Source of the DNA: Candidatus Avelusimicrobium luingense
Lineage (GTDB): Bacteria; Elusimicrobiota; Elusimicrobia; Elusimicrobiales; Elusimicrobiaceae
DNA length: 64,000 nucleotides
Direction of reading: 5' to 3'
Assembly: GCA_900315845.1 (NCBI GenBank)
Contig: OOHK01000004.1
Coordinates: forward strand, 1 to 64,000
Shown: positions 1 to 64,000 of the stretch, one piece after another
How positions within the stretch are numbered: position 1 is the stretch's first letter
Layout of the letters: each line of letters opens with the position of its first letter
Program-made: the position numbers and the translations under genes
The notes under the pieces: model-generated
What the model was told of the DNA's origin: nothing
Seen by the model: the letters and a program-made list of their open reading frames with translations, nothing else
Databases searched by the model: none

Positions 1-3000
1 TTTGTTTCCAGGCATTAAGAATTTCTTTCCTTGCTTGTTTGGTAAGGGCCTTTATCTGCTTAGTTAACTGACGTTGCTCTTTAGGAGTCAAACCTATTAC
101 GGAAGAATAACTTTCTTCATAGAGCGCTACCGTAGCCAATGCATCATCTTTGGCTAAGACACGTTCTTGCTCCAAGGTCAACGCCGCCGTGGCTGCTTTT
201 TCCTCGGTCCAAGTCTTGTTAATGTTTTCTATGACTTGTAAAGCGCCATCAATATCTTTAGCCGCACGTTTTTGTTTGGCTTGCGCTAAGAGTTGATGGA
301 TTTGATAGCGTTGCTCTTTGGATAAGTCATCTCCTACCAAGAGCATATTCTCTTCCATTTGGGTGATATTTGCATCTATAATCTTAAGCCAATATGCATT
401 TTCTGCTTTATGTAAGTCAGGCAGTTCTGCCCAAGTAACAAATTGGGTGAACTTATCAGCCAGTTTATCTTCACTATTTGCAAGTTTGTTCAAAGTAGCC
501 TCGGCTTTATCTATTTCCCGCAAGATGGCTTTGCATTCTTGCGTAAAGAGGTGCCCTTGATCTTGCGCCATACGCTGTTGATAAGATTGGCGTTGGCGAG
601 CCAAAGCCTCTAAGTGCATGTTGACATTGTTGTCAAACAACGCTTGGTTTTGCGCTTGCGACCGTTTATTGAGGGCCCGTGTATAATCTATTCTCTTGGA
701 CAAGGTTCTCAATTGCGTTTGCACTTGCCCTTTGGTAAAGTCTTTGCCGAACAAGATCATGGTGCCTAATATCGGGGTGGAAATCAGCGCGCCTTGCGGA
801 GAATAAGGCCGGTGAGCAGCAGCGGTCACTTCATCTACCACATTCACTCGGGTATTGGTTGCATTCGGATTAGGGGTGGTGTCATCCGGATTGGGTTGGA
901 ATGTATCCCCGTATTTGTCTATCTCGGCCTGTTGTTGTTTTTCTACGGTGCTGTGCATCATATATTCTTGCAACGGAGCCATAGCCGCATCACCTAAGTA
1001 CCACCATGCAAAGAATTTTAAGTTGGCCCAGTATGCTTTGCCGGACCAAATGGCAAAATTGGTAAATGTGTTCCAGCCGCGATGCAACGCATTGTTCCGT
1101 AATACTTGACGGGCTGAAGGCGAAGTGGCGTTGCGGGTTAATTGCAAGGGCATATCAAAACCTTCCGGCATGCCGACTGTGGCGGACATGCGAAGGCCGG
1201 AAGTCCCACCTTTGGATAGTATTGCATATGCCGCGTTAATTTCAGCCATTTTGTTAGAAGCAAAAGCGATTTCCGCTTCGGTACCGGTAGCCATCCAACG
1301 ATCAGGGGCCCATTTAAGTGCAAGTTCGCGGTAGGCTTTTTTCAAAGATTCTTTTGTGATATCTCCCTCTAATCCAAGTATTTCGGCGGCTCTTTGTTCG
1401 GACATGGTGCTACTAACCGTTTGTGGGTTGGAAAATCCGCCTCGTTTCCCGTTGAACCAACGAGAGAAATGGAATGGGTGGATCCATTCCGGATGGGTAT
1501 AATTAAACGGGTTAGGATTAAACCCCGGCATGCTTTCAAATTTTTTCCAAACAGCGATTTTATCTGCCGTGGAAAGACTGCGAGTGTTAGATATCGTGCT
1601 GGTTAGTTCTTTGCCGGCCAATGTAAATACGCGATCCCCTTGAACCAAGGTTATACGTTCAATTTTCGGTGTTCCGTGCCGCAAGCCGTTCCATACACGG
1701 CCCCACCAATTAGCACCGTGATATTCCGCACCGGTGATATCCTGCGCCATGGGACTATAGTAATCTAAACCTAACCGGGAAACGGGGGCTTGTATTTTTT
1801 CTGTCGCCTCCACGCCTTCTAACGTGGTGCGTGCGGCTTTTTGTCCGTTGACAATATGCTCACCGGATTCCGCGGTATAACGGACGGCTCTTTCCGTTCG
1901 GGTAGCGAAGATGGTGGCATCTACATGTGTCGCGCGGAAGTTTGTGCTGCCATAGTGCCAGCCTTGTTGGACCGTCTTGCCAAATCCGGCCAATTTCTTG
2001 CCTTCGTCAGCCGCTTTGGCTACTTCAACGGCTTTAGGCATCATAACGATTGCACCTTGTGTCATTCGCAACGCGCGGACACCAAATATAAGAATTTCTC
2101 CCCCATATACCCAGAAGGCGGCTCCAAGGAGTATTTTCCCATATATTTTGGTTGTTTTCCAAATATCATCCCGCTTTTCTTGGCGGTAGTCAATGCCATT
2201 GTTTAGATATACATCCGCTATCCCGCCTTTGGAATCAAACATAAATACCGGAATCGTTCCCGATGGAATGGTTTGATTGTTATCGGCCACAAATTGATTA
2301 CGGTGCATATTGGTAAGGGTAATTAGGTGTTGGGGATCGGCGGCATATCCGTTATCTGTCCACACCGTATTGGGCTCCTGTAACGGTAATAAATTATCAA
2401 TGGCTGTTGCTAATTGGTTGCGTAATTCTTGCACTTGGTACGCATCTAATCCGTATCGTTTCCGCTTGCGAGGTGTTACGGAGGAGAAGGTTCTCCCTCT
2501 GGGGGCCATGGCGGCATATAAGTCCACCGCGTACGCGGCTAATTTTTGCCGGCTTTCATCACTAAAGTTTATATGGTTTGCTACGCTATCGAGTTCTTGG
2601 CGTTTGCTGTTTTCCAGAGAAGTTTTCCATGAATCGGGGGCATATGACACCCAGTCATCCATAACAGCTTTCGTTTCCCATTTATCTACTACATTAAGTA
2701 GTCCGGCCGAAGAGAGGGCTAATGCCCGCGTGGCTGTTGTATAGGTCGGGCCGGCAAAGGAAAGCAGCTGAAGTTTTAATTGGCGGATAGCATCCTTATG
2801 TAATAGATAGATTTTTGCCGTTTCCGTAGCGGTAGCAAATAAGGTTTGCAGAACGGTTTTGTATTTGACGTCAAATTTGGTTACATCATCTTCATCATCC
2901 GGGTTTTCTTTGCCTTCCAAAATTTCTACCATGGAGGACATTTCGTTGGGAAAATCAGCTAACAAAGCATAACGTATGGCGTATTGCGTGTGGAAATCTA

Positions 3001-4252
3001 ACAGGGCGAATTCGCTATCTCCGGGTTTAGATTCGTTATACAATTCCTTGAATTCGTCCATAAATTCATCCATAAACTTGCGGAAGATGCTTTCATCTTT
3101 GGAAACGGAACGCTTCGTTTCTGTTTCTTGGAATGCCTCCCACCCGTTGGGGATGGTATCTTCTTCCATAAAAGGACGTTTGAAAGAATTGCAAAATGCT
3201 TCATAATTGGAAATTACATTCACCGGAGGTTCCGCCATTTCTATACCCCGTCCGGAAAGAGAAAAGGTACTTGATAAACCGGTGCCCACATGGTTTACAT
3301 ATTGTCTGTACATTTCTTTGGTGGGGCGGATAAAAGTTTGGGTGGTTTGCGTTTCTTCTATCCGTGTTGTGAACGGATCTTCTACATTGATTGCTGCATA
3401 TAAGCGGTGAATTTCGTAAAGTAAAATGCGTAGCGTCCCGAAAAAAGCAATGGAAACCTCTCGATGGGGAAGCACCGTTTTTTCTTTAAGCAATTCCATT
3501 GCGCAATTGGTTAAGAAACAGGGCGTTACCGTTTTATTTGCGAGAGATTTAGCCTTGCGATAAATAGCAAAATTGGCTTCCTTTTTCTCGTAGTTATTGA
3601 AAAATTTTACATAGGCCGGAGTGTCCAACCGTTCTAAACTATGCAGGACTCTCACTTGCAAACGCGGCAGTAATGAAGATAGGTACGGAACATTGACCAA
3701 TCCGGATTGCGCACTAAGTTCAATTTGGTGGAGTTCATTGAATATCACTTCCGCCGCAAAGACACTTTCCCACGGATTAAACGGTTCTTCAATAGGGTCT
3801 ATTTTTTCCACCAAATCTGTAACTTCGTATTTATTGGCCGCCAATTCTTCCAAAAACGTAGAGAGTTGGCTGCCTGTTTTTTCATCAAAGTTGCTGATAT
3901 CCGGGTGAAAAGGGGAAGAAGATGTCTCGTTTTGTAGGGCATGCAAACTGGTCACCACGTTGCTTAAGGTATAAAATCCCGTGGGGTCTTCCCAGGGATT
4001 AATAGAGTTATACATTTCCATCAGTTTTTGTTTTTGCTCTATACGGCATTTGTCTAATTCTGTTTGTGTTTGAGCAGTGGAGCAGGTAGGATCCGATTGG
4101 ATAAATTGTTTATATACAGTTTGGGCTAAAGAACGTGTGATGTCTTGCGCAATATCGTTTGAGCGGGTATTTTGTTGGGCCCATAATAGTTCAGGGGAAA
4201 TGACGTTAAACATAAAAACGAAAATTAAAATGCGGCTTATCCACGTTAGCAT
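1..4252 (-). CDS. Giant exported J-domain-like coiled-coil protein, copy 1 (3' end outside window)
   Basis: The reading frame is open from an ATG at 4252 to the window edge (1,417 codons seen); about 56 more residues are expected by comparison with copy 2. An AGGAG ribosome site precedes the start. The N-terminus [20 protein letters not shown]...LLWA is a signal peptide almost identical to that of the two downstream paralogues. A long helical region follows, then a hydrophobic stretch (about residues 700-725), a J-domain-like segment (about 950-1010) and a coiled-coil tail rich in Gln, Lys and Ala. The J segment keeps the helix II/III layout but reads APD where active J domains have HPD, so stimulation of a DnaK ATPase is unlikely. 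DNA of the J region and the 3' end is nearly identical to copy 3. Function unknown. Confidence 0.85.
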   Translation of the reverse strand, partial: MLTWISRILIFVFMFNVISPELLWAQQNTRSNDIAQDITRSLAQTVYKQFIQSDPTCSTAQTQTELDKCRIEQKQKLMEMYNSINPWEDPTGFYTLSNVVTSLHALQNETSSSPFHPDISNFDEKTGSQLSTFLEELAANKYEVTDLVEKIDPIEEPFNPWESVFAAEVIFNELHQIELSAQSGLVNVPYLSSLLPRLQVRVLHSLERLDTPAYVKFFNNYEKKEANFAIYRKAKSLANKTVTPCFLTNCAMELLKEKTVLPHREVSIAFFGTLRILLYEIHRLYAAINVEDPFTTRIEETQTTQTFIRPTKEMYRQYVNHVGTGLSSTFSLSGRGIEMAEPPVNVISNYEAFCNSFKRPFMEEDTIPNGWEAFQETETKRSVSKDESIFRKFMDEFMDEFKELYNESKPGDSEFALLDFHTQYAIRYALLADFPNEMSSMVEILEGKENPDDEDDVTKFDVKYKTVLQTLFATATETAKIYLLHKDAIRQLKLQLLSFAGPTYTTATRALALSSAGLLNVVDKWETKAVMDDWVSYAPDSWKTSLENSKRQELDSVANHINFSDESRQKLAAYAVDLYAAMAPRGRTFSSVTPRKRKRYGLDAYQVQELRNQLATAIDNLLPLQEPNTVWTDNGYAADPQHLITLTNMHRNQFVADNNQTIPSGTIPVFMFDSKGGIADVYLNNGIDYRQEKRDDIWKTTKIYGKILLGAAFWVYGGEILIFGVRALRMTQGAIVMMPKAVEVAKAADEGKKLAGFGKTVQQGWHYGSTNFRATHVDATIFATRTERAVRYTAESGEHIVNGQKAARTTLEGVEATEKIQAPVSRLGLDYYSPMAQDITGAEYHGANWWGRVWNGLRHGTPKIERITLVQGDRVFTLAGKELTSTISNTRSLSTADKIAVWKKFESMPGFNPNPFNYTHPEWIHPFHFSRWFNGKRGGFSNPQTVSSTMSEQRAAEILGLEGDITKESLKKAYRELALKWAPDRWMATGTEAEIAFASNKMAEINAAYAILSKGGTSGLRMSATVGMPEGFDMPLQLTRNATSPSARQVLRNNALHRGWNTFTNFAIWSGKAYWANLKFFAWWYLGDAAMAPLQEYMMHSTVEKQQQAEIDKYGDTFQPNPDDTTPNPNATNTRVNVVDEVTAAAHRPYSPQGALISTPILGTMILFGKDFTKGQVQTQLRTLSKRIDYTRALNKRSQAQNQALFDNNVNMHLEALARQRQSYQQRMAQDQGHLFTQECKAILREIDKAEATLNKLANSEDKLADKFTQFVTWAELPDLHKAENAYWLKIIDANITQMEENMLLVGDDLSKEQRYQIHQLLAQAKQKRAAKDIDGALQVIENINKTWTEEKAATAALTLEQERVLAKDDALATVALYEESYSSVIGLTPKEQRQLTKQIKALTKQARKEILNAWKQ

Positions 4253-4285
4253 AAAGGGCTCCTTGATATATATACTTATATTATT

Positions 4286-4291
4286 ATTATA
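4286..4291 (-). promoter_or_regulatory. Probable -10 box of giant paralogue copy 1
   Basis: On the minus strand TATAAT lies 33 nt upstream of the ATG at 4252, at the same distance as in the two sister genes. No convincing -35 box is seen. The transcript would carry a leader of about 25 nt containing AGGAG. Confidence 0.5.
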
Positions 4292-4329
4292 CGGGTTCCT
4301 GTTCATTTGAAAAGACCCGTTTTGACAAG

Positions 4330-4366
4330 AAAAAAGGCCTATGCCTCTTTAGGGCTTTAGGCCTAG
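4330..4366 (-). terminator. Second (distal) terminator hairpin between copies 2 and 1
   Basis: Inverted repeat with AGGCCTA at one end and TAGGCCT at the other, followed on the minus strand by six T. It lies just past the first terminator of copy 2 and just before the copy 1 promoter. The same element recurs before copies 2 and 3. Confidence 0.6.
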
Positions 4367-4369
4367 AAA

Positions 4370-4396
4370 AATATCCCCCGGATTAAGCCGGGGGAT
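4370..4396 (-). terminator. Rho-independent terminator of giant paralogue copy 2
   Basis: Perfect stem CCCCCGG / CCGGGGG with a 6-nt loop, starting 20 bp past the stop of the copy 2 gene and followed by ATATTTTT on the minus strand. Confidence 0.85.
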
Positions 4397-4413
4397 AGTA
4401 AATTACGAATTTA

Positions 4414-7400
4414 TTAGTCGCCTAATTCATTGTCTTCATCCATTTCTATTATGCTGCCGGTAGATTTCGATGAAGACTCAATTTGGCTTCTTTCATAGAC
4501 ATCGAGCATCGTTTCGATTTGTAACCACAGATTGGTATAAATGTCTGTATACCGAATTTGTAATTCCGGTAACGTCAGTTCTTTTTGTTTCCAGGCATTA
4601 AGAATTTCTTTCCTTGCTTGTTTGGTAAGGGCCTTTATCTGCTTAGTTAACTGACGTTGCTCTTTAGGAGTCAAACCTGTCAAACCTATTAAAGAAGAAT
4701 AAGTTTTTTCATAGAGCACTACCGTAGCCAATGCATCATCTTTGGCTAAGACACGTTCTTGTTTCAAGGTCAACGCCGGAACCGATTTTTCCCCTGCGAT
4801 AATGAGGTTGATTTGTTCTATGTCGCTGACTGCACTGATATCCTTAGCCGCACGTTTTTGTTTGGCTTGCGCTAAGAGTTGATGGATTTGATAGCGTTGT
4901 TCGTTGGGCAAGAAATCTCCTGCCAAGAGCATCTTCTCTTCCATTTGGGTGATATTTGCATCTATAATCTTAAGCCAATACGCATTTTCTGCTTTATGTA
5001 AGTCCGGCAGTTCGGCCCAAGTAACAAATTGGGTGAATTTATCAGCCAATTCGTCATTACTATTTGCAAGTTGGTTCAAAGCGGATTCGGCTTTATCTAT
5101 TTCCAGTAAGATGGCTTTGTATTCTGGCGTAAAGAGGTGCCCTTGATCTTGCGCCATACGCTGTTGGTAAGATTGGCGTTGGCGAGCCAAAGCCTCTAAC
5201 TGCATGTTGACATTGTTGTCAAAAATGATTTGATTTTTGGCTTTGCTCCGTTTGAGTAACGCGCGGTTCAGTTCCATTTTCCTGGCGGCAATATTGACAG
5301 CCGTCTCATTATAAAATTTCTTATCAAATAGGAGCATTCCCGTTAAGACGGGGGCTACCATCAGACTCCCTTCCGTGCTTGATAGTTCACTGCGCTGTAT
5401 CGTTGAAATCGGATAAAGGAGATGACTTGCCGGTGAATGATCAGCAAGTTCCGAATCTTCCGGTTGGGTGGCATAGGCGGGATTATACGCTTCGGCTTGT
5501 TCCTGGGCTTTGTCCGGAATTGCGATGGAAGTATAATACCCGCGCAGTGGGGAGAGTGCTATATCTCCCAATTTCCACTTAGTAAAGAAACTGGCGATGG
5601 AGAAAAGCGATTTGATTTCGCTATTATGTATCAATTGAAACCAAATCGGCAAACTTTCGGTCTGTCCGGTTTGAACCAAGTGGGCGGCTAATGTTTGGCC
5701 TATATCTATATCGGCATTGGCCGCACCGATACCGATTCCGCCGGCCTTTGCGGATAAAGGATTAAACGCGGCTTCTTCAACCAGAGCGATATCGCCACCC
5801 CAAGTAGGGGTAATTGCCAACGAGATACCGTTGGCGTTGGACGGAATGGTCGGATTGAGTAAACGAGTGCTTCCGTTTTGCCCGACTTTAGCAAGGGCTT
5901 CATCTAAAGCAAGGTTATATTGCTCGAGAGTCAAGGTCCTTGTGCCAATAGTGATTTTTTTGCCGGCATTTGTTAAGGCATTATAGGCTTCGGCGGCAAT
6001 TTTGAATTGTTCTTCCGCTATCATATCACCGGGGTTTCTGTCGGGGTGGTATTTCATGGCTAATTTACGATAGGCTTTCTCTAGGACTTTTTTGGAAGCA
6101 CCGCGTTCAACCCCCAAGATTTCATAATAATTCGGGAATCCGCCTTTACCCAAAGCCATTTCTTCGACTTTTAAGAAATTTAACCGTTGATAAAAATCTG
6201 TCGGGTCAATACGTTCCCAAGCCTTACCGTTAAAAGCCCAATAGTCAAAGAATTCACTGCCGGCTTTGTCGGCTTCAAGAGCTTTGCGGGTTGCGTTGAA
6301 GAAATCAGCGGTACGGTCCGCCTGCCACATATTCTTAATGCCTTGTTTAATATTCCAGGACAACGCCCTTCGCGGAATGTCCATATTGGCTTCCACCCAC
6401 TCTATAATCTTCATTTTATCCGATTGGGAAAGACGGCCGACTTCTTTACCTAAAATTTTCTTCAAAGTTTCTTTTCCAAGCGAAATCGGCTTGCCGTAAG
6501 CCAAAATCGTCACTTCTTCGATGTTTGATGGTCTCATAAACGGTCTTTGCCACCACCTTGCTGCGCCTTTTACATCGGTCAGATTTCCCACACCAAAATT
6601 AGTGCCGTTGCGCGTTACCGAGGTGGGTATTTGAGGAACTTTGTTTCTTTGGAGGGGATTTGTCCATTTTTTTGCTTTGGCCGTATTCCTGCCAATTGCA
6701 GCGGCGCCCGTACCGGTGCCCGATGCTGTTTGGTTGGCATATTTAACGTTTTCTATACGGGTCGTGGATGCCCACTTATATTTGGTACTCGTATTAGCCA
6801 GGCGTTGTGCTGCGGCAAATTTGCGGCCGACTCCTAATGTGCCACCCCATTGGGTGCTCCAAAAGGTAGCGCGACCGACGATGACATAATTGCGTACCAG
6901 ACTAATACCCTTAAACACCAATTTGAACGCACCGCCCAGCACAAACCATTCTATAATGTCAAACACAAAGGCTGCACAGGCGGCTTCTTGTTCGGCATAT
7001 ACTTTGTAAGCGTTGGGAGTGTTATGCGGTTCTACGTTAAAGACTTCTCCGTTGGAATCGTAGAAATAGAGGGGCACAATGCCCTCTTTATACATAAAAC
7101 CGGGTTGCCCGTCGGTTTTGGGAGTTTTGTAAGTTATGTCGTTAGTGCACATATTTTCCCGTTCAAATTTTGGGCCGGGTACATATTCAACAGGCGCCCG
7201 ATGGCTTTCCGTATGCTCTACGCGGACGCTGGTCGGGGCTGTCACCGGCAAAAACATTTCAATAGAATCTGCTAATTGATCGGACAGTGCCACCATTTGT
7301 TGGCTGTCCAATCCGTAAGTCTTTTGTTTGCGGTTCGGGGCGGAAAAACCGGCCGGATGATACGGCGCATCTGTTTTCCATTGCATCGGGGCATAAATAT

Positions 7401-9234
7401 CTACCGCATAACCGACCAATTTCTGCCGTTGATCATGCGAAAAACCCAATTGCGGATAGGCGTGGCTGTCGGTCTCTCCCCAATAAACGGGGTTGGCATT
7501 ATAGTTCATAACGGCCGCGGCTCCGATGGCCATGACGCGTCTGGCCGTTGTGCGACATCCGGCTTCTTGCATTAAAAATGATTTGACCGCATTTAACGTG
7601 GCTGGGGTAACCAGATTGCTTTGTGCCGCATATGGGATAGAAGCAAAGAGTACTTCCATGAAATCTCGGGCCGTTACATCGTTTATGTCTTCAATATTGT
7701 CCCGGCTGGGTTGCTCAACGCCCTTCCCTCCGAATGATTCCGATACCAAATTGCCAATGTTTGCTAGGGTTGCATCCCCGGAGGATGGTGCATCCAGTTT
7801 GGTGAATTTATCTAAAAGTTTTCGTAAATATTCGGGATGATTCCCTTCCAATGCATACGTGACAAAATATTGTATTCGTGTTTGCATTTTCGCATAGACA
7901 TGGGGGAGCTCTGAAGAATCCACATAGTGTATGTCCCGTAAAGCCTTATCAAGAATTTGTAGGGTTTGATCTTTAGTGATGAATTCGTCGTCCGCTATGC
8001 GTCTTATTTCTTCGGATAAATAATAGTCAGACGGGATGGTAATATCCGGTTCTTCCATATATTCCATAACATGTTGGGCATACCACTGCCGGTAAGAAGG
8101 AATTTCTCCTTCAATTTTAATACGTTTTTTTTCAACGTCTTGTACAAATTTTTCGTAGGCTTCTTTTTTGGGGCGTAATTTCCAAACCGTTATGTCTGTA
8201 TTTCCGGTAGTTACGTGCGTGTGAAAGGGGATGTTTAATGCTTTCATCCATTGATCAAGCACGAGTATTAACCTGCGTAGTGTGCCAAGGATGACGATAT
8301 CTTCACCGGGAGCAAACTCTTCCAATAGTTTTGGTTCTTCTTCCTCATCATTGTTTCTTGATAGAGAGGGCAAAGAGTTTGTCGGTAGATTATGAAACAC
8401 TTTATTCTGAACCATCACCGCCCGCAACCATAACCGAAGAATTAGGGGTTTAAGTTCCTCTATCTGTTCCGGCGATAAATTTTGAATGGAAGTAGCGGCT
8501 AATTCTTGCGTGATGACATCTGCCGCATAAGCGGAAATTGTTACGGAATCGTTATCAAATCGGTCTAGCGGGTCCAAAAATTCCATGAGATCTTCAAGGG
8601 AGAAAATTCCGCGTTTTAATTTGGCTAAAAAATCTGCCGGGGTGGTTACATCAAAATCGTCTATCGTTGCGTTTGCGGCAGAGGCTTTCCATGGGTCCTT
8701 GCCGTGTGGATTGAATTGGTTGGCGAGTTTTTTGTCCCGCAACAGGCACACTTGATAGGAAGTAAGATTTTGGGTGTGCGGAAAGCGGGTCCATTTGGCG
8801 ACAGTAAATCGTTGGCCCCAATCATGCATGGCCTCTAAGAGTCTCCATAAGGCCCGTAGCGCATCCCCTTGTCCGTTTGTGTCCAAGATATTATACATAT
8901 CACGCAGAGAGCAAGCGATGTCGGCATAGTGCTCACGTAATTTGCCGACGTCTTTGGCACTTGTTAAATCTTCTTTATCTATTTTGTGGAGGAATAAGAA
9001 TGTGGCATAATCTAAATCTTTTGCTTCCCATTCGTCTTGCGGGGCGTGCGTAATAAGCGAAGGCAAATCTGAATCTTCTTCATAAGAGTTTTCTATTTCT
9101 TCTTGAAGGTTGTCTACAATTTGCTGACGCAAAGAATTTGGCGTTGCGGTAGCCGATTCGGCCCACAATAATTCGGGGGAAACGGTATTAAACAGAAAAA
9201 CGAAAATTAAAATGCGGCTTATCCACGTTAGCAT
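4414..9234 (-). CDS. Giant exported J-domain coiled-coil protein, copy 2 (intact HPD)
   Basis: Protein of 1,606 residues. The frame extends 63 codons further upstream, but the ATG at 9234 is chosen because it begins the signal peptide shared by all three copies and has an AGGAAC site before it; the upstream part lies in terminator and promoter sequence. Visible parts: signal peptide (1 to about 26), a long alpha-helical body with no family I recognise, a semi-hydrophobic segment with two acidic residues (about 753-785), a J domain (about 1030-1090) with an intact HPD near residue 1063, and a C-terminal coiled-coil region from about 1340 ending in an acidic tail. Whether the J domain sits in the periplasm or, if the middle segment spans the membrane, in the cytoplasm cannot be decided here. 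Flanked by paralogues on both sides. Function unknown. Confidence 0.9.
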
Positions 9235-9267
9235 AAAGGGTTCCTTAGCATATACATCTGTACTGTT

Positions 9268-9273
9268 ATTATA
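9268..9273 (-). promoter_or_regulatory. Probable -10 box of giant paralogue copy 2
   Basis: TATAAT on the minus strand 33 nt upstream of the ATG at 9234; position and flanks match copies 1 and 3. No clear -35. Confidence 0.5.
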
Positions 9274-9310
9274 CTGTTTTTCGTCTATTTGAAAAGACCC
9301 GTTTTGACAA

Positions 9311-9348
9311 GAAAAAAGGCCTATGCCTCTCTGGGGCTTTAGGCCTAG
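9311..9348 (-). terminator. Second (distal) terminator hairpin between copies 3 and 2
   Basis: AGGCCTA...TAGGCCT inverted repeat followed by six T on the minus strand, a near copy of the element at 4330-4366. Confidence 0.6.
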
Positions 9349-9378
9349 AAAAAATATCCCCCGGGTTAAGCCGGGGGA
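9349..9378 (-). terminator. Rho-independent terminator of giant paralogue copy 3
   Basis: Stem CCCCCGG / CCGGGGG separated by 6 nt, then ATATTTTTT on the minus strand, 17 bp past the stop at 9395. Confidence 0.85.
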
Positions 9379-9394
9379 TATGGAACGGAACAAT

Positions 9395-12300
9395 CTATTG
9401 AATTCCAAGTTCGTTGTCTTCATCTATTTCCGTTATACCTTTGGTGGTAACTTTTGATGAAGGCTTGTCTTTGGCATAGGCACTAAGCACCGTTTCGATT
9501 TGTAACCACAGATTGTTATAAATGTCTGTATACTGAATTTGTAATTCCGACAACGTCAAGTCTTTTTGTTTCGAGACATTAAGAATTTCTTTCCTTGCTT
9601 GTTTGGTAAGGGCCTTTATCTGCTTAGTTAACTGACGTTGCTCTTTAGGAGTCAAACCTATTACGGAAGAATAAGTTTCTTCATAGAGCGCTAACATAGC
9701 CAATGCATCATCTTGGGCTAAGGCGCGTTCTTGCTCCAAGGTCAACGCCGCCGTGGCTGCTTTTTCCTCGGTCCAAGTCTTGTTAATGTTTTCTATGACT
9801 TGTAGAGCGCCATCAATATCTTTAGCCGCACGTTTTTGTTTGGCTTGCGCTAAGAGTTGATGGATTTGATAGCGTTGTTCGTTGGACAAGCCATCTCCTA
9901 CCAAGAGCATATTCTCTTCCATTTGGGTGATAGTTGTATCTATAATCTTAAGCCAATATGCATTTTCTGCTTTATGTAAGTCCGGCAGTTCGGCCCAAGT
10001 AACAAATTGGGTGAACTTATCGGCCAGTTTATCTTCACTATTTGCAAGTTGGTTCAAAGTGGCCTCGGCTTTATCTATTTCCAGTAAGATGGCTTTGCAT
10101 TCTTGTGTAAAGAGGTGCTCTTTATCTTTCGCCATACGCTGTTGATAAGATTGGCGTTGGCGAGCCAAAGCCCCTAAGTGCATTTTGACATTGCTGTCAA
10201 ACAGTGCTTGGTTTTGCGCTTGCGACCGTTTATTGAGAGCCCGTGTATAATCTATTCTCTTGGACAAGGTTCTCAATTGCGTTTGCGTTTGGCCTTTGGT
10301 AAAATCTTTGCCAAACAAGATCATAGTGCCTAATATCGGGGTGGAAATTAAAGCCCCTTGGTAAGCAGTACGTTGGCTGGCAGAATTATTGACATCGCTT
10401 ACCACATCCACGCGGCCTTCTGCTGCATACGGATTGGGCGCCGGATCTGACGGATCGGGTTTGAACGAATTGCCATATTTATCCATCGCCTCTTGCGTTT
10501 GAGTAGTGATGGTATGATCCATCATCGCCCATTGGGCCGGATAAATGGCTTTATCCCACAAGTGCCACAAGGTAAAGAATTTTAAGTTGGCCCAATACGA
10601 TTGCCCAAACCAAGTGGCGGCATCGGTAAATGTGTTCCAACCGCGATGCAACGCATTGTTCCATAATACTTGACGGGCTGAAGGCGAAGTTGCATTGCGG
10701 GTTAATTGCAAGGGCATATCAAAACCTTCCGGCATGCCGACTGTGGCGGACATGCGAAGGCCGGAAGCCCCACCTTTGGATAGCATTTCATATGCTGCGT
10801 TAATTTCAGCCATTTTGTTAGAAGCAAAAGCGATTTCCGCTTCGGTACCGGTAGCCATCCAACGATCAGGGGCCCATTTAAGTGCAAGGTTGCGATAGGC
10901 TTTTTTCAAAGAGGCTTCTGTGATGTCTCCCTCTAATCCAAGTATTTCAGCGGCTCTTTGTTCGGACATGGCATTACTGCTAGTGGTACCCGGTCTGGAA
11001 AAACCGCCAAATCCGCCCTTTCTTCCGCCAAACCACCGGCCAAAATCAAAAGGATGTAACCAGTTGGGATGGGTATAATTATACGGATTAAGGCTGAACC
11101 CTTCCATCCCTTCAATTTCACGCCAGATCGCAATTTTATCACTCGTAGAGAGCCGGCGGGTATTGACGCCTAATTCACCTAATCTATTGGCATTGAGAGT
11201 AAATTCTTGTCCGTTTTGGAAAACGGTTACGCGTTCAATTTCCGGCGTTCCGTGCCAAAAGCCGTTCCATGTACGGCCCAACCAACCTTTTCCGGCATAT
11301 TCCGCGCCGGTAATATCCATAGCGGTTGGGTTGTAATACCCGGAACCATAACGTGTAACAGGGGCTTGTATTTTTTCTGTCGCTCCCACGCCTTCTAACG
11401 TGGTGCGTGCGGCTTTTTGTCCGTTGACAATATGTTCACCGGATTCGGCCGTATGGCGGACGACTTCTTCGGTCCGGGTGGTGGTAAAGGTAGCCCCTAC
11501 ATGGGTGGCGCGGAAGTTTGTGCTGCCGTAGCGCCAACCTTGTTGGACCGTCTTGCCGAATTCGGCTAACTTTTCCCCTTTATTAGCGGCTTTAGCGGCT
11601 TGGAAGGCTTTGGGCACCATGACGACGGCGCCATGTGTCATTTGTAAAGCGCGGATACCGAACATAATAATCTCTCCGCCAAAGGCCCATAATGCGGCTT
11701 CAAAAAGCAATTTAACATAAACTTTTGCTTCTTCCAAGCGGCGTTGACGTTGGTTGAGTGCATTCAGCAAATACACATCAAACACGTTGTTGTTGGAATC
11801 AAACATAAATACGGGAATAGTACCGCTGGAGAGTTCTCCGTTGGGGAGTTGCCCCGTGAATTGGCCGCGGTTTAAATCGGTAATGGTAACGAGATGTTCC
11901 GTATCGGCGATATAACCATGTTCGTTTGTCCATACAGTATTGGGCTCTTGTAACGGACAAAGATTGTCAATAGCATTTGTCAGTTGGTCAGAGAAAGCCA
12001 ACATTTGGTCAGCATCCAACCCATAAGTTTCTTGGCTGCGGTTGGGAGACGATACGAACGGACGTACCCGATACTGCATGGGAGCATACAAATCTACCGC
12101 ATAGGCGGCTAATTTTTGGCGGTAGTCATCGTTAAACGCTAAATTGTTGTTAACGGAAGCATACACGCGTTGTTGTTCGTTTAACCACTCGTTATTGTAG
12201 GGATTTTCCATAGCGTTCCATTTTTGTGAAACATGGAGCAACCCCGCCGCACTTAATGCCAAAGCACGGGTAGCTGTTGCGTTTTGCGGCCCGGCTAAGT

Positions 12301-13768
12301 TTACTAATTCAAGTTGCAATAAACCGACCGTGGCATTGTCTATCGGATATATTTTGGCAGTTTCCGTTATGGTGCCGAATAAGGTCTCCAAAATACTGCC
12401 GAATTTCAGTTTGAAATCTACGATATCTTTTTCGTTTTCCGGGGCTTCATCTCCTTCCAAGACGGCAACCATAGTGAGAATTTCAAGGGGGAACCCCGCC
12501 AACAAAGCATAGCGTACCACATATTGGGTTTGCAAATTGAGGAAAGCATAGGCGCTTTTGCCGGGTTTGGCTTTTTTATGAAATTCCTTAAATTCATCTA
12601 TAAATTTCTTCATAAATTCACGGAAAATGCTTTCATCTTTGCTAATCGTGCGCGTGCCGCTTACTTCTTGGACAACTTCCCACCCGGTAGGGATAGTTTC
12701 GCCTTGGGCAAGGGGGCGTTGGTAAAATTGGCAGAAAGAGTCATAATCCAGTTGAAGTAGGCTAGGAAATACTGTACCCAGTTCAATATTGTTAGTGTTC
12801 GGCGTCATGGTGTGCATTTCCTCTAATCGGTTCTTCGCCTTCTGATAGGTTTCTTGGGTCGGGCGGATAAACGGGATGGCAGATACTGATTCTTCCCATT
12901 TGACGGTCATGGGGTCTTCCAAGCCCATTTCTTGATACAAACGGTGAATTTGGTAAAGCAGAATGCGTAATGTACCGCGGAACATGATGCTATCTTCCGG
13001 AAACCATGGTTTAGAACTGTTGAGTTGCGTATCTATGGCTTTGTCTTCGTCTCCCTCCGGCGACTCAAAGCGATTTAAACGATACAAGGCCCGTACTTGT
13101 ATGCGCGGTAATGTAAGCGCAAATGCCATAGGATCTATTTGCCCGCTTTTTAACCCGGATAAACTTTGATTTAACGTATTTAATATAACTTCCGCCGAAT
13201 AAGCACTGATAAGCGGAGAAAATTGTTCTTCAATAGGGTCTATTTTTTCTATTAAATCGTTCAAATCATATTTATTAGCGGCTAATTCATCTAAAAAGGT
13301 CCTTCCTTTGAGCTGCTCCTCGCGCAAGGCCATATCCGGGCGCGGAGCAACATAAAGGGCATCGGCAACGGGTTCCATAGGTTTGAAACGAGGATTTGAG
13401 AAGTCGGCTGCTGCTGCTAACTCGTTAAGGCGTTTACGATATGCAGCCCGTAACGAATGTAATTGTTCCACTACGGTTGCAAGCATAGAAAAACCGGCCA
13501 TATCTTCAATGGCATTGATGGAGTTATAAAGTTCCATCAGTTTTTGCTTTTGCGTGGTATAGCATTTCTCCAATTCTTCCGGCATAACGCCTAGGAAACA
13601 CGAAGAATCGATCTCATGAACTTGTTCTCGGACCGCTAATGTTAATGAACGCGAAATATCCGCGGACAAATCGTCGGGGCGGGTATTTTGTTGTGCCCAC
13701 AAGAGTTCGGGAGATATCGTATTGAAGATAAAAACAAAAATTAAAATGCGGCTTATCCACGTTAGCAT
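9395..13768 (-). CDS. Giant exported J-domain-like coiled-coil protein, copy 3 (APD variant)
   Basis: Protein of 1,457 residues starting at the ATG at 13768, preceded by AGGAGG; the 77 codons open upstream are untranslated by comparison with the sisters. Same order of parts as copies 1 and 2: signal peptide, helical body, a hydrophobic segment (about 690-720), a J-like domain (about 936-1000) and a C-terminal coiled coil. The J triad is APD near residue 964, as in copy 1. The N-terminal half is only moderately similar to copy 1 and weakly similar to copy 2, whereas the last 300 or so codons are nearly identical in DNA among all three, which points to duplication plus gene conversion. It is the first of the array after phoH, with its own promoter. 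Function unknown. Confidence 0.9.
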
Positions 13769-13801
13769 AAGAGCCTCCTGAGTATATACATCTATACTGT
13801 T

Positions 13802-13807
13802 ATTATA
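13802..13807 (-). promoter_or_regulatory. Probable -10 box of giant paralogue copy 3
   Basis: TATAAT on the minus strand 33 nt before the ATG at 13768. It sits in a short direct repeat (CAGTATA, four bases, CAGTATA). Confidence 0.5.
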
Positions 13808-13844
13808 CTGTTTTTCGTCTATTTGAAAAGGCCCAATTTGACAA

Positions 13845-13882
13845 GAAAAAAGGCCTATTTCTGTCTGGGGCTTTGGACCTAG
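13845..13882 (-). terminator. Degenerate copy of the distal paralogue terminator
   Basis: A diverged copy of the AGGCCTA...TAGGCCT hairpin, followed by six T on the minus strand, between the phoH terminator and the copy 3 promoter. It shows that the duplicated unit includes about 100 bp upstream of each giant gene. Confidence 0.4.
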
Positions 13883-13885
13883 AAC

Positions 13886-13915
13886 AAAAAAGCCCGCCGC
13901 TTGGTTGCGGCGGGC
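13886..13915 (-). terminator. Rho-independent terminator of the phoH-like gene
   Basis: Perfect 9-bp GC stem (GCCCGCCGC / GCGGCGGGC) with a 6-nt loop and six T on the minus strand, 16 bp past the stop at 13932. Confidence 0.9.
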
Positions 13916-13931
13916 CGTAACTGACTCGTTT

Positions 13932-15257
13932 TTACAGTAATTTAGAGGCCAAATCAGCCAGATGGCTGCGTTCCGTTTTGGTAAATGTAATGTGGCCATA
14001 CGATTTTTGGCCGCGCATGCGATCTACCAAATACGTGAGCCCGTTAGATTGTACGTCCAAATACGGCGTATCAATTTGGTACGGGTCGCCCGTTATCACC
14101 ACTTTTGTTCCTTCGCCCGCGCGGGTGAGAATGGTTTTCATTTCGTGCGGAGTTAAGTTTTGGGCATCGTCCACAATCATATATTGCCCGGGCAGAGAGC
14201 GCCCGCGCATGTGGGTAACGGAGGCAATTTCAATTTTGCCGCTGTCCAATAAATAATGCGCTTTTTCTTCGCCTTCATCGGGGTTTTTGCGGTCGGCGAG
14301 GAAGGCCAAGTTGTCGTAAATGGCACCCATCCACGCTTCTAATTTTTCTTCTTTAGTCCCCGGCAAGAAACCTAAATCTTTACCAACCGGCACGATGGAG
14401 CGGCAAACTACCAAACGGCGGTAAGCGTTTTCGTCCATGGTGCGTTGCAAACCGGTGGCCAACGTAATAAGCGTTTTACCCGTTCCGGCGGTACCCACGA
14501 GCGTAACAATATCCAAACTGTCATCCAACAACAGCTCCATCGCAAAGCGTTGCTCTTTGTTCAAGGGTTTAATGCCCCAAGCGACGGGTTCTTGGTTGGA
14601 AAGCGGGTGCAGAATAAAATTGCCATCATTGGAAATACGCCCGATGGCCGATTTTTTACTGCCGTCATTTGTTTTTAAGATAACAAATTGGTTCGGCACA
14701 TAAATAGTCGGATCCATAGCGAGTTGCTTTTTTTGATAGAACGTGTCAATTTGGGAAGGATCCACTTCTACTTCGGTAACCCCGGTGTAGAGTTCGTCCA
14801 CATTGACTTTATCACTGGTGTAGTCTTGCGCGCACAGGCCGAGTGCTTCGGCTTTCAAACGCATATTGATATCTTTGGTAACGACAAACACCGGACGCGC
14901 ATTCTTTTTATACGAGCCTTCTTTTTTACCTAGTGTATAAGCAATATTCAAAATAGAGTTATCGGCTTTGTTAAATGCAAGTGATTGCGGAAGTGAGTTG
15001 GGTTTATCCAATTCAATTTTCAGTGTGCCGCCGGTAGGAAGTGCTACGCCTTCATTGAGCCGCCCCAGTTCGCGCATTTTGTCTAATTCGCGCGATACCA
15101 TACGGGCATTTTTACCGCGGGTATCGCTTTCATTTTTGAAGGCATCTAATTCTTCAATTACTGCCATGGGGATAATGATATCGTTGTCTTCAAAAGCGTG
15201 CAGACAATTTACATCATGTATTAACACATTGGTATCTAAAATAAAAGTTTTTTTCAT
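13932..15257 (-). CDS. PhoH-family PIN-domain ATPase
   Basis: Predicted RNA-linked ATPase/nuclease of the PhoH2 type, 441 residues: an N-terminal PIN domain (about 1-150, starting MKKTFILDTNVLIHD with acidic metal ligands at D8 and in the EELDAF segment) joined to a PhoH P-loop ATPase. Walker A is GTAGTGKT at 255-262 and Walker B IVDDAQN near 345. The frame opens 23 codons earlier, but the ATG at 15257 follows GAGGAAC and starts the PIN fold exactly. In other bacteria PIN-PhoH proteins unwind and cut RNA; that is family knowledge, not shown here. It is a single-gene unit with its own promoter and terminator, divergent from the GH57 gene. Confidence 0.93.
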   Translation of the reverse strand: MKKTFILDTNVLIHDVNCLHAFEDNDIIIPMAVIEELDAFKNESDTRGKNARMVSRELDKMRELGRLNEGVALPTGGTLKIELDKPNSLPQSLAFNKADNSILNIAYTLGKKEGSYKKNARPVFVVTKDINMRLKAEALGLCAQDYTSDKVNVDELYTGVTEVEVDPSQIDTFYQKKQLAMDPTIYVPNQFVILKTNDGSKKSAIGRISNDGNFILHPLSNQEPVAWGIKPLNKEQRFAMELLLDDSLDIVTLVGTAGTGKTLITLATGLQRTMDENAYRRLVVCRSIVPVGKDLGFLPGTKEEKLEAWMGAIYDNLAFLADRKNPDEGEEKAHYLLDSGKIEIASVTHMRGRSLPGQYMIVDDAQNLTPHEMKTILTRAGEGTKVVITGDPYQIDTPYLDVQSNGLTYLVDRMRGQKSYGHITFTKTERSHLADLASKLL

Positions 15258-15293
15258 GATAGTTCCTCGCTGGGGCGTAACGCCGCTACTATA

Positions 15294-15322
15294 AGTATAG
15301 ACTTGTTTGAGCGGAAAATCAA
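15294..15322 (-). promoter_or_regulatory. Sigma70-type promoter of the phoH-like gene
   Basis: On the minus strand TTGATT (15322-15317), a 17-bp spacer, then TATACT (15299-15294), giving a leader of about 30 nt. Confidence 0.65.
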
Positions 15323-15363
15323 GCATTTATAGTCGTAAATGTTTTTTTAGGTGTCAAATTGGC

Positions 15364-15369
15364 TACAAT
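15364..15369 (+). promoter_or_regulatory. -10 box giving a probably leaderless GH57 mRNA
   Basis: TACAAT ends 6 nt before the GH57 ATG at 15376, so the usual start point falls on the A of the start codon. No Shine-Dalgarno sequence could fit. The ankyrin gene at 24380 has the same spacing. Confidence 0.55.
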
Positions 15370-15375
15370 ATATAT

Positions 15376-17739
15376 ATGAAATATTTGTGCATACATGGTC
15401 ATTTTTATCAACCGCCCCGCGAAAATGCATGGCTGGAACTTATTGATCGGCAAGATAGTGCAGCCCCGTATCATGATTGGAACGAACGTATCTGTGCCGA
15501 GTGTTATGGTCCTAACGCGTTAGCGCGTTTGTTAGACGGACAACAAAATTTAACCGAACTTACCAACAATTATTCCCGTATTAGTTTTAACTTCGGGCCG
15601 ACATTGCTGTCGTGGATGGAGCAATACGCGCCGGAAGTATATCAAGCCGTTTTGGAAGCCGATAAAATCAGCCAAACGCGTTTTGGCGGTCATGGCGGCG
15701 CGATTGCACAAGTGTACAATCACATGATCTTGCCGCTCGCTAACGCACATGATAAAGAAACGCAAATCAAATGGGGTATTACCGATTTTGTCAAACGCTT
15801 TGCCAGACAACCCGAAGCCTTGTGGCTGGCCGAAACAGCGTGTGATACGCCGACGTTGTGTGCACTGGCCGATGCCGGTATGAAATTTGTAATTTTGGCC
15901 CCCGGTCAATGTGCGCGGGTGCGCAAAATCGGCAGTGAAAAATGGGAAGAAGTCGGCGGCGGTGTTGATCCTAAACGTGCCTATTTGTGTAATTTACCGA
16001 ACGGGAAAAGCATTGTACTGTTTTTCTACGACGGACCTATTTCGCAAGGGATTGCCTTTTCGGACACGTTGTCGTCGGGTGAAAAATTTGCCGACCGTCT
16101 TTTAAGTACCTATAACGATAGCGAAGAAAACCAGTTAATGCACATTGCTACCGACGGCGAAACATACGGACACCATCAAAAATTTGCCGACATGGCACTG
16201 GCGTATTGCTTGAAAAAAGTGGAAGAAACACCGGATGTAGAATTAACGGTATATGGCGAATTTCTGGAAAAAAATCCACCGCGCTACGAAGCGCAAATTG
16301 TAGAAAACTCATCGTGGAGTTGTTGCCACGGGGTAGAGCGTTGGCGGGCCGATTGCGGGTGCAATTCGGGACGTGCCGGGTGGAAACAAAAATGGCGCAA
16401 GCCGCTACGCGATGCGTTAGATTTTGTACGCGACGAACTCGTTAAGACGTTTGAAACCGTCGGGCGGGAGTATTTTAAGGATCCGTGGGCCGCACGCAAC
16501 GATTATGTGGAACTGATGTTAGACCGCAGTTTGAACGCGCAGCATTGTTTCTTCTTAAAACACGCTACCGAAAAAGCATGGAACGACCGCGCCGGGGCGC
16601 TTATGCTGCTAGAAATGCAAAAAAATGCGCTGTTTATGTACACCAGTTGCGGTTGGTTCTTTGACGAAATCAGCGGTATTGAGACCGTACAGATTATGCA
16701 ATATGCCTGCCGCGCGTTAGAACTTAATAAACGTTTAACGGGGAACGATTTGGAGCCTGCATTTATTGAAAAATTAGCCTTGGCTCCCAGCAATATACGC
16801 GAACTTAAAAACGGAGCGCGTGTGTATGAAAAATACGTAAAACCGCAAGCGTCCTGTGCCGAGAAATTAACGTTGGAGCATATTGTTTCGCTCATGGCCG
16901 ATGAAACCGTCAATCCGGCACGTGCGTTTTCGTGCGATGTGTTGTCGTTCCATCCGCGCAAATTCTCTGCCGCCAATGCACGATTTTGGTGTGGGGATAT
17001 TACGCTAAAATCCACGATAACGTTAGTAGAAAAAACACTTTGTTTCGCCGTTCTTCGCCGCGGGGCGGGCGTCTTTACATGTGCCGCGGCCGAACGGGGT
17101 AGTCAAGAAATTGCCGCTTGGTGTAATGAGTGGGAAACATTATTTAATGCCCAAAAATATGATGAGTTGCATGAGTCTATTGTTTCGCATTTGCCGCAGC
17201 AATATCCGGTTGCGTGGATGATCAACGATGTCCGTCACAAAGTCATGGAAAACACCTTCCGCCGCATGGACACGCAAACCGATGAGTCTTTTGCGCGGTT
17301 GTTTGAGATGCAATATCCCATTGTGCGTGCGTTGCAAAATATCGGAGCGCCTGCTCCCAAGCCGTTTTTAACGGTAGCCGAGCGGGTACTGGCCGCTGAT
17401 ATTAAGGATGAAATTCGCGCGGCTGATATCAATATCGGGGCACTGGAAGAACTAATGGAAGATGTTAAAGCGCTCGGGTTAAAAATTGCCCCGCATGTGA
17501 ACGGGGTAGTAACCGACAAAGTAACATCACTTGCGTTCGCCTTTGCGCGTGATGTGCAAAGTACGCAAGCCGCTATGAAACTGGTGGAATTACTAAATTA
17601 TGCGGAGATTTTCGGCTTTTCGCCCGATATTATTAAAGCGCAAGAGTTCGTCTTTTTAGGGCTTAAACAATTAGGCGACAAAGCCGCTACGCGTGATATT
17701 TTACGCGCACTGGCGCGCAAATTAAAAATTGCGTTATAA
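15376..17739 (+). CDS. Glycoside hydrolase family 57 protein with DUF3536 C-terminus
   Basis: Predicted alpha-glucan-acting enzyme, 787 residues. The start [17 protein letters not shown] is the typical GH57 opening (HGHFYQP). The catalytic nucleophile is expected at E153 in the WLAETA motif and the acid/base at D260 in [10 protein letters not shown], both present. The C-terminal half fits DUF3536, which accompanies this GH57 subgroup. No signal peptide, so cytoplasmic and probably acting on stored or intermediate alpha-glucan; the substrate cannot be read from sequence. The frame opens 23 codons earlier, but ATG 15376 is chosen because it starts the domain and lies at the predicted transcription start. 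Its stop overlaps the -10 box of the following pilin gene. Confidence 0.9.
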
Positions 17740-17740
17740 T
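17735..17740 (+). promoter_or_regulatory. Probable -10 box of pilin-like gene 1
   Basis: TATAAT overlapping the GH57 stop codon, 34 nt upstream of the pilin ATG. The preceding bases TTGCG resemble the TTTGC before the tRNA -10 boxes. No -35 seen. Confidence 0.45.
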
Positions 17741-17773
17741 GGTGGCAGGCTAACTGCTAAAAAGGGGTTTCAA

Positions 17774-18298
17774 ATGAACATGATAAGAATAAACCGAAAA
17801 GGTTTTACGCTGATTGAGTTGCTGGTGGTGGTTTTAATTATCGGCATTTTGGCGAGTGTAGCGTTGCCGCAATATAAAAAAGCGGTGATGAAGTCCCGTC
17901 TGGTTCAGTTGAAAACCATGGCTACCGCTATTGCCCAAGCCGAAGAAAGATATTATTTGGCAAATAATATGTATAGCCCGAATTTTGAAGAATTGGATAT
18001 TGATTCTCCCGCATATGTTGGATCTTCTTCGGATGCGACTACGGAAACCCGTACATTTTCGTGGGGATCTTGTTGGGTCGCGGCGGAAGATACGTGGGGC
18101 TCGCGCGTGGGATGTTCCAGCCTAAAAGACGATATTAACTATTATGAATACTTCCAATACTCTTCCGTAACGCCGGGCCGCCGTATGTGCCGGGCAAAAA
18201 ATACCAATTTATCATCTACGCAAAATCAAGTATGTAAATCTGATGCCGGCGGCACCAGCAAAAGTGTCAATTCGGATAATGTAGATTGGTATTATTAG
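17774..18298 (+). CDS. Type IV pilin-like protein 1
   Basis: Prepilin of 174 residues. A short basic leader ends in Gly, followed by [20 protein letters not shown]: the prepilin peptidase site, the conserved Glu at +5 and the hydrophobic alpha-1 spine. A GspG/PilE-like helix ([13 protein letters not shown]) follows, then a globular domain with four Cys that could make two disulfides. Start ATG 17774 has AAAGGGGT before it. It stands alone, with no pilus assembly genes nearby. Its stop is 1 bp from the stop of the convergent Sel1 gene, with no terminator between. Major pilin, minor pilin and pseudopilin cannot be told apart. Confidence 0.9.
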
Positions 18299-18299
18299 T

Positions 18300-18683
18300 C
18301 TATTTTTCGTCTAATTGCGTCAGGCGTTCTTTAGCGGTTGCATCGCCCATATCGGCGGCGGTTTTATACCAATTGGTGGCGCGTTTAAGGTTTTTATTGC
18401 AGCCTTCGCCTACTTTAAGCATATCGGCTAGCGCAATCATGGCACGGACGTGCCCATTGTTGGCGGCTGTTTCAAACCACATGAATGCTTGTCTGAAATG
18501 GTCAAATTCTTTTTCGTTTTTATAATACACTTGTCCCATTTGATATTGGGCTTCCGGATCGTTTTTAGCGGCTTTGGCAAGGAGTGTTTTTAACGGATTA
18601 GCCGCGTATTTATGTAAGAAAAATAACGCTACCGCTAACGCGAAAATTGAAGTGATACCTGTACGCATTTCTATAATTTCCAT
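18300..18683 (-). CDS. Sel1-repeat protein with N-terminal membrane anchor
   Basis: 127 residues: a hydrophobic N-terminal segment (about 9-24) that could be an anchor or uncleaved signal, then two to three Sel1-like repeats of about 36 residues (AQYQMGQVYY, AFMWFETAANNGHVRAM, ATNWYKTAADMGDATAK). Such repeats form alpha solenoids for protein binding. Start ATG 18683 has GAGGG upstream; a second Met lies five codons later. It begins 10 bp after the lolD stop and looks like the last gene of the lolC-lolD operon, but a role in lipoprotein release is only inferred from position. Confidence 0.8.
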   Translation of the reverse strand: MEIIEMRTGITSIFALAVALFFLHKYAANPLKTLLAKAAKNDPEAQYQMGQVYYKNEKEFDHFRQAFMWFETAANNGHVRAMIALADMLKVGEGCNKNLKRATNWYKTAADMGDATAKERLTQLDEK

Positions 18684-18693
18684 AATTCCCTCG

Positions 18694-19359
18694 TTATTTT
18701 GTTTTTACTAATTTACGGTTTTCTAATGTATAAACTTCGTCTGCGTATTGGGTGGCGTGTGTATCGTGCGTCACCATGACTACCGTTAAACCTTGCTCGC
18801 GGCTCATGCGGGCAAAATCTTCAAATACTTGAATTTTGCGCGCGGCATCTAAATTGCCGGTCGGTTCATCGGCAAGCAGTAAAGCCGGGTGGTTGCGCAA
18901 TGCCCGCGCAATGCTGGCACGTTGCTTTTCTCCGCCGGATAAATCAGCGGGAAGTTTGCCCGCTTTATCTTTCAAGCCAAAATTTTCCAGTAATTTCGTA
19001 GCGGCTGCCAAATCGGGTTTTCCGCGCAAGCGGGCCGGCATATCTACGTTTTCGGCTAACGAAAATTCCGGCAATAGTCCGTCAAATTGAAACACAAATC
19101 CCATTTTTTTAAGCCGCAAGGCCGACCGGGCGGACTCCCGTTTAAGGGCGGTGATTTCGGTACCGTCCACAAAGATTTTACCGTCGGTGGGTTTATCCAA
19201 CATGGCAATCAAATTAAGCAGCGTACTTTTCCCCGAGCCGCTCGGCCCGAGTAAAACGGTAAATTTCCCGCGCGCCAAGGTAAGCGATATATCTTCCAAT
19301 ACGCATAAATTTTCTTGGCCTTGCCCGTAAATTTTCGTAACGTGTTCCAATGTAATCAT
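18694..19359 (-). CDS. lolD: Lipoprotein-releasing ABC transporter ATPase LolD
   Basis: 221 residues. Walker A GPSGSGKSTLL, signature LSGGEKQRASIARAL, Walker B LLLADEPTGNLD and the switch His in VMVTHD are all intact. The size and sequence match the LolD/MacB-type ATPase group. Known role: powers release of outer-membrane lipoproteins from the inner membrane to LolA. It follows the LolC/E permease gene by 3 bp, which supports LolD over other members of the group. Many lipoproteins of this window (Pal, CpoB, LPP20-like) would be its clients. Confidence 0.92.
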   Translation of the reverse strand: MITLEHVTKIYGQGQENLCVLEDISLTLARGKFTVLLGPSGSGKSTLLNLIAMLDKPTDGKIFVDGTEITALKRESARSALRLKKMGFVFQFDGLLPEFSLAENVDMPARLRGKPDLAAATKLLENFGLKDKAGKLPADLSGGEKQRASIARALRNHPALLLADEPTGNLDAARKIQVFEDFARMSREQGLTVVMVTHDTHATQYADEVYTLENRKLVKTK

Positions 19360-19362
19360 ACA

Positions 19363-20580
19363 TCACCCATAGCGGATAGCGTCGGTGGGGTTCACGCGCG
19401 AGGCTTTTATTGCCGGATACAACCCGCCCGCAAAACAAATTAAATAACTGCCGCTAATGACGGCTACAATATCTAACCATTGCATACGTACCGGTACTTT
19501 GGTGAGATAATAAATATCGCCGGGCAGTTCTACAATGTTAAAGGTAGCAATTATCCAACACAACAGACCCGCCAGCAGTAAGCCCAACACAATGCCTATG
19601 GTAGCAATAATTAACGCTTCCCACATAAAAATCTTTTGAATATGGGCCGGGCTGGCACCCATTGCACGCAAAATGCCGATATCGCGCAGTTTTTCTGTGC
19701 CGAGTAAAATTAAGTTGCTTGCGATGTTGAGCGACGCTACCCCGATAATCAAGAATAAAATAATAAACATCATCGTTTTTTCTAACTTTAACGCGGCGTA
19801 GAGCGTGCTGTTCATTTGGGCAAAGGTTTTGACGGAGTAATCATAGCCTACAATTTCTTGAATTTGTTCGGCGGCTTCGTCAGCCGTATTGATATTTTTT
19901 AACTTAACGGAAATGCCCGTTACGCCGTTTTTAAGGCCTAAAAAGTCGCTTGCGTGCGGGAGAAGTGTATAAGCGATGGTACTGTCAAAATCATAATATC
20001 CGGTGCGAAGTAACCCGCTGATGCGAAATTTTTTCATCCGCGGAAACATCCCCGCGCCCGTGGCGATAGATTGGGGGGAAATCAATACCACGTCATCCCC
20101 GATATCTAACCCTAAATTATCGGCCAGTTCGGTGCCGAGCACGAGCGGCGGTGGTGCATCTTCGGCCCATTCGGGGGTAAAAGTTCCTTCGGTAATAGAG
20201 TCGGCAAGTGTGTTGATGTTTTTTTCTTGTTCCGGGTCTAACCCGCGTACCACTAAACCTAAACTTTGGCCCGCGTACGTAATAATGCCTTGCCCGTAAA
20301 TGTGCGGTGCGGCCGCAGCAACAAGGGGGTTTTGGCGTACTTGGTTAATTTTTTCTTGGTAAGTATCGGGGTTCATCCGCCCGAAAACAAGGATATGGCT
20401 TTGCGCGCCGATAATTTTATCTTTAATATCGGTTTGAAAGCCGTTCATAACGGATAAAGTGGTAATTAGGGCGGCTACCCCAACGGCTACACCCGCCACA
20501 CCGATAAGCGTAGTGATAAAGGCAAACAACCCTTGGCGGCGGGTTAAATAGCGCGTGGCGACGAACCGTTCAAAATTCAT
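19363..20580 (-). CDS. lolC: Lipoprotein-releasing permease LolC/LolE family
   Basis: 405 residues. An N-terminal transmembrane helix (about 20-45) is followed by a large periplasmic MacB-like domain and a C-terminal FtsX domain with three membrane helices, ending in the conserved NPTDAIRYG. Only one LolC/E gene is seen, so a homodimer (LolF-like) is possible; that is inference. It is first in lolC-lolD-Sel1. A TACAAT -10 box lies only 9 nt before the ATG, so the mRNA leader would be about 3 nt, with no room for a Shine-Dalgarno site. Confidence 0.9.
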   Translation of the reverse strand: MNFERFVATRYLTRRQGLFAFITTLIGVAGVAVGVAALITTLSVMNGFQTDIKDKIIGAQSHILVFGRMNPDTYQEKINQVRQNPLVAAAAPHIYGQGIITYAGQSLGLVVRGLDPEQEKNINTLADSITEGTFTPEWAEDAPPPLVLGTELADNLGLDIGDDVVLISPQSIATGAGMFPRMKKFRISGLLRTGYYDFDSTIAYTLLPHASDFLGLKNGVTGISVKLKNINTADEAAEQIQEIVGYDYSVKTFAQMNSTLYAALKLEKTMMFIILFLIIGVASLNIASNLILLGTEKLRDIGILRAMGASPAHIQKIFMWEALIIATIGIVLGLLLAGLLCWIIATFNIVELPGDIYYLTKVPVRMQWLDIVAVISGSYLICFAGGLYPAIKASRVNPTDAIRYG

Positions 20581-20589
20581 ATTATTACT

Positions 20590-20595
20590 ATTGTA
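20590..20595 (-). promoter_or_regulatory. -10 box giving a near-leaderless lolC mRNA
   Basis: TACAAT on the minus strand, 9 nt before the ATG at 20580. Predicted transcription start at about 20583. Confidence 0.5.
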
Positions 20596-20629
20596 CTAAA
20601 TAATAACGACGGCCCAAAACTTATAAGAA

Positions 20630-21127
20630 CTATTGCAGGGTATATACCCAACTTCCGCCACCGTTATCTTGTTTTGATTTGGAATTGGCAATATGCGCAC
20701 ACAATTTATTGGCTAAATCATTTGTTTTTGTAGCATAGCAAGTTCTCCAATTTTGCCAAGCGGTCCAAGAAGTATGCGAATAGCCAAAACGTAACTCGAC
20801 ACCGGTTAAACGTCTATCCTGAACAACGACATGGTCAGGATTAGTAGAATTTTGCAAAATTAATTGAATTAAAAGGTTTCCTTGGCCGACCGGCTTGTTC
20901 GCATCGGGAAATTCAATGTCCAAGTCATCTAACTGGTTAGTATAAGCATTGTTGGCTAAATAATACCGATCTTCGGCCTGAACAATACTATTAGCAGTGG
21001 TAACAAGTTGTGTGGCACGCGCTTTGGCTACGGCAAACTTATACTGCGGCAAAGCCACGCTTGCCAAAATGCCGATGATAAGTACCACCACCAATAACTC
21101 AATAAGTGTAAATGCTTTGTTGTTCAT
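20630..21127 (-). CDS. Type IV pilin-like protein 2
   Basis: 165 residues. The leader MNNKA is very short, then [24 protein letters not shown] as in the other pilins here (the Gly at -1 is replaced by Ala), followed by a GspG/PilE-like helix and a globular domain with one Cys pair. It lies 49 bp after the metzincin gene on the same strand and may be read from that promoter, since no strong promoter is seen in the gap. Assembly machinery is not in the window. Confidence 0.88.
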   Translation of the reverse strand: MNNKAFTLIELLVVVLIIGILASVALPQYKFAVAKARATQLVTTANSIVQAEDRYYLANNAYTNQLDDLDIEFPDANKPVGQGNLLIQLILQNSTNPDHVVVQDRRLTGVELRFGYSHTSWTAWQNWRTCYATKTNDLANKLCAHIANSKSKQDNGGGSWVYTLQ

Positions 21128-21176
21128 AAAAATTATCCGTGTATAGATCTTGTTTGGGTATCCAGCAAAAAAGGTT

Positions 21177-22655
21177 TTATCGGTGTGTACTCAATGATTT
21201 ATTAAGTTGATCGCGTATTTGTTCTTGTTGTTGCGACAAGCCAAATAAAGGCTCGTAAAAGTTTTTATAGAAACTCGTCACATAGGACATGTGAGTCGTA
21301 GCCAACGAATAAAAAGGGTAAAAGGTTTGCCACGTTTGCGGCGGCATAGGATAAGATTCCGAATACCCATTATATACAAAGTCGGCCATTTGCCCGTTAA
21401 TCTCCCCTTTTAATATCGATTGGGGTTGGTTAAAATCAAGCACTGTGTACCTGGTGTGTGCGGGGTCGGTTAAGTCGCCATCCAAGTAAATAGACAGAGT
21501 TTGATTGGACAACGGAATCGTGGTATTATAGCGGTTTTTGGTCAAATAGATATTTTCAATTCCGGTTAATTCTCCCGCGGCATTGATATATACTTCCCGG
21601 CGGTTAAATTCTTTTCCGTTGATGGTTTCCCGGACAGATACCGGGATGGCGGTTTGACCGTCTTTTTTGACGGGATTACCGTACGTGAAATATCTTCCGT
21701 AGGTGGCTTGCGTCTGCCGCTCCACCGTGCTTACGGAAGAAATAAGATGGGTTTTGGGATCACGCAATATGGTCCCGCTGCCGGAGATATAGAAAATTTC
21801 CATCGGAGATTGCTGGAGCCACCCGTTTTTTTCTTCTTGTAGTGTGCCTTTTTTATAAGTGCGGGAAATCACGCGTTTATTGTCCCCTTGTTCCGCTACC
21901 CACGTTCCCGCGGCTTGGCGGGTAATGGTTTGGGCATTTTGGTAGATGTTGCGGGAATCGGGATCTAAACTCTTCCATCCTTTTTGGGCACGTTTGGAAA
22001 ATTTACCGTCGTGACGTTGGGCCAAATGTAAATCGATTAAGTTAATAAAACCGTCGGCATCGTCGTAGGTTAAATCGGGCGCTACGCTCGCCATTAACGT
22101 TTGCGGGTTCACATCACAAGAGTGATTGGCGGAAGCAAAAATAATCCATTTTCCATCTTGATCGGCCAAACCGTAAAAATGGCCGATTTCATGCAAGGTA
22201 ATGTGCGAGATATTATCTCTGTTTTGTTTATGCACCCAAATTGTATGATACGGGTTGTATCCTTTATCTTCAAAACAGGCTATATTTCCGCCGCAGTTCG
22301 GTTCTTCCGTAACATTCAGATAAATGTTTGCTTCCGCCGGCGAAGATACGCGGCGTAACGTCAGGCCGTGGTGTAAGATATCCAACACGTCTTGAAACTC
22401 GTTGGTGCGTTTGCTTTTTATGATTAACTGTTCGGTTCCCTGTAACCAGCGGAGCATGTTTTCTTTGAAAATTGTTTCTTCGGCCGGGGTGACTTCATCG
22501 GAAACCGCATAAAGGATGGGCCGCTGGTCTATTAAATGGTCCACGGCAAAGGAATCGTCATGCACGGCCCCTTGATAAATAGCCCACGGAGTGCGCGCCC
22601 ACACCGATAACGGCGCTGTTAGCAAGAGAGCCCCCAGAAAAAATATCCGTTTCAT
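21177..22655 (-). CDS. Secreted metzincin-like zinc metalloprotease
   Basis: 492 residues with a cleavable signal peptide (MKRIFFLGALLLTAPLSVWA). The zinc motif HEIGHFYGLAD (155-165) fits HExxHxxGxxD, the variant in which Asp is the third ligand, as in the snapalysin group (M7). A possible Met-turn (TLMAS) follows. The C-terminal 270 residues are beta-rich and have no family I recognise; they might bind a substrate or surface. Expected in the periplasm or outside the cell. Start ATG 22655 is supported by AGGGAA and a good promoter. Specificity unknown. Confidence 0.78.
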   Translation of the reverse strand: MKRIFFLGALLLTAPLSVWARTPWAIYQGAVHDDSFAVDHLIDQRPILYAVSDEVTPAEETIFKENMLRWLQGTEQLIIKSKRTNEFQDVLDILHHGLTLRRVSSPAEANIYLNVTEEPNCGGNIACFEDKGYNPYHTIWVHKQNRDNISHITLHEIGHFYGLADQDGKWIIFASANHSCDVNPQTLMASVAPDLTYDDADGFINLIDLHLAQRHDGKFSKRAQKGWKSLDPDSRNIYQNAQTITRQAAGTWVAEQGDNKRVISRTYKKGTLQEEKNGWLQQSPMEIFYISGSGTILRDPKTHLISSVSTVERQTQATYGRYFTYGNPVKKDGQTAIPVSVRETINGKEFNRREVYINAAGELTGIENIYLTKNRYNTTIPLSNQTLSIYLDGDLTDPAHTRYTVLDFNQPQSILKGEINGQMADFVYNGYSESYPMPPQTWQTFYPFYSLATTHMSYVTSFYKNFYEPLFGLSQQQEQIRDQLNKSLSTHR

Positions 22656-22688
22656 ACGTTTTCCCTGTTACTTGTAGAGGATATTTAT

Positions 22689-22717
22689 AGTATAGATAGG
22701 AAACGCAGAAACGTCAA
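22689..22717 (-). promoter_or_regulatory. Sigma70-type promoter of the metalloprotease gene
   Basis: On the minus strand TTGACG (22717-22712), a 17-bp spacer and TATACT (22694-22689), 33 bp before the ATG. Confidence 0.7.
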
Positions 22718-22721
22718 GCAA

Positions 22722-22760
22722 AAATTAACAAAACCCAAAACAAATGTTTTGGGTTTTGTG
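22722..22760 (-). terminator. Terminator of lysS
   Basis: Perfect 14-bp inverted repeat (22728-22741 / 22746-22759) with a 4-nt loop, followed by TAATTTTT on the minus strand. Confidence 0.8.
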
Positions 22761-22784
22761 TTATGCGAAACGTAATGACGGCGG

Positions 22785-24299
22785 TTATTTTTCTTCGTCT
22801 AATTTTTTAAGCGTGGGGAACAAGATAATCTCACGGATGGAATCTTGTCCGGTCAGCATCATAATAATACGGTCGATACCGATACCCATCCCGCCGGTAG
22901 GCGGCATGCCGCTTTCCAACGCTTCAATATAATCGGCATCCAAAATATCGGCATTTTCGGCATCTTCGCCTTTGGCGGCGGCCTTAGCGGCGGCCTGGTC
23001 TTTTAAGCGTTGAAGTTGGTCAGCCGGATCGTTTAACTCGGTATAAGCATTGCCAAGTTCTTGCCCGTTCACAAACACTTCAAAGCGTTCTACCAGTTCC
23101 GGGTCGCCCGGTTTGGTTTTGGCAAACGGACTGACGGCGGTAGGATAATCTAACGCGATGACCGGGTTGTGGTAATCGGCGAGTAATTTGCCTTCAAAGA
23201 GTTCGTCAAAAATGGCGGAATCACTGTCGTTTTCGGTAAATTTCACACCTTGTTCACGCGCGACTTCTTCCAATTTGGCGCGGTTGAATTGGCGTCCGTT
23301 TAAGACTTCGTGAATATCGTGACCGAATTTTTCTTGCCACGCTTGCGGAATGTAAAGGCGCTTAAACGGCGGGCGCAAATCTACGTCATAGCCACGGAAA
23401 TGGATTTGCTCCACGCCGATGGCTTTGGCGGCGTTGCCTAAAATTTCATCAAACAAATCAGCCATGGAATTGACATCCCCATACGCTTGGTACAACTCCA
23501 TCATTGTAAATTCGGGGTTGTGCGTGGTGTCAATGCCTTCGTTGCGGAACATATGCCCGATTTCATAAATTTTATCTAACCCGCCCACAATTAAGCGTTT
23601 GTGGTGAAGTTCCAGCGCAATACGCATATAGAGCGGCATTTTTAGTGCGTTGTGATACGTTTCAAACGGACGCGCAATCGCACCGCCCGAAGATGGATTC
23701 AAAATCGGCGTTTCTACTTCCAAAAATCCTTTTTCATCTAATGTTTTGCGAATAGAGGAAATGATTTTGGCACGCTTTACAAAAATATCTTTGACTTCTT
23801 CGTTCGCAATTAAATCTAAATGACGTTTGCGAAAGCGTACTTCGGTATCTTGCAAGCCGTGATATTTTTCCGGCATGGGGCGGATGGCTTTGGAGAGTAA
23901 CGTCATAGACGTAACTTTAATGGTTTTTTCGCCCGTTTTGGTAACAAACATGTGCCCTTTAACGGATACAAAATCACCCACGGCAATATGTTTTTTGAAG
24001 AATTGATACGGTTCATCGCCCAATTGGTCTTTGGCAACGTACAGTTGCACGCGGCCCGAAAAATCACGCAAGTGTGCAAACGCGGCTTTGCCCATTAAGC
24101 GCAGTTGGATAATGCGTCCGGCAGTGGCGACTTCGGCATTTTCAGCAGAGTTTTTAGCGCCCGCGCAGGAAATTGTTTTTTCGCAGCGGTTGGGATAAGG
24201 AGTAATACCCATGTTACGGATTTCATCCACTTCGGCGTAACGCTCCTTGATAATTTCGTCTAACGAATTGTTGTGTTGGGCTTGTGTATTGTCAGCCAT
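22785..24299 (-). CDS. lysS: Lysyl-tRNA synthetase (class II)
   Basis: 504 residues, the usual length. An N-terminal OB-fold anticodon-binding domain (about 60-160) is followed by the class II catalytic core: motif 2 around MFRNEGIDTTHNPEFTMMELY, and motif 3 near the C-terminus, GMPPTGGMGIGIDRIIMML. It charges tRNA-Lys in the cytoplasm. CGAGG precedes the start. Single-gene unit ending in a strong hairpin; divergent from the ankyrin gene across an 80-bp gap. Confidence 0.96.
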   Translation of the reverse strand: MADNTQAQHNNSLDEIIKERYAEVDEIRNMGITPYPNRCEKTISCAGAKNSAENAEVATAGRIIQLRLMGKAAFAHLRDFSGRVQLYVAKDQLGDEPYQFFKKHIAVGDFVSVKGHMFVTKTGEKTIKVTSMTLLSKAIRPMPEKYHGLQDTEVRFRKRHLDLIANEEVKDIFVKRAKIISSIRKTLDEKGFLEVETPILNPSSGGAIARPFETYHNALKMPLYMRIALELHHKRLIVGGLDKIYEIGHMFRNEGIDTTHNPEFTMMELYQAYGDVNSMADLFDEILGNAAKAIGVEQIHFRGYDVDLRPPFKRLYIPQAWQEKFGHDIHEVLNGRQFNRAKLEEVAREQGVKFTENDSDSAIFDELFEGKLLADYHNPVIALDYPTAVSPFAKTKPGDPELVERFEVFVNGQELGNAYTELNDPADQLQRLKDQAAAKAAAKGEDAENADILDADYIEALESGMPPTGGMGIGIDRIIMMLTGQDSIREIILFPTLKKLDEEK

Positions 24300-24367
24300 A
24301 ATAAAACCTCGTTTATAAATAATTACTTATATTTTATCAAATTTGTAGGTATCCGCCGAAAAAGTGC

Positions 24368-24373
24368 TACAAT
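24368..24373 (+). promoter_or_regulatory. Extended -10 box giving a probably leaderless ankyrin-gene mRNA
   Basis: TGCTACAAT ends 6 nt before the ATG at 24380; predicted start point is the A of the start codon. Confidence 0.55.
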
Positions 24374-24379
24374 ACAACT

Positions 24380-25015
24380 ATGAACAAAAACTTTACTATT
24401 TTTTTAGTTGTAGTTGTTTTGTTATTCGGCGGCGGATTTTATTACCGCTATAAAACGAATGCAGCCGACGAGCGCGGAGCCACCAAATTGATGCGCTCTT
24501 TTGAACAGGAAACCGAACAGCAAAAAGTGTTGCGGATGATTCGGCATGCCGATAACCTCAATGAACGGGATAAAACAGGCCGGACCGCTCTTTTCTATGC
24601 GGTGCAACATAATGCCGATCCGGAAATGATTGAACACTTGATTAAACAAGGGGCTGATACTACCATTACAGACAGTATCGGGCAAACGGTTCTCATGGTG
24701 GCGGCACGGTATAATATGTCCGAACCGGTCCTGGGGCATTTGCTTTCGGCGGGTGCGCCCATCAACGCCGCCGACCGCGACGGCTATACGGCCCTTGCGA
24801 TTGCCGCACAATTTAATACACCCGGCATGGTTAAAAAATTATTGCGTGCCGGTGCCGATCCGGATATTAAGCCCGCTGACGGACAAAATATCGCGGATAT
24901 TTTGGCGAAAAATGAAAAATTTTCCGACACCGAAAAAGAAGATTATGCGCTTGCGCTTAAAGTCTTATCTATTATCGGCCCGCGCCCGCGCATAGCAACG
25001 GAAAAAGAGAAATAA
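24380..25015 (+). CDS. Membrane-anchored ankyrin-repeat protein
   Basis: 211 residues: an N-terminal membrane helix (about 5-24, TIFLVVVVLLFGGGFYY) then a linker and four ankyrin repeats (about 60-180; units such as TGRTALFYAVQHN, IGQTVLMVAARYN, DGYTALAIAAQFN). With a positively charged segment after the helix, its topology cannot be settled. Ankyrin repeats bind proteins; the partner is unknown. It has its own promoter, no leader and its own terminator. Confidence 0.85.
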   Translation: MNKNFTIFLVVVVLLFGGGFYYRYKTNAADERGATKLMRSFEQETEQQKVLRMIRHADNLNERDKTGRTALFYAVQHNADPEMIEHLIKQGADTTITDSIGQTVLMVAARYNMSEPVLGHLLSAGAPINAADRDGYTALAIAAQFNTPGMVKKLLRAGADPDIKPADGQNIADILAKNEKFSDTEKEDYALALKVLSIIGPRPRIATEKEK

Positions 25016-25039
25016 AACAAATCGGATAAATTAAAAATT

Positions 25040-25070
25040 TACCCCTGCCTTGCGGTAGGGGTAAGTTTTT
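25040..25070 (+). terminator. Terminator of the ankyrin gene
   Basis: Stem ACCCCTGCC / GGTAGGGGT with a 4-nt loop, then AAGTTTTT. The rest of the gap to 25182 shows nothing I can name. Confidence 0.8.
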
Positions 25071-25182
25071 GCGCCCACCAAGAGGGATTCTACCGACGGG
25101 GGAGTGACCAAAATAGTGCCCTATTTCTTTATAGCTCCCGGTCCTTCTTCAATTAAGATATAGCTTATATGCTATCTGATTT

Positions 25183-25830
25183 TCACATGGGATCGTCTAA
25201 GGGAAACAACTGAGCAATGAATTTATAACACAGTCCATGTTCTTGACTATATGTATCTATAGGATTAGCAAGAGTCATAACTGCAAGCGCTTCCTTATAT
25301 GATATTTTTGAACGCGAATGCCTGTATTTAAAATCAGTTATTGCAAAATCTGCATAAGCCCTTCCTTTGTAATTAAAAAAAAGTTTATTTCTAATTTTCC
25401 TAGTTGTTAAAGAAACGGAAATTGTATTTTGAATATCAGTAATTTTAACTAGTAAAATTGATTTCGTTACTACCTTGGCTTCTCCAAGACTAAGAGCATA
25501 GTTGGTGTTTCCAAAGATAAATGGATCTGTGGACAAAATCCCTTTTAAATCGTTTACTCCGAAAGGACATAAATACTTGAAGGGAATATCTGTATTAATT
25601 CTCCAATCTTCTTGATGACAAAAAGAAGGAGCGGGAGCCAAAAAATCAACTTCTACAACATCCAATACTTCCGCATCAATACCATTGGAACATCTTAAAT
25701 GATTAGGCATTAATTCGCTTCCAATTTTTGATAATAATCTAACAAATGTGCCCGTTTCTAAATCAAGACCCACAACACAGAGTTTAAGATTTTTGGGAGA
25801 TTTAGCCAAAAGGAGAATTTCTTTTTTCAT
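25183..25830 (-). CDS. Dual OB-fold domain protein of a DUF488 module
   Basis: 215 residues. The N-terminus (ILLLAKSPKNLKLCVVGLD, then LETGTFVRLLS) and the overall pattern resemble the dual OB-containing domain proteins often found beside DUF488 genes; OB folds usually bind nucleic acid. This assignment is from memory of the family and moderate. No signal or membrane segment. It lies 6 bp after the second DUF488 gene as the third gene of the operon. The DNA is visibly richer in A+T than its surroundings, suggesting transfer. Function unknown. Confidence 0.65.
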   Translation of the reverse strand: MKKEILLLAKSPKNLKLCVVGLDLETGTFVRLLSKIGSELMPNHLRCSNGIDAEVLDVVEVDFLAPAPSFCHQEDWRINTDIPFKYLCPFGVNDLKGILSTDPFIFGNTNYALSLGEAKVVTKSILLVKITDIQNTISVSLTTRKIRNKLFFNYKGRAYADFAITDFKYRHSRSKISYKEALAVMTLANPIDTYSQEHGLCYKFIAQLFPLDDPM

Positions 25831-25836
25831 ATACCT

Positions 25837-26280
25837 CTAAATATGAATAATCTGGATTGTGGGATTCCAACGTTTTAAATATTCAGCCATAAGCCTACGA
25901 TGGCAATGTTCTGGGGTGGGTTCGCTACACAATAAACAAACATTTTGATATTTATCTTGAACGATTTCTGTAAATGCTCGCTCAATTTTCCGTTTTGTGA
26001 TTAAATCATTGTACTCTGCTTCATAAGTTTCCCATGTAATAAGTTTCTTTTTGTAATTATCTAAAAGTTCTTTCGTGGGGGCAAATGAAATATCATGTGC
26101 ATATTGTACATTAGAGATCTTACTTAGAAAGAATTTGAGGTCCGGATCTTTTGTAAAGCTAGCAAGTTGGGATTTATTGTTTAAGCGGACATCAATTAGT
26201 AATTCAACCCGATTATGCTCTAGGAGAGTAAAGAATTCTTGTGCGTTTTTCTGCGTAAAGCCAATAGTGTATAAGTTCAT
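25837..26280 (-). CDS. DUF488 family protein, short form
   Basis: 147 residues. DUF488 hallmarks: LYTIGFTQKNAQEF at the N-terminus, LLIDVRLN, and a C-terminal LLCSEPTPEHCHRR motif with conserved Cys and His. Cytoplasmic. The start overlaps the stop of the preceding DUF488 gene by 4 bp (ATGA), so translation is coupled. The biochemical role of the family is not settled; the Cys/His motif suggests catalysis or metal binding (inference). It differs strongly from its neighbour, so the pair is probably a heteromeric partnership rather than a recent duplication. Confidence 0.85.
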   Translation of the reverse strand: MNLYTIGFTQKNAQEFFTLLEHNRVELLIDVRLNNKSQLASFTKDPDLKFFLSKISNVQYAHDISFAPTKELLDNYKKKLITWETYEAEYNDLITKRKIERAFTEIVQDKYQNVCLLCSEPTPEHCHRRLMAEYLKRWNPTIQIIHI

Positions 26281-26876
26281 TTGATATCTTTCTCCTTGAA
26301 TCCAATTTTTTCATTTTGCCGTCGGTATGCTTCCTCTAGCATTGCTTTTTGATCCATTGGTGCATCAAACAATGAAGGATATTTAAAGTACAAATCAAGC
26401 AATCGTGTATCCATTTCTTCTTGAGTCTGCAGAGAACCATCGGAAAGAATATGTGATATTTCAAACCCCATATCTCGCATTGCTTTTGCCACCATAATAT
26501 TTCTATGGCAATTAATAGGGTCTTTTTCTGCGCACATTAACACAAAATTATAGTTTAGGGATAACCCTTTCTCAATTTTTTCTACTCCGCTCTTGAATGT
26601 CTCTGTTTGAGTAAATTTTTTAAAATCTAAATAGCCATTTGTAAAATATTCTCTATTATTTTGTCTAGCCCCAAACTCATGTGCATAGTTCCTATATATA
26701 ATTCCATTTTGTTCAAGGAAAGGTCTAAGATTTTCCTTGCTATATGCTTCATAGTATTCAGATGCTTTTGGAACACTTCTAACATCAATGAGTACAGAAA
26801 TGGAGTATCGGCGCAAAGTAGTTAAAAATGTGTCGATATCAAAACCGGCATATCCAATGGTATATATTCTTTTCAT
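26277..26876 (-). CDS. DUF488 family protein, long form
   Basis: 199 residues. The same hallmarks: IYTIGYAGFDIDTF, VLIDVRSVPKA and VLMCAEKDPINCHRN with Cys and His. First gene of the AT-rich DUF488/DUF488/dual-OB module. A TTTGCTACAAT -10 box lies 26 bp upstream and the short leader has no Shine-Dalgarno site (CACCCCCGAACGCCT before the ATG). The module sits on the 3' side of tRNA-Gln, a common place for inserted islands, but no integrase or repeat is seen. Confidence 0.85.
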   Translation of the reverse strand: MKRIYTIGYAGFDIDTFLTTLRRYSISVLIDVRSVPKASEYYEAYSKENLRPFLEQNGIIYRNYAHEFGARQNNREYFTNGYLDFKKFTQTETFKSGVEKIEKGLSLNYNFVLMCAEKDPINCHRNIMVAKAMRDMGFEISHILSDGSLQTQEEMDTRLLDLYFKYPSLFDAPMDQKAMLEEAYRRQNEKIGFKEKDIK

Positions 26877-26901
26877 AGGCGTTCGGGGGTGAATTAACTA
26901 C

Positions 26902-26907
26902 ATTGTA
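26902..26907 (-). promoter_or_regulatory. Extended -10 box of the DUF488 module
   Basis: Minus strand TTTGCTACAAT, the same string as before tRNA-Pro. Predicted start about 26895. The gap from here to tRNA-Gln (about 230 bp) holds no gene; it has two copies of GTGCCCAAAA about 95 bp apart, of unknown meaning. Confidence 0.5.
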
Positions 26908-27105
26908 GCAAATAACACTAGCTTTATTTCATGATGAGTTTTTATATTAACTGTGCCCAAAAGCATGAAAAATGGCACACCTATTTATAGAATCTAACAT
27001 TACGTTAGGGCGGTAGAATTGGCAGATATAGTGTGCCCAAAAAGTGCCCAAGGGTTTCATAGATTGCTTGCGTAAATGCTTACCAGGAATGTGCCTTCTT
27101 CCCAT

Positions 27106-27132
27106 AAAATAGGCCCCGCATATGCGAGGCCT
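27106..27132 (-). terminator. Terminator of tRNA-Gln
   Basis: Inverted repeat AGGCCTCGCA / TGCGGGGCCT with a 2-nt centre, followed by ATTTTAT on the minus strand. Confidence 0.7.
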
Positions 27133-27138
27133 AAATTT

Positions 27139-27209
27139 TTCCGGGACTAGGATTCGAACCTAGAATTAATGCTCCAGAGGCACCCGTGTTACCATTACAC
27201 CATCCCGGA
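27139..27209 (-). tRNA. tRNA-Gln (anticodon CTG)
   Basis: Full cloverleaf: acceptor TCCGGGA / TCCCGGA, D arm GTGT-loop-ACAC, anticodon arm GGTGC-CTCTGGA-GCATT with anticodon CTG, and T arm CTAGG-TTCGAAT-CCTAG. CCA is not encoded. A TATAAT box (27221-27216) ends 6 nt before the mature 5' end, so the transcript should start within about 2 nt of it. Confidence 0.92.
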
Positions 27210-27296
27210 GTGACAATTATATTTTATCACATTTTTTCTAAGACGCACAAACTCCCGCGGGTTGGGTGAGAATTTGTTATAATAAATTAAGAGTTC

Positions 27297-27370
27297 GCGC
27301 CTATAGCTCAATTGGTTAGAGCAATCGACTCATAATCGATGGGTTCCAGGTTCAAGTCCTGGTGGGCGCA
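27297..27370 (+). tRNA. tRNA with CAT anticodon (Ile2 favoured, or elongator Met)
   Basis: Acceptor GCGCCTA / TGGGCGC, D stem GCTC/GAGC (elongator type), anticodon arm ATCGA-CTCATAA-TCGAT, T arm CCAGG-TTCAAGT-CCTGG, no encoded CCA. The C4-G69 and C5-G68 acceptor pairs are those known to favour lysidine synthase TilS, so Ile2 is preferred over Met. Extended -10 box TTTGTTATAAT at 27274-27284. Confidence 0.88.
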
Positions 27371-27373
27371 GTA

Positions 27374-27410
27374 AAATTTGGGTTATCCCTTGTGGATAGC
27401 CCAAATTTTT
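27374..27410 (+). terminator. Terminator of the CAT tRNA
   Basis: About 14-bp stem (AATTTGGGTTATCC / GGATAGCCCAAATT) with one wobble pair, then T5. Bases 27411-27490 show nothing further. Confidence 0.8.
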
Positions 27411-27510
27411 TATTCAATCAAGCACGCGGTTTTATCTTCGGCCGGGGTTCGAATACGCAAAAGCAAAACGGTTAAATCCCCCTTGTCCTTTTTTGCTACA
27501 ATGTAACCAA

Positions 27511-27583
27511 CGGGGCATGGCTCAAGTGGTAGAGCGCCCGCTTTGGGAGCGGGAGGCTCCCGGTTCAAGTCCGGGTGCCCCGA
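27511..27583 (+). tRNA. tRNA-Pro (anticodon TGG)
   Basis: Acceptor CGGGGCA / TGCCCCG, D stem GCTC/GAGC, anticodon arm CCCGC-TTTGGGA-GCGGG with anticodon TGG, T arm CCCGG-TTCAAGT-CCGGG, no encoded CCA. Extended -10 TTTGCTACAAT ends at 27502, 8 nt before the tRNA. No terminator follows: the next ATG lies 7 nt past the tRNA end. Confidence 0.95.
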
Positions 27584-27589
27584 TTTTTT

Positions 27590-28546
27590 ATGATTAACGT
27601 GCTAAATCCTTCTTGTATCTTCAACCGCGTTCATACCTTAGCGGAAGTAGTCGGGCGTTCTGTGTCCGACGGGATTTGCACGGTTATTTCCAAGCCACAA
27701 AAAGCGCCGTTCGCATTTTCCTCGTTGGTGTTATCTGTTAATTTAGGCGCATGTTTTGACGGTTGCTTACTTGTGGAAGTGCAAGTAGGCGACGGCAAAA
27801 ATTGGAGTCCTTTTTTCAAACTCGGTTTATTGTCCGAAACTTTCCAACAAAGTTTTCCCGACCAACTAAACAGTTGGGGACTGGTACGCACAGATGAACT
27901 TATTTTGTCCGTGCCCATGCGTTATTACCGTTTTCGGTTACGTATGGAAGGCGAAGTCCCTTTGCGTGGTTTAGGCGTTAGCGGGGTACGCACGCCGTTT
28001 GTGTTTAACGAGAAAAAAGCCGCCCGTTTGCCGCGCGGAAAATTTTGGATGCGCATAGAACCTATTTCCCAAAAAGAGCAAAAATCGCCCGATAAAAACC
28101 GCATTTGCAGCCCGACTTCCGTCTGTATGGCACTCAATGCTTTGGGGCGGCGCACCGCACTCGTGCGTGTGCTGCAAAATGTGTATGACCGTTCCGCCGA
28201 TATTTACGGAAATTGGTTTTTTAATACGGCGTATGCTTCCCAACAGGGGCTTGATGTGTATTTCCGGCGGTTTAGTTCGCTGGAAGAATTGGAACGATTT
28301 TGTACGCCTAATTCGCTGGTCGTTGCGAGTATTGCGTATGCTAAAAATGAATTGCCCGATGCCGCCCAACCGCAAACGGCCGGACATTTAGTGCTTATCG
28401 GCGGTTATCAAGACGGCAAAATTTTAGTGGCCGATCCGGCTGCCGAAACTTCAAGCGGAGTATTGCGTGCGTATGATGCTGTCCCTTTTGCGCGCGCGTG
28501 GCTTAAAAATAAACAAGGGGCGGCGTATATTTTGAGGAAACGATGA
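27590..28546 (+). CDS. C39-like cysteine peptidase
   Basis: 318 residues. The C-terminal half carries a papain-like C39_2 pattern: catalytic Cys at C173 in RICSPTSVCMALN, His at H266 in AGHLVLIGGY, and D282 in ILVADPAA. The N-terminal 140 residues look like a beta sandwich. No signal peptide. The ATG at 27590 is only 6 nt past the mature tRNA-Pro end with no Shine-Dalgarno site, so its mRNA is probably released from the tRNA-Pro transcript by tRNA 3' processing (inference). It overlaps the next gene by 4 bp. The family cuts peptides, for example after double Gly or in cell-wall peptides; the substrate is unknown. Confidence 0.82.
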   Translation: MINVLNPSCIFNRVHTLAEVVGRSVSDGICTVISKPQKAPFAFSSLVLSVNLGACFDGCLLVEVQVGDGKNWSPFFKLGLLSETFQQSFPDQLNSWGLVRTDELILSVPMRYYRFRLRMEGEVPLRGLGVSGVRTPFVFNEKKAARLPRGKFWMRIEPISQKEQKSPDKNRICSPTSVCMALNALGRRTALVRVLQNVYDRSADIYGNWFFNTAYASQQGLDVYFRRFSSLEELERFCTPNSLVVASIAYAKNELPDAAQPQTAGHLVLIGGYQDGKILVADPAAETSSGVLRAYDAVPFARAWLKNKQGAAYILRKR

Positions 28547-30270
28547 AAAAATTATTACTTCTGTTAAGTGCAGTTTTGCTGTTTGGCGCGTGCGCCAAGC
28601 AAACCGCGTCCGATACGCTTATCGTGGCGCATAAAGGGGAAATGGAATCGTTAGATCCTGTTTTTTCCTACGACGGTGTAACGCATGGTATGCTTATTAA
28701 CGTGTATGATACGCTCTTAAAATTTAACGGCAGTTCTTTAACCGAACTGTTGCCGTCGTTATCTACGCAAGTTCCCACTAAAGAAAACGGCTTGATTTCC
28801 GCGGACGGCCGCACGTACACATTTCCGATCCGGCAAGGAGTCAAATTCCACGACGGGCGCGATTTAACACCCGAAGATGTGCGCTACTCTTTGTTACGCT
28901 TTTTGCTTTCTGATATTTCCGGCGGGCCGTCCAGCCTATTATTAGAACCGATTTTAGGGGTTTCTTCCACCCGCAACGATAAAGGCGAAATTGTCGTCAG
29001 TTATAAAGACGCGGCCGAGGCCGTGCGCGTGGACGGAAACAATGTAGTCATCACGCTCAAACGTCCGTTTGCGCCGTTCTTATATATTTTGGCGCGGTGG
29101 GGGTATGTGATGAATAAATCGTGGGCGGTAGAGCAAGGCGCATGGGACGGCAGCGAAGAAACGTGGAAACAGTTTAATAACTTTGCCAAAGATGCCGATG
29201 CATTATTTGATAAAACCAACGGCACCGGGCCGTTTCAGGTAGCCCGCTGGGATATTGCCGCCAAACGCCTGACATTGGCCGCCAACGAAAATTATTTTGA
29301 AGGCGCGCCCAAACTCAAAACGATTTTAATGATGACGGTGGATGAACCGAGTACACTACGTCTCATGTTAGAATCGGGCGATGCGGACGTGGCGGAACTA
29401 TCGCCTAAATTTATTTCGCAGTTAAAAGACAGCCAAACGATTGACTTATATGATAATCTGCCGCGCTTGCGTACGGATCCGGTCATTTTCTTTACGCTGG
29501 ATATCAATATGGATGCCAACCCCGATGTCGGCTCCGGCAAGTTGGACGGACAAGGTATCCCGTCCGATTTCTTTAGCGATAAAGATCTTCGCAAAGGGTT
29601 TGAATATGCATTTGATTACGACGCCTTTTTGAAAGAATCTATGGAAGGCCGTGCGGAAATGGCGCTCGGGCCTGCTCCGGCGGGACTTGTTAAATACGAT
29701 AATGATTTCAAACATTATACGTTTGATTTGAAAAAAGCCGAGGAACACTTCAAAAAAGCGTGGGGCGGCCAAGTGTGGGAAAAAGGATTCAAATTTACCA
29801 TTACCTACAACACCAGCGGCGAAATGCGCCAAATTGCCAGCGAAATTCTAAAACGCAATGTGGAAAAATTAAACCCGAAATTCCAAATTGATTTGCGTGG
29901 CGTTACGTGGCCTGCGTTCTTGGAAAAAACAGCCCGCCGCCAAATGCCGATGTGGGCCCGCGGTTGGGTGGCCGATTATGCGGACGCGCACAATTTTTAC
30001 TTCCCGTTTTTGCATAGCCAGGGGCGGTATGCCCTGTCGCAAGGGTATCAAAACCCGGCGGTGGACGTGCTGATAGAAAAAGCCGTGGCAGAAACTAATC
30101 AAACCAAACGTAACGCGCTTTACAAAGCCGTACATAATTTGATGCATGAAGATGCTATGCAGATTTATACCGTACACCCGACCGGCTTGTGGGCGATGAA
30201 TAAAAACGTGAAAGGGTTTATAGACAACCCGGTATATATGGGCATCTACTTCTATCCGATGTATAAGTAG
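28543..30270 (+). CDS. Oligopeptide ABC transporter substrate-binding lipoprotein (SBP family 5)
   Basis: 575 residues. A lipoprotein signal with lipobox LFGAC (Cys near 17) is followed by the family 5 binding-protein fold of OppA/DppA: LIVAHKGEMESLDPVFSYDG at the N-terminus, YTFPIRQGVKFHDG near residue 90, and a C-terminal domain ending NPVYMGIYFYPMYK. It binds peptides outside the inner membrane for import. No permease or ATPase genes lie next to it. The ATGA overlap with the C39-like peptidase suggests a peptide cutting and uptake pair (inference). Confidence 0.9.
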   Translation: MKKLLLLLSAVLLFGACAKQTASDTLIVAHKGEMESLDPVFSYDGVTHGMLINVYDTLLKFNGSSLTELLPSLSTQVPTKENGLISADGRTYTFPIRQGVKFHDGRDLTPEDVRYSLLRFLLSDISGGPSSLLLEPILGVSSTRNDKGEIVVSYKDAAEAVRVDGNNVVITLKRPFAPFLYILARWGYVMNKSWAVEQGAWDGSEETWKQFNNFAKDADALFDKTNGTGPFQVARWDIAAKRLTLAANENYFEGAPKLKTILMMTVDEPSTLRLMLESGDADVAELSPKFISQLKDSQTIDLYDNLPRLRTDPVIFFTLDINMDANPDVGSGKLDGQGIPSDFFSDKDLRKGFEYAFDYDAFLKESMEGRAEMALGPAPAGLVKYDNDFKHYTFDLKKAEEHFKKAWGGQVWEKGFKFTITYNTSGEMRQIASEILKRNVEKLNPKFQIDLRGVTWPAFLEKTARRQMPMWARGWVADYADAHNFYFPFLHSQGRYALSQGYQNPAVDVLIEKAVAETNQTKRNALYKAVHNLMHEDAMQIYTVHPTGLWAMNKNVKGFIDNPVYMGIYFYPMYK

Positions 30271-30288
30271 TTTATACCGCGCTGTAAC

Positions 30289-30411
30289 GGTTTCCATTTT
30301 TGGCCTATCCAAGGCCGACTTTCGCTCGCGTACTTGCAACGCGGTGCGTTGTCTTGCGGACGTACGCGTCACTCAACTTGCGGCCTTGCCTAGGCACAAA
30401 AACTGAAAACC
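30289..30411. repeat. Long imperfect inverted repeat (MITE-like or structured RNA)
   Basis: About 123 bp that folds back on itself: GGTTTCCATTTTTGGCC at the left matches the reverse complement of the right end (GGTTTTCAGTTTTTG...), AAGGCCG recurs in both arms, and the centre has GCGTAC/GTACGC and CAACGC/GCGTTG arms around a 3-nt loop. No coding capacity. No second copy noticed in this window. Confidence 0.55.
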
Positions 30412-30470
30412 GGGTGTTGGCCTTCGTTCTTATCGCGCTGATTTGAAAACGGCTCTTCGTAAGTTTCGTA

Positions 30471-30516
30471 TCTAAAACACAAACGGCAGACTTATGTCTG
30501 CCGTTTGTGTTTTAGA
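30471..30516. terminator. Bidirectional terminator between the binding protein and pilin 3
   Basis: Perfect 21-bp stem (30471-30491 / 30496-30516) with a 4-nt loop, with T-rich flanks on each strand. It serves the convergent genes ending at 30270 and 30538. Confidence 0.85.
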
Positions 30517-30537
30517 TTGTTTTGTATTTGCTGTGCC

Positions 30538-31086
30538 TTAATAGGGTAACGTATAGGCCCGCAAAGCAGAAGAAGTGCCTTTAAGCGAAGCCCCTATGAT
30601 TTTTGTGCAAAAATCTCCAGCCGTGCCGGAAAAAACTTTACTCCCGGTTAAAAATTCCGTGCAATAAATTTCATGATTATTCCAAGGGTAAGAGGTTGAA
30701 CAGTTTTTTTCTACGAAAAATCCACCTCCCTTGTATTTGCCATCTAAACGGGTAGCAATAATACTTTGGCAACCGGCTTTTTCCAACTGTACGGACCAAT
30801 TTCCGTTAGACCGGCTGTCTTTTACAACGCTGCTAGCATATCCGACTTCGCGACCTGTCCATGGGATATCTATAGATAATTCGTCAAAGGACGCAGGATA
30901 TTCACCGGATGCTAAATAGTAAGCATCCACGGCTTGGTTAATGGTTCGGAGTAAAGATAATGCTTCTGTGGCTCTGCTTTTTTCCACCGCTTTATTATAT
31001 TGCGGAAGTGCTACACTGGCCAATATGCCGATAATCAGTACAACAACTAATAATTCAATCAATGTAAATGCGCGGTTGTTTTTCAT
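30538..31086 (-). CDS. Type IV pilin-like protein 3
   Basis: 182 residues. Leader MKNNRA, then [33 protein letters not shown]: prepilin peptidase site (Ala rather than Gly at -1), Glu+5 and the hydrophobic spine. The globular domain has four Cys. AGGAG sits 7-8 nt before the ATG; a TATAAT (31125-31120) gives a leader of about 27 nt. Single-gene unit between a strong terminator and the initiator tRNA. Confidence 0.9.
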
Positions 31087-31119
31087 AAAACATCTCCTTT
31101 CGTTCTTGTGGCTAGTTTT

Positions 31120-31125
31120 ATTATA
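31120..31125 (-). promoter_or_regulatory. Probable -10 box of pilin-like gene 3
   Basis: TATAAT on the minus strand, 33 nt before the ATG at 31086. Confidence 0.45.
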
Positions 31126-31180
31126 TATAATTTCCCTTATTCAAATTTGCTCCGCCGATTACAATTTGCTATAATAATTT

Positions 31181-31254
31181 TGCGGGGTAGAGAAGCCTGG
31201 TATCTCGCAAGGCCCATAACCTTGAGATCGTTGGTTCAAATCCAACCCCCGCAA
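31181..31254 (+). tRNA. Initiator tRNA-fMet (anticodon CAT, unusual C33 and U1-A72)
   Basis: The D arm GAGA-AGCCTGGTA-TCTC has the A11-U24 pair of bacterial initiators, and the T arm GTTGG-TTCAAAT-CCAAC is normal. Three departures: base 1 is T facing A72 (bacteria usually have C1 facing A72); the anticodon stem CAAGG/CCTTG gives A29-U41 instead of the third G-C pair; the loop is CCCATAA, so position 33 is C and not the near-universal U. CCA is not encoded. TATAAT at 31170-31175 ends 5 nt before the mature 5' end, so there is almost no leader. Confidence 0.9.
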
Positions 31255-31274
31255 TTTTTCATAACAATATCTCC

Positions 31275-31298
31275 ACCGTCCGAAAGGGCGGTTTTTTT
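31275..31298 (+). terminator. Terminator of tRNA-fMet
   Basis: Stem ACCGTCC / GGGCGGT (one wobble) with a GAAA tetraloop, followed by T7. Confidence 0.85.
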
Positions 31299-31370
31299 AT
31301 GAGGTTTTGGCGGGATCCCCCTTTTTTATGTAAAATAAAGGTAAAGATTTTTAGAGTAAGGAGATTTCTT

Positions 31371-32378
31371 ATGAACATTGTTGTTAGTTTAGGGGGAAGT
31401 AAAACCGTTTGTGCCGCCAGATTGGGTGTGAAAGTGGCGGAATTTTTACAAGGGCAAGGTCATCAGGTCAGTTTGTTTGCGCCCAAAGGCAAAGGAGATG
31501 TGTTCACTTCCGTGGCCGTCAAAGAATATACCAATTTAACAACTACTAAAAAACTAGCCGATATGCTTGCTAAATCTCACACGGATATGTTGGTTAGCGT
31601 GATGAATTTACGCACGTGTGAAGCCGCTATGCAGGCCAAAGTACCGTTTATCTATGTAGAGTATGAAAATTTCAAAGAAGATAAACCCGTCAAAACGAAA
31701 AAAGCCTTGTTGCAAAAAGCGGCACGCGTGCTTGTGTTAGGAAGTGACGATAAACCGCTTGCCAAAGCCAAATACGGTGCCAATGCACAACGCGTTACGG
31801 AGCCGGCCGTGTGGGTAGAACATTACAACTATGATAAACCCACTTGCTTTAAGAAAGAAAATAATATTTTAGCCGTGGGGCCGCTTACTAAAGAAAGCGG
31901 TTTTGATACGCTCTTGCAAACGTGGGCACGTTTGGCACCTGCACACAAAACGTGGCATTTAACGATTGTGGGCGACGGAACACAAAAATCAACTTTGCAA
32001 AAATTTATTGCTAAACATAATTTACAAGATAGTACCGAAATCGTTCCGGCCAAAAGCGACATTTACAGTTTCTTGCGCAACGCCGATATCTTTGCGTATC
32101 CGGCATTAAACCCGGCTCACGCTGATATTTTGTTAGATGCTATGGCCAGCAAACTCCCGTGCGTGGCGTGCGAATCCGCGGCCGTTACGGAACTTATTAC
32201 CAATGGCGTCAATGGTGTTATTGTCAACGCCGGCGAAGAAGAACCTTTTACGATTGCGTTAGACGATTTAATGGTTAACTGGGGCAAACGCGTAGGTATG
32301 GCGGTAGAAGCCAGCAAACACAAAGACCGCTATCCTTTTGCTGCCTTTATGCAAGCCGTTTGCGCTTTATTAAAATAG
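31371..32378 (+). CDS. Glycosyltransferase family 4-like
   Basis: 335 residues with a GT-B fold. The N-terminal Rossmann half starts MNIVVSLGGSKTVCAARLG; the C-terminal half has NNILAVGPLTKESGFDTLL, LTIVGDGTQKSTL and a donor-sugar segment where an EAM/E-like motif reads LLDAMASKLPCVACESAAVTELI. Probably adds a sugar in the cytoplasm during LPS or glycan synthesis; the E of the usual EX7E motif is weakened, so the donor is uncertain. The open frame starts 24 codons earlier, but ATG 31371 has AAGGAG before it. First of three glycosyltransferase genes. Confidence 0.8.
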   Translation: MNIVVSLGGSKTVCAARLGVKVAEFLQGQGHQVSLFAPKGKGDVFTSVAVKEYTNLTTTKKLADMLAKSHTDMLVSVMNLRTCEAAMQAKVPFIYVEYENFKEDKPVKTKKALLQKAARVLVLGSDDKPLAKAKYGANAQRVTEPAVWVEHYNYDKPTCFKKENNILAVGPLTKESGFDTLLQTWARLAPAHKTWHLTIVGDGTQKSTLQKFIAKHNLQDSTEIVPAKSDIYSFLRNADIFAYPALNPAHADILLDAMASKLPCVACESAAVTELITNGVNGVIVNAGEEEPFTIALDDLMVNWGKRVGMAVEASKHKDRYPFAAFMQAVCALLK

Positions 32379-32388
32379 TGGGAATTTT

Positions 32389-33471
32389 GTGCGTATCACC
32401 TGTGTGATTGGTAATTTGGGCGGCGGCGGCGCGGAGCGTATGATGACGTATCTGTGTGGCGGACTTGCCGTGCGTGGCCATCAAATTACCCTGTTAACAC
32501 TGGATGATACCGTCCCCGATTTTTATACGCTGCCCGCGTCTGTGACGCGGGCGCGTGTGCATTTGCCTTCTTTTCGCGCCGCCGGAATATTCGGCGGGAT
32601 GGCGCGCTTATTCAAATTAACACGTGCGTTAAAAGAAACCCGCCCGCAAGTGGTTATCAGTTTTATGACAATCAGTGTGCTGGCGTCTTGCTTGCTGTTG
32701 CATGTTCCGTATATTTACGCAGATCATTTGGACGTTCGTCATTTAACCTATTCGCGCAAATGGGAAATTTTGCGAAATTTTTTACTCCGTTTTGCGCATA
32801 GTGTAACGGTTTTGTCCCGGCGAGATTTACAATTCTTACAAGAGAATCACCCGGGTTGGCGCGCACAGGTGGTATATAATCCCGCACTTGTGCCGTCTAA
32901 AACCGAGTATGCTCGCCCGGCATTTATGAAACCGGGTTGTAATTATGTGCTTGCGGTGGGACGTTTAACTTCACAAAAAGGGTTTGACCGACTTTTGCCC
33001 GCGTGGAAAACGGCCCGAAAAGACGGATGGCGGCTGGCCATTATCGGCGGCGGAGAGGACGAACAAAAACTCAAAGCACAAGCCGACAAATTGGGAATTG
33101 CAACAAGTGTAGATTTCGTGCCGCCGCAAAAAGAAGTATTTTCGGCTTACGTGCACGCGCAGATTTTGGCGATGTCTTCGCGGGCGGAAGGTTTTCCGCT
33201 CGTTTTGCTGGAAGCCATGGCGTTAGGTGTTCCGGCGGTCAGTTTTAACTGTACCGGGCCGGACGTGATTATCCGCCATGATATGGACGGAATTTTAGTG
33301 CCGCAAGATGACGTTTCGGCTTTCTCCGCCGCGCTTACCGATTTAATGCAAGATGAACAAAAACGTCGCGCTTTTGGTGAGCGCGCCCGTGAAGTTACCC
33401 AACGTTTTTCATTAGAAAATTATTTAGATGATTACGAACGCTTATGTCAAACCGCCCGCTTATCAGCGTAA
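32389..33471 (+). CDS. Glycosyltransferase family 4
   Basis: 360 residues, GTG start. GT4 features: GNLGGGGAERMMTYLCGGL near the N-terminus, YVLAVGRLTSQKGFDRLLPA and LAIIGGGEDEQKLKAQ in the middle, and the EX7E site SSRAEGFPLVLLEAMALG near residue 265. It transfers a nucleotide-linked sugar to a glycan or lipid acceptor; the acceptor is unknown. It lies 10 bp after the first glycosyltransferase gene and overlaps the third by 28 bp, so the three form one operon. Confidence 0.88.
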   Translation: MRITCVIGNLGGGGAERMMTYLCGGLAVRGHQITLLTLDDTVPDFYTLPASVTRARVHLPSFRAAGIFGGMARLFKLTRALKETRPQVVISFMTISVLASCLLLHVPYIYADHLDVRHLTYSRKWEILRNFLLRFAHSVTVLSRRDLQFLQENHPGWRAQVVYNPALVPSKTEYARPAFMKPGCNYVLAVGRLTSQKGFDRLLPAWKTARKDGWRLAIIGGGEDEQKLKAQADKLGIATSVDFVPPQKEVFSAYVHAQILAMSSRAEGFPLVLLEAMALGVPAVSFNCTGPDVIIRHDMDGILVPQDDVSAFSAALTDLMQDEQKRRAFGERAREVTQRFSLENYLDDYERLCQTARLSA

Positions 33472-34433
33472 TTGTTCCTATTTATAATGTGCAAAATTGG
33501 CTAACTGCTTGCTTGGATAGTTTAGCCGCACAAGCGTTTGACTCCGTTGAAATTCTTTTTGTAAATGATGGATCTACCGACGGTAGTGAAAAAATTTTAA
33601 ACGAATTTTCCGCTACATACTCCCATGCCCATGTCATCAATCAACTTCATAGCGGTTTAGCGGCGGCCCGTGCCACGGGCGTTGCACAAGCGCGCGGTGA
33701 ATATATTACATTTGTGGACGGAGATGATACAATTTCTCCCGAGTATTTGGCCGCTTTGTACCAAACGGCTCAAGATACGCGCGCCCCATTGGTCGTGGCG
33801 CCGCTGATCAAATTCGCGGGCGAAATTCCTATGCAATTTAGCGTGCCGCCCCTTTTTAAGGGCGGCGAATTATCCGGCAAAAAACGCGTGAATATTTTTG
33901 AAGACGGTTCTGCGGCTATGGCTTTATGCGGTAAATTGATCGCACGCGAACTAGCACATAAACTTACGTGGCAAGCAAGCACGCTTTCTAATGCGGAAGA
34001 TATTGCTCCGGCGGCCGCGTTAATTTCCCGCGCCGATAAAATTGCCTTTGCCCCTAACGCACATTATTTTTACCGCCAGCGCGAAAACTCGCAAAGCCAT
34101 AGCGGGGAAAAACGGTTTATCAGTTTGGCAGAAGGTTTTTTGCAAGCGCGTAACATCCTTAAACAACACGGTACATATACTGATTTGGCAGCGGGGTTTG
34201 AGTATATTTTCCGGGTAGCGTTATGTAGTTTTATGGAGAAATACGGCATTACCGGCGAAGAAGAACAATTTTTACGCACCCACCGCGACGAATTACAAAT
34301 CCCACCGGGAACATTTGCTACCCGTCCGTTGAAATTCCGTTTGCGTCAGTATCTCTTTGAGAAAAGTTTGAAAGGTTCCTTCTCGTACAGCCGGTTGATG
34401 CGTTTTTTACGCCGTTTGTTTTACCGCGCGTAA
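33444..34433 (+). CDS. Glycosyltransferase family 2
   Basis: 329 residues, GT-A fold. SVIVPIYNVQNWLTACLDSL and ILFVNDGSTDGS at the N-terminus and the DXD-like FVDGDDT near residue 93 are typical of GT2. The C-terminal third is basic and has no membrane helices. Likely acts on LPS core, O-antigen or another surface glycan (inference from neighbours). Its 3' end overlaps the convergent flippase gene by 27 bp with no terminator. Confidence 0.88.
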   Translation: MSNRPLISVIVPIYNVQNWLTACLDSLAAQAFDSVEILFVNDGSTDGSEKILNEFSATYSHAHVINQLHSGLAAARATGVAQARGEYITFVDGDDTISPEYLAALYQTAQDTRAPLVVAPLIKFAGEIPMQFSVPPLFKGGELSGKKRVNIFEDGSAAMALCGKLIARELAHKLTWQASTLSNAEDIAPAAALISRADKIAFAPNAHYFYRQRENSQSHSGEKRFISLAEGFLQARNILKQHGTYTDLAAGFEYIFRVALCSFMEKYGITGEEEQFLRTHRDELQIPPGTFATRPLKFRLRQYLFEKSLKGSFSYSRLMRFLRRLFYRA

Positions 34434-35921
34434 AAAGCGTTTCAGGTCGCCGCTGTACCACGTCAACGCGGCAAGCACGGCTACAAAAATTAACCCGCCG
34501 ATTCCTACGCTTAACCATACATTTTCTCCGGCACCGTACCACTTATATACAAGCGCGGGAACAAGCGCAATTATATTACACGATAAAAGCCGTAGACCGT
34601 CCAGTAAAGAAGTTTTGAGCGATATTTGCGGGGTGTATTTTCTAAAAAACAAAGCGTTAATACCCAGCCCGACAACTACGGTAATCACTTGCGTGTACAC
34701 GTACGCTACCGCCCCGAAATAAGTAATAGCAAACGGAACGGTAACAACAAAGAGTATAATTCCGCTTAACGCATAGGGTAAAAACTCTTTTAATTTTCGC
34801 ACGGCGATAGCAATATTGCTTTGCATTAAAACCGGTACAACCAACCATACCAGTATCATTAACGGGCACAAGAAAGCAGCCGTTTCATATACGCTTTGTG
34901 CGCTAAAGGCCCCGCGCTTAAAAAACAAGGTAACAATTTGCGGAGCATATCCTATCGTAAAAATTACCAACGGAGTTACGAAAAACCATAACAAATGATG
35001 CGCCGTATTATAGGCCACGGATAAGGACGACCAATCTTGTTTGGCGCTGTATTCGGTTAGTTGAATTTTAGAAATGTTTGTAATACGCGCCACAAAAACT
35101 TCGTTAGATGAATCGGATAGTTGCTTGGCATAGTTTAGGGCGCTGACCGTCCCGGCGTTTAACCCGCTGAGCAAATAGAGAGGCAATAAGCCAACCATAA
35201 TGTTGCCCACTTCCAAACATTGGTTGCTTAGCAGGTTTTGCATAAATTGGCGGGAGTGAAAAATTTCGCCGTGAGTAAATTGCCAATGTAATTCTTTTTT
35301 AAGCATGATAAGAAGCACGAGCGTTTGTAGGCCGTATGATAGAATAAATCCCCACAACATGCTGATAATTCCATACGAGCGCCCGAAAATGAGCAAAAAT
35401 ATAAGCGGCAATAAAGCGTTTAAGGGGTTAAACAGGGCGGTGGCAAACCGTTTATACATTTCCAATATGGCCAGTAAATACGTTGATAATATTTGCAATG
35501 CGAACATGACAAACGCCGCAAAAATTAACGTGTGTTGTGCGCTTAAATAAGCCATATCAAAGCGCGAAAACCATCGTACCAACCCAACCGGAAACAACCA
35601 ACCGCATAAGATGAGCCCTATGGCTGCTGCGGTGTATAAATAGAGATAACCGTTTAACAAATTGCGCCCGCCGAACTTTTGTTGTTCGTCTAACATCATG
35701 GCCTGCGGAATAATGACGGCGATATTGAGACGCTGTAAAAAATACCACCCGATACCGACGGTAATTAACAGATAAAAATACAAATCCGTGGCGCTGTCCG
35801 CGCCGAAATAGGCCGCTATAAGAAGTGCATTGATAAAGGAAAGTCCTTTCCACAAAGCGGTCGTTCCGACGGCTAACGCCGCCCCGGTACGGTATGAAGT
35901 GGGCTTAAAAAGATGAACCAT
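34407..35921 (-). CDS. MurJ/Wzx-like polysaccharide or lipid flippase
   Basis: 504 residues with about 12-14 predicted membrane helices in the MOP/MVF pattern (for example ALLIAAYFGADSATDLYFYL at the N-terminus). It may flip lipid II (MurJ) or a glycan linked to a lipid carrier (Wzx). The three convergent glycosyltransferases next to it make a glycan role plausible. Divergent from gatB, with 35 bp between starts. Confidence 0.78.
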   Translation of the reverse strand: MVHLFKPTSYRTGAALAVGTTALWKGLSFINALLIAAYFGADSATDLYFYLLITVGIGWYFLQRLNIAVIIPQAMMLDEQQKFGGRNLLNGYLYLYTAAAIGLILCGWLFPVGLVRWFSRFDMAYLSAQHTLIFAAFVMFALQILSTYLLAILEMYKRFATALFNPLNALLPLIFLLIFGRSYGIISMLWGFILSYGLQTLVLLIMLKKELHWQFTHGEIFHSRQFMQNLLSNQCLEVGNIMVGLLPLYLLSGLNAGTVSALNYAKQLSDSSNEVFVARITNISKIQLTEYSAKQDWSSLSVAYNTAHHLLWFFVTPLVIFTIGYAPQIVTLFFKRGAFSAQSVYETAAFLCPLMILVWLVVPVLMQSNIAIAVRKLKEFLPYALSGIILFVVTVPFAITYFGAVAYVYTQVITVVVGLGINALFFRKYTPQISLKTSLLDGLRLLSCNIIALVPALVYKWYGAGENVWLSVGIGGLIFVAVLAALTWYSGDLKRFLRAVKQTA

Positions 35922-35956
35922 ATTTAGTATTATAGTAATTTAGGAGAACTTTAACT

Positions 35957-37402
35957 GTGACAACCCAATTTGAACCTGTTATCGGGTTGGAAATACACGT
36001 CCAACTCGCCAGCAAAACAAAATTGTTTTGCACCTGTCCTAACGGTGTGGGGGAAGATACAAAACCCAACACCGCCGTTTGCCCTGTTTGTATGGGGCAC
36101 CCCGGCACAATGCCCGTACTGACCGAAGGCGCTGTGGCGCTGGCGGTGCGTGCGGGGCTGAGCCTACATTGTGAAACGCAAAAACGCTCATCGTTTTCAC
36201 GCAAACATTATTTTTATCCGGACTTACCCAAAGGATACCAAATTACCCAATTTGATGAGCCGATTAATGGTGCGGGCTATGTGGAAATTACTTTCGGCCC
36301 CAAAGATAATTTACAGAAAAAACGTATCGGTATTCACCACGCGCATTTGGAAGAAGATGCGGCCAAATCATCGCACTTTGCCGATCACTCTTTGGTAGAT
36401 TTTAACCGTTCGGGCAGCCCGCTGCTTGAAATTGTGTCTATGCCCGATATGCGCTCGCCTGACGAAGCCTATGCGTATCTCACCGAAATTAAGCGCTTGA
36501 TGCGTTGGGTGGGGGCGTCCAACTGTGATATGGAAAAAGGCGAATTGCGCGTAGATGTAAACGTGTCTTTGCGCCCGGTCGGAACGGAAAAATTCGGCAC
36601 ACGTACCGAACTGAAAAACTTAAATTCATTTAAGGCTGTTCGTGATGCATTGCAATTTGAAATTAACCGCCAAACCGAAGTGTTAAATGCCGGCGGACAA
36701 GTGAAACAAGAAACGCGCTTGTGGGATAAAGTGGAGTGTGTTTCCCGCCCCATGCGCTCGAAAGAAGATGCGTTAGATTACCGCTATTTCCCGGAGCCGG
36801 ACTTGCCGCCGCTCGTGCTGAAAGATGAGTGGCTGGAGAACATCAAAGCCGGTATGCCCGAAATGCCGTCAAGCAAAGAAGCGCGCTTTATGGCGGCGGG
36901 ATTATCTGCTTATGATGCGGGTGTATTGACCAGTTCGCGCGAAATTGCCGATTATTTTGAAACAGTGACCAAAAGCGGTAAAGTGTCGCTTAAGACGGCG
37001 TCTAACTGGATACAAACCGATTTGCTCGGTATGCTCCACGCAGAGAAAAAAGAAATTGAAAACTCGCCCATGTCGGCGGTGCAATTGGCCGAACTGTTAG
37101 AATTTGTGGAAGGCGGCAAAATCAACCGCAAACAAGCGCGCGAAGTGTTTGACGAGATTTACGCGCATGGCGGCAAGGCCGCGGATATTATCGCTAAACG
37201 CGGTATGGTGCAAGTAACTGACGAAGGCCAATTAGAAGCGTGGGCCAAAGAAGCCATTGCCGCTAATCCCAAAGCCGTAGCCGATTACCAAAAAGGCAAC
37301 AAGGCCGCTATCGGAGCGCTGGTGGGTGGCGTAATGAAGTTGAGCAAAGGTAAAGCCAACCCCCGGGTAATCAGCCAAATACTGGCGAAATTGCTGGGAT
37401 AA
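35957..37402 (+). CDS. gatB: Aspartyl/glutamyl-tRNA amidotransferase subunit B
   Basis: 481 residues, GTG start with AGGAG 10 nt before it. GatB hallmarks: VIGLEIHVQLASKTKLFC, CPVCMGHPGTMPVL, RKHYFYPDLPKGYQI, the kinase-like core and a C-terminal YqeY-like tail domain. With GatA and GatC (not here) it converts Glu-tRNA-Gln or Asp-tRNA-Asn to the amide form. Its presence agrees with indirect charging of one of these tRNAs. Confidence 0.96.
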   Translation: MTTQFEPVIGLEIHVQLASKTKLFCTCPNGVGEDTKPNTAVCPVCMGHPGTMPVLTEGAVALAVRAGLSLHCETQKRSSFSRKHYFYPDLPKGYQITQFDEPINGAGYVEITFGPKDNLQKKRIGIHHAHLEEDAAKSSHFADHSLVDFNRSGSPLLEIVSMPDMRSPDEAYAYLTEIKRLMRWVGASNCDMEKGELRVDVNVSLRPVGTEKFGTRTELKNLNSFKAVRDALQFEINRQTEVLNAGGQVKQETRLWDKVECVSRPMRSKEDALDYRYFPEPDLPPLVLKDEWLENIKAGMPEMPSSKEARFMAAGLSAYDAGVLTSSREIADYFETVTKSGKVSLKTASNWIQTDLLGMLHAEKKEIENSPMSAVQLAELLEFVEGGKINRKQAREVFDEIYAHGGKAADIIAKRGMVQVTDEGQLEAWAKEAIAANPKAVADYQKGNKAAIGALVGGVMKLSKGKANPRVISQILAKLLG

Positions 37403-37431
37403 CGAAACGATTAAGTTCCTGATTAAAAACA

Positions 37432-37470
37432 ACAACGCACAAAATCAATTGATTTTGTGCGTTGTGTTTT
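37432..37470. terminator. Bidirectional terminator between gatB and tolB
   Basis: Fully palindromic 34-nt sequence (15-bp stems 37432-37446 / 37451-37465 around AATT) with GTTTT on one side and, on the minus strand, TTGTTTTT on the other. Confidence 0.85.
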
Positions 37471-37506
37471 GAAAAAGCAAAAACGTAAGATAAGAACGTT
37501 TTATTA

Positions 37507-38799
37507 TTAAAAACTCCAATGCGGCGTGAAAGAATCACCGGGTAAATCAGCCAACACATGCGGCGCGCTGCCGTCCATATCCATTAAATACAACTGTCGC
37601 GAGCCGTTGCGGGTGGTAGTAAATGCAATAAACCGCCCGTCGGGAGACCAAGTCGGGTCTTCGTTAGAGCCGGCATCGGTGGTTAAACGGCGAATTTGCG
37701 TGCCCGTTAAATCGACCAAAAAGATATCCATCGGGTGATACGGGGCTTCGCGTCCGGAAAATACAATCCATTCCCCGGTGGGAGACCATTGCGGGCTATC
37801 CGACCAGTTGAAATTTTTGGTAAGTGCCCGCGTTTGCCCGGTGGCTAATTCCATGACGTAAATTTGCGGATTGCCGGCACGGTTAGATACAAACGTAATA
37901 TATTTGCCATCGGGTGAATAAGACGGCGAGCCGTCCACAGACGCCTTGTTGGTAATGCGTTGTTTTTTATGTGTTTCTAAATTGTAAATGTAAATACTCG
38001 GGTTCGCTCCGCCGGATGACGTAAAGACAAGCGCTTTTCCGTCCGGCGATACACCGCCGATAAGTGAAAGCCCGCCGCGAATAATGACCGGAGCAATTTT
38101 GCCCGCTTTTAAGTCAATAGCAAAAATATCCGGGTTGCGGTATTTGTAGGTGGTGTAATAAATGCGTCCGTCTTTAGACCAGCGCGGGAGTAAAGCAATG
38201 CTTTTATCGTTGGTAAGTTTTTGCAAATTCTCGCCGTCGTAATCTACCATATAAATTTCTTTGTGTTTGGTAGCGTTGTTGGCAAACGCAATTTTCGTAT
38301 CGGCAATGCCGCGTTTACCGGTAAGTGCCGCGGTGATTTGATCGGAAGCGATGTGGGCTAAGCGGCGCAAACTGGTTTTGGTGCCTTTGAACGCTTTTGA
38401 AAATACCGCGGTGCGGGTGGATAAATCATAGACGTAAATTTTAATCGTATAGTACGGCTCGCTATATGAAATAGAACCCACGAGTAAGTAACTTGCCCGG
38501 GCGCGTGCCCAACCGGTCATGGTTTGGCTGAGTTTAGATGCGTTAAACGCGGGGCCGTCTTCATTGATGTCAAAATAGCGTGCAAAGAGTAAATCGGCGC
38601 GTAAAGTTTCGCGTACCAATTGGGCGGCACTTTCGCTTTGAGCATCGGCGACAAATTGCGGTAAGCCAATAGCAGGTAGGTGTTTGTCACCCACCGAAGT
38701 AATACCGATATACACATCGGTTTTGGGCGCGGCGAAAACCGGCGCACAAAGACATACAAGGACGGTTGTAATAACCGCTAATGAAATAAGTTTTTTCAT
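37507..38799 (-). CDS. tolB: Tol-Pal system protein TolB
   Basis: 430 residues with a cleavable signal peptide (ending CAPVFAA). An N-terminal domain of about 150 residues precedes a six-bladed beta propeller built of PD40 repeats (SPDGKYITFVSN, SPTGEWIVFSG, SPDGRFIAFTT). Periplasmic partner of Pal, needed for envelope constriction at division. Third gene of pal-cpoB-tolB; tolQ, tolR and tolA are not in the window. Confidence 0.95.
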   Translation of the reverse strand: MKKLISLAVITTVLVCLCAPVFAAPKTDVYIGITSVGDKHLPAIGLPQFVADAQSESAAQLVRETLRADLLFARYFDINEDGPAFNASKLSQTMTGWARARASYLLVGSISYSEPYYTIKIYVYDLSTRTAVFSKAFKGTKTSLRRLAHIASDQITAALTGKRGIADTKIAFANNATKHKEIYMVDYDGENLQKLTNDKSIALLPRWSKDGRIYYTTYKYRNPDIFAIDLKAGKIAPVIIRGGLSLIGGVSPDGKALVFTSSGGANPSIYIYNLETHKKQRITNKASVDGSPSYSPDGKYITFVSNRAGNPQIYVMELATGQTRALTKNFNWSDSPQWSPTGEWIVFSGREAPYHPMDIFLVDLTGTQIRRLTTDAGSNEDPTWSPDGRFIAFTTTRNGSRQLYLMDMDGSAPHVLADLPGDSFTPHWSF

Positions 38800-38815
38800 G
38801 ATAAAGTTTCCCGGT

Positions 38816-39496
38816 TTATTTTAATTTTGCCAATTCTTCTTTGGCAAGTGCGGCTTCCGGTGCGGACGGATATTGGCGCACGATAGAATTGAGATACTTT
38901 TTGGCTTCGTCTTTTTTATCTAACGGGATAATACTGCGTGCGTATTTCAGACGGGCCGCCGGTATCAATTTGCTTTTCGGAAATTTTTGTAATAAGGTAG
39001 CATACGCTACCGCGGCCGATTTATTTTTGTTTTGCGCGCTGTAAGCGTCGCCCATATACATATAGGCTTCTTCTACATTTTCTCCGTCGGGATAAGTGGA
39101 AATATAGAGTTTGAATCCGGTAGCGGCCGAGTCATAAGCCGCCTTGTCTAAATGCGTTTTGGCTTGGGCAAATAAATCGGAAGGCAACATGGTGGCCGAC
39201 GGTTTGCTGGTCTCCGCCGGACGTGTAACCGAGGCGGCGAGGTCATCTAATTTAGTGGAAAATTTGGAGAGTTGCTCGTCCATTTGGGACAAGTTCTCGT
39301 TAGATACGGATAAATTTTGATTTAACTCGTCCATTTTTCCGGCCAGTTCCGCTTGGTTGGCCTGCATTTGGACGATGGTGCGATTAAGTTCTTGTAATTG
39401 CAGTTTAAGCGTGCTGATATCGTTTTGACTGGCAATACAACCGGACAGCAAAAAGCCCGAACCGGCCATAAAAATAAGTTTCGTAAAGTTTTTCAT
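38816..39496 (-). CDS. cpoB: CpoB/YbgF-like lipoprotein with TPR domain
   Basis: 226 residues. Lipobox LLSGC (Cys near 20; CpoB of E. coli is not lipidated). A coiled-coil region (about 27-95) is followed by a C-terminal TPR domain (about 105-226; TYPDGENVEEAYMYMGDAY and PKSKLIPAARLKYA). The family links Tol-Pal to peptidoglycan synthesis at division. Between pal and tolB in an operon, 16 bp before tolB. Confidence 0.9.
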   Translation of the reverse strand: MKNFTKLIFMAGSGFLLSGCIASQNDISTLKLQLQELNRTIVQMQANQAELAGKMDELNQNLSVSNENLSQMDEQLSKFSTKLDDLAASVTRPAETSKPSATMLPSDLFAQAKTHLDKAAYDSAATGFKLYISTYPDGENVEEAYMYMGDAYSAQNKNKSAAVAYATLLQKFPKSKLIPAARLKYARSIIPLDKKDEAKKYLNSIVRQYPSAPEAALAKEELAKLK

Positions 39497-39523
39497 GCGT
39501 TCGGGCTCCTTGCCAAAACAGCC

Positions 39524-40042
39524 TTATTTGACGCTTAAGAGCGTTTCTGCGCGGCGGTTTTTCGCCCAGCAGGTTTGGGTTGCTTCCGTGCAAACGGGTT
39601 TTTCTTCCCCGTAAGAAACGGTTTCAATGTTCGCAGCGGGAATACCCAAGCGCACATAGTTGGCTTTGAGTTCTTCGGCGCGTTTTTGACCCAAGGCGAT
39701 ATTGTAAGAAGTGGTACCTCTGTCGTCGCAGTTGCCTTCTACGGTTACTTTGTAGTTGGCTACGGTAGCAGCCGATTTGATGGCTTGCGCGTTGGCTTCT
39801 ACAATTTTGCGGGCATCGGAAGTCAAGGTGGCTTTATCTAACGCAAAATATACGGCACCCAAGGCAACTTCTTGCGTCGGGATGGTTACGTCTTCCACAG
39901 TGGTTTCTTCCAATGTCATTTCTACACCGGAGTTGGTACCGGCGGTCAAGTCCGCATTGGCATCATCTTTAACGTTCTTTTTGCAGGCGGTCAAGGTGGC
40001 GGCCAAGGCGAAAACTAAAACTACGTTGAGTAAGTTTTTCAT
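39524..40042 (-). CDS. pal: Peptidoglycan-associated lipoprotein Pal (OmpA-like)
   Basis: 172 residues. Lipoprotein signal with lipobox LTAC, a linker rich in Asp and Thr, then an OmpA-like peptidoglycan-binding domain (about 60-172: YFALDKATLTSDA, VEGNCDDRGTTSYN, GQKRAEELKANYV, NRRAETLL). Anchors the outer membrane to the cell wall. The canonical binding Asp/Arg pair is present. Start ATG 40042 follows GGAGAAG; a Met four codons earlier is less likely. First gene of the Tol-Pal operon. Confidence 0.95.
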   Translation of the reverse strand: MKNLLNVVLVFALAATLTACKKNVKDDANADLTAGTNSGVEMTLEETTVEDVTIPTQEVALGAVYFALDKATLTSDARKIVEANAQAIKSAATVANYKVTVEGNCDDRGTTSYNIALGQKRAEELKANYVRLGIPAANIETVSYGEEKPVCTEATQTCWAKNRRAETLLSVK

Positions 40043-40080
40043 GTGCTTCTCCATTTTAGATTTGTATTTCTACAATACTA

Positions 40081-40110
40081 ATGATACTAACTTTTTAGTA
40101 TGCTGGTCAA
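40081..40110 (-). promoter_or_regulatory. Promoter of the pal-cpoB-tolB operon
   Basis: Minus strand TTGACC (40110-40105), 18-bp spacer, TATCAT (40086-40081), about 38 bp before the ATG. Confidence 0.55.
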
Positions 40111-40112
40111 CG

Positions 40113-40156
40113 AAAAAACCTTGTAATTTTGGAGTAGAAAACCGGAAAATTACAAG
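40113..40156 (-). terminator. Terminator of the tpiA-lptD operon
   Basis: Perfect 11-bp stem CTTGTAATTTT / AAAATTACAAG with a 15-nt loop, followed on the minus strand by GTTTTTT. A weaker GGCCC/GGGCC pairing lies just upstream (40170-40195). Confidence 0.7.
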
Positions 40157-40213
40157 ATATATAATTCCGGCCCCGGTTTTTTACATTTTTGGGCCTGTTT
40201 TTTTAGAGAATGT

Positions 40214-42406
40214 CTAGTCGCGTAAATCGCCTTCTTGTCGCCACGGATACCAATAGGTATCTTCGGGCAGTTGGGCTTTGTTGCGGTTTTTAGCACCGCA
40301 CAAAATCGTAAAGCGTAGGGCAAAAGATAAGTTGTCGTTGCGGTGGCGGACGGTTAAATCCAGCCGTGCATCGTGAAAATCATGCACAAGACGAGCCATT
40401 TTGTTAAACCCAATTACGCTTCCGCGGAAAAACGAGGCATCTATCCCTAAATCTAATTTCCATTTTTGATTTGGCGGACGCAAGCCAAGCGTGGTGGTAA
40501 CGGTATAGCGGTCTGCATTGGTGGTATAGCGAGATCCGGGGTCTGTATAATCGGCAAAGTTATTTAAGCCCAAGCCGAGTATTTGTCCTTTAATATTAAA
40601 GTTAGATTGGGCAATAAAATTCAAATTCTTCTTGATTAAGTCGTATTGATCTTGAATAAAGAAATTGATAGTTCCGTCCGGTGAGTTGTAGCCCCATTCC
40701 GCTAAGAACGGCTCTATGCGTTCTTTGAGATGTTCCCACGTAATTTCTCGCCCGAAACCATCGGTTAAATCGTAGGTATAGTCGGACAAATTAAACCCGG
40801 CTCCCAATTTAACGTGTGTGTGCAACGTGGGGCGGTAATAATGATTGACGTATAAGTGGTTGCGTTCAATACCTTTATCGGGTGATAAACTATCCGATGA
40901 AATGGTACCGGTGGACAGACGTTTGGTGAATTGATAGCCGAAATCGGTATTGCCCAGTAAGGAGCGGGTTTGCATATTAACATCCGTTCCCACGCGGCCT
41001 ACCCAAGCATCTTTATCATTATAATGGGTATCATCAAACGTAATTTTTTGATCGTAAAATACGCTGGGCATCAACGTAAAATACCCTAAACGAAAAGATT
41101 TTTCTGCCGTCCAACGCGCGTGGCCTTGCCGCTGATACGGGCCTTCTTCGTTGGGGCGGTCGTTTTGGTATTGCAATTTGGATGTATTATTGAAATCTAC
41201 TTCAAAGCGGTGCGATAATTTTAACAAAGGATCGTTGACGGGCAAAATCATATATTTAATTTCCGGCAGCACACGTTTTTCGGCCATAAATTCGTTTTTG
41301 TTCCACGCGAAAATATCTTTTTCTTCGTACGATACGCGCAAAGTCGTTCGACGTGTTTGGCGTGCCACGGATAAGTTGGTTTCTTGGTCGGGCATGAAGA
41401 TATAGGGGTTGCTGCGGAAGAATGAATCGTTAAAATACGGATCGGACACTTGGCGAAATTGCGTTTGTAATTGATACAAGGCCCCGGATTCGTTATTGAA
41501 ATGATCGGAAGAATCGTATATTTCCCACCAGTAACCGCCTTTAAGCCCCCAGCGTTTTTTGTCGGAGAGTTCCAGTTCTTTCGCGTTTTGGTCGTTAATA
41601 AAATAATACTCCGCACTACCGCGCAAGGTGGGCGACTCAACAGCCGTAAGCCCCGCCCCGATTCCCACACCCGATTGGGTGTAATAATCTAAATTTAATA
41701 TCGGGCGCAAGCCGAGTATCGGCTTAAATACGGACGAAGTCAACACCCCAAACCCCACGTGATTGCTTTGGGTAAAATCTACATACGTCGTCCACGGTTT
41801 TTGGGAATCTAACGACCGCCAAAAAACAGGTAAATACAGTATCGGCACGCCATCTACGCGCATAACTGCGTTGGTGCCAAACACACGCTTTTGCGGCGAA
41901 ACGGTCAACTTCCCGACGGAAAGCGTATAGTGCGGATCTTCGCAATCGCAACAGGTTACTTCGGCATGGCGCAATTTTTGTTTGCCGTTTTTGGATGAAA
42001 TTTCCTTTGCCCCTAAAATGCGCAAGGGGGGATATTCGGTGGTTAAATTTTCGGCTTTGAAATCTTTGGTGGTGTAGTTACCGGTAACGTTGGTGCCGTG
42101 CAAAACACCGCCTTGTCCGTCTTCCAAAGTAATGGGGCCGACCGATGTAAAAGTGGTGTTTTCTTGGTCGTATGTTAAATTTTCTCCCGTAACGGTGCGT
42201 TTTTTGCCGTCGGGCGTTTTTTGAATAATCGTTACGTTTCCGGTCAGATTAACTTTTTTGGAATAAGGTTCTACGGTAGCGTTGTCGGCGGTGAAATAAA
42301 TAAAACCGTCATTATCCGGCGCGGGTAACGTGCGGTCTTGCGCCGCGGCAAATGCGGTGCAACAACACAACAAGGCAAACGATTTCCAAAAAGTCTTATG
42401 CATCAT
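40214..42406 (-). CDS. lptD: LPS-assembly outer-membrane protein LptD
   Basis: 730 residues. Signal peptide ending AFAAA, an N-terminal OstA/LptA-like beta-jellyroll (about 35-190; NLTGNVTIIQK, TVTGENLTYD), then a large C-terminal barrel domain ending in aromatic-rich strands. The LptD family inserts LPS into the outer leaflet with LptE. The Cys-rich spot VTCCDCED (near 150) may form disulfides, but the E. coli arrangement is not clearly conserved. It abuts the ROK gene (0 bp) and ends the 12-gene operon. Confidence 0.88.
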   Translation of the reverse strand: MMHKTFWKSFALLCCCTAFAAAQDRTLPAPDNDGFIYFTADNATVEPYSKKVNLTGNVTIIQKTPDGKKRTVTGENLTYDQENTTFTSVGPITLEDGQGGVLHGTNVTGNYTTKDFKAENLTTEYPPLRILGAKEISSKNGKQKLRHAEVTCCDCEDPHYTLSVGKLTVSPQKRVFGTNAVMRVDGVPILYLPVFWRSLDSQKPWTTYVDFTQSNHVGFGVLTSSVFKPILGLRPILNLDYYTQSGVGIGAGLTAVESPTLRGSAEYYFINDQNAKELELSDKKRWGLKGGYWWEIYDSSDHFNNESGALYQLQTQFRQVSDPYFNDSFFRSNPYIFMPDQETNLSVARQTRRTTLRVSYEEKDIFAWNKNEFMAEKRVLPEIKYMILPVNDPLLKLSHRFEVDFNNTSKLQYQNDRPNEEGPYQRQGHARWTAEKSFRLGYFTLMPSVFYDQKITFDDTHYNDKDAWVGRVGTDVNMQTRSLLGNTDFGYQFTKRLSTGTISSDSLSPDKGIERNHLYVNHYYRPTLHTHVKLGAGFNLSDYTYDLTDGFGREITWEHLKERIEPFLAEWGYNSPDGTINFFIQDQYDLIKKNLNFIAQSNFNIKGQILGLGLNNFADYTDPGSRYTTNADRYTVTTTLGLRPPNQKWKLDLGIDASFFRGSVIGFNKMARLVHDFHDARLDLTVRHRNDNLSFALRFTILCGAKNRNKAQLPEDTYWYPWRQEGDLRD

Positions 42407-43372
42407 TTAACGGAAATTTTTAGCGTGGTGAATAGCGTATAAGGCCGCGCCTACTCCTCCGATATTGGGGTTTTTAGATACGAGCAATTTTAACGCACGA
42501 AACGGCGTCTTGAACGGTTGAGCATCCAATACGTGTTTGAGTGCAGGCATAAAATACGGTGCCGCGCCCGACACGCCGCCGGTAAGTACAACGGTATCTA
42601 TATCTAACACTAATACTAAATTGGCAATACCTACACCTAAATAACGGCCGGTATCTTCCCAAATTTGTCGGGCGACAGGGCAACCGTTTTGAGCCGCCCG
42701 AAAAACGGGTTCTATCTTAAAATCGTCTGACGTGCCGACTAATCGTGCCAGTTCGCTTTGCGGGTGCTTTTCAACGGCTTGATGTACGCGGCGTTTAATA
42801 CCGATAGTGCCCACAAAGGCTTCTAAACAGCCGTGAGAGCCACAGCCACACAACGGGCCGGTAGCGGTGTCCTCAATTTTCATATGACCGATTTCGCCCG
42901 CGGTGCCGTTGGAGCCTTGGTAAAGTTCGCGGTTAAGAATAAGCCCGCCGCCGACACCGGTGCCTAATGTAACAACTAATACATTGGTGCCTTGGCGGTG
43001 CAAATCGGTTTCATACACACCCCATGCGGCTAATGTGGCGTCGTTGACCACACGCGGTAAAATACCTGTTTTTTCCTGTAGTTGTTGGGCAATCGGCCAA
43101 TCGTCCACATCGGTAAATTTTAAATTGGGGTTGTAGCGTAAAATTCCTTTTTGGTTATCCACATCACCCGGTGCGCCGACGGCTACCGCTAACGGTTCGG
43201 GGGCATATTCTTGTTTGAAACGGTTGATATATGTGGCAACTTGATCTATAAATCCTTTCGCCCCGCGGGCATAATCGGTCTCTATTTTTTCGGTGCGTAA
43301 AATTTCACCTTTTTCATTGAGTACGAAAAATTTAACAAATGTTCCGCCGATATCAACACCTACGCCAATCAT
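42407..43372 (-). CDS. ROK-family sugar kinase (glucokinase-like)
   Basis: 321 residues. ATP site MIGVGVDIGGTFVKFFV, DVDNQKG region, and the ROK zinc motif CGCGSHGCLEAFVG (near 175-188) with the preceding catalytic-loop GEIGHM. Phosphorylates glucose or a related hexose, possibly N-acetyl-mannosamine or -glucosamine; the sugar cannot be told. Overlaps xerC/D by 4 bp and directly abuts lptD, within the long operon. Confidence 0.88.
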   Translation of the reverse strand: MIGVGVDIGGTFVKFFVLNEKGEILRTEKIETDYARGAKGFIDQVATYINRFKQEYAPEPLAVAVGAPGDVDNQKGILRYNPNLKFTDVDDWPIAQQLQEKTGILPRVVNDATLAAWGVYETDLHRQGTNVLVVTLGTGVGGGLILNRELYQGSNGTAGEIGHMKIEDTATGPLCGCGSHGCLEAFVGTIGIKRRVHQAVEKHPQSELARLVGTSDDFKIEPVFRAAQNGCPVARQIWEDTGRYLGVGIANLVLVLDIDTVVLTGGVSGAAPYFMPALKHVLDAQPFKTPFRALKLLVSKNPNIGGVGAALYAIHHAKNFR

Positions 43373-44256
43373 AGTGAATTCTCCTTCCCTTTGGGATGAG
43401 CGTTTTGATATACGCTTTTTAACCGCTCCACCGAAACGTGCGTATACACTTGCGTAGCGGCTAAACTTTTATGACCTAGCATTTCTTGCAAACTGCGTAA
43501 ATCGCACCCGTTGTTAAGTAAGTGTGTTGCAAACGAGTGACGTAAACTGTGGGGAGTTACTTTGCGTACCAAATGCGCGCTAATAGCGGTATTTTTGAAA
43601 ATATAAGCAAGTCCGTCACCCGTTAAGGGTTTGCCGTTATGGTTTAAGAAAAGTGCCTCTTGCGGTTGGGGGTTGGGGCGGCTTGCCAAATAATCTTTTA
43701 AGGCGGCAAGGGCAGTATCCGTAACGGGAACAAGCCGCTCCTTGGAGCCTTTCCCGAACACTTTAACAATGCCGTTAAAAAAATCTACATCTGCAATTTT
43801 TAAGTTTGTTACTTCACTTCGGCGTAGTCCGCTGGAATACATCAGTTCAAATAACGCCCGATCTCGCGGGGCCATTTTGGTATGGGCGGCGGTATCTAAG
43901 AGTTGTTCGGTTTCCGATTCGGTTAAAAATTTCGGTAATAATTTTTGACGTTTGGGAGCGGGGAGTAACTTAAAAGGATTTTGCGCCAGTTCCCCTTGGT
44001 CCAGTAAATAGGCCGCAAAACTGCGTAAGGATGCAATCTTGCGTAAAATAGTATTACGGGCCGGATTATGTTGGGTTTGCAGCGCAGCTAAAAACGAACG
44101 GATATTGGCCGATGTAAATTCTTTAATATCGGTTAGTTGCCGTTTGTTGCAAAAGTCCAAAAACTCCTCTAAATCGGCCCGGTAACTTTTAATCGTTAAC
44201 GGCGAGAAGTTTTTATTTTGCAAATGTAGCAAAAACGCATACACCCATTCTTCCAC
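43369..44256 (-). CDS. xerC: Tyrosine recombinase XerC/XerD
   Basis: 295 residues, the family's usual length. The frame opens further upstream, inside topA, but the GTG at 44256 is preferred because it lies 1 bp past the topA stop with GGAG before it, and the N-terminal core-binding domain begins at once (VEEWVYAFLLHL). Catalytic residues are all visible: Arg in SSGLRRSEV, Lys in KGSKERLVPV, His-Arg in HSLRHSFATHLL, His in LGHKSLAAT and Tyr in VYTHVS. Resolves chromosome dimers at dif; XerC and XerD cannot be told apart with one gene. Confidence 0.9.
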   Translation of the reverse strand: MEEWVYAFLLHLQNKNFSPLTIKSYRADLEEFLDFCNKRQLTDIKEFTSANIRSFLAALQTQHNPARNTILRKIASLRSFAAYLLDQGELAQNPFKLLPAPKRQKLLPKFLTESETEQLLDTAAHTKMAPRDRALFELMYSSGLRRSEVTNLKIADVDFFNGIVKVFGKGSKERLVPVTDTALAALKDYLASRPNPQPQEALFLNHNGKPLTGDGLAYIFKNTAISAHLVRKVTPHSLRHSFATHLLNNGCDLRSLQEMLGHKSLAATQVYTHVSVERLKSVYQNAHPKGKENSL

Positions 44257-44257
44257 G

Positions 44258-46546
44258 TTATTTCTCCGCTGAATTGGCTTTTTGTTTGGCTTCGTGCGCG
44301 GCTTTGATTTGGGCAATTTCTTCCGGCGTTACTTGCACAATTGTTTTGCATTTAGGATATCCGGAACAGCCCAAAAATTCCCCGCGTTTTGACGAGCGCA
44401 ACACAAACGGCTTCCCGCATTTTTCGCACTTGCGGTCGGTGACTATCGGGCCCGTAGAGGCCACTTTGTTTCCGTTGGCGTCCACCGAGTAGGTGTTTTT
44501 GCATTTAGGATAAGCCGAGCAGGCTAAAAATTTCCCGCGCCGTCCGGTGCGAAGCACCATCGGGGCGCCGCATTTGTCACACACTTCGTTTGTTTGTTCG
44601 GGAGCGACTTTTTCGCCGGAACTGGAGAGGTTGATTTTGCCTTTGCACGTCTCATCACTGCAGACAAGATATTCCCCGAAGCGGCTGCGTTTTTTAAGCA
44701 TAAACTTACCGCAGACAGGGCATTTTTCTTCCGTTTGTTGGGCGGCGGGACGTTGCATGCCTTTGTCGGCTTCTTCTAATTCGCGTTTGAAATTAGTGTA
44801 GAAATCGGACAATAAGGCCACCCATTGTTGGGCGCCTTCGGCCACTTGGTCTAATTTTTCTTCCACGCCTGCGGTGTAGGATAAGTCCATAATTTCTTTG
44901 AAAAATCCTTTCAAACTTTCCGTTACCGTAATGCCCAAATCGGTAGCCACTAATTTACTCGTTTTGGGTTGGCGGGCGATATATTTGCGGTCCAAAATCG
45001 TTTTGATGGTGGGCGCGTAAGTGGACGGACGACCGATCCCGTGTTTTTCAAGTGTTTTAATCAAACTTGCTTCGTTGTAGCACGGCGGCGGAGTTGTTTT
45101 GTGCGCTTTGGAATTGATATCCAATACGGTCAGTTGGTCGCCTTCTTCCAACGCCGGAAGCAACGCGCTTTGGCTGTCTTCGTTATTTTCTTCTTCGTCT
45201 TGATCTTTGTAGATAGATAAATAACCCGGGAATTTAACCGTCCGTCCGTTAGCACGTAACAAACAGGTTTTTTCATCCCCGGCGGCAATATCAATGGCTA
45301 CAGTATTGAACACGGCATCGGCCATTTGGCTGGCCACAAAACGTAACCAAATCAGTTCGTAGAGTTTGTATTGGTCGGCCGTCAAAAACGGTTTCATGTT
45401 TTGCGGCGTGCGGCGTACGTCGGTCGGGTGAATAGATTCGTGTGCTTCTTGTGCGCCCATCACTTTACTTTTGTAGACGGGTTGTTTGGCCGGAACAAAT
45501 TGCGGGCCGTATTTCTCGCCGATAAATTTTTTCGTTTGTTCTTGCAACAGTTTAGACACGTTAAACGAGTCCGTACGCATATACGTAATTAACCCGATGG
45601 TTTGCCCTTCCACTTCAATACCTTCATAGAGCGTTTGGGCAGTCATCATGGTTTTTTGAGATGAGAACCCTAATTTGTTATACGCATCTTGTTGCATGGA
45701 ACTGGTAATAAAAGGCGGTTTTGGTTTTTGTTTGACTTCCTTTTTTTCTACCTTAACAACGGTATTAGGGCCTTTGCGTAACAGTTCGTTAATCGGGGCT
45801 AATTTGGCTTCGCTGTCAAAGACGGTATTTTTAACTTTGTAATCTTCGGCAAATAGGTGATAGGTGGTCGTTTGTTCCACGTTTTTGCCTTGCCATTTCG
45901 TTACACGCGCCCAGAATTTAGGGGCGGTTTGCGGTTTTTCAAATTGGGCACCGATTGTCCAATATTCTTGTTCTTTAAAATCGGCGATTTCTTTGGCACG
46001 TTCGGCCAGTAACCGCACCGCCACCGATTGTACACGCCCCGCTGATAAACCGCGGGTAATTTTTTTCCAAAGTAACGGAGACAATTTATAACCTACAATG
46101 CGGTCTAAAATACGGCGGGCTTGTTGGGCATTGACGAGATTTTCGTCAATTTTACGTGCGTGCGAAAAAGATTCTTTAATGGCTGCCGGCGTAATTTCGT
46201 GGAAGAAAATACGTTGATAACGTTCTTTGGGAAGTTTTAACAGTTCCACCAAATGCCACGCGATGGCTTCCCCTTCGCGGTCAGGGTCGGTAGCAAGGTA
46301 AATTTCCGGCGCGTTTTTGGCTACGGCAGTCAGTTCGCCGATTAACCGTTTGGCGCGGTCCACCGGGCGGTAGGTGGGGGTAAAATTATTATCAATATCT
46401 ACTCCCATATCACGTTCGGGCAAATCACGCACGTGCCCGAATGAACTGCGTACAATATAGTCGCTTCCTAAAATTTTGCTGATTGTTTTTTGTTTGGTGG
46501 GAGACTCCACAATAACGAGTTTTTTCCCTTTTACATTAGTTACCAT
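44258..46546 (-). CDS. topA: DNA topoisomerase I
   Basis: 762 residues. N-terminal TOPRIM domain (KLVIVESPTKQKTI, ATDPDREGEAIAWH), type IA core with the active-site Tyr in LITYMRTDS near 320, then three C-terminal zinc-ribbon repeats of the type CPVCGKFM...C, CDKCGAPM...C and CEKCGKPF...C, and an unstructured Lys/Ala tail. Relaxes negative supercoils. Lies between dprA (15 bp) and xerC/D (1 bp). Confidence 0.96.
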   Translation of the reverse strand: MVTNVKGKKLVIVESPTKQKTISKILGSDYIVRSSFGHVRDLPERDMGVDIDNNFTPTYRPVDRAKRLIGELTAVAKNAPEIYLATDPDREGEAIAWHLVELLKLPKERYQRIFFHEITPAAIKESFSHARKIDENLVNAQQARRILDRIVGYKLSPLLWKKITRGLSAGRVQSVAVRLLAERAKEIADFKEQEYWTIGAQFEKPQTAPKFWARVTKWQGKNVEQTTTYHLFAEDYKVKNTVFDSEAKLAPINELLRKGPNTVVKVEKKEVKQKPKPPFITSSMQQDAYNKLGFSSQKTMMTAQTLYEGIEVEGQTIGLITYMRTDSFNVSKLLQEQTKKFIGEKYGPQFVPAKQPVYKSKVMGAQEAHESIHPTDVRRTPQNMKPFLTADQYKLYELIWLRFVASQMADAVFNTVAIDIAAGDEKTCLLRANGRTVKFPGYLSIYKDQDEEENNEDSQSALLPALEEGDQLTVLDINSKAHKTTPPPCYNEASLIKTLEKHGIGRPSTYAPTIKTILDRKYIARQPKTSKLVATDLGITVTESLKGFFKEIMDLSYTAGVEEKLDQVAEGAQQWVALLSDFYTNFKRELEEADKGMQRPAAQQTEEKCPVCGKFMLKKRSRFGEYLVCSDETCKGKINLSSSGEKVAPEQTNEVCDKCGAPMVLRTGRRGKFLACSAYPKCKNTYSVDANGNKVASTGPIVTDRKCEKCGKPFVLRSSKRGEFLGCSGYPKCKTIVQVTPEEIAQIKAAHEAKQKANSAEK

Positions 46547-46561
46547 AATTTCACTTCCTTC

Positions 46562-47698
46562 TTAAAATTTGCTCTTGCTGTATAATCCGTTTTCGCAAGA
46601 TAAAAATCCTTGTACTTCCAGTTCAAATAACAGTCCTGCCGTTTCGGGCACGTCGGCTTGTAGGGCTTCGGCTACTTGGTCTAAACTGCAACTGCCCGTG
46701 CCGATAATTTCCATCACTTGCTTGGCGCGCGGCGACAAAGTTTCCTGCGGTTTTACCGGTGTATCTTCCACACGTTCAAAAAACCGCGGGTCTAACCCAA
46801 AGCGGGACTCTTGTGGTATATAGTCTAGTATATCTGCGACGGAAGTTACAACCCCCGCCCCTTGGCGAATGAGCATATTAGGCCCGCCCGACTGTGGGCT
46901 GTCTATCGGGCCGGGGACGGCTAAAACGTCTTTTCCCATTTCTAACGCCAGTTTAGCTGTAATGAGTGCGCCTGATTTTACTTCGCCTTCAATAACGACG
47001 ACCGGTTGCGATAAAGCCGCAATAATACGGTTTCGGCGCGGAAAGTGAAATGCATTTGGCGGACTGTGAAAAGGAAGTTCGGAAATAACTGCACCGCCCT
47101 GTTCTAATAACGCTTTTTCCAAGGCGCGGTTTTCCGCCGGATAACACCGCCCGATACCGGTGCCGATTACGGCAATAGTCGGTTTTTTAAGGCGCACACA
47201 GGCGGCGTGGCACTCGCTGTCAATGCCGCGGGCAAGCCCACTGACAACCGTTACCCCGCATTGGGCGAGTTCTTCGCCAAGTTTGCGTGCTACCCGGCGG
47301 CCGTAAGGTGTAATTTTGCGCGTGCCGACCAGTGCCGCGCACGCGTGCGCTTCCGGCGGCAATTTGCCTAGTACATAAATGGCTAGCGGTGCTTCTTTAC
47401 AATTGCGTAATGATTGCGGATATTCATCATCTTCCGGCAGATAAATATGTCCGCCCAGTGCGGCGGTTTTATCCCATTCTTCTTGCGGGTTAACGGAAAA
47501 AGCCGCTTGTAATAATTTAGCGGCAGTAGCGGGGTTCAAATTGGCTTGCGCGGCTAATGTTTGGGCATCTTGACGCAAAATTTCTTGCGCGGAGCCGAAA
47601 ATTTCAATCAGCCGTTCCAACCAGTCGGCCCGTAAATATAAAAAGGCATTTAATTGGATACGCGCTAAGCGTTCCGCAGATGAAATGGATGGGTTCAT
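46562..47698 (-). CDS. dprA: DNA-processing protein DprA
   Basis: 378 residues. Rossmann-like DprA core: LVGTRKITPYGRRVA, VVSGLARGIDSECH, GCYPAEN-like GRCYPAENRAL, SELPFHSPPNAFHFPRRNRIIAALS and VPGPIDSPQSGGPNMLIRQGA. The C-terminal winged-helix domain (from about 310) is present. Loads RecA on incoming single-stranded DNA during transformation. Directly follows comM with a 4-bp overlap, a natural pairing for DNA uptake processing. Confidence 0.95.
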   Translation of the reverse strand: MNPSISSAERLARIQLNAFLYLRADWLERLIEIFGSAQEILRQDAQTLAAQANLNPATAAKLLQAAFSVNPQEEWDKTAALGGHIYLPEDDEYPQSLRNCKEAPLAIYVLGKLPPEAHACAALVGTRKITPYGRRVARKLGEELAQCGVTVVSGLARGIDSECHAACVRLKKPTIAVIGTGIGRCYPAENRALEKALLEQGGAVISELPFHSPPNAFHFPRRNRIIAALSQPVVVIEGEVKSGALITAKLALEMGKDVLAVPGPIDSPQSGGPNMLIRQGAGVVTSVADILDYIPQESRFGLDPRFFERVEDTPVKPQETLSPRAKQVMEIIGTGSCSLDQVAEALQADVPETAGLLFELEVQGFLSCENGLYSKSKF

Positions 47699-49233
47699 AC
47701 GTCAGCCACTCCTTTGCGGTCTAACGGGCGGTATTGCATCACTTCTATTAAATGTTTGGTTTCAATATTTTCGCTGCCTTCCAAATCGGCAATGGTGCGG
47801 GCTGTTTTCAAAATTTTATCTAAACTGCGTGCGCTTAAACCGAATTTGCGCATGGCGGCTTCTAAAATAGTATCCGCCCCCGGCGGTAGCGGACAAAATG
47901 CCTTGAGTTGTGCGGGAGTCATGAAGGCATTTGCGGTAGTGGTTGTGCCGGCAAAACGCTTGCGCTGAATTTCCCGCGCTTTTAATACGCGCTCGCGGAT
48001 TTGGGCGGATGTTTCGCCTTCGCTGTGTTTGTTCCAATCGGTATATTTTACGGGGTTCAAATTAACGGTTAAATCAATGCGGTCCAACAACGGGCCCGAA
48101 ATGCGCGATTTGTAACGGTTGATTTGCATGGGCGTACACGTGCACGGCTTTAAGGGGTTTCCTAAATTGCCGCACGGACACGGGTTCATGGCCGCTACCA
48201 GCGTAAAACGTGCCGGATACGAAACGGTTTCTTTCGCGCGAGAAATGGTTACTTGTCCGTTTTCCAACGGCTCGCGCAATACTTCCAGCGACGAACGGGA
48301 AAATTCGGCAAATTCGTCTAAAAACAACACTCCGTTATGCGCCAGCGACACTTCGCCCGGGCGCGGATTAGAACCGCCGCCGATTAAAGCCACATCGGAA
48401 ATGGTATGGTGCGGATCGCGAAACGGACGTTGCGTTAGGAGTTTGCTTTTGCCCATCAAGTTGCAAATAGAATAAATTTTGGTAATCTCTAACGCTTCTT
48501 CTTGCGTAAGGGGAGGCAAAATACCGGGGAAACGTTTGGCAAGCATGCTTTTACCCGTACCGGGCAACCCGATCATCAGCACATTATGTCCGCCGGCAGC
48601 GGCAATTTCTAAGGCACGTTTGGCTAATGCTTGGCCTTTAACATCCGAAAAATCTAATTCCGTTTGCGGGGCTGTTTCTTCCTGCGGAATAAATTGGATT
48701 TTAACAGCCGTTTCATCTATGCGCTCTTCCAAATAATCTACCAGTTCCCGCAGTGTGTGCGGCGTAATGAACGGGGCGGCTGACACTTGCCCTTCTAATA
48801 CATTTTGCGGGGGGATAACGGCTGTTTTGTTGAGTTTCTTGCATGAAATCAACATGGGCAGTACGCCCGCGCAAGGGCGCAACGAGCCATCCAGTGCCAG
48901 TTCCCCAAGGACTAAAAATCGGGATAATTTTTGGGTAGCGTTAGCAGAGAGTTGGTCGCTGGCGGCCAATATGCCCAGCGCAATCGGCAAGTCAAAATGG
49001 GTGCCGCTTTTGCGTAGTTCGGCCGGCCCTAAATTAACGGTAATGCGTTTGGATGGAAAATCAAAACCGCTATTACGTACGGCAGCGGTTACGCGGTCTT
49101 TACTTTCTCGCACTTCAATATCCGGCAATCCCACCACGGAAAGCGAAGGAAGCCCCGGCGCAATATCAACTTCTACCGAGACTTCAAACCCTTCTATCCC
49201 TTTAATGGCTCCTGTACGGATATTGGCTAACAT
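47695..49233 (-). CDS. comM: Mg-chelatase-like AAA+ ATPase ComM (YifB)
   Basis: 512 residues. N-terminal ChlI-like domain (VDIAPGLPSLSVVGLPDIEV) then AAA+ core with Walker A GLPGTGKSMLAKRF, Walker B VLFLDEFAEFS, sensor region and a C-terminal Mg_chelatase_C domain. ComM is a branch-migration helicase that helps integrate DNA in transformation (family knowledge). Coupled to dprA. Starts 2 bp after the upstream lipoprotein gene. Confidence 0.95.
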   Translation of the reverse strand: MLANIRTGAIKGIEGFEVSVEVDIAPGLPSLSVVGLPDIEVRESKDRVTAAVRNSGFDFPSKRITVNLGPAELRKSGTHFDLPIALGILAASDQLSANATQKLSRFLVLGELALDGSLRPCAGVLPMLISCKKLNKTAVIPPQNVLEGQVSAAPFITPHTLRELVDYLEERIDETAVKIQFIPQEETAPQTELDFSDVKGQALAKRALEIAAAGGHNVLMIGLPGTGKSMLAKRFPGILPPLTQEEALEITKIYSICNLMGKSKLLTQRPFRDPHHTISDVALIGGGSNPRPGEVSLAHNGVLFLDEFAEFSRSSLEVLREPLENGQVTISRAKETVSYPARFTLVAAMNPCPCGNLGNPLKPCTCTPMQINRYKSRISGPLLDRIDLTVNLNPVKYTDWNKHSEGETSAQIRERVLKAREIQRKRFAGTTTTANAFMTPAQLKAFCPLPPGADTILEAAMRKFGLSARSLDKILKTARTIADLEGSENIETKHLIEVMQYRPLDRKGVADV

Positions 49234-49235
49234 AA

Positions 49236-50345
49236 TTAGTTAAAACTCAACACAATGCCGGACGGAGTAGTTGAAACTACCGTAAAATTTGTATTGTATT
49301 TGCGAATAATTTTAGCGGTCAATTCTTCCGATGTGGAGGTGTTGGCCGATATATCAAATTGGGCGCTGGAGTTAGCATAGCGTACCAAATTGAAATCTTC
49401 AATTTCACGCAATTCTTTCAAGATATCTTGCAGTTGTTTAAGCCGTTCAATCGTTTTGACATCTTTAACGGTTAAGTGAAAAACTTTGGCGGAATTGATA
49501 GCGGCATTGACAGGTTCAATGAGTTGTTTGGCGGCATTTTCACACGCAGCGGAAATAGATTTTTGGGCCGCAATTTCCGGCAACGGATCCAAACCGCTTT
49601 GCTGTTGCGCTCCTTCTGCTACGACGGCATAATTGTTAGTCGCATACACACGAATATTAGCGCGCGCACGGTACGTTTTGAACGGAGAGACCGTAGCGGT
49701 GGCTAAATTTTCCAACGGATTGGTAGCCGTGTCGGCAACAATTAAAAAGCGGGCGCCTTCCGTGCGGGCTTTATCAATAGTCGGGTTGGGGTTGTCTATA
49801 TTATTTTGGCTTAAATTATCCCCATTGACCAATGCAAACGGTTGCGCTTTTAAGGCGCGGTAAATGGCTTGTTTGCAATCTTGGCGCAGGGAAACTTCCT
49901 CACCTACTGTTTCGTGTGAAGCCACGATAATGGTCGTTTTTTTAGCGAAGGAATCGGCTTCCGATTGTTTGATGATGTCGCCAATGTCTTTGACTAACAC
50001 CATGGCTTTGAGTTTAGTGTAATACTCATCGCCTTTGCGATAGGCCTTTTGTACGTGGCTGTGCCGAATAAACCCGGCCGATTTAGAGGTGATTTTATCT
50101 TCTACGATTTGGGCTTGATCAACGGTAGTAGCCGAAGAAATAAATACCCCCGCTACTTTTTCTACGGCGGCTTTTTGGGCGGCTAAAATACCGTCTTTTT
50201 TCATTTGCCGCAAGTTGTTTTCATCATACGGTACTAATGATTCGGCGATAACATATTCGCCTTCGCCTTTCGGGCCGATACGCCAAGCACTGCAGGCGGT
50301 TAAAGTAAGTAGAACAGTTAATACAAAAGCCAGTTGTTTTTTCAT
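49236..50345 (-). CDS. FlgT-N-like/LPP20-associated lipoprotein
   Basis: 369 residues. Lipobox LTLTACSAW (Cys near 18). The segment from about 35 (AESLVPYDENNLRQMKKDGILAAQ... AVEKVAGVFISS) resembles the N-terminal domain of FlgT; a middle segment looks like a CsgG-type nucleotide-free Rossmann region, and the C-terminal end (NFTVVSTTPSGIVLSFN) resembles a third FlgT-like domain. No flagellar genes are seen, so the role is probably not flagellar. Overlaps the LPP20-like gene by 4 bp. Function unknown. Confidence 0.6.
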   Translation of the reverse strand: MKKQLAFVLTVLLTLTACSAWRIGPKGEGEYVIAESLVPYDENNLRQMKKDGILAAQKAAVEKVAGVFISSATTVDQAQIVEDKITSKSAGFIRHSHVQKAYRKGDEYYTKLKAMVLVKDIGDIIKQSEADSFAKKTTIIVASHETVGEEVSLRQDCKQAIYRALKAQPFALVNGDNLSQNNIDNPNPTIDKARTEGARFLIVADTATNPLENLATATVSPFKTYRARANIRVYATNNYAVVAEGAQQQSGLDPLPEIAAQKSISAACENAAKQLIEPVNAAINSAKVFHLTVKDVKTIERLKQLQDILKELREIEDFNLVRYANSSAQFDISANTSTSEELTAKIIRKYNTNFTVVSTTPSGIVLSFN

Positions 50346-50791
50346 TTCTTTTGCTCCGGCTCAATTCCGGCTTGTTTAAGCGCGGCGCGGTTTACCCGCA
50401 TAATTACACTGCATCCGCCATCGTCTAAATATTCGGTGGAAATGAGTTCCATGTGTTGAATAAGCCCTTGTGCGGATGTTTCCACGGTACTGCCAACGGA
50501 AACGGCATCTACTACTTGCACGTGGCTATCTAATTGGGCCCCGTACAAAATTTCGGTAGCACGTTGGTAGGCATGCGCAATGGCTGCTTCACGACTCATG
50601 ATGCGGCGTTGTGAATCGCTGGTGTGGGCGGGATTAACCGCACCCAAGCCGCGAACCCACAAATAATCGTTCGTTAGTAACATATCATTGAAAGACGGGG
50701 CAATTTTTCCGTCTTTGACGGCTGTTTTTAAGCCGGAAGAGCAGGCTCCCAAACAAATTAAGGATACGAACAGACAGAATATTTTTTTCAT
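50342..50791 (-). CDS. LPP20-like lipoprotein
   Basis: 149 residues. Lipobox ICLGACSS (Cys near 17), then an LPP20-type domain with MSREAAIAHAYQRATEIL and a C-terminal VIMRVNRAALKQAG. Predicted outer- or inner-membrane lipoprotein. Next to the FlgT-like lipoprotein, with which it probably acts. Starts 3 bp after the DnaA-like gene. Function unknown. Confidence 0.7.
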   Translation of the reverse strand: MKKIFCLFVSLICLGACSSGLKTAVKDGKIAPSFNDMLLTNDYLWVRGLGAVNPAHTSDSQRRIMSREAAIAHAYQRATEILYGAQLDSHVQVVDAVSVGSTVETSAQGLIQHMELISTEYLDDGGCSVIMRVNRAALKQAGIEPEQKK

Positions 50792-50794
50792 AAA

Positions 50795-53700
50795 TTATCT
50801 CAACAATTCGGCGATTACCTTTACATACGTGCTAGGCAAACGCATGGCTTCGGTATTGATAACACCGCAGCGGATAAGCATAATTTCCAACATATGCGTT
50901 AAAATATCATAGAAGTTTTCGCGCACAGACGGTTCGCATACGTTTAAGGCGGGCCCTAAAATCACGGCTCCGTGTAATTTTTTGTTATCACACAAGTTGG
51001 CAATTTTAAAGGCCGACGAAATGATATTTTCAGTAGAGTATGACGAGCGTACCGCAATATCAAACCCACCGCTAATACCTAATTCTTTGGCGCGTTGTTC
51101 CAAGGCATAAACCATCCAGTTCATCGCGCTGGAATTATTGCTCGGGTAGAAGAAACCGATGCGTCCCCATTCGCCGTTTCCTACGGTGCTGATAGAGGAA
51201 ATAGAGGCAGGTTCTTTGGTTAATAATTCGCTGTTGGGGTCTTCTCCGGTCGTAGCAAGTAATTTTTCCAACATATCCGCTTGGGAGCGTTGGGATTCGT
51301 CTATGTGTGGGAAAATTAAATTTTCCAACACTTTCAGCCGGTGAATACTGCGTTTGATGGCACTAAGCGTCATGTGTGTATCGTTAAAGAATTGGGAAAT
51401 TTGGGCATCGGTTAAATCTACGCCGTTTCCCATGAGCATTGTTTTAACGATTTTGAAATGAGAATGCCCGCTGGCTGCCTTGAGTTCGGAGATCCAACCG
51501 GAGTCTAAATGGAATTGGATTAAATCTTCCAATTTGCCTAAACTTTCCGGCGGATATTTAGACGTTACCACAATTTGTTTTTGTTCTTTCAAAAATTTAT
51601 TAAGTAATTTTGAAATGTGGGCGCGGTTTTGTTCGTTAATAGCAAGCAAGTGGATATCGTCAATCAAAAGCACTTTGACGGTGTCCATAAATTTTTCAAA
51701 TTTTTCCATGTTGCCTTCCAGCGCATAGCGTTGGATACCGCGGGATAAACGCACCCCGTTGGTCATGAAAATATTTTCTTGCCCGAATTTCTTAGAGAAC
51801 CCATACGCCATCGCGTTTAAGAAGTGGGTTTTACCGGTCCCTGTTGTTCCGTGGAACACAAGCGGGTTATACATTTTGCCCGGATTATCCAATACGGAAA
51901 TAGCGGTAGCGTGTGCAAAACGGTTGACGGACAATACCAAATTTTCCAAGGTATATGTCGGAAGTAACGGCACTTCCAACGGCCAATTGTGTTTTTTGAG
52001 TTCCGAAAGAGGTAATTCAATGGAATAGTCAATTGTTTTTGTTTTTTCCATAGGATCATTTTCTTCCGGGATTTGGGGAGCCGGAGTGGCGGATGCGCTC
52101 GGCATTTCCGGCATGGAAGATTGTTGCAAAGAAGGCATAGCCGGTGCCGGTATAGGGGCAGCGGGTTGCTCAACTGCCGGTATGGCTGGCGGAGCCGGAG
52201 GCGTTGTCATCTCTGCCGGGGCTATTGGAGCCGTCGGTGCCACCGGGGCTGCAGGCGCTACCGGTGCTTGGGGCGGTTGAACCGCGGGTGGCGGAGGAAC
52301 CGGCGCACTCGGCGCAACGGGTTTGGGTGCAGCAGGTGGAGTAACTGACGGAATAACAATTTTTTTAGGCATAATAGGAGTCCTCGGTGTAGTCGGAGCC
52401 GGGGCAACCGGTTCGGCAGATGGTGTTTGCTCTCGCAGACGTAAAATAGTTTTACCTGACGGTGCCGTTTTTAAGGGTTCTTCTTCAGGTTGCGGCACAG
52501 CAACGGGTGCCGGAGTAACAATAGATTCAGGTTGTTCCGCAATAGGAGCATCCTGTGTTGGAGTAGCGGGCGGTTGCTGTGGCGTCCGCAGGTGTAAAAT
52601 TGTTTTTCCCGATGGGGCCTTTTGATCCGATACGGCCGGTTTTTGTTCGGTTATTTTTGGCTCGGTGATCGGTTCAATGTCCGGTGTGATTTCCGAAGTG
52701 CCGACTTGGGCGGCCTTTTTGGGGGCGAGAATAGGAATTTCCGGCATGGATATTTCCGGTTTTTGCGCTTTGGGTGCCGCAGCGGGTGCCTTTTGTTCAG
52801 CCGGTTGCGGTTCAAGTATCGGTTGTGGCGTAACATCTAAATCGTCCGGGATATCAATGCGCGTCATATCTTTGGTATCAACAGAAACTTCTTCCGATTC
52901 TTCGTCGTCATCTTCTTGGGTGGAAATAGTAGAAACTTCATACATGGGATTTTGCGAATTTTCTTCGGTCAGCGTATCCATGTTTTCCGGTACGTCCGGT
53001 GTTTGCGGTGTCAATTCTTTTTCCGTATGTTGCGATTTGGCAAACTGGGAACGCATGACTTCGGTGCTGATAGTCGCCTCTAAATTGAAGGTTTTTTCCA
53101 AAGATTCCACTTCACGGCTTGAAGCATCCGAGTCTTCTGTATGCGGTGTAATATCGGGCAGATTGTCCTGACCGTTTTGGGTGACGAGTTCCGCCGGCGG
53201 GACCGTATTTTCTAATTTCATTTCTTCCGGTACCGGGCAAGGCACATGCGTAATGGCATCTACGCGGATAGTTTCTTCCGTATCCGGTTGGATGCTTTGT
53301 ACGGATAAATCTTTGAGTAACGAAGATGTTTTTAATACTTCTTGTTCTACGGCGTTTTGTTCGGGTAATGTTTCCGCCATAGCGTTGAGTTGGTCTAAAT
53401 CTAAAATGCTGGTTTGGTCTTTGATTTTTTGGTCAAAGATATTAAATCCGTTTCCCGCACCGGAAGCATTTTCTGCTTGATCCAGTTTTTTATCGCGAGC
53501 CGTTTGTGATGATTTGTCGGCCTTAATCTTATTGACATCCAAAAACATATCGTATTTGGTCTCTGCCGAGAAAATATCCTGTAACGGCATTTTGCCAAGT
53601 AGCGTATCTTCCATATCTTTAATCAACATATCTTTATCGCTAAAAGGCAAATCGTTGGAATCGGCTTGTTCTTCTTCCTGGGGGGCATCTTTGTCTTGGA

Positions 53701-54115
53701 ACACTTCTTCCAAAGAGGCGGCCCCGGAATCGGTGGGGGTATTATTACTGCTTAAAAAACTGTCTTGCGGGTTAATGTCCACTTGCGGTGTGTTTTCTTT
53801 AGCGGCAGAGTCGTTTGTTTGCCCGTTAAATAGCGGGCTGCCCAGATTTCCTCCGGCGGCAAATTCATTGATTTTACCTGATTGGGCAACTACTTCCCGC
53901 ACAGCGGTACGAATTTTTTCTAAGGTAGTTTCATCTAAATTAGATGGCAAACCGAAAGCATAGGTAAACGGCGCTTGGGCGGCTTTGGGCGTTTGCACAT
54001 AGCCGGCTAATTTACGCGCAATTAAACGGACGTCTTGCTCGGTTCCGTCTATTACAAGTGTAAATGCGTTTCCGATGGAGTTGCTTTGCGAAATAATATC
54101 CCAATTCGTAATCAT
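50795..54115 (-). CDS. Giant DnaA-like AAA+ ATPase with disordered Pro/Ala-rich linker
   Basis: 1,106 residues. A small N-terminal domain (about 1-75) precedes a long acidic, then Pro/Ala/Gln-rich, low-complexity linker (about 100-700) holding two copies of PSGKTIL(H/R)LR (about 499 and 551). The AAA+ core (about 715-960) is DnaA-like: Walker [15 protein letters not shown] near 755, Walker [11 protein letters not shown] near 815, sensor 1 IVVTSKYPP, a lid ending [13 protein letters not shown]. The usual DnaA domain IV HTH is not seen; a different C-terminal domain (about 1000-1106) has [18 protein letters not shown]. No signal or membrane segment. Overlaps deoC by 4 bp. Replication initiator is unlikely; its role is unknown. 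Confidence 0.75.
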
Positions 54116-54756
54116 TTTCCCTCTACAATTGCAATACCGCTACTGGCCCCGATGCGAGTCGCTCCGGCGGCGGTCATCGCGTCGTAATCGGCGCGTGTAC
54201 GTACTCCGCCCGAAGCCTTTACCTGCATGGTCGGCGCAATAGATTTACGCATGAGTGCCACATCGTTAACGGTGGCTCCGCCCCCTACAAATCCGGTGGA
54301 CGTTTTGACAAAATCGGCTTGGGCTTTGGTGGCCAGTTCGCAGGCTTTGATTTTTTCTTCATCTGTCAGTTGCGATGTTTCCAAAATCACTTTAAGCACT
54401 TTGCCCGCACACGCTTGGCGTACGGCTTGTATATCGGCCAACACTATCTCATATTCTTTGGCCCGCAACGCACCGATGTTAATTACCATGTCAATTTCGT
54501 CTGCGCCGTTTTTGACGGCTTCCGCCGTTTCATAGGCTTTGACGGCAGTTGTGTTTGCTCCGAGCGGAAAACCGATAACGGTGCATACCTTAACAGGGCT
54601 GCCGCCGAGTAATTCTTTGGCGTAAGACACCCAAAACGGATTGACACATACGCTGCAAAAGCCGTACTGTTTGGCTTCTTCACACAAGCGGCGAATATCT
54701 GACCGCGTGGCGGCAGACTTTAAGAGCGTATGGTCAATGTGTTGGGCGACGGTCAT
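54112..54756 (-). CDS. deoC: Deoxyribose-phosphate aldolase
   Basis: 214 residues. Schiff-base Lys at K151 in FVKTSTGF, substrate-binding motifs [19 protein letters not shown] and the C-terminal [15 protein letters not shown]. Splits deoxyribose-5-phosphate to glyceraldehyde-3-phosphate and acetaldehyde. The frame opens 32 codons upstream inside tpiA, but ATG 54756 lies 1 bp past the tpiA stop (TAATATG) and starts the barrel. Its product GAP feeds the TpiA step encoded just upstream. Confidence 0.95.
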
Positions 54757-54757
54757 A

Positions 54758-55513
54758 TTAGTTAAAGTTAATAATACGCGCGAATTTTTCCGCAATAAGC
54801 GATTGGCCGCCAACGAGCGCACCGTCCACATCGGGTTTAGCCATAATTTCATCTACGTTCGTATCTTTGACGCTGCCGCCGTACAAAATGCGGGTGGCTT
54901 GGGCGAATTTATCGCTATACGTTTTGGCTAAATACGCGCGGATAGCCGCATGCACTTCTTGCGCTTGTTCGGGCGTGGCGGTTTTGCCGGTGCCGATGGC
55001 CCATACGGGTTCATACGCAATAATAATGCCGTTTAATTGTTCTTCGGTGAAATTGGCAAGTCCGTTTTTAAGTTGGCCTTCAATCACTTGCATGGTTTTT
55101 CCGGCTTCGCGTTCTTGCAAGGTTTCACCGACGCAGAAAATTACTTTTAATCCGTGGCGCATGGCGGCGGCTACTTTTTTATTTAAAATTTCATCGGTAT
55201 CGCCGAACACACTGCGGCGTTCGCTGTGACCGATTAAGGTAAGAGTGGCACCTGCATCTTTGGCTTGGATAGGGGAAACGGCAGACGTAAAAGCACCTTT
55301 ATCTTCCCAGTGTACATCTTGCGCGGCTACTTGAATTTCGCTGTCTTTGGTAAGACGGGTAACAATGTGTAACGATGTATAAGACGGAGCGACGATAATT
55401 TCCGCATGGTTTTTATTTCCGGCTTTGGTAAGCGCGGTAACAAGCGCGGCGGCTTCGGTAATAGTATTGTGCATCTTCCAGTTTCCGGCAATGATGGGAG
55501 TTCGTTGTGTCAT
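54758..55513 (-). CDS. tpiA: Triosephosphate isomerase
   Basis: 251 residues. Catalytic Lys in GNWKMHNT, His in IGHSERR, Glu in [18 protein letters not shown], and [11 protein letters not shown]. Interconverts glyceraldehyde-3-phosphate and dihydroxyacetone phosphate. Start ATG 55513 has AGAGGAA before it; the 22 codons upstream do not belong to the fold. First gene of the operon that runs to lptD. Confidence 0.96.
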
Positions 55514-55671
55514 AATTAAAATTCCTCTGTAATATATAAAGTAATGGCCTCTCGCTTGTTGGGGCGAGACTCCTTCCATTAAATACTATCATAAAATAGG
55601 GCAAAAAGAAAAGTTAAATTTAGGTTATGGATAAAAATTTTTAGTTTTTTTGTCTGCTTGCAAGGAAAAAC

Positions 55672-55702
55672 TTGATTTGTTTTTTTTGCTAGATTTTATA
55701 AA
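55672..55702 (+). promoter_or_regulatory. Probable promoter of pilin-like gene 4
   Basis: TTGATT (55672-55677) and TATAAA (55697-55702), spacer 19 bp or 17 bp if TTTATA is used, about 31 bp before the ATG. The gap from 55514 also holds the tpiA leader; I see nothing else there. Confidence 0.4.
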
Positions 55703-55733
55703 ATAAAGCAAGGAAACAAAAAAGGAGATAACT

Positions 55734-56216
55734 ATGGAAAACAATCGGGCTTTTACGCTTATTGAATTATTGGTCGTTGTACTTATTATCGGCATTTTGG
55801 CGGCGGTGGCGTTGCCACAATACAATAAGGCAGTGCTCAAAAGTAGGGTGGCGCAAGTGCTTTCCTATATGAAAACAGTGAAAAATGCCGAGGAAGTGTA
55901 TTATTTAGCCAATGGTACCTATACGGCGGATATGGAAGAAATAGCGGTAGAAGGCGGTTTGCCTTCCGGGTGGACATTGGAATTAATTGCTACGGGTGTG
56001 AGTGCTGGAACTGTTCATGCAAATATGTATCAAGGGAGTACATTATTGATGGATATTGTAACCAGTTTTGACCACCGCAGTGATAAACCGGAATGGGCAG
56101 GAATGACTTATTGTTATGTGCCTAAAAACACCATGTACGAAAAGGTTTGTAAAAGTTATGGGTCGGTTTTACCAAATGGAGACGATGGAAGTTATATACG
56201 GTATCAAATATACTAA
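55734..56216 (+). CDS. Type IV pilin-like protein 4
   Basis: 160 residues. Leader MENNRA then [32 protein letters not shown], with Glu+5 and the hydrophobic spine; a short globular domain with a C-terminal Cys pair. AAGGAG lies 7 nt before the ATG. Single-gene unit with its own terminator. The N-terminal 25 residues are almost identical to the other three, while the globular parts differ. Confidence 0.9.
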   Translation: MENNRAFTLIELLVVVLIIGILAAVALPQYNKAVLKSRVAQVLSYMKTVKNAEEVYYLANGTYTADMEEIAVEGGLPSGWTLELIATGVSAGTVHANMYQGSTLLMDIVTSFDHRSDKPEWAGMTYCYVPKNTMYEKVCKSYGSVLPNGDDGSYIRYQIY

Positions 56217-56218
56217 AA

Positions 56219-56260
56219 TATCCCTGCCTTTGCTTATACAGCAAGTAGCGGGGGATTTTT
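56219..56260 (+). terminator. Terminator of pilin-like gene 4
   Basis: Interrupted stem ATCCCTGC...TTGCT / AGCAA...GCGGGGGAT, then T5. Confidence 0.75.
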
Positions 56261-56278
56261 ACAATTTGTGTTAACTTA

Positions 56279-57103
56279 TTACACCGCGCACAAACAGATT
56301 TTATGTTTGTCGGCTAATGCTACTACTTCTTCCAAGTCCATCACTAAAGTTTTCCCGGCTTCAAAGGCAAGCACGCTAAAGCCCGCTTGCACGACGCTTT
56401 CAATGGTGCCCTTGCCGATAACGGGTAAATCGTAGCGGTTGTCTTGATTCGGGCGGGCCACTTTCACTACCGCTACGGCGGCTTTTTTCTCCGCTCCTTC
56501 TTTGACCAGTTCCCCGGCGCGGCGGATGCAGCGGTCAGTCCCTTCCATCCCTTCTACGGCAATGACCGCACTTTGGCTGACTACGCACGTAAGACCAATG
56601 TCCATCCCCGCAATTTGTTTAGCGGTTTGAAATCCGAAATCAATGGCTTTTTGTTCTTCTTCGGTAGGTTGTCGTTTGGATAAAACGCCTTTTTCCGGTA
56701 AGAAATCTTCCAAAAACGAAGCGGAACTGGCAAATTCAATACCGTCTTTTTTGAACTCATCAATCAGCCGCGAGAGAATATTTTTAGTCTGCATAGTTTT
56801 TAAGGTGGCTAAAAATTTCGCGCCGCGTAGGTCCGGTACGATATTAGAAAATATAGAGGTATGTTGCACGCGTCCTGCCATAATCACGCGCGAAACGCCA
56901 TTCTTCTTGAAAAATTGGATGCACGCCCCCAACTGCCCCATGCGCATGGTTTGAAAAACGCTTGCGCAGGAGTAGTCTTCGGCAAAGGCATTGCCTTTAA
57001 TGCCCGCTACCACCACTTCATATCCTTTGGCGGCGGCTTTGCGGGCGATATAAACGGGCATTTTCCCTTCGCCGGCGATGAGTCCTATTTTATTCGTCGT
57101 CAT
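56279..57103 (-). CDS. lpxI: UDP-2,3-diacylglucosamine pyrophosphatase LpxI
   Basis: 274 residues. LpxI (DUF1009) pattern: KIGLIAGEGKMPVYIARKAA at the N-terminus, GQLGACIQFFKKNGVSRVIMAGRV, and the C-terminal KVARPNQDNRYDLPVIGKGTIE...QAGFSVLAFEAGKTLVMD. Hydrolyses UDP-diacylglucosamine to lipid X. It replaces the LpxH of many Gram-negatives. Overlaps lpxA by 14 bp. Last gene of the bamA operon. Confidence 0.93.
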   Translation of the reverse strand: MTTNKIGLIAGEGKMPVYIARKAAAKGYEVVVAGIKGNAFAEDYSCASVFQTMRMGQLGACIQFFKKNGVSRVIMAGRVQHTSIFSNIVPDLRGAKFLATLKTMQTKNILSRLIDEFKKDGIEFASSASFLEDFLPEKGVLSKRQPTEEEQKAIDFGFQTAKQIAGMDIGLTCVVSQSAVIAVEGMEGTDRCIRRAGELVKEGAEKKAAVAVVKVARPNQDNRYDLPVIGKGTIESVVQAGFSVLAFEAGKTLVMDLEEVVALADKHKICLCAV

Positions 57104-57893
57104 GTTCTCTCATGCTGCGTTTAGCGGCAATTACACCGCGTTTGGAATTTTTGCAAAAATCAATCATATGTTGCACTTCCGGGCACGGGTGGGTGGCTTC
57201 CAACTCGGCCAAGGCTTCACCGAGTAATTTACCGCTTCTGAATAAGGCTTTATAAGCGCGGCGAATTTCTAAAATGGCTTCTTTGGATAATCCGTTTCGG
57301 CGCAAGCCTACTAAGTTAATCCCGATTAAGCGCGCGCGTGCCCCTTGGGCAATACAATAAGGCGGAACATCTTGGTGCACCATGGTGCCGCCCGATAACA
57401 TAGCCATTGTGCCGATACGAGAAAATTGGTGGATACCGATTAAGCCCGAAATGACCGCGCGGTCTTCAATGGTAATATGTCCCGCAACGGCGGTACTATT
57501 GGCAATAATGATGTTGTTACCTAAATGACAATCGTGCGCAATATGTGAGTTGGCCATTAACAGGCAGTTATTGCCGACTGTGGTCGGTACATTGACATCG
57601 GTGGAGCGGTGAATAGTTACACACTCGCGGATTTTGTTACCATTGCCCAATACCACGCGGGTATGTTCGTCTTTATAGGATAAATCTTGCGGTTTGACAC
57701 CGATAAACGAACTGGCAATCAGTTCATTATTGTCGCCCATGGTGGTATTTTCTATTACACAATGCGGTCCGATGTGATTGTTTTTACCGATAACAACGTC
57801 CGGCCCGATAACGGTGTAAGGCCCGATGACCGTAGAGGGGTCAATTTGGGCGGAAGGATCAATAACTGCGGTGGGGTGAATATTTTTAGTCAT
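57090..57893 (-). CDS. lpxA: UDP-N-acetylglucosamine acyltransferase LpxA
   Basis: 267 residues. Left-handed beta helix of hexapeptide repeats from residue 6 (IHPTAVIDPSAQID, VIGPYTVIGPDVVIG), catalytic-site His in the SHIAHDCHLG region near 123-127, and the LpxA C-terminal helical domain (LRRNGLSKEAILEIRRAYK). First acylation of UDP-GlcNAc in lipid A synthesis. Overlaps fabZ by 8 bp. Confidence 0.96.
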   Translation of the reverse strand: MTKNIHPTAVIDPSAQIDPSTVIGPYTVIGPDVVIGKNNHIGPHCVIENTTMGDNNELIASSFIGVKPQDLSYKDEHTRVVLGNGNKIRECVTIHRSTDVNVPTTVGNNCLLMANSHIAHDCHLGNNIIIANSTAVAGHITIEDRAVISGLIGIHQFSRIGTMAMLSGGTMVHQDVPPYCIAQGARARLIGINLVGLRRNGLSKEAILEIRRAYKALFRSGKLLGEALAELEATHPCPEVQHMIDFCKNSKRGVIAAKRSMREHDDE

Positions 57894-58374
57894 GGGGGGA
57901 ATCTCCTACAATAAAATTAAGTGTGGCTTGCGTGCACAATTTACCGTTGACGTACGCTTCACCGTAAATTTTGGAAATACGGCCCAAGCGTAAAATTTCA
58001 ATGGGCATTTCTAATGTATCGCCGGGACAAACCATCCCGCGAAATTTGGCTTGTTCTATACTCAAAAAGAGCGGTAAGGAACGACCTTCTTGTATTACTT
58101 CGGGCATTAAAGCCCCGCCGAGCGTTTGCGACATACTTTCCACTACCAACACTCCCGGCATAACCGGATGGCCCGGAAAGTGCCCTTTGAAATAGAACTC
58201 ATCGGCACGTACTTGATGTACGCCGATGTATTTTTTGCGCTTTTCCAATACCCGTATTTCGTCCACCAGTAAAAACGGCTCGCGATGCGGAATGTTGGCC
58301 TTGATATCCTCTAAACTATAAACAGTTTGAACAGGAAGCGTCAAAAAATGTTTTAACGAAGTTGTTTTTACCAT
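57886..58374 (-). CDS. fabZ: (3R)-hydroxyacyl-ACP dehydratase FabZ
   Basis: 162 residues. Hotdog fold with HREPFLLVDEI at the N-terminus and the active-site FKGHFPGHPVMPGVLVVESMSQ (His and Glu present). Makes trans-2-acyl-ACP in fatty-acid elongation and shares the hydroxyacyl-ACP pool with LpxA. Start ATG overlaps lpxC's end by 7 bp, with GAGGAAAAAGG before it. Not fused to LpxC here. Confidence 0.95.
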   Translation of the reverse strand: MVKTTSLKHFLTLPVQTVYSLEDIKANIPHREPFLLVDEIRVLEKRKKYIGVHQVRADEFYFKGHFPGHPVMPGVLVVESMSQTLGGALMPEVIQEGRSLPLFLSIEQAKFRGMVCPGDTLEMPIEILRLGRISKIYGEAYVNGKLCTQATLNFIVGDSPHD

Positions 58375-59198
58375 CCTTTTTCCTCTTTATTCGCCAGTAA
58401 AATTTTAGCAAAAATTACGTTGTGTTTGTGCCCGCCGCCGCGGCAAACAATCGTAAGCGGGGGGAGTTTGTGCTTGGTTAAACTGATATCGCCGATTAAA
58501 TCTAACAGTTTATGACGTACCATTTCATCGGGATAGCGCCGTTCGTTTAGGAAACGGTCTTTGCCGATAATGACGGCATTTTCTAAATTACCGCCTTTGG
58601 CTAACCCATGGGCCTTTAAGAATTCCAATTCTTCTTCAAACCCGAAGGTGCGCGCACGGGCAATTTCATTCATGTAATTTTCCGGTGTAAATTCCAAGGT
58701 GTATTCTAAATGCGAAACAAGCGGATGTTTATGTTCATACACGAATGTAAAAGTAAGTTTATCAGCCGGAGTAGCACTGTACGAAATGTTGCCGCTGGTG
58801 TATGTGATAGTGCGTTTGATATCTAAAAGCGGTTGTTCGGCAGATAATTCACGCAAACCCGCTTGCAAGAAAGCGTCCGCATAGACGTCACTGGCGCCAT
58901 CGGTAACCGGTGGTTCCGGGCCGTCCATTTCCACGCATACATCGGTAATACCGAGTGCATGCAAGGCAGACAGTACATGTTCCACCGTGCAGACTTCGGC
59001 CGTGTCGTTTTTCAAATTAGTACCGCGCAGCGTGGAACCGACGTGGAAAACATCGGCTATAATCGGTTTTGCTCCGGCGATATCGGTGCGTAAGAAAGTG
59101 ATACCGTTTTCGGCGGGTTTGAACGTCATAACCGCCGGCGCGCCCGTATGTAAGCCGATGCCTTTGATAACGGTTGTTTGTGCTAATGTTTTTCGCAT
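58368..59198 (-). CDS. lpxC: UDP-3-O-acyl-N-acetylglucosamine deacetylase LpxC
   Basis: 276 residues. Zinc-site His in CTVEHVLSALHAL, and RHKLLDLIGDISL with the second His and Asp. Two LpxC half domains. Committed step of lipid A synthesis. 2 bp after the lpxD stop. Confidence 0.95.
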   Translation of the reverse strand: MRKTLAQTTVIKGIGLHTGAPAVMTFKPAENGITFLRTDIAGAKPIIADVFHVGSTLRGTNLKNDTAEVCTVEHVLSALHALGITDVCVEMDGPEPPVTDGASDVYADAFLQAGLRELSAEQPLLDIKRTITYTSGNISYSATPADKLTFTFVYEHKHPLVSHLEYTLEFTPENYMNEIARARTFGFEEELEFLKAHGLAKGGNLENAVIIGKDRFLNERRYPDEMVRHKLLDLIGDISLTKHKLPPLTIVCRGGGHKHNVIFAKILLANKEEKGW

Positions 59199-59200
59199 AA

Positions 59201-60274
59201 TTAACGTCCTATCAGTTTTTTAAGTTTGCCCCAGAAAGACAGTTGTTGCGTTTCTTGGAGTTGCTTTTTAAGTTGCTTAAATTCTTTATAGATTTCCGGC
59301 AATTTGGCCACAACGGCCATTTGGCGGAAGGCTTCTTTTTGCGGAATAGCCGGAAAGCCGAAATACGTTTGCCCGGCGGGGACGTCTCCCATCACGCCCG
59401 ATTGCGCACCGATTTGGGCGCGGTCGCCCACTTTCATGTGTCCGGCCAAGCCTACTTGCCCGGCTAAAATAACACCGTTGCCGATTTCGGTTGTGCCGGC
59501 AATGCCCACTTGCGAGCAGAAAATACTGCTTTGCCCTACGTGTACATTGTGCCCAACTTGAACCAAGTTATCAATTTTCGTGTTATCGCCGATGACAGTG
59601 CTGGCGATTTTGGCGCGGTCAATACAAGCATTGGCTTGAATTTCCACATCGTTGCCGAGTACCACATTGCCCACTTGTGGAATTTTTTGGTGGCGCCCGT
59701 CATGGAAGGTAAAACCGAAACCGTCCGCACCGATACGCGCGCCGGGTTGTAAAATTACATAATCTTTTAAGACACAATCTTCGCGGATAACTACTTGCGG
59801 ATAGATGTAGCAGTTTTTGCCGATAGTGACATCTTTGCCGATGTAGCATTGGGGGAAAATAACGGTGTTATCTCCCACGGTTACGCCGTCTTCAATAACG
59901 GTGTAGGCTCCCACGGATACGTTTTGCCCCAGTTTGGCCTTATCGCTAATGACGGCGGTGGGGTGGATGCCGGGAGTATGTTTGGTGCGCAAAGCATCTA
60001 TATATTTCATGAGTAAAATAAATGACCACTCCGGGTTTTGTGCATATAAGAGCGTTCCCGCAAACGGAAGATCTTTATCTTGGGCCTGTTGCGGCACAAT
60101 CAGGGCGGATGCTTTTAAGTCTTTGAGTAAATCGGATTTGTCTAACGAAGTCAAATAACAGATGCCGCCTTCTTGTGCATCTTCCAACGAGCATAAACGG
60201 GTAATTACCGTATCGGAAGTTTTATTTGGCTGGGTTTGAGTAATTTTGGCAATTTCGGTGATAGTCAGTTGCAT
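59201..60274 (-). CDS. lpxD: UDP-3-O-acylglucosamine N-acyltransferase LpxD
   Basis: 357 residues. N-terminal uridine-binding domain (about 1-100), then hexapeptide beta helix (ADGFGFTFHDGRHQKIPQVG near 200 is the LpxD signature; NLVQVGHNVHVG) and a C-terminal coiled region (LKKQLQETQQL). Adds the second acyl chain to UDP-glucosamine. AAGGAG precedes the start. Confidence 0.96.
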   Translation of the reverse strand: MQLTITEIAKITQTQPNKTSDTVITRLCSLEDAQEGGICYLTSLDKSDLLKDLKASALIVPQQAQDKDLPFAGTLLYAQNPEWSFILLMKYIDALRTKHTPGIHPTAVISDKAKLGQNVSVGAYTVIEDGVTVGDNTVIFPQCYIGKDVTIGKNCYIYPQVVIREDCVLKDYVILQPGARIGADGFGFTFHDGRHQKIPQVGNVVLGNDVEIQANACIDRAKIASTVIGDNTKIDNLVQVGHNVHVGQSSIFCSQVGIAGTTEIGNGVILAGQVGLAGHMKVGDRAQIGAQSGVMGDVPAGQTYFGFPAIPQKEAFRQMAVVAKLPEIYKEFKQLKKQLQETQQLSFWGKLKKLIGR

Positions 60275-60285
60275 AATTCTCCTTG

Positions 60286-61155
60286 TTATTTGCCGCGTTT
60301 GCGGTATTTGCGTGATTTTTTAAGCCGGTTAATAAAGTCTTGCGTTACATTGACGGGTTTATTACCGTATAAAAGTTCATCTTTGCGTACGATAGCCCCG
60401 ATATTACGCTTTTGGGCAAACGATTTTATTTCCCGGTAAATGTCTTGCAGAATTTCCTGCACTTCTTGTTGTTCTAATTTTAAAATTTCTTCGCGTGTAG
60501 TATATTTATAATTATCTATAAAAAAACTTTGCTTTTCAATCACGCGTTTATTTTCCGCAATGCGCGCGGTGATATCTTCTAATTGTGCGGGTGTATCTAA
60601 GGGGCTGGCGGTCAGCACCGTTGTTTGTGCAAATGTCAGGCGGTTTAATAAATTGTTTAGCGCCAGCGAATCGGCGGATTCTTCTATTTTAGGTAAAAAC
60701 GGGTGTGGTTCTATTACAATATGTTCGTAAAACGGTTTGAGTTCGCGCCCCAACGCGGTCAGCCGCGCATTTTCTTGGCGGCGTTGTTCAATATCCTCTT
60801 TGGCTTGAGCCACTTCACGCTCTTTGGCTAAGATTTTTTCGCGGATTTGTTCTTTGACGGCAATCGTGCGCGGATGTTCGTTAAAGGCTTCATCAATATC
60901 CACAAAGGCTACGGGCAAACAGACCGCATTTTTGGATGTTTCTTCCGGCGCGGATTCTTGCGATTCTTCTTTTTCGGGGGCGGTTTGTTGGGTTTGCTCT
61001 TTAGCGGCTTGTTCACGGTTTGCGGCATCTTTGGCGAGTAAAGCCGCTACCGCAGCGGCTTCTTGGGCCGACAGCGTATCCGGCGTGTCGGACGTTTGCG
61101 CCCCCGCAACACCGGTCAATAATACGGCTAGAAAAACTGCCCAACTTTTTTTCAT
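60286..61155 (-). CDS. OmpH/Skp-like periplasmic chaperone
   Basis: 289 residues, longer than the usual Skp. Signal peptide MKKSWAVFLAVLLTGVAGA, a low-complexity Ala/Gln/Glu-rich spacer (about 25-75), then the Skp/OmpH domain: VAFVDIDEAFNEHPR and a long coiled coil (EKILAKEREVAQAKEDIEQR) to the C-terminus. Predicted to guard unfolded outer-membrane proteins for BamA. Between bamA and lpxD, its standard neighbourhood. Confidence 0.85.
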   Translation of the reverse strand: MKKSWAVFLAVLLTGVAGAQTSDTPDTLSAQEAAAVAALLAKDAANREQAAKEQTQQTAPEKEESQESAPEETSKNAVCLPVAFVDIDEAFNEHPRTIAVKEQIREKILAKEREVAQAKEDIEQRRQENARLTALGRELKPFYEHIVIEPHPFLPKIEESADSLALNNLLNRLTFAQTTVLTASPLDTPAQLEDITARIAENKRVIEKQSFFIDNYKYTTREEILKLEQQEVQEILQDIYREIKSFAQKRNIGAIVRKDELLYGNKPVNVTQDFINRLKKSRKYRKRGK

Positions 61156-61162
61156 ACGCGTC

Positions 61163-63520
61163 TTACATCATATTTGAGATATTGAAGTAGAAGTGGGAAC
61201 GATCTTCGCCCGGGCGGTGATTTAAGCCGTATCCCCAGTCAATACGAATAGGCAAAGAGGGCGTTGTAAAACGCAACCCCACCCCGACGCCGGCTTTGAA
61301 CTGTTCTTCTTCCGGCCCGAGTGAGAACTTCAAATCGTCAAAATGATTCCACGAGTTTCCTAAATCAAAGAAGAACGCAAACTGTGCCATATTGCGTCGG
61401 CCTTCGCGCGCAATCGGGAAGCGCAATTCCGCGTTCATTACATAATACAATTCGCCGCCGTACTCCGGCCCGATTTCTCCGGCACGTTCATAGCCGCGGA
61501 TGGTATCTGCACCACCTAAGAAAAATTTTTCATAGGGGGGAACTTCTTGCGTGCGGCCATAGCGTTTGACCGAACCGAATTTGTTAGAGAGTACAAACAC
61601 GATCGGATAATTTCCGCCGGGATTGATCACTGTATAGTTGAAAATAGACCGGGCGTTTGCATACCACAAATCTAAATCGCCGCCGATAGGCCCACCGGCA
61701 ATAGCCAACCCTAACGAGTTGCGCCACCCGGTTGTCGGATCCCAGATATTATCGCGCGTATCAATGGCAAAATCTACACTAAAGGTAGATAAATCGGTTT
61801 TCCCGTCAGCGATACAGGTGGCGGGGTCTTGCCCGGGTTGACATTTGAAACGGTCATCTACGTCATAAATATTGATGTTCTCAAACGAGTAACCCAGAGA
61901 GAGTAAATAAATATCATCCTTAAAACGCGGCCCGACTTTAACACGTCCGCCGATGCGTTTTTCGGTATAGGCCTGATTGTCGGTGGAGAACGAACGGTAA
62001 CGGCGGGTATTAAATAAATCTACACCCAAAGACGTCGGTTTATCGTATATCCACGGTGTCATCCAACTGACGGTGTAATCCAAAATTTCTTTACCAAATA
62101 ACGTGCGTAACGACAAACGTTGCGCCCGCCCGAATAAGTTCATGTGATTGACGGACAATTCCCCGTACAAACCGTCCATAGAACTCATGGCAAGCCCGGC
62201 GGTGAACATGCCGGGGCGACCTTCCACGACGTTAAAATCCAAATCTACTTTTTGCGGATCGGCGGTGGGTTGCAAATCAATTTGAACGTCGTTAATGAAA
62301 CCTAAGTTCATGATTTTAGTTTGACTGCGGCGTATTTTAGCGTTGTCATATAAGTCGCCGGGGTGGATAGCCAATTCGCGCGTAAAGACGTATTTTTTGG
62401 TGTCTTGGTATCCGGTAACGTCCACGTTATCAATGTAAAAGATATTGCCCTCGGAAATATCAAACGTCAAATTGAGTTTGCCGTCTTGAATGTTTTTAAT
62501 GGGTTCTACGCGGGCTTGCAAATACCCTTTGTTGGCATATTGTTCTTGAATGGCGGCGAGTGTATCGTCAAAATCTTTTTGATTGTAGAGATGCCCGTCG
62601 CGGAAGAAGACTTGCTTTTGTAATTCTTCTTGCGTAAAAACATTGTTGCCTTCAAACGCTACCGTCCCGAAATCTACTTTTTCGCCTTCGGTAAGGCGGT
62701 AAACCAAGTTGGCTTTTGTTTTCTCGTCGTTAAAGGTAACTTGCGGTTGGGACAAATTAAATTCGCTGTATCCTTTGTTGCGCCCGTAAAGCATCATTTT
62801 GACCCAATCGCGTTGTAAGTTTTGCGGCTTAAATACTTTGCCGGGGCGGTTGGATGCTTTTTTAATAATTTTCTGGGCGGGCAGTTCATGGGCCGTTTCT
62901 AACGTAACATCTCCCACGCGTACCCGTTCGCCCTCGTTGATAATCAGTTTGACATAGACGACATTTTGTTTTTCGTCTTGTGTCAGTTCATAAGAGATTT
63001 CCGCGCTGATGTAGCCTTTTTCGGCGTATTTGGCTTTGATGCGTTCCAGATCGGCTTGAAGTTTTGTTTCATTAAACGGGTCTTTAATTTTGAGCGTCAT
63101 GGCTTGGGTGATGGCCCCTTTGCCTAAATGCTTGCGCCCTTCGTAAGATAAATGATCAAAAATCGGTTTTTCCGCTACGATATACGTTAAGCGGTGGCAA
63201 AGTTCCGCTTCGCCTTCTTTGGTTTTGCGGGTGCCGTTTTCCGGGGTGATGTCAATATCTACGCTAACAAAATTGCCTAACGCGGAAATGGATTGGATGT
63301 CGTCGGATACTTGGGAAATTTCGTACAACTGGCCTTTTTTAGCCGATGCGTGTTTGGTAACGGTTTTGGGACGGATATTTTTATTGCCTTGTACGCCGAT
63401 ATGGCAAATCATCCACGGACCGTTAGGGTCTAATTCGACGGGCGTTGGTTCGTCCGCGCGCGCGTATGAAAAAAAAGCCAAAAGGCTCAACATTAAAACT
63501 GAGGTTCTTTTTCCAAACGT
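61163..63520 (-). CDS. bamA: Outer-membrane protein assembly factor BamA
   Basis: 785 residues from a candidate ACG start (776 from the ATG at 63493). Signal peptide, then five POTRA repeats (about 25-430; for example ISAEISYELTQDEKQNVVYVK), and a C-terminal surface-antigen barrel with the RGY motif (IRGYERAGEIG) and final SHFYFNISNMM. Folds outer-membrane beta barrels. Start choice: AGGAGG (63529-63534) is 8 nt before ACG at 63520, giving a signal peptide with Lys and Arg; from the ATG the n-region would lack charge. Both are 3' of the rpmB terminator, whereas the frame itself runs to 63580. The ACG is unusual and uncertain. Confidence 0.9.
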   Translation of the reverse strand, partial: TFGKRTSVLMLSLLAFFSYARADEPTPVELDPNGPWMICHIGVQGNKNIRPKTVTKHASAKKGQLYEISQVSDDIQSISALGNFVSVDIDITPENGTRKTKEGEAELCHRLTYIVAEKPIFDHLSYEGRKHLGKGAITQAMTLKIKDPFNETKLQADLERIKAKYAEKGYISAEISYELTQDEKQNVVYVKLIINEGERVRVGDVTLETAHELPAQKIIKKASNRPGKVFKPQNLQRDWVKMMLYGRNKGYSEFNLSQPQVTFNDEKTKANLVYRLTEGEKVDFGTVAFEGNNVFTQEELQKQVFFRDGHLYNQKDFDDTLAAIQEQYANKGYLQARVEPIKNIQDGKLNLTFDISEGNIFYIDNVDVTGYQDTKKYVFTRELAIHPGDLYDNAKIRRSQTKIMNLGFINDVQIDLQPTADPQKVDLDFNVVEGRPGMFTAGLAMSSMDGLYGELSVNHMNLFGRAQRLSLRTLFGKEILDYTVSWMTPWIYDKPTSLGVDLFNTRRYRSFSTDNQAYTEKRIGGRVKVGPRFKDDIYLLSLGYSFENINIYDVDDRFKCQPGQDPATCIADGKTDLSTFSVDFAIDTRDNIWDPTTGWRNSLGLAIAGGPIGGDLDLWYANARSIFNYTVINPGGNYPIVFVLSNKFGSVKRYGRTQEVPPYEKFFLGGADTIRGYERAGEIGPEYGGELYYVMNAELRFPIAREGRRNMAQFAFFFDLGNSWNHFDDLKFSLGPEEEQFKAGVGVGLRFTTPSLPIRIDWGYGLNHRPGEDRSHFYFNISNMM

Positions 63521-63535
63521 AAGCCTATCCTCCTT

Positions 63536-63566
63536 ACAAAAAGCCCGCACTAAAGTTAGCGCGGGC
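63536..63566 (-). terminator. Terminator of rpmB
   Basis: Stem GCCCGCGCTAAC / GTTAGTGCGGGC-like pairing (GCCCGC...GCGGGC) then TTTTT on the minus strand, just before the bamA ribosome site. Confidence 0.8.
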
Positions 63567-63585
63567 ACGTTTTCTAACAAAACAA

Positions 63586-63780
63586 CTATTTAGTCGGTCT
63601 TTGCGCTTTGCCGCTTTTGATGCAGTTCGCGCAGATGTACGCAGTTTGCGTTTTGCCTTCTAAGACGACTTTTTGTTTTTGCAAGTTCGGTTTGAACGAG
63701 CGTTTGGTTCTCAAGTTAGAGTGGCTGTAAGAACCGCCGGAAACCGGGGCTTTGCCACAAATTGCACATTTATACGCCAT
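63586..63780 (-). CDS. rpmB: 50S ribosomal protein L28
   Basis: 64 residues. Zinc-binding form with two CxxC pairs (CAICGK and CANC), SHSNLRTKRSFKPNLQ in the middle. Ribosome structural protein. AAGGAAGG before the ATG. A TACAAT -10 box (63824-63819) gives a leader of about 30 nt. Confidence 0.96.
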   Translation of the reverse strand: MAYKCAICGKAPVSGGSYSHSNLRTKRSFKPNLQKQKVVLEGKTQTAYICANCIKSGKAQRPTK

Positions 63781-63818
63781 AATTTTCCTTCCTTATATGA
63801 AATAAATTAAGTTACTAT

Positions 63819-63824
63819 ATTGTA
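63819..63824 (-). promoter_or_regulatory. Probable -10 box of rpmB
   Basis: Minus strand TACAAT inside a TTACTA...TAGTAA inverted repeat (possible operator, unproven). Confidence 0.4.
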
Positions 63825-63844
63825 GTAAATAATCGGGGCGCTGT

Positions 63845-64000
63845 CTAGTTTTGTCTTTCCGGGGGGAACATTTTACTGGCCAGTACAGAGACCGCCAAAA
63901 TGCTCACAATGATCCCCAGCGATAGTACAATCGGCACGTGAACGACGTGCGACAACAGCATTTTGACGCCCACGAAAAATAAAATAACCGATATGCCGTA
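63845..64000 (-). CDS. TerC-family membrane protein, 3' end only
   Basis: The last 51 codons of a gene that enters the window from the right. The translation begins YGISVILFFVGVKMLLSHVV, with a second membrane helix (IVLSLGIIVSILAVSVLASKM) and a short basic tail. This is the C-terminal pattern of the TerC/Alx family of inner-membrane proteins, linked to metal export. Assigned on this fragment only. Confidence 0.7.
   Translation of the reverse strand, partial: YGISVILFFVGVKMLLSHVVHVPIVLSLGIIVSILAVSVLASKMFPPERQN

Follow-up and report, generated by a model that had tools for sequence, protein, structure and literature searches.

Giant proteins with signal-like starts and an optional J domain in a fast-diverging locus of an Elusimicrobiaceae genus

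The locus described here raises the question of where, and with which Hsp70, a J domain could act when it lies within a giant protein whose start resembles an export signal. The original prediction, made on a 64,000-nucleotide stretch of Candidatus Avelusimicrobium luingense DNA (hereafter the window), had singled out the location of this J domain as odd, and the puzzle proved to be a real one, made sharper by the fact that no exported Hsp70 was found, as judged from the start of DnaK in this genome and from the Hsp70 matches in 66 genomes of the genus. An HPD-bearing J domain combined with an export signal, and no Hsp70 found outside, would imply either that the membrane topology is unexpected or that the J domain acts, prior to export, on the chain that carries it.

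The tandem array and its J domains

The array comprises a giant-protein gene in at least three copies arranged in tandem, all located on the minus strand, as are all features given below. The open reading frames of copies 1, 2 and 3 span positions 2-4306, 4414-9423 and 9395-13999, respectively, the first being open at the contig edge, and the conserved MLTWISR was taken as the likely start of each copy. From this start copy 3 (9395..13768) specifies 1457 residues, copy 2 (4414..9234) 1606 residues and copy 1 (2..4252), which continues beyond the contig end, at least 1417. Copy 1 thus extends past the edge, and its terminal 95 bases are identical to the end of another contig (C6), which carries an 86-residue tail piece; the number of copies is therefore at least three, contigs being broken within the ends that are shared. 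As predicted, a signal-like start, a helical body, a J domain and a helical tail were seen in all three paralogues, the signal peptides (13691..13768 in copy 3, 9157..9234 in copy 2 and 4175..4252 in copy 1) being assigned by sequence pattern only. Each copy has a promoter-like and a terminator-like site of its own. The promoter-like TTTTCA-16-TATAAT is present upstream of copy 3 (13802..13829), copy 2 (9268..9295) and copy 1 (4286..4313), and is credible because its position before every copy is identical, not because of the number of such sites in the region (29 observed, with 28.6 expected from shuffles). Terminator-like hairpins occupy the gaps between phoH and copy 3 (13891..13916), copies 3 and 2 (9354..9381) and copies 2 and 1 (4372..4397), and the neighbouring phoH/PIN gene (13932..15257) represents a conserved anchor of the locus.

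The J domains were located at residues 1035-1094 of copy 2 (5953..6132), 941-998 of copy 3 (10775..10948) and 957-1014 of copy 1 (1211..1384). All three exceed the Pfam DnaJ (PF00226) cut-off of 27.8 bits, at 69.9 bits for copy 2, 35.7 for copy 1 and 36.3 for copy 3, and for copy 2 the assignment was extended by Foldseek comparison of an AF2 model of its C-terminal half (mean pLDDT 64.3, pTM 0.31). This large model gave no PDB match at E<=0.001; its best 34 matches were all J-domain entries, for example 5nro_B, with a TM-score of 0.82 by target length and an rmsd of 1.1 over 56 columns. A chance J domain is ruled out by these Pfam scores and Foldseek matches, and the J domains called by the original prediction are genuine in all three copies. 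Its statement that HPD is confined to copy 2 (6040..6048) was also correct, as copies 1 and 3 read APD at the aligned motif (1301..1309 and 10865..10873, respectively). The description of these two copies as degenerate holds for the lost motif but not beyond it, as neither reading frame is interrupted and the converted tract that bears the J domain is still constrained.

This tract, over which copies 1 and 3 are alike, includes the J domain (residues 950-1064 of copy 1, 1061..1405; residues 934-1048 of copy 3, 10625..10969), and dS between the two copies is 0.10 within it as compared to 1.6 and 1.2 beside it. The APD-bearing tract is significantly constrained (pN/pS 0.34, p 0.017), although this significance is lost when only the J domain is considered (ratio 0.52, p 0.16). 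Most simply, the APD of copies 1 and 3 would represent a single event, kept alike by gene conversion, two separate losses of HPD being less simple than one common homogenised tract. The tail of copy 2 (4417..5226) is 85-88% identical to those of copies 1 and 3 at the DNA level.

A giant-protein family with an optional J domain

The family is almost restricted to a single genus of Elusimicrobiaceae (probably Candidatus Avelusimicrobium), in which it was detected in 48 of 66 genomes, and it is undescribed in the listed titles and abstract openings on Elusimicrobiota, Avelusimicrobium and exported or periplasmic J-domain proteins. At 24 loci phoH is followed by a gene of the giant family, with one giant gene at each in the stretch examined. 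Across 13 chosen loci, the flanks of this position are 65-97% identical between species as compared to about 15-26% for the giant protein itself, and copy 2 shares only about 15-27% identity with its relatives, both overall and in the body. The locus, from a gut genus, encodes a giant protein that diverges strongly, and the HPD, HTD, APD and J-less versions within the family form a natural set for comparison.

Of 55 non-redundant ORFs of the family, a few of them fragments, 19 have a J domain; none was found in the other 36, of which seven are truncated at contig ends. The set of 55 includes the three window copies and omits L048, L049, L050, L052, L054, L060 and L148, which are the same genes as other loci. 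Lack of any HPD-type domain among homologues, named in the original prediction as evidence against it, is accordingly true of many relatives and not of the family as a whole. On a body tree of 48 rows, from which rows below 100 bits (L152, both L153 ORFs and L156) and the fragments L145, L161 and L162 were further omitted, J presence requires eight changes, at least six of them on starred branches. No relics were recognised in the 36 J-less sequences, for which the best score was 4.8 bits as compared to 7.5 bits in 360 shuffled sequences; the matches of L055 (2.4 bits) and L056 (0.9 bits), which are not significant, sit at the J position of alignment A2. J-bearing ORFs have a median length of 1524 residues versus 1280 for J-less ones, which reach up to 1852, and the difference has the same direction in 3.4 of 6 independent pairs and the opposite direction in none, but it is not significant after correction for kinship (median p 0.25, with too few pairs). 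Judged from these sequences, the J domain is an optional mid-chain module of a fast-diverging giant protein.

Where the module is present, its motif is well kept. Among 18 J-bearing members (the second L153 ORF, in which the J domain is cut, being left out), D is found in 18, P in 17, H in 16 and the full HPD in 15, all three residues lying above the median conservation of J columns in the same members (0.44). Such conservation indicates that the module is a true J domain in which HPD is retained by selection.

The remainder of the chain yielded little by way of known relatives. The tail of copy 2, which the original prediction had called a coiled coil, is modelled by AF2 as long helices, and the body model (mean pLDDT 67, pTM 0.60) gave no PDB match at E<=0.001; a known body fold was rejected, as among the 50 matches listed there were only generic helical solenoids with TM-scores of 0.08-0.15 by query length. 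Pfam analysis of 27 members identified J in ten, together with four other families that were each matched by a single member (best E 0.00075). Beyond J-type models, NCBIfam matched adenylosuccinate lyase models in up to four members (best E 4e-7), and in a single member HpsJ. A PDB sequence search gave 85 matches, and among the 60 listed all were on the J stretch, as were nearly all PHROGs matches of copies 2 and 3, which are of unknown function, the exception being one weak connector match. For the three copies PADLOC returned no match to an anti-phage defence model.

Location of the J domain and its possible partner

A middle hydrophobic segment, which had been described as membrane-active, is found at residues 752-770 of copy 2 (KD 1.76; 6925..6981), 687-705 of copy 3 (KD 1.66; 11654..11710) and 707-725 of copy 1 (KD 1.85; 2078..2134). 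Of that description the conserved place was borne out, as in 19 of 27 members hydropathy, the signal left aside, peaks at this segment; the segment is, however, weak, with hydropathy values inside the range of shuffled maxima. The location of the parts on either side of it was assessed by a composition classifier whose training set, drawn from approximately 450 kb of the same genome, comprised 79 exported and 159 cytoplasmic proteins; for fragments the classifier had an AUC of 0.90, a sensitivity of 0.83 and a specificity of 0.85. The body scored as exported-like in 27/27 members, the stretch from segment to J in 19/27 (10/10 of the J-bearing), that from J to FF in 16 of the 22 scored, five of the 27 being too short for a value (6/10 of the J-bearing, with copy 2 at 0.40), and the tail in 23/27, and in a whole-protein version the part after the segment was called exported in 26/27. 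Against full export, the tails of the three window copies scored as cytoplasmic (0.33-0.36). Composition nonetheless favours full export as the probable fate of the chain, with a weak stop-transfer segment as its rival.

The candidate partner is cytoplasmic. The genome encodes one full-length Hsp70, DnaK, which starts with MAKIIGIDLGTSN and carries no signal, in addition to one weak match of 353 residues. Hsp70 matches were obtained in 66/66 genomes of the genus, 56 of which have a full-length one in open frames of 625-647 residues and therefore with little room for a signal, the remaining ten yielding pieces only; one 847-residue relative was encountered in genome G065. The DnaK start itself was read for the window's own genome only.

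Since HPD appears to be retained by selection, the J domain most likely works with the sole bona fide Hsp70 found, DnaK, in the cytoplasm, and recruitment in cis seems likeliest because DnaK is inside whereas the giant protein seems to end outside. In the reading that we tentatively prefer, a Sec-type signal would send a giant, mostly helical protein out, most of the chain and probably all of it being exported; the optional J domain would, prior to or in the course of export, bring DnaK to the still unexported chain of which it is part, DnaK would keep this very long chain fit for translocation, and the J domain would afterwards be exported together with the chain. We infer export, DnaK binding and the moment at which the J domain acts, as we would any job of the body. 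Copies 1 and 3, with their HPD-less J block, might skip the DnaK step or rely on copy 2. Against recruitment in cis, the J domain is situated about two thirds along the chain, which is late for shielding the whole of it. A bolder and rather unlikely form of this idea is that the J domain is itself cargo, recruiting DnaK in cis to the giant preprotein so that this remains competent for translocation, being then exported to where no Hsp70 exists, and being gained or lost as the hypervariable giants change.

It is possible, albeit doubtful, that these are instead type I or double-crossing membrane proteins, with the body outside and the segment and its basic flank stopping transfer, such that the J domain would remain cytoplasmic and bring DnaK to the membrane. 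The 60 residues C-terminal of the segment are very basic in 26/27 members, which fits stop-transfer with the J domain inside, and the retained HPD, the presence of DnaK inside and the cytoplasmic-like composition of the window tails point the same way. The segment reaches a KD of at least 1.6 in 12 of 16 members with a J domain versus 6 of 32 without one (raw p 0.0007), but this link is gone in independent pairs, and a tie between J presence and a stronger segment was rejected on that ground. The weakness of the segment, which contains charged residues in many members, also argues against this topology, as do the tails of J-bearing members outside the window, exported-like in 7/7 of those scored (0.53-0.97); for the double-crossing form, a second crossing is not evident at the two candidate sites (KD 0.24-1.28 and 0.40-1.65).

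The J domain may, in a reading that we consider unlikely, have become a merely structural or protein-binding module of an exported envelope protein, with no Hsp70 work. The failure to find an exported Hsp70, the repeated gain or loss of the domain and the constraint seen in copies 1 and 3 on the tract with APD would agree with this, but few sites of this fast-changing domain are kept as well as H, P and D, with the full motif in most of the members counted, and for copies 1 and 3 the constraint loses significance when the J domain is taken alone.

The original prediction had proposed that one co-chaperone is accompanied by two relatives acting as regulators or decoys. In the manner of Pam18 and Pam16, copies 1 and 3 might bind and modulate copy 2, and the common tails and the constrained APD-bearing tract are compatible with this, as is the precedent of Pam16 (PMC13254874), Pam16/Pam18 being an example of such a pair. 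As a general system, however, the proposal is not supported, since a single copy was seen at each of the 24 phoH loci, many members are J-less and APD is most simply one event; for the three copies such regulation is improbable. That the protein leaves the cell to engage a foreign Hsp70 of a gut protist, host cell or rival bacterium is very improbable: exported-like composition, no own Hsp70 found outside and high divergence beside conserved flanks would suit it, but there is no sign of passage past the outer membrane or of a target, and the comparison with Plasmodium that suggests it draws on general background and on titles and abstract openings.

Comparison with known J-domain proteins

In the same genome, DnaJ and a second small J protein share the J domain with copy 2, which is 57% identical over 60 residues to that of a 370-residue protein and 41% to that of a 331-residue one, and a Pfam search of the giants gave no other DnaJ domain. 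Class C J-domain proteins (such as DjlA, Sec63 and TopJ) likewise contain a J domain inside an otherwise unrelated protein, and in class C terms the J fold, of about 60-70 residues, is found in all three copies and HPD, which belongs to the loop joining helices II and III, in copy 2 but not in copies 1 and 3; the giants differ in their signal-like start, their size and the mid-chain position of the J domain. Copy 2 fell far short of the cut-offs of the DjlA family model (PRK09430; 24.1 of 162 bits, on the J part only) and of the TopJ models (59 of 300 bits for NF037946 and 44.5 of 512 for TIGR03835). In DjlA the J domain is in the cytoplasm and DnaK is brought to the membrane, in a topology other than the type I arrangement considered above. 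Exported J proteins of Plasmodium, such as PFA66 and RESA, are thought to engage Hsp70 in red cells, and they likewise combine a J domain with an export signal and a lineage-specific expansion, but the giants are bacterial and are not known to be delivered into host cells. Pam16 and DNAJB13 are given in PMC13254874 as type IV pseudo-J proteins, in which a recognisable J domain has its HPD replaced. Copies 1 and 3 resemble these in having a clear J domain with a replaced HPD, and differ in being bacterial giants with signal-like starts, in which APD is common to two copies within one homogenised block.

The tandem array and its J domains

Three tandem giant paralogues had been predicted, with HPD in copy 2 and APD in copies 1 and 3, and this was borne out by the sequence: the window carries three minus-strand giant genes with the conserved start MLTWISR, namely copy 1 (2-4252; at least 1417 residues, cut by the contig edge), copy 2 (4414-9234; 1606 residues) and copy 3 (9395-13768; 1457 residues), whose J-domain motifs read as stated. 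The predicted J domain was likewise confirmed in all three by Pfam DnaJ matches above cut-off, and in copy 2 by an AlphaFold2 model of its C-terminal half (mean pLDDT 64), in which the J stretch is structurally similar to the J domain bound to DnaK in 5nro (E 0.009; TM-score 0.82 by target length; rmsd 1.1 across 56 columns). The J domain of the giants is genuine. Full HPD is present in 15 of 18 J-bearing members, comprising one of the three inside the window and 14 of the 15 outside it, where the exception, at locus L069, reads HTD. Retention of the individual residues (D in 18/18, P in 17/18, H in 16/18) compares with a column median of 0.44, and HPD is, on this sequence evidence, maintained by selection.

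A terminator-like hairpin precedes each of the three copies, and the same promoter-like site lies 34 bases upstream of each start; overall, the terminator scan gave 34 sites versus 22.2 in shuffles and the promoter scan 29 versus 28.6, that is, no excess. The genome amounts to 1.46 Mb in 8 contigs, with bases 1-64,000 of contig C4 as the window. The start of C4 and the end of contig C6 overlap exactly by 95 bases, and that end of C6 encodes an 86-residue tail piece. No further family copy was detected in this genome, the other matches to copy 2 being two small J proteins; copy number may exceed three, as tails this similar can break or collapse an assembly. The genome also encodes a giant ORF of 1804 residues with a signal-like start (L184:758-6169, minus strand), which matched neither Pfam at 1e-5 nor the family profile. 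A 1106-residue protein in the window (50795-54115, minus strand) carries a DnaA-type ATPase domain (residues 719-874), preceded by a long N-terminal part lacking a Pfam match at 1e-5.

Comparison of copies 1 and 3 over 15 alignment blocks of 100 columns gave a dS of at least 1.15 or saturated in 10 blocks and 0.57 in one, as against 0.10 in the J block and at most 0.18 in three tail blocks. Codon by codon, the J tract spans 115 codons (14 differing; pN/pS 0.34, p 0.017) and the tail tract 257 codons (35 differing; pN/pS 0.30), while the J domain alone has a pN/pS of 0.52 (p 0.16). The tail DNA of copies 1 and 3 is in each case 85-88% identical to that of copy 2, and the approximately 120 bases upstream of the starts are 73-87% alike among the three copies. 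The simplest reading would be that the ends and J block have been gene-converted while the middles diverged and, since the J block would have been converted, that the APD of copies 1 and 3 represents a single event.

An apparently hypervariable family with conserved flanks

A profile built from the N-terminal parts of 27 members found matches (E<=0.001) in 48 of the 66 genus genomes, some of them weak, and in 50 of 235 genomes across the class; the two extra genomes belong to a sister genus and match weakly, in the N-terminal part. Relatives occupy the same position as in the window, adjoining phoH/PIN, and at loci reaching far enough the family gene also faces a gene pair. Among 80 phoH loci, a giant family gene follows phoH in 24 and precedes it in one (L067); 17 of the other 55 have less than 5 kb of sequence after phoH. 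At 13 loci compared to the window, phoH is 87-97% and GH57 65-87% identical (one GH57 being cut short), whereas the giant proteins either match locally, at 22-34% across a portion of their length, or show no match; the nearest by phoH (L064, 97%) has a single giant gene of 2436 residues. Across complete alignments, relatives share 15-26% identity with copy 2. Given the conserved flanks the giant-protein locus therefore looks hypervariable, through either mutation or replacement of copies.

A J domain, in one case truncated, is present in 19 of 55 non-redundant family ORFs; of the 36 others, seven are cut by contig ends. On the body tree (48 rows, 16 J-bearing) the J trait requires 8 changes, at least 6 of them on starred branches, which argues that the J domain is optional and has been repeatedly lost or gained. 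On the same tree copies 1 and 3 are joined in a starred clade of four by L055 and L056, two family members from G004 in which no J domain is recognised. Another tandem pair of family ORFs lies at L153:1-7256, the second stopping inside the J domain. The last residue is Y or F in 19 of 24 members, often behind an acidic stretch, but in neither copy 2 nor copy 3. Ten short weak matches to the family signal region were found (L164-L173, in G005, G026, G062, G077, G082 and G088); eight of them resemble one another and sit no more than 60 bases from where a contig ends, which suggests more multi-copy exported genes whose shared 5′ ends break assemblies.

Topology, partner and proposed role

In a composition test, for which training signals were assigned by sequence pattern, the body was called exported in 27/27 members, the stretch from the middle hydrophobic segment to the J domain in 19/27 (10/10 J-bearing), that from J to FF in 16/22 (6/10 J-bearing) and the tail in 23/27; the single bitopic control gave the expected result (0.76 ahead of its membrane segment, 0.23 behind it). 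The main rival to full export is a stop-transfer that keeps the J domain in the cytoplasm: the window's own tails (0.33-0.36) and the J-to-FF stretch of copy 2 (0.40) fall on the cytoplasmic side, and a very basic stretch follows the segment in 26/27 members. The segment itself is weak, with KD values of 0.91-2.19 over 48 members that lie inside the spread of shuffled maxima; it is stronger in J-bearing members, a link that kinship can explain. On balance, full export of the giant proteins is the likelier prediction. An Omp85/POTRA (BamA-like) protein (61163-63580, minus strand) and a second protein containing an LptC-type stretch (40214-42406, minus strand), both in the window, point to an outer membrane.

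An Hsp70 match turned up in each of the 66 genus genomes, full-length (open frame 625-647 residues) in 56 and in pieces only in 10; the search also returned weak matches of about 350 residues, probably MreB, and one 847-residue relative in genome G065. These weak matches and this relative aside, no exported Hsp70 was found among the 66 genomes; the frames of the 56 full-length matches leave little room for a signal peptide, and the DnaK of the window's own genome begins MAKIIGIDLGTSN. The only evident partner of the J domain is, by sequence, inside the cell; action on a foreign Hsp70 is less likely. Also less likely are a purely structural J domain, to be weighed against the selection on HPD, and a regulatory pair among the copies, as originally proposed for the APD-bearing copies 1 and 3 beside a co-chaperone, copy 2.

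HPD is selected, the partner is inside and the giant protein seemingly ends up outside the cell; taken together, this would be explained most simply by a J domain that acts on its own chain, before or during export. The fast change of the body beside steady flanks suggests that it is a surface or envelope part under pressure from outside.
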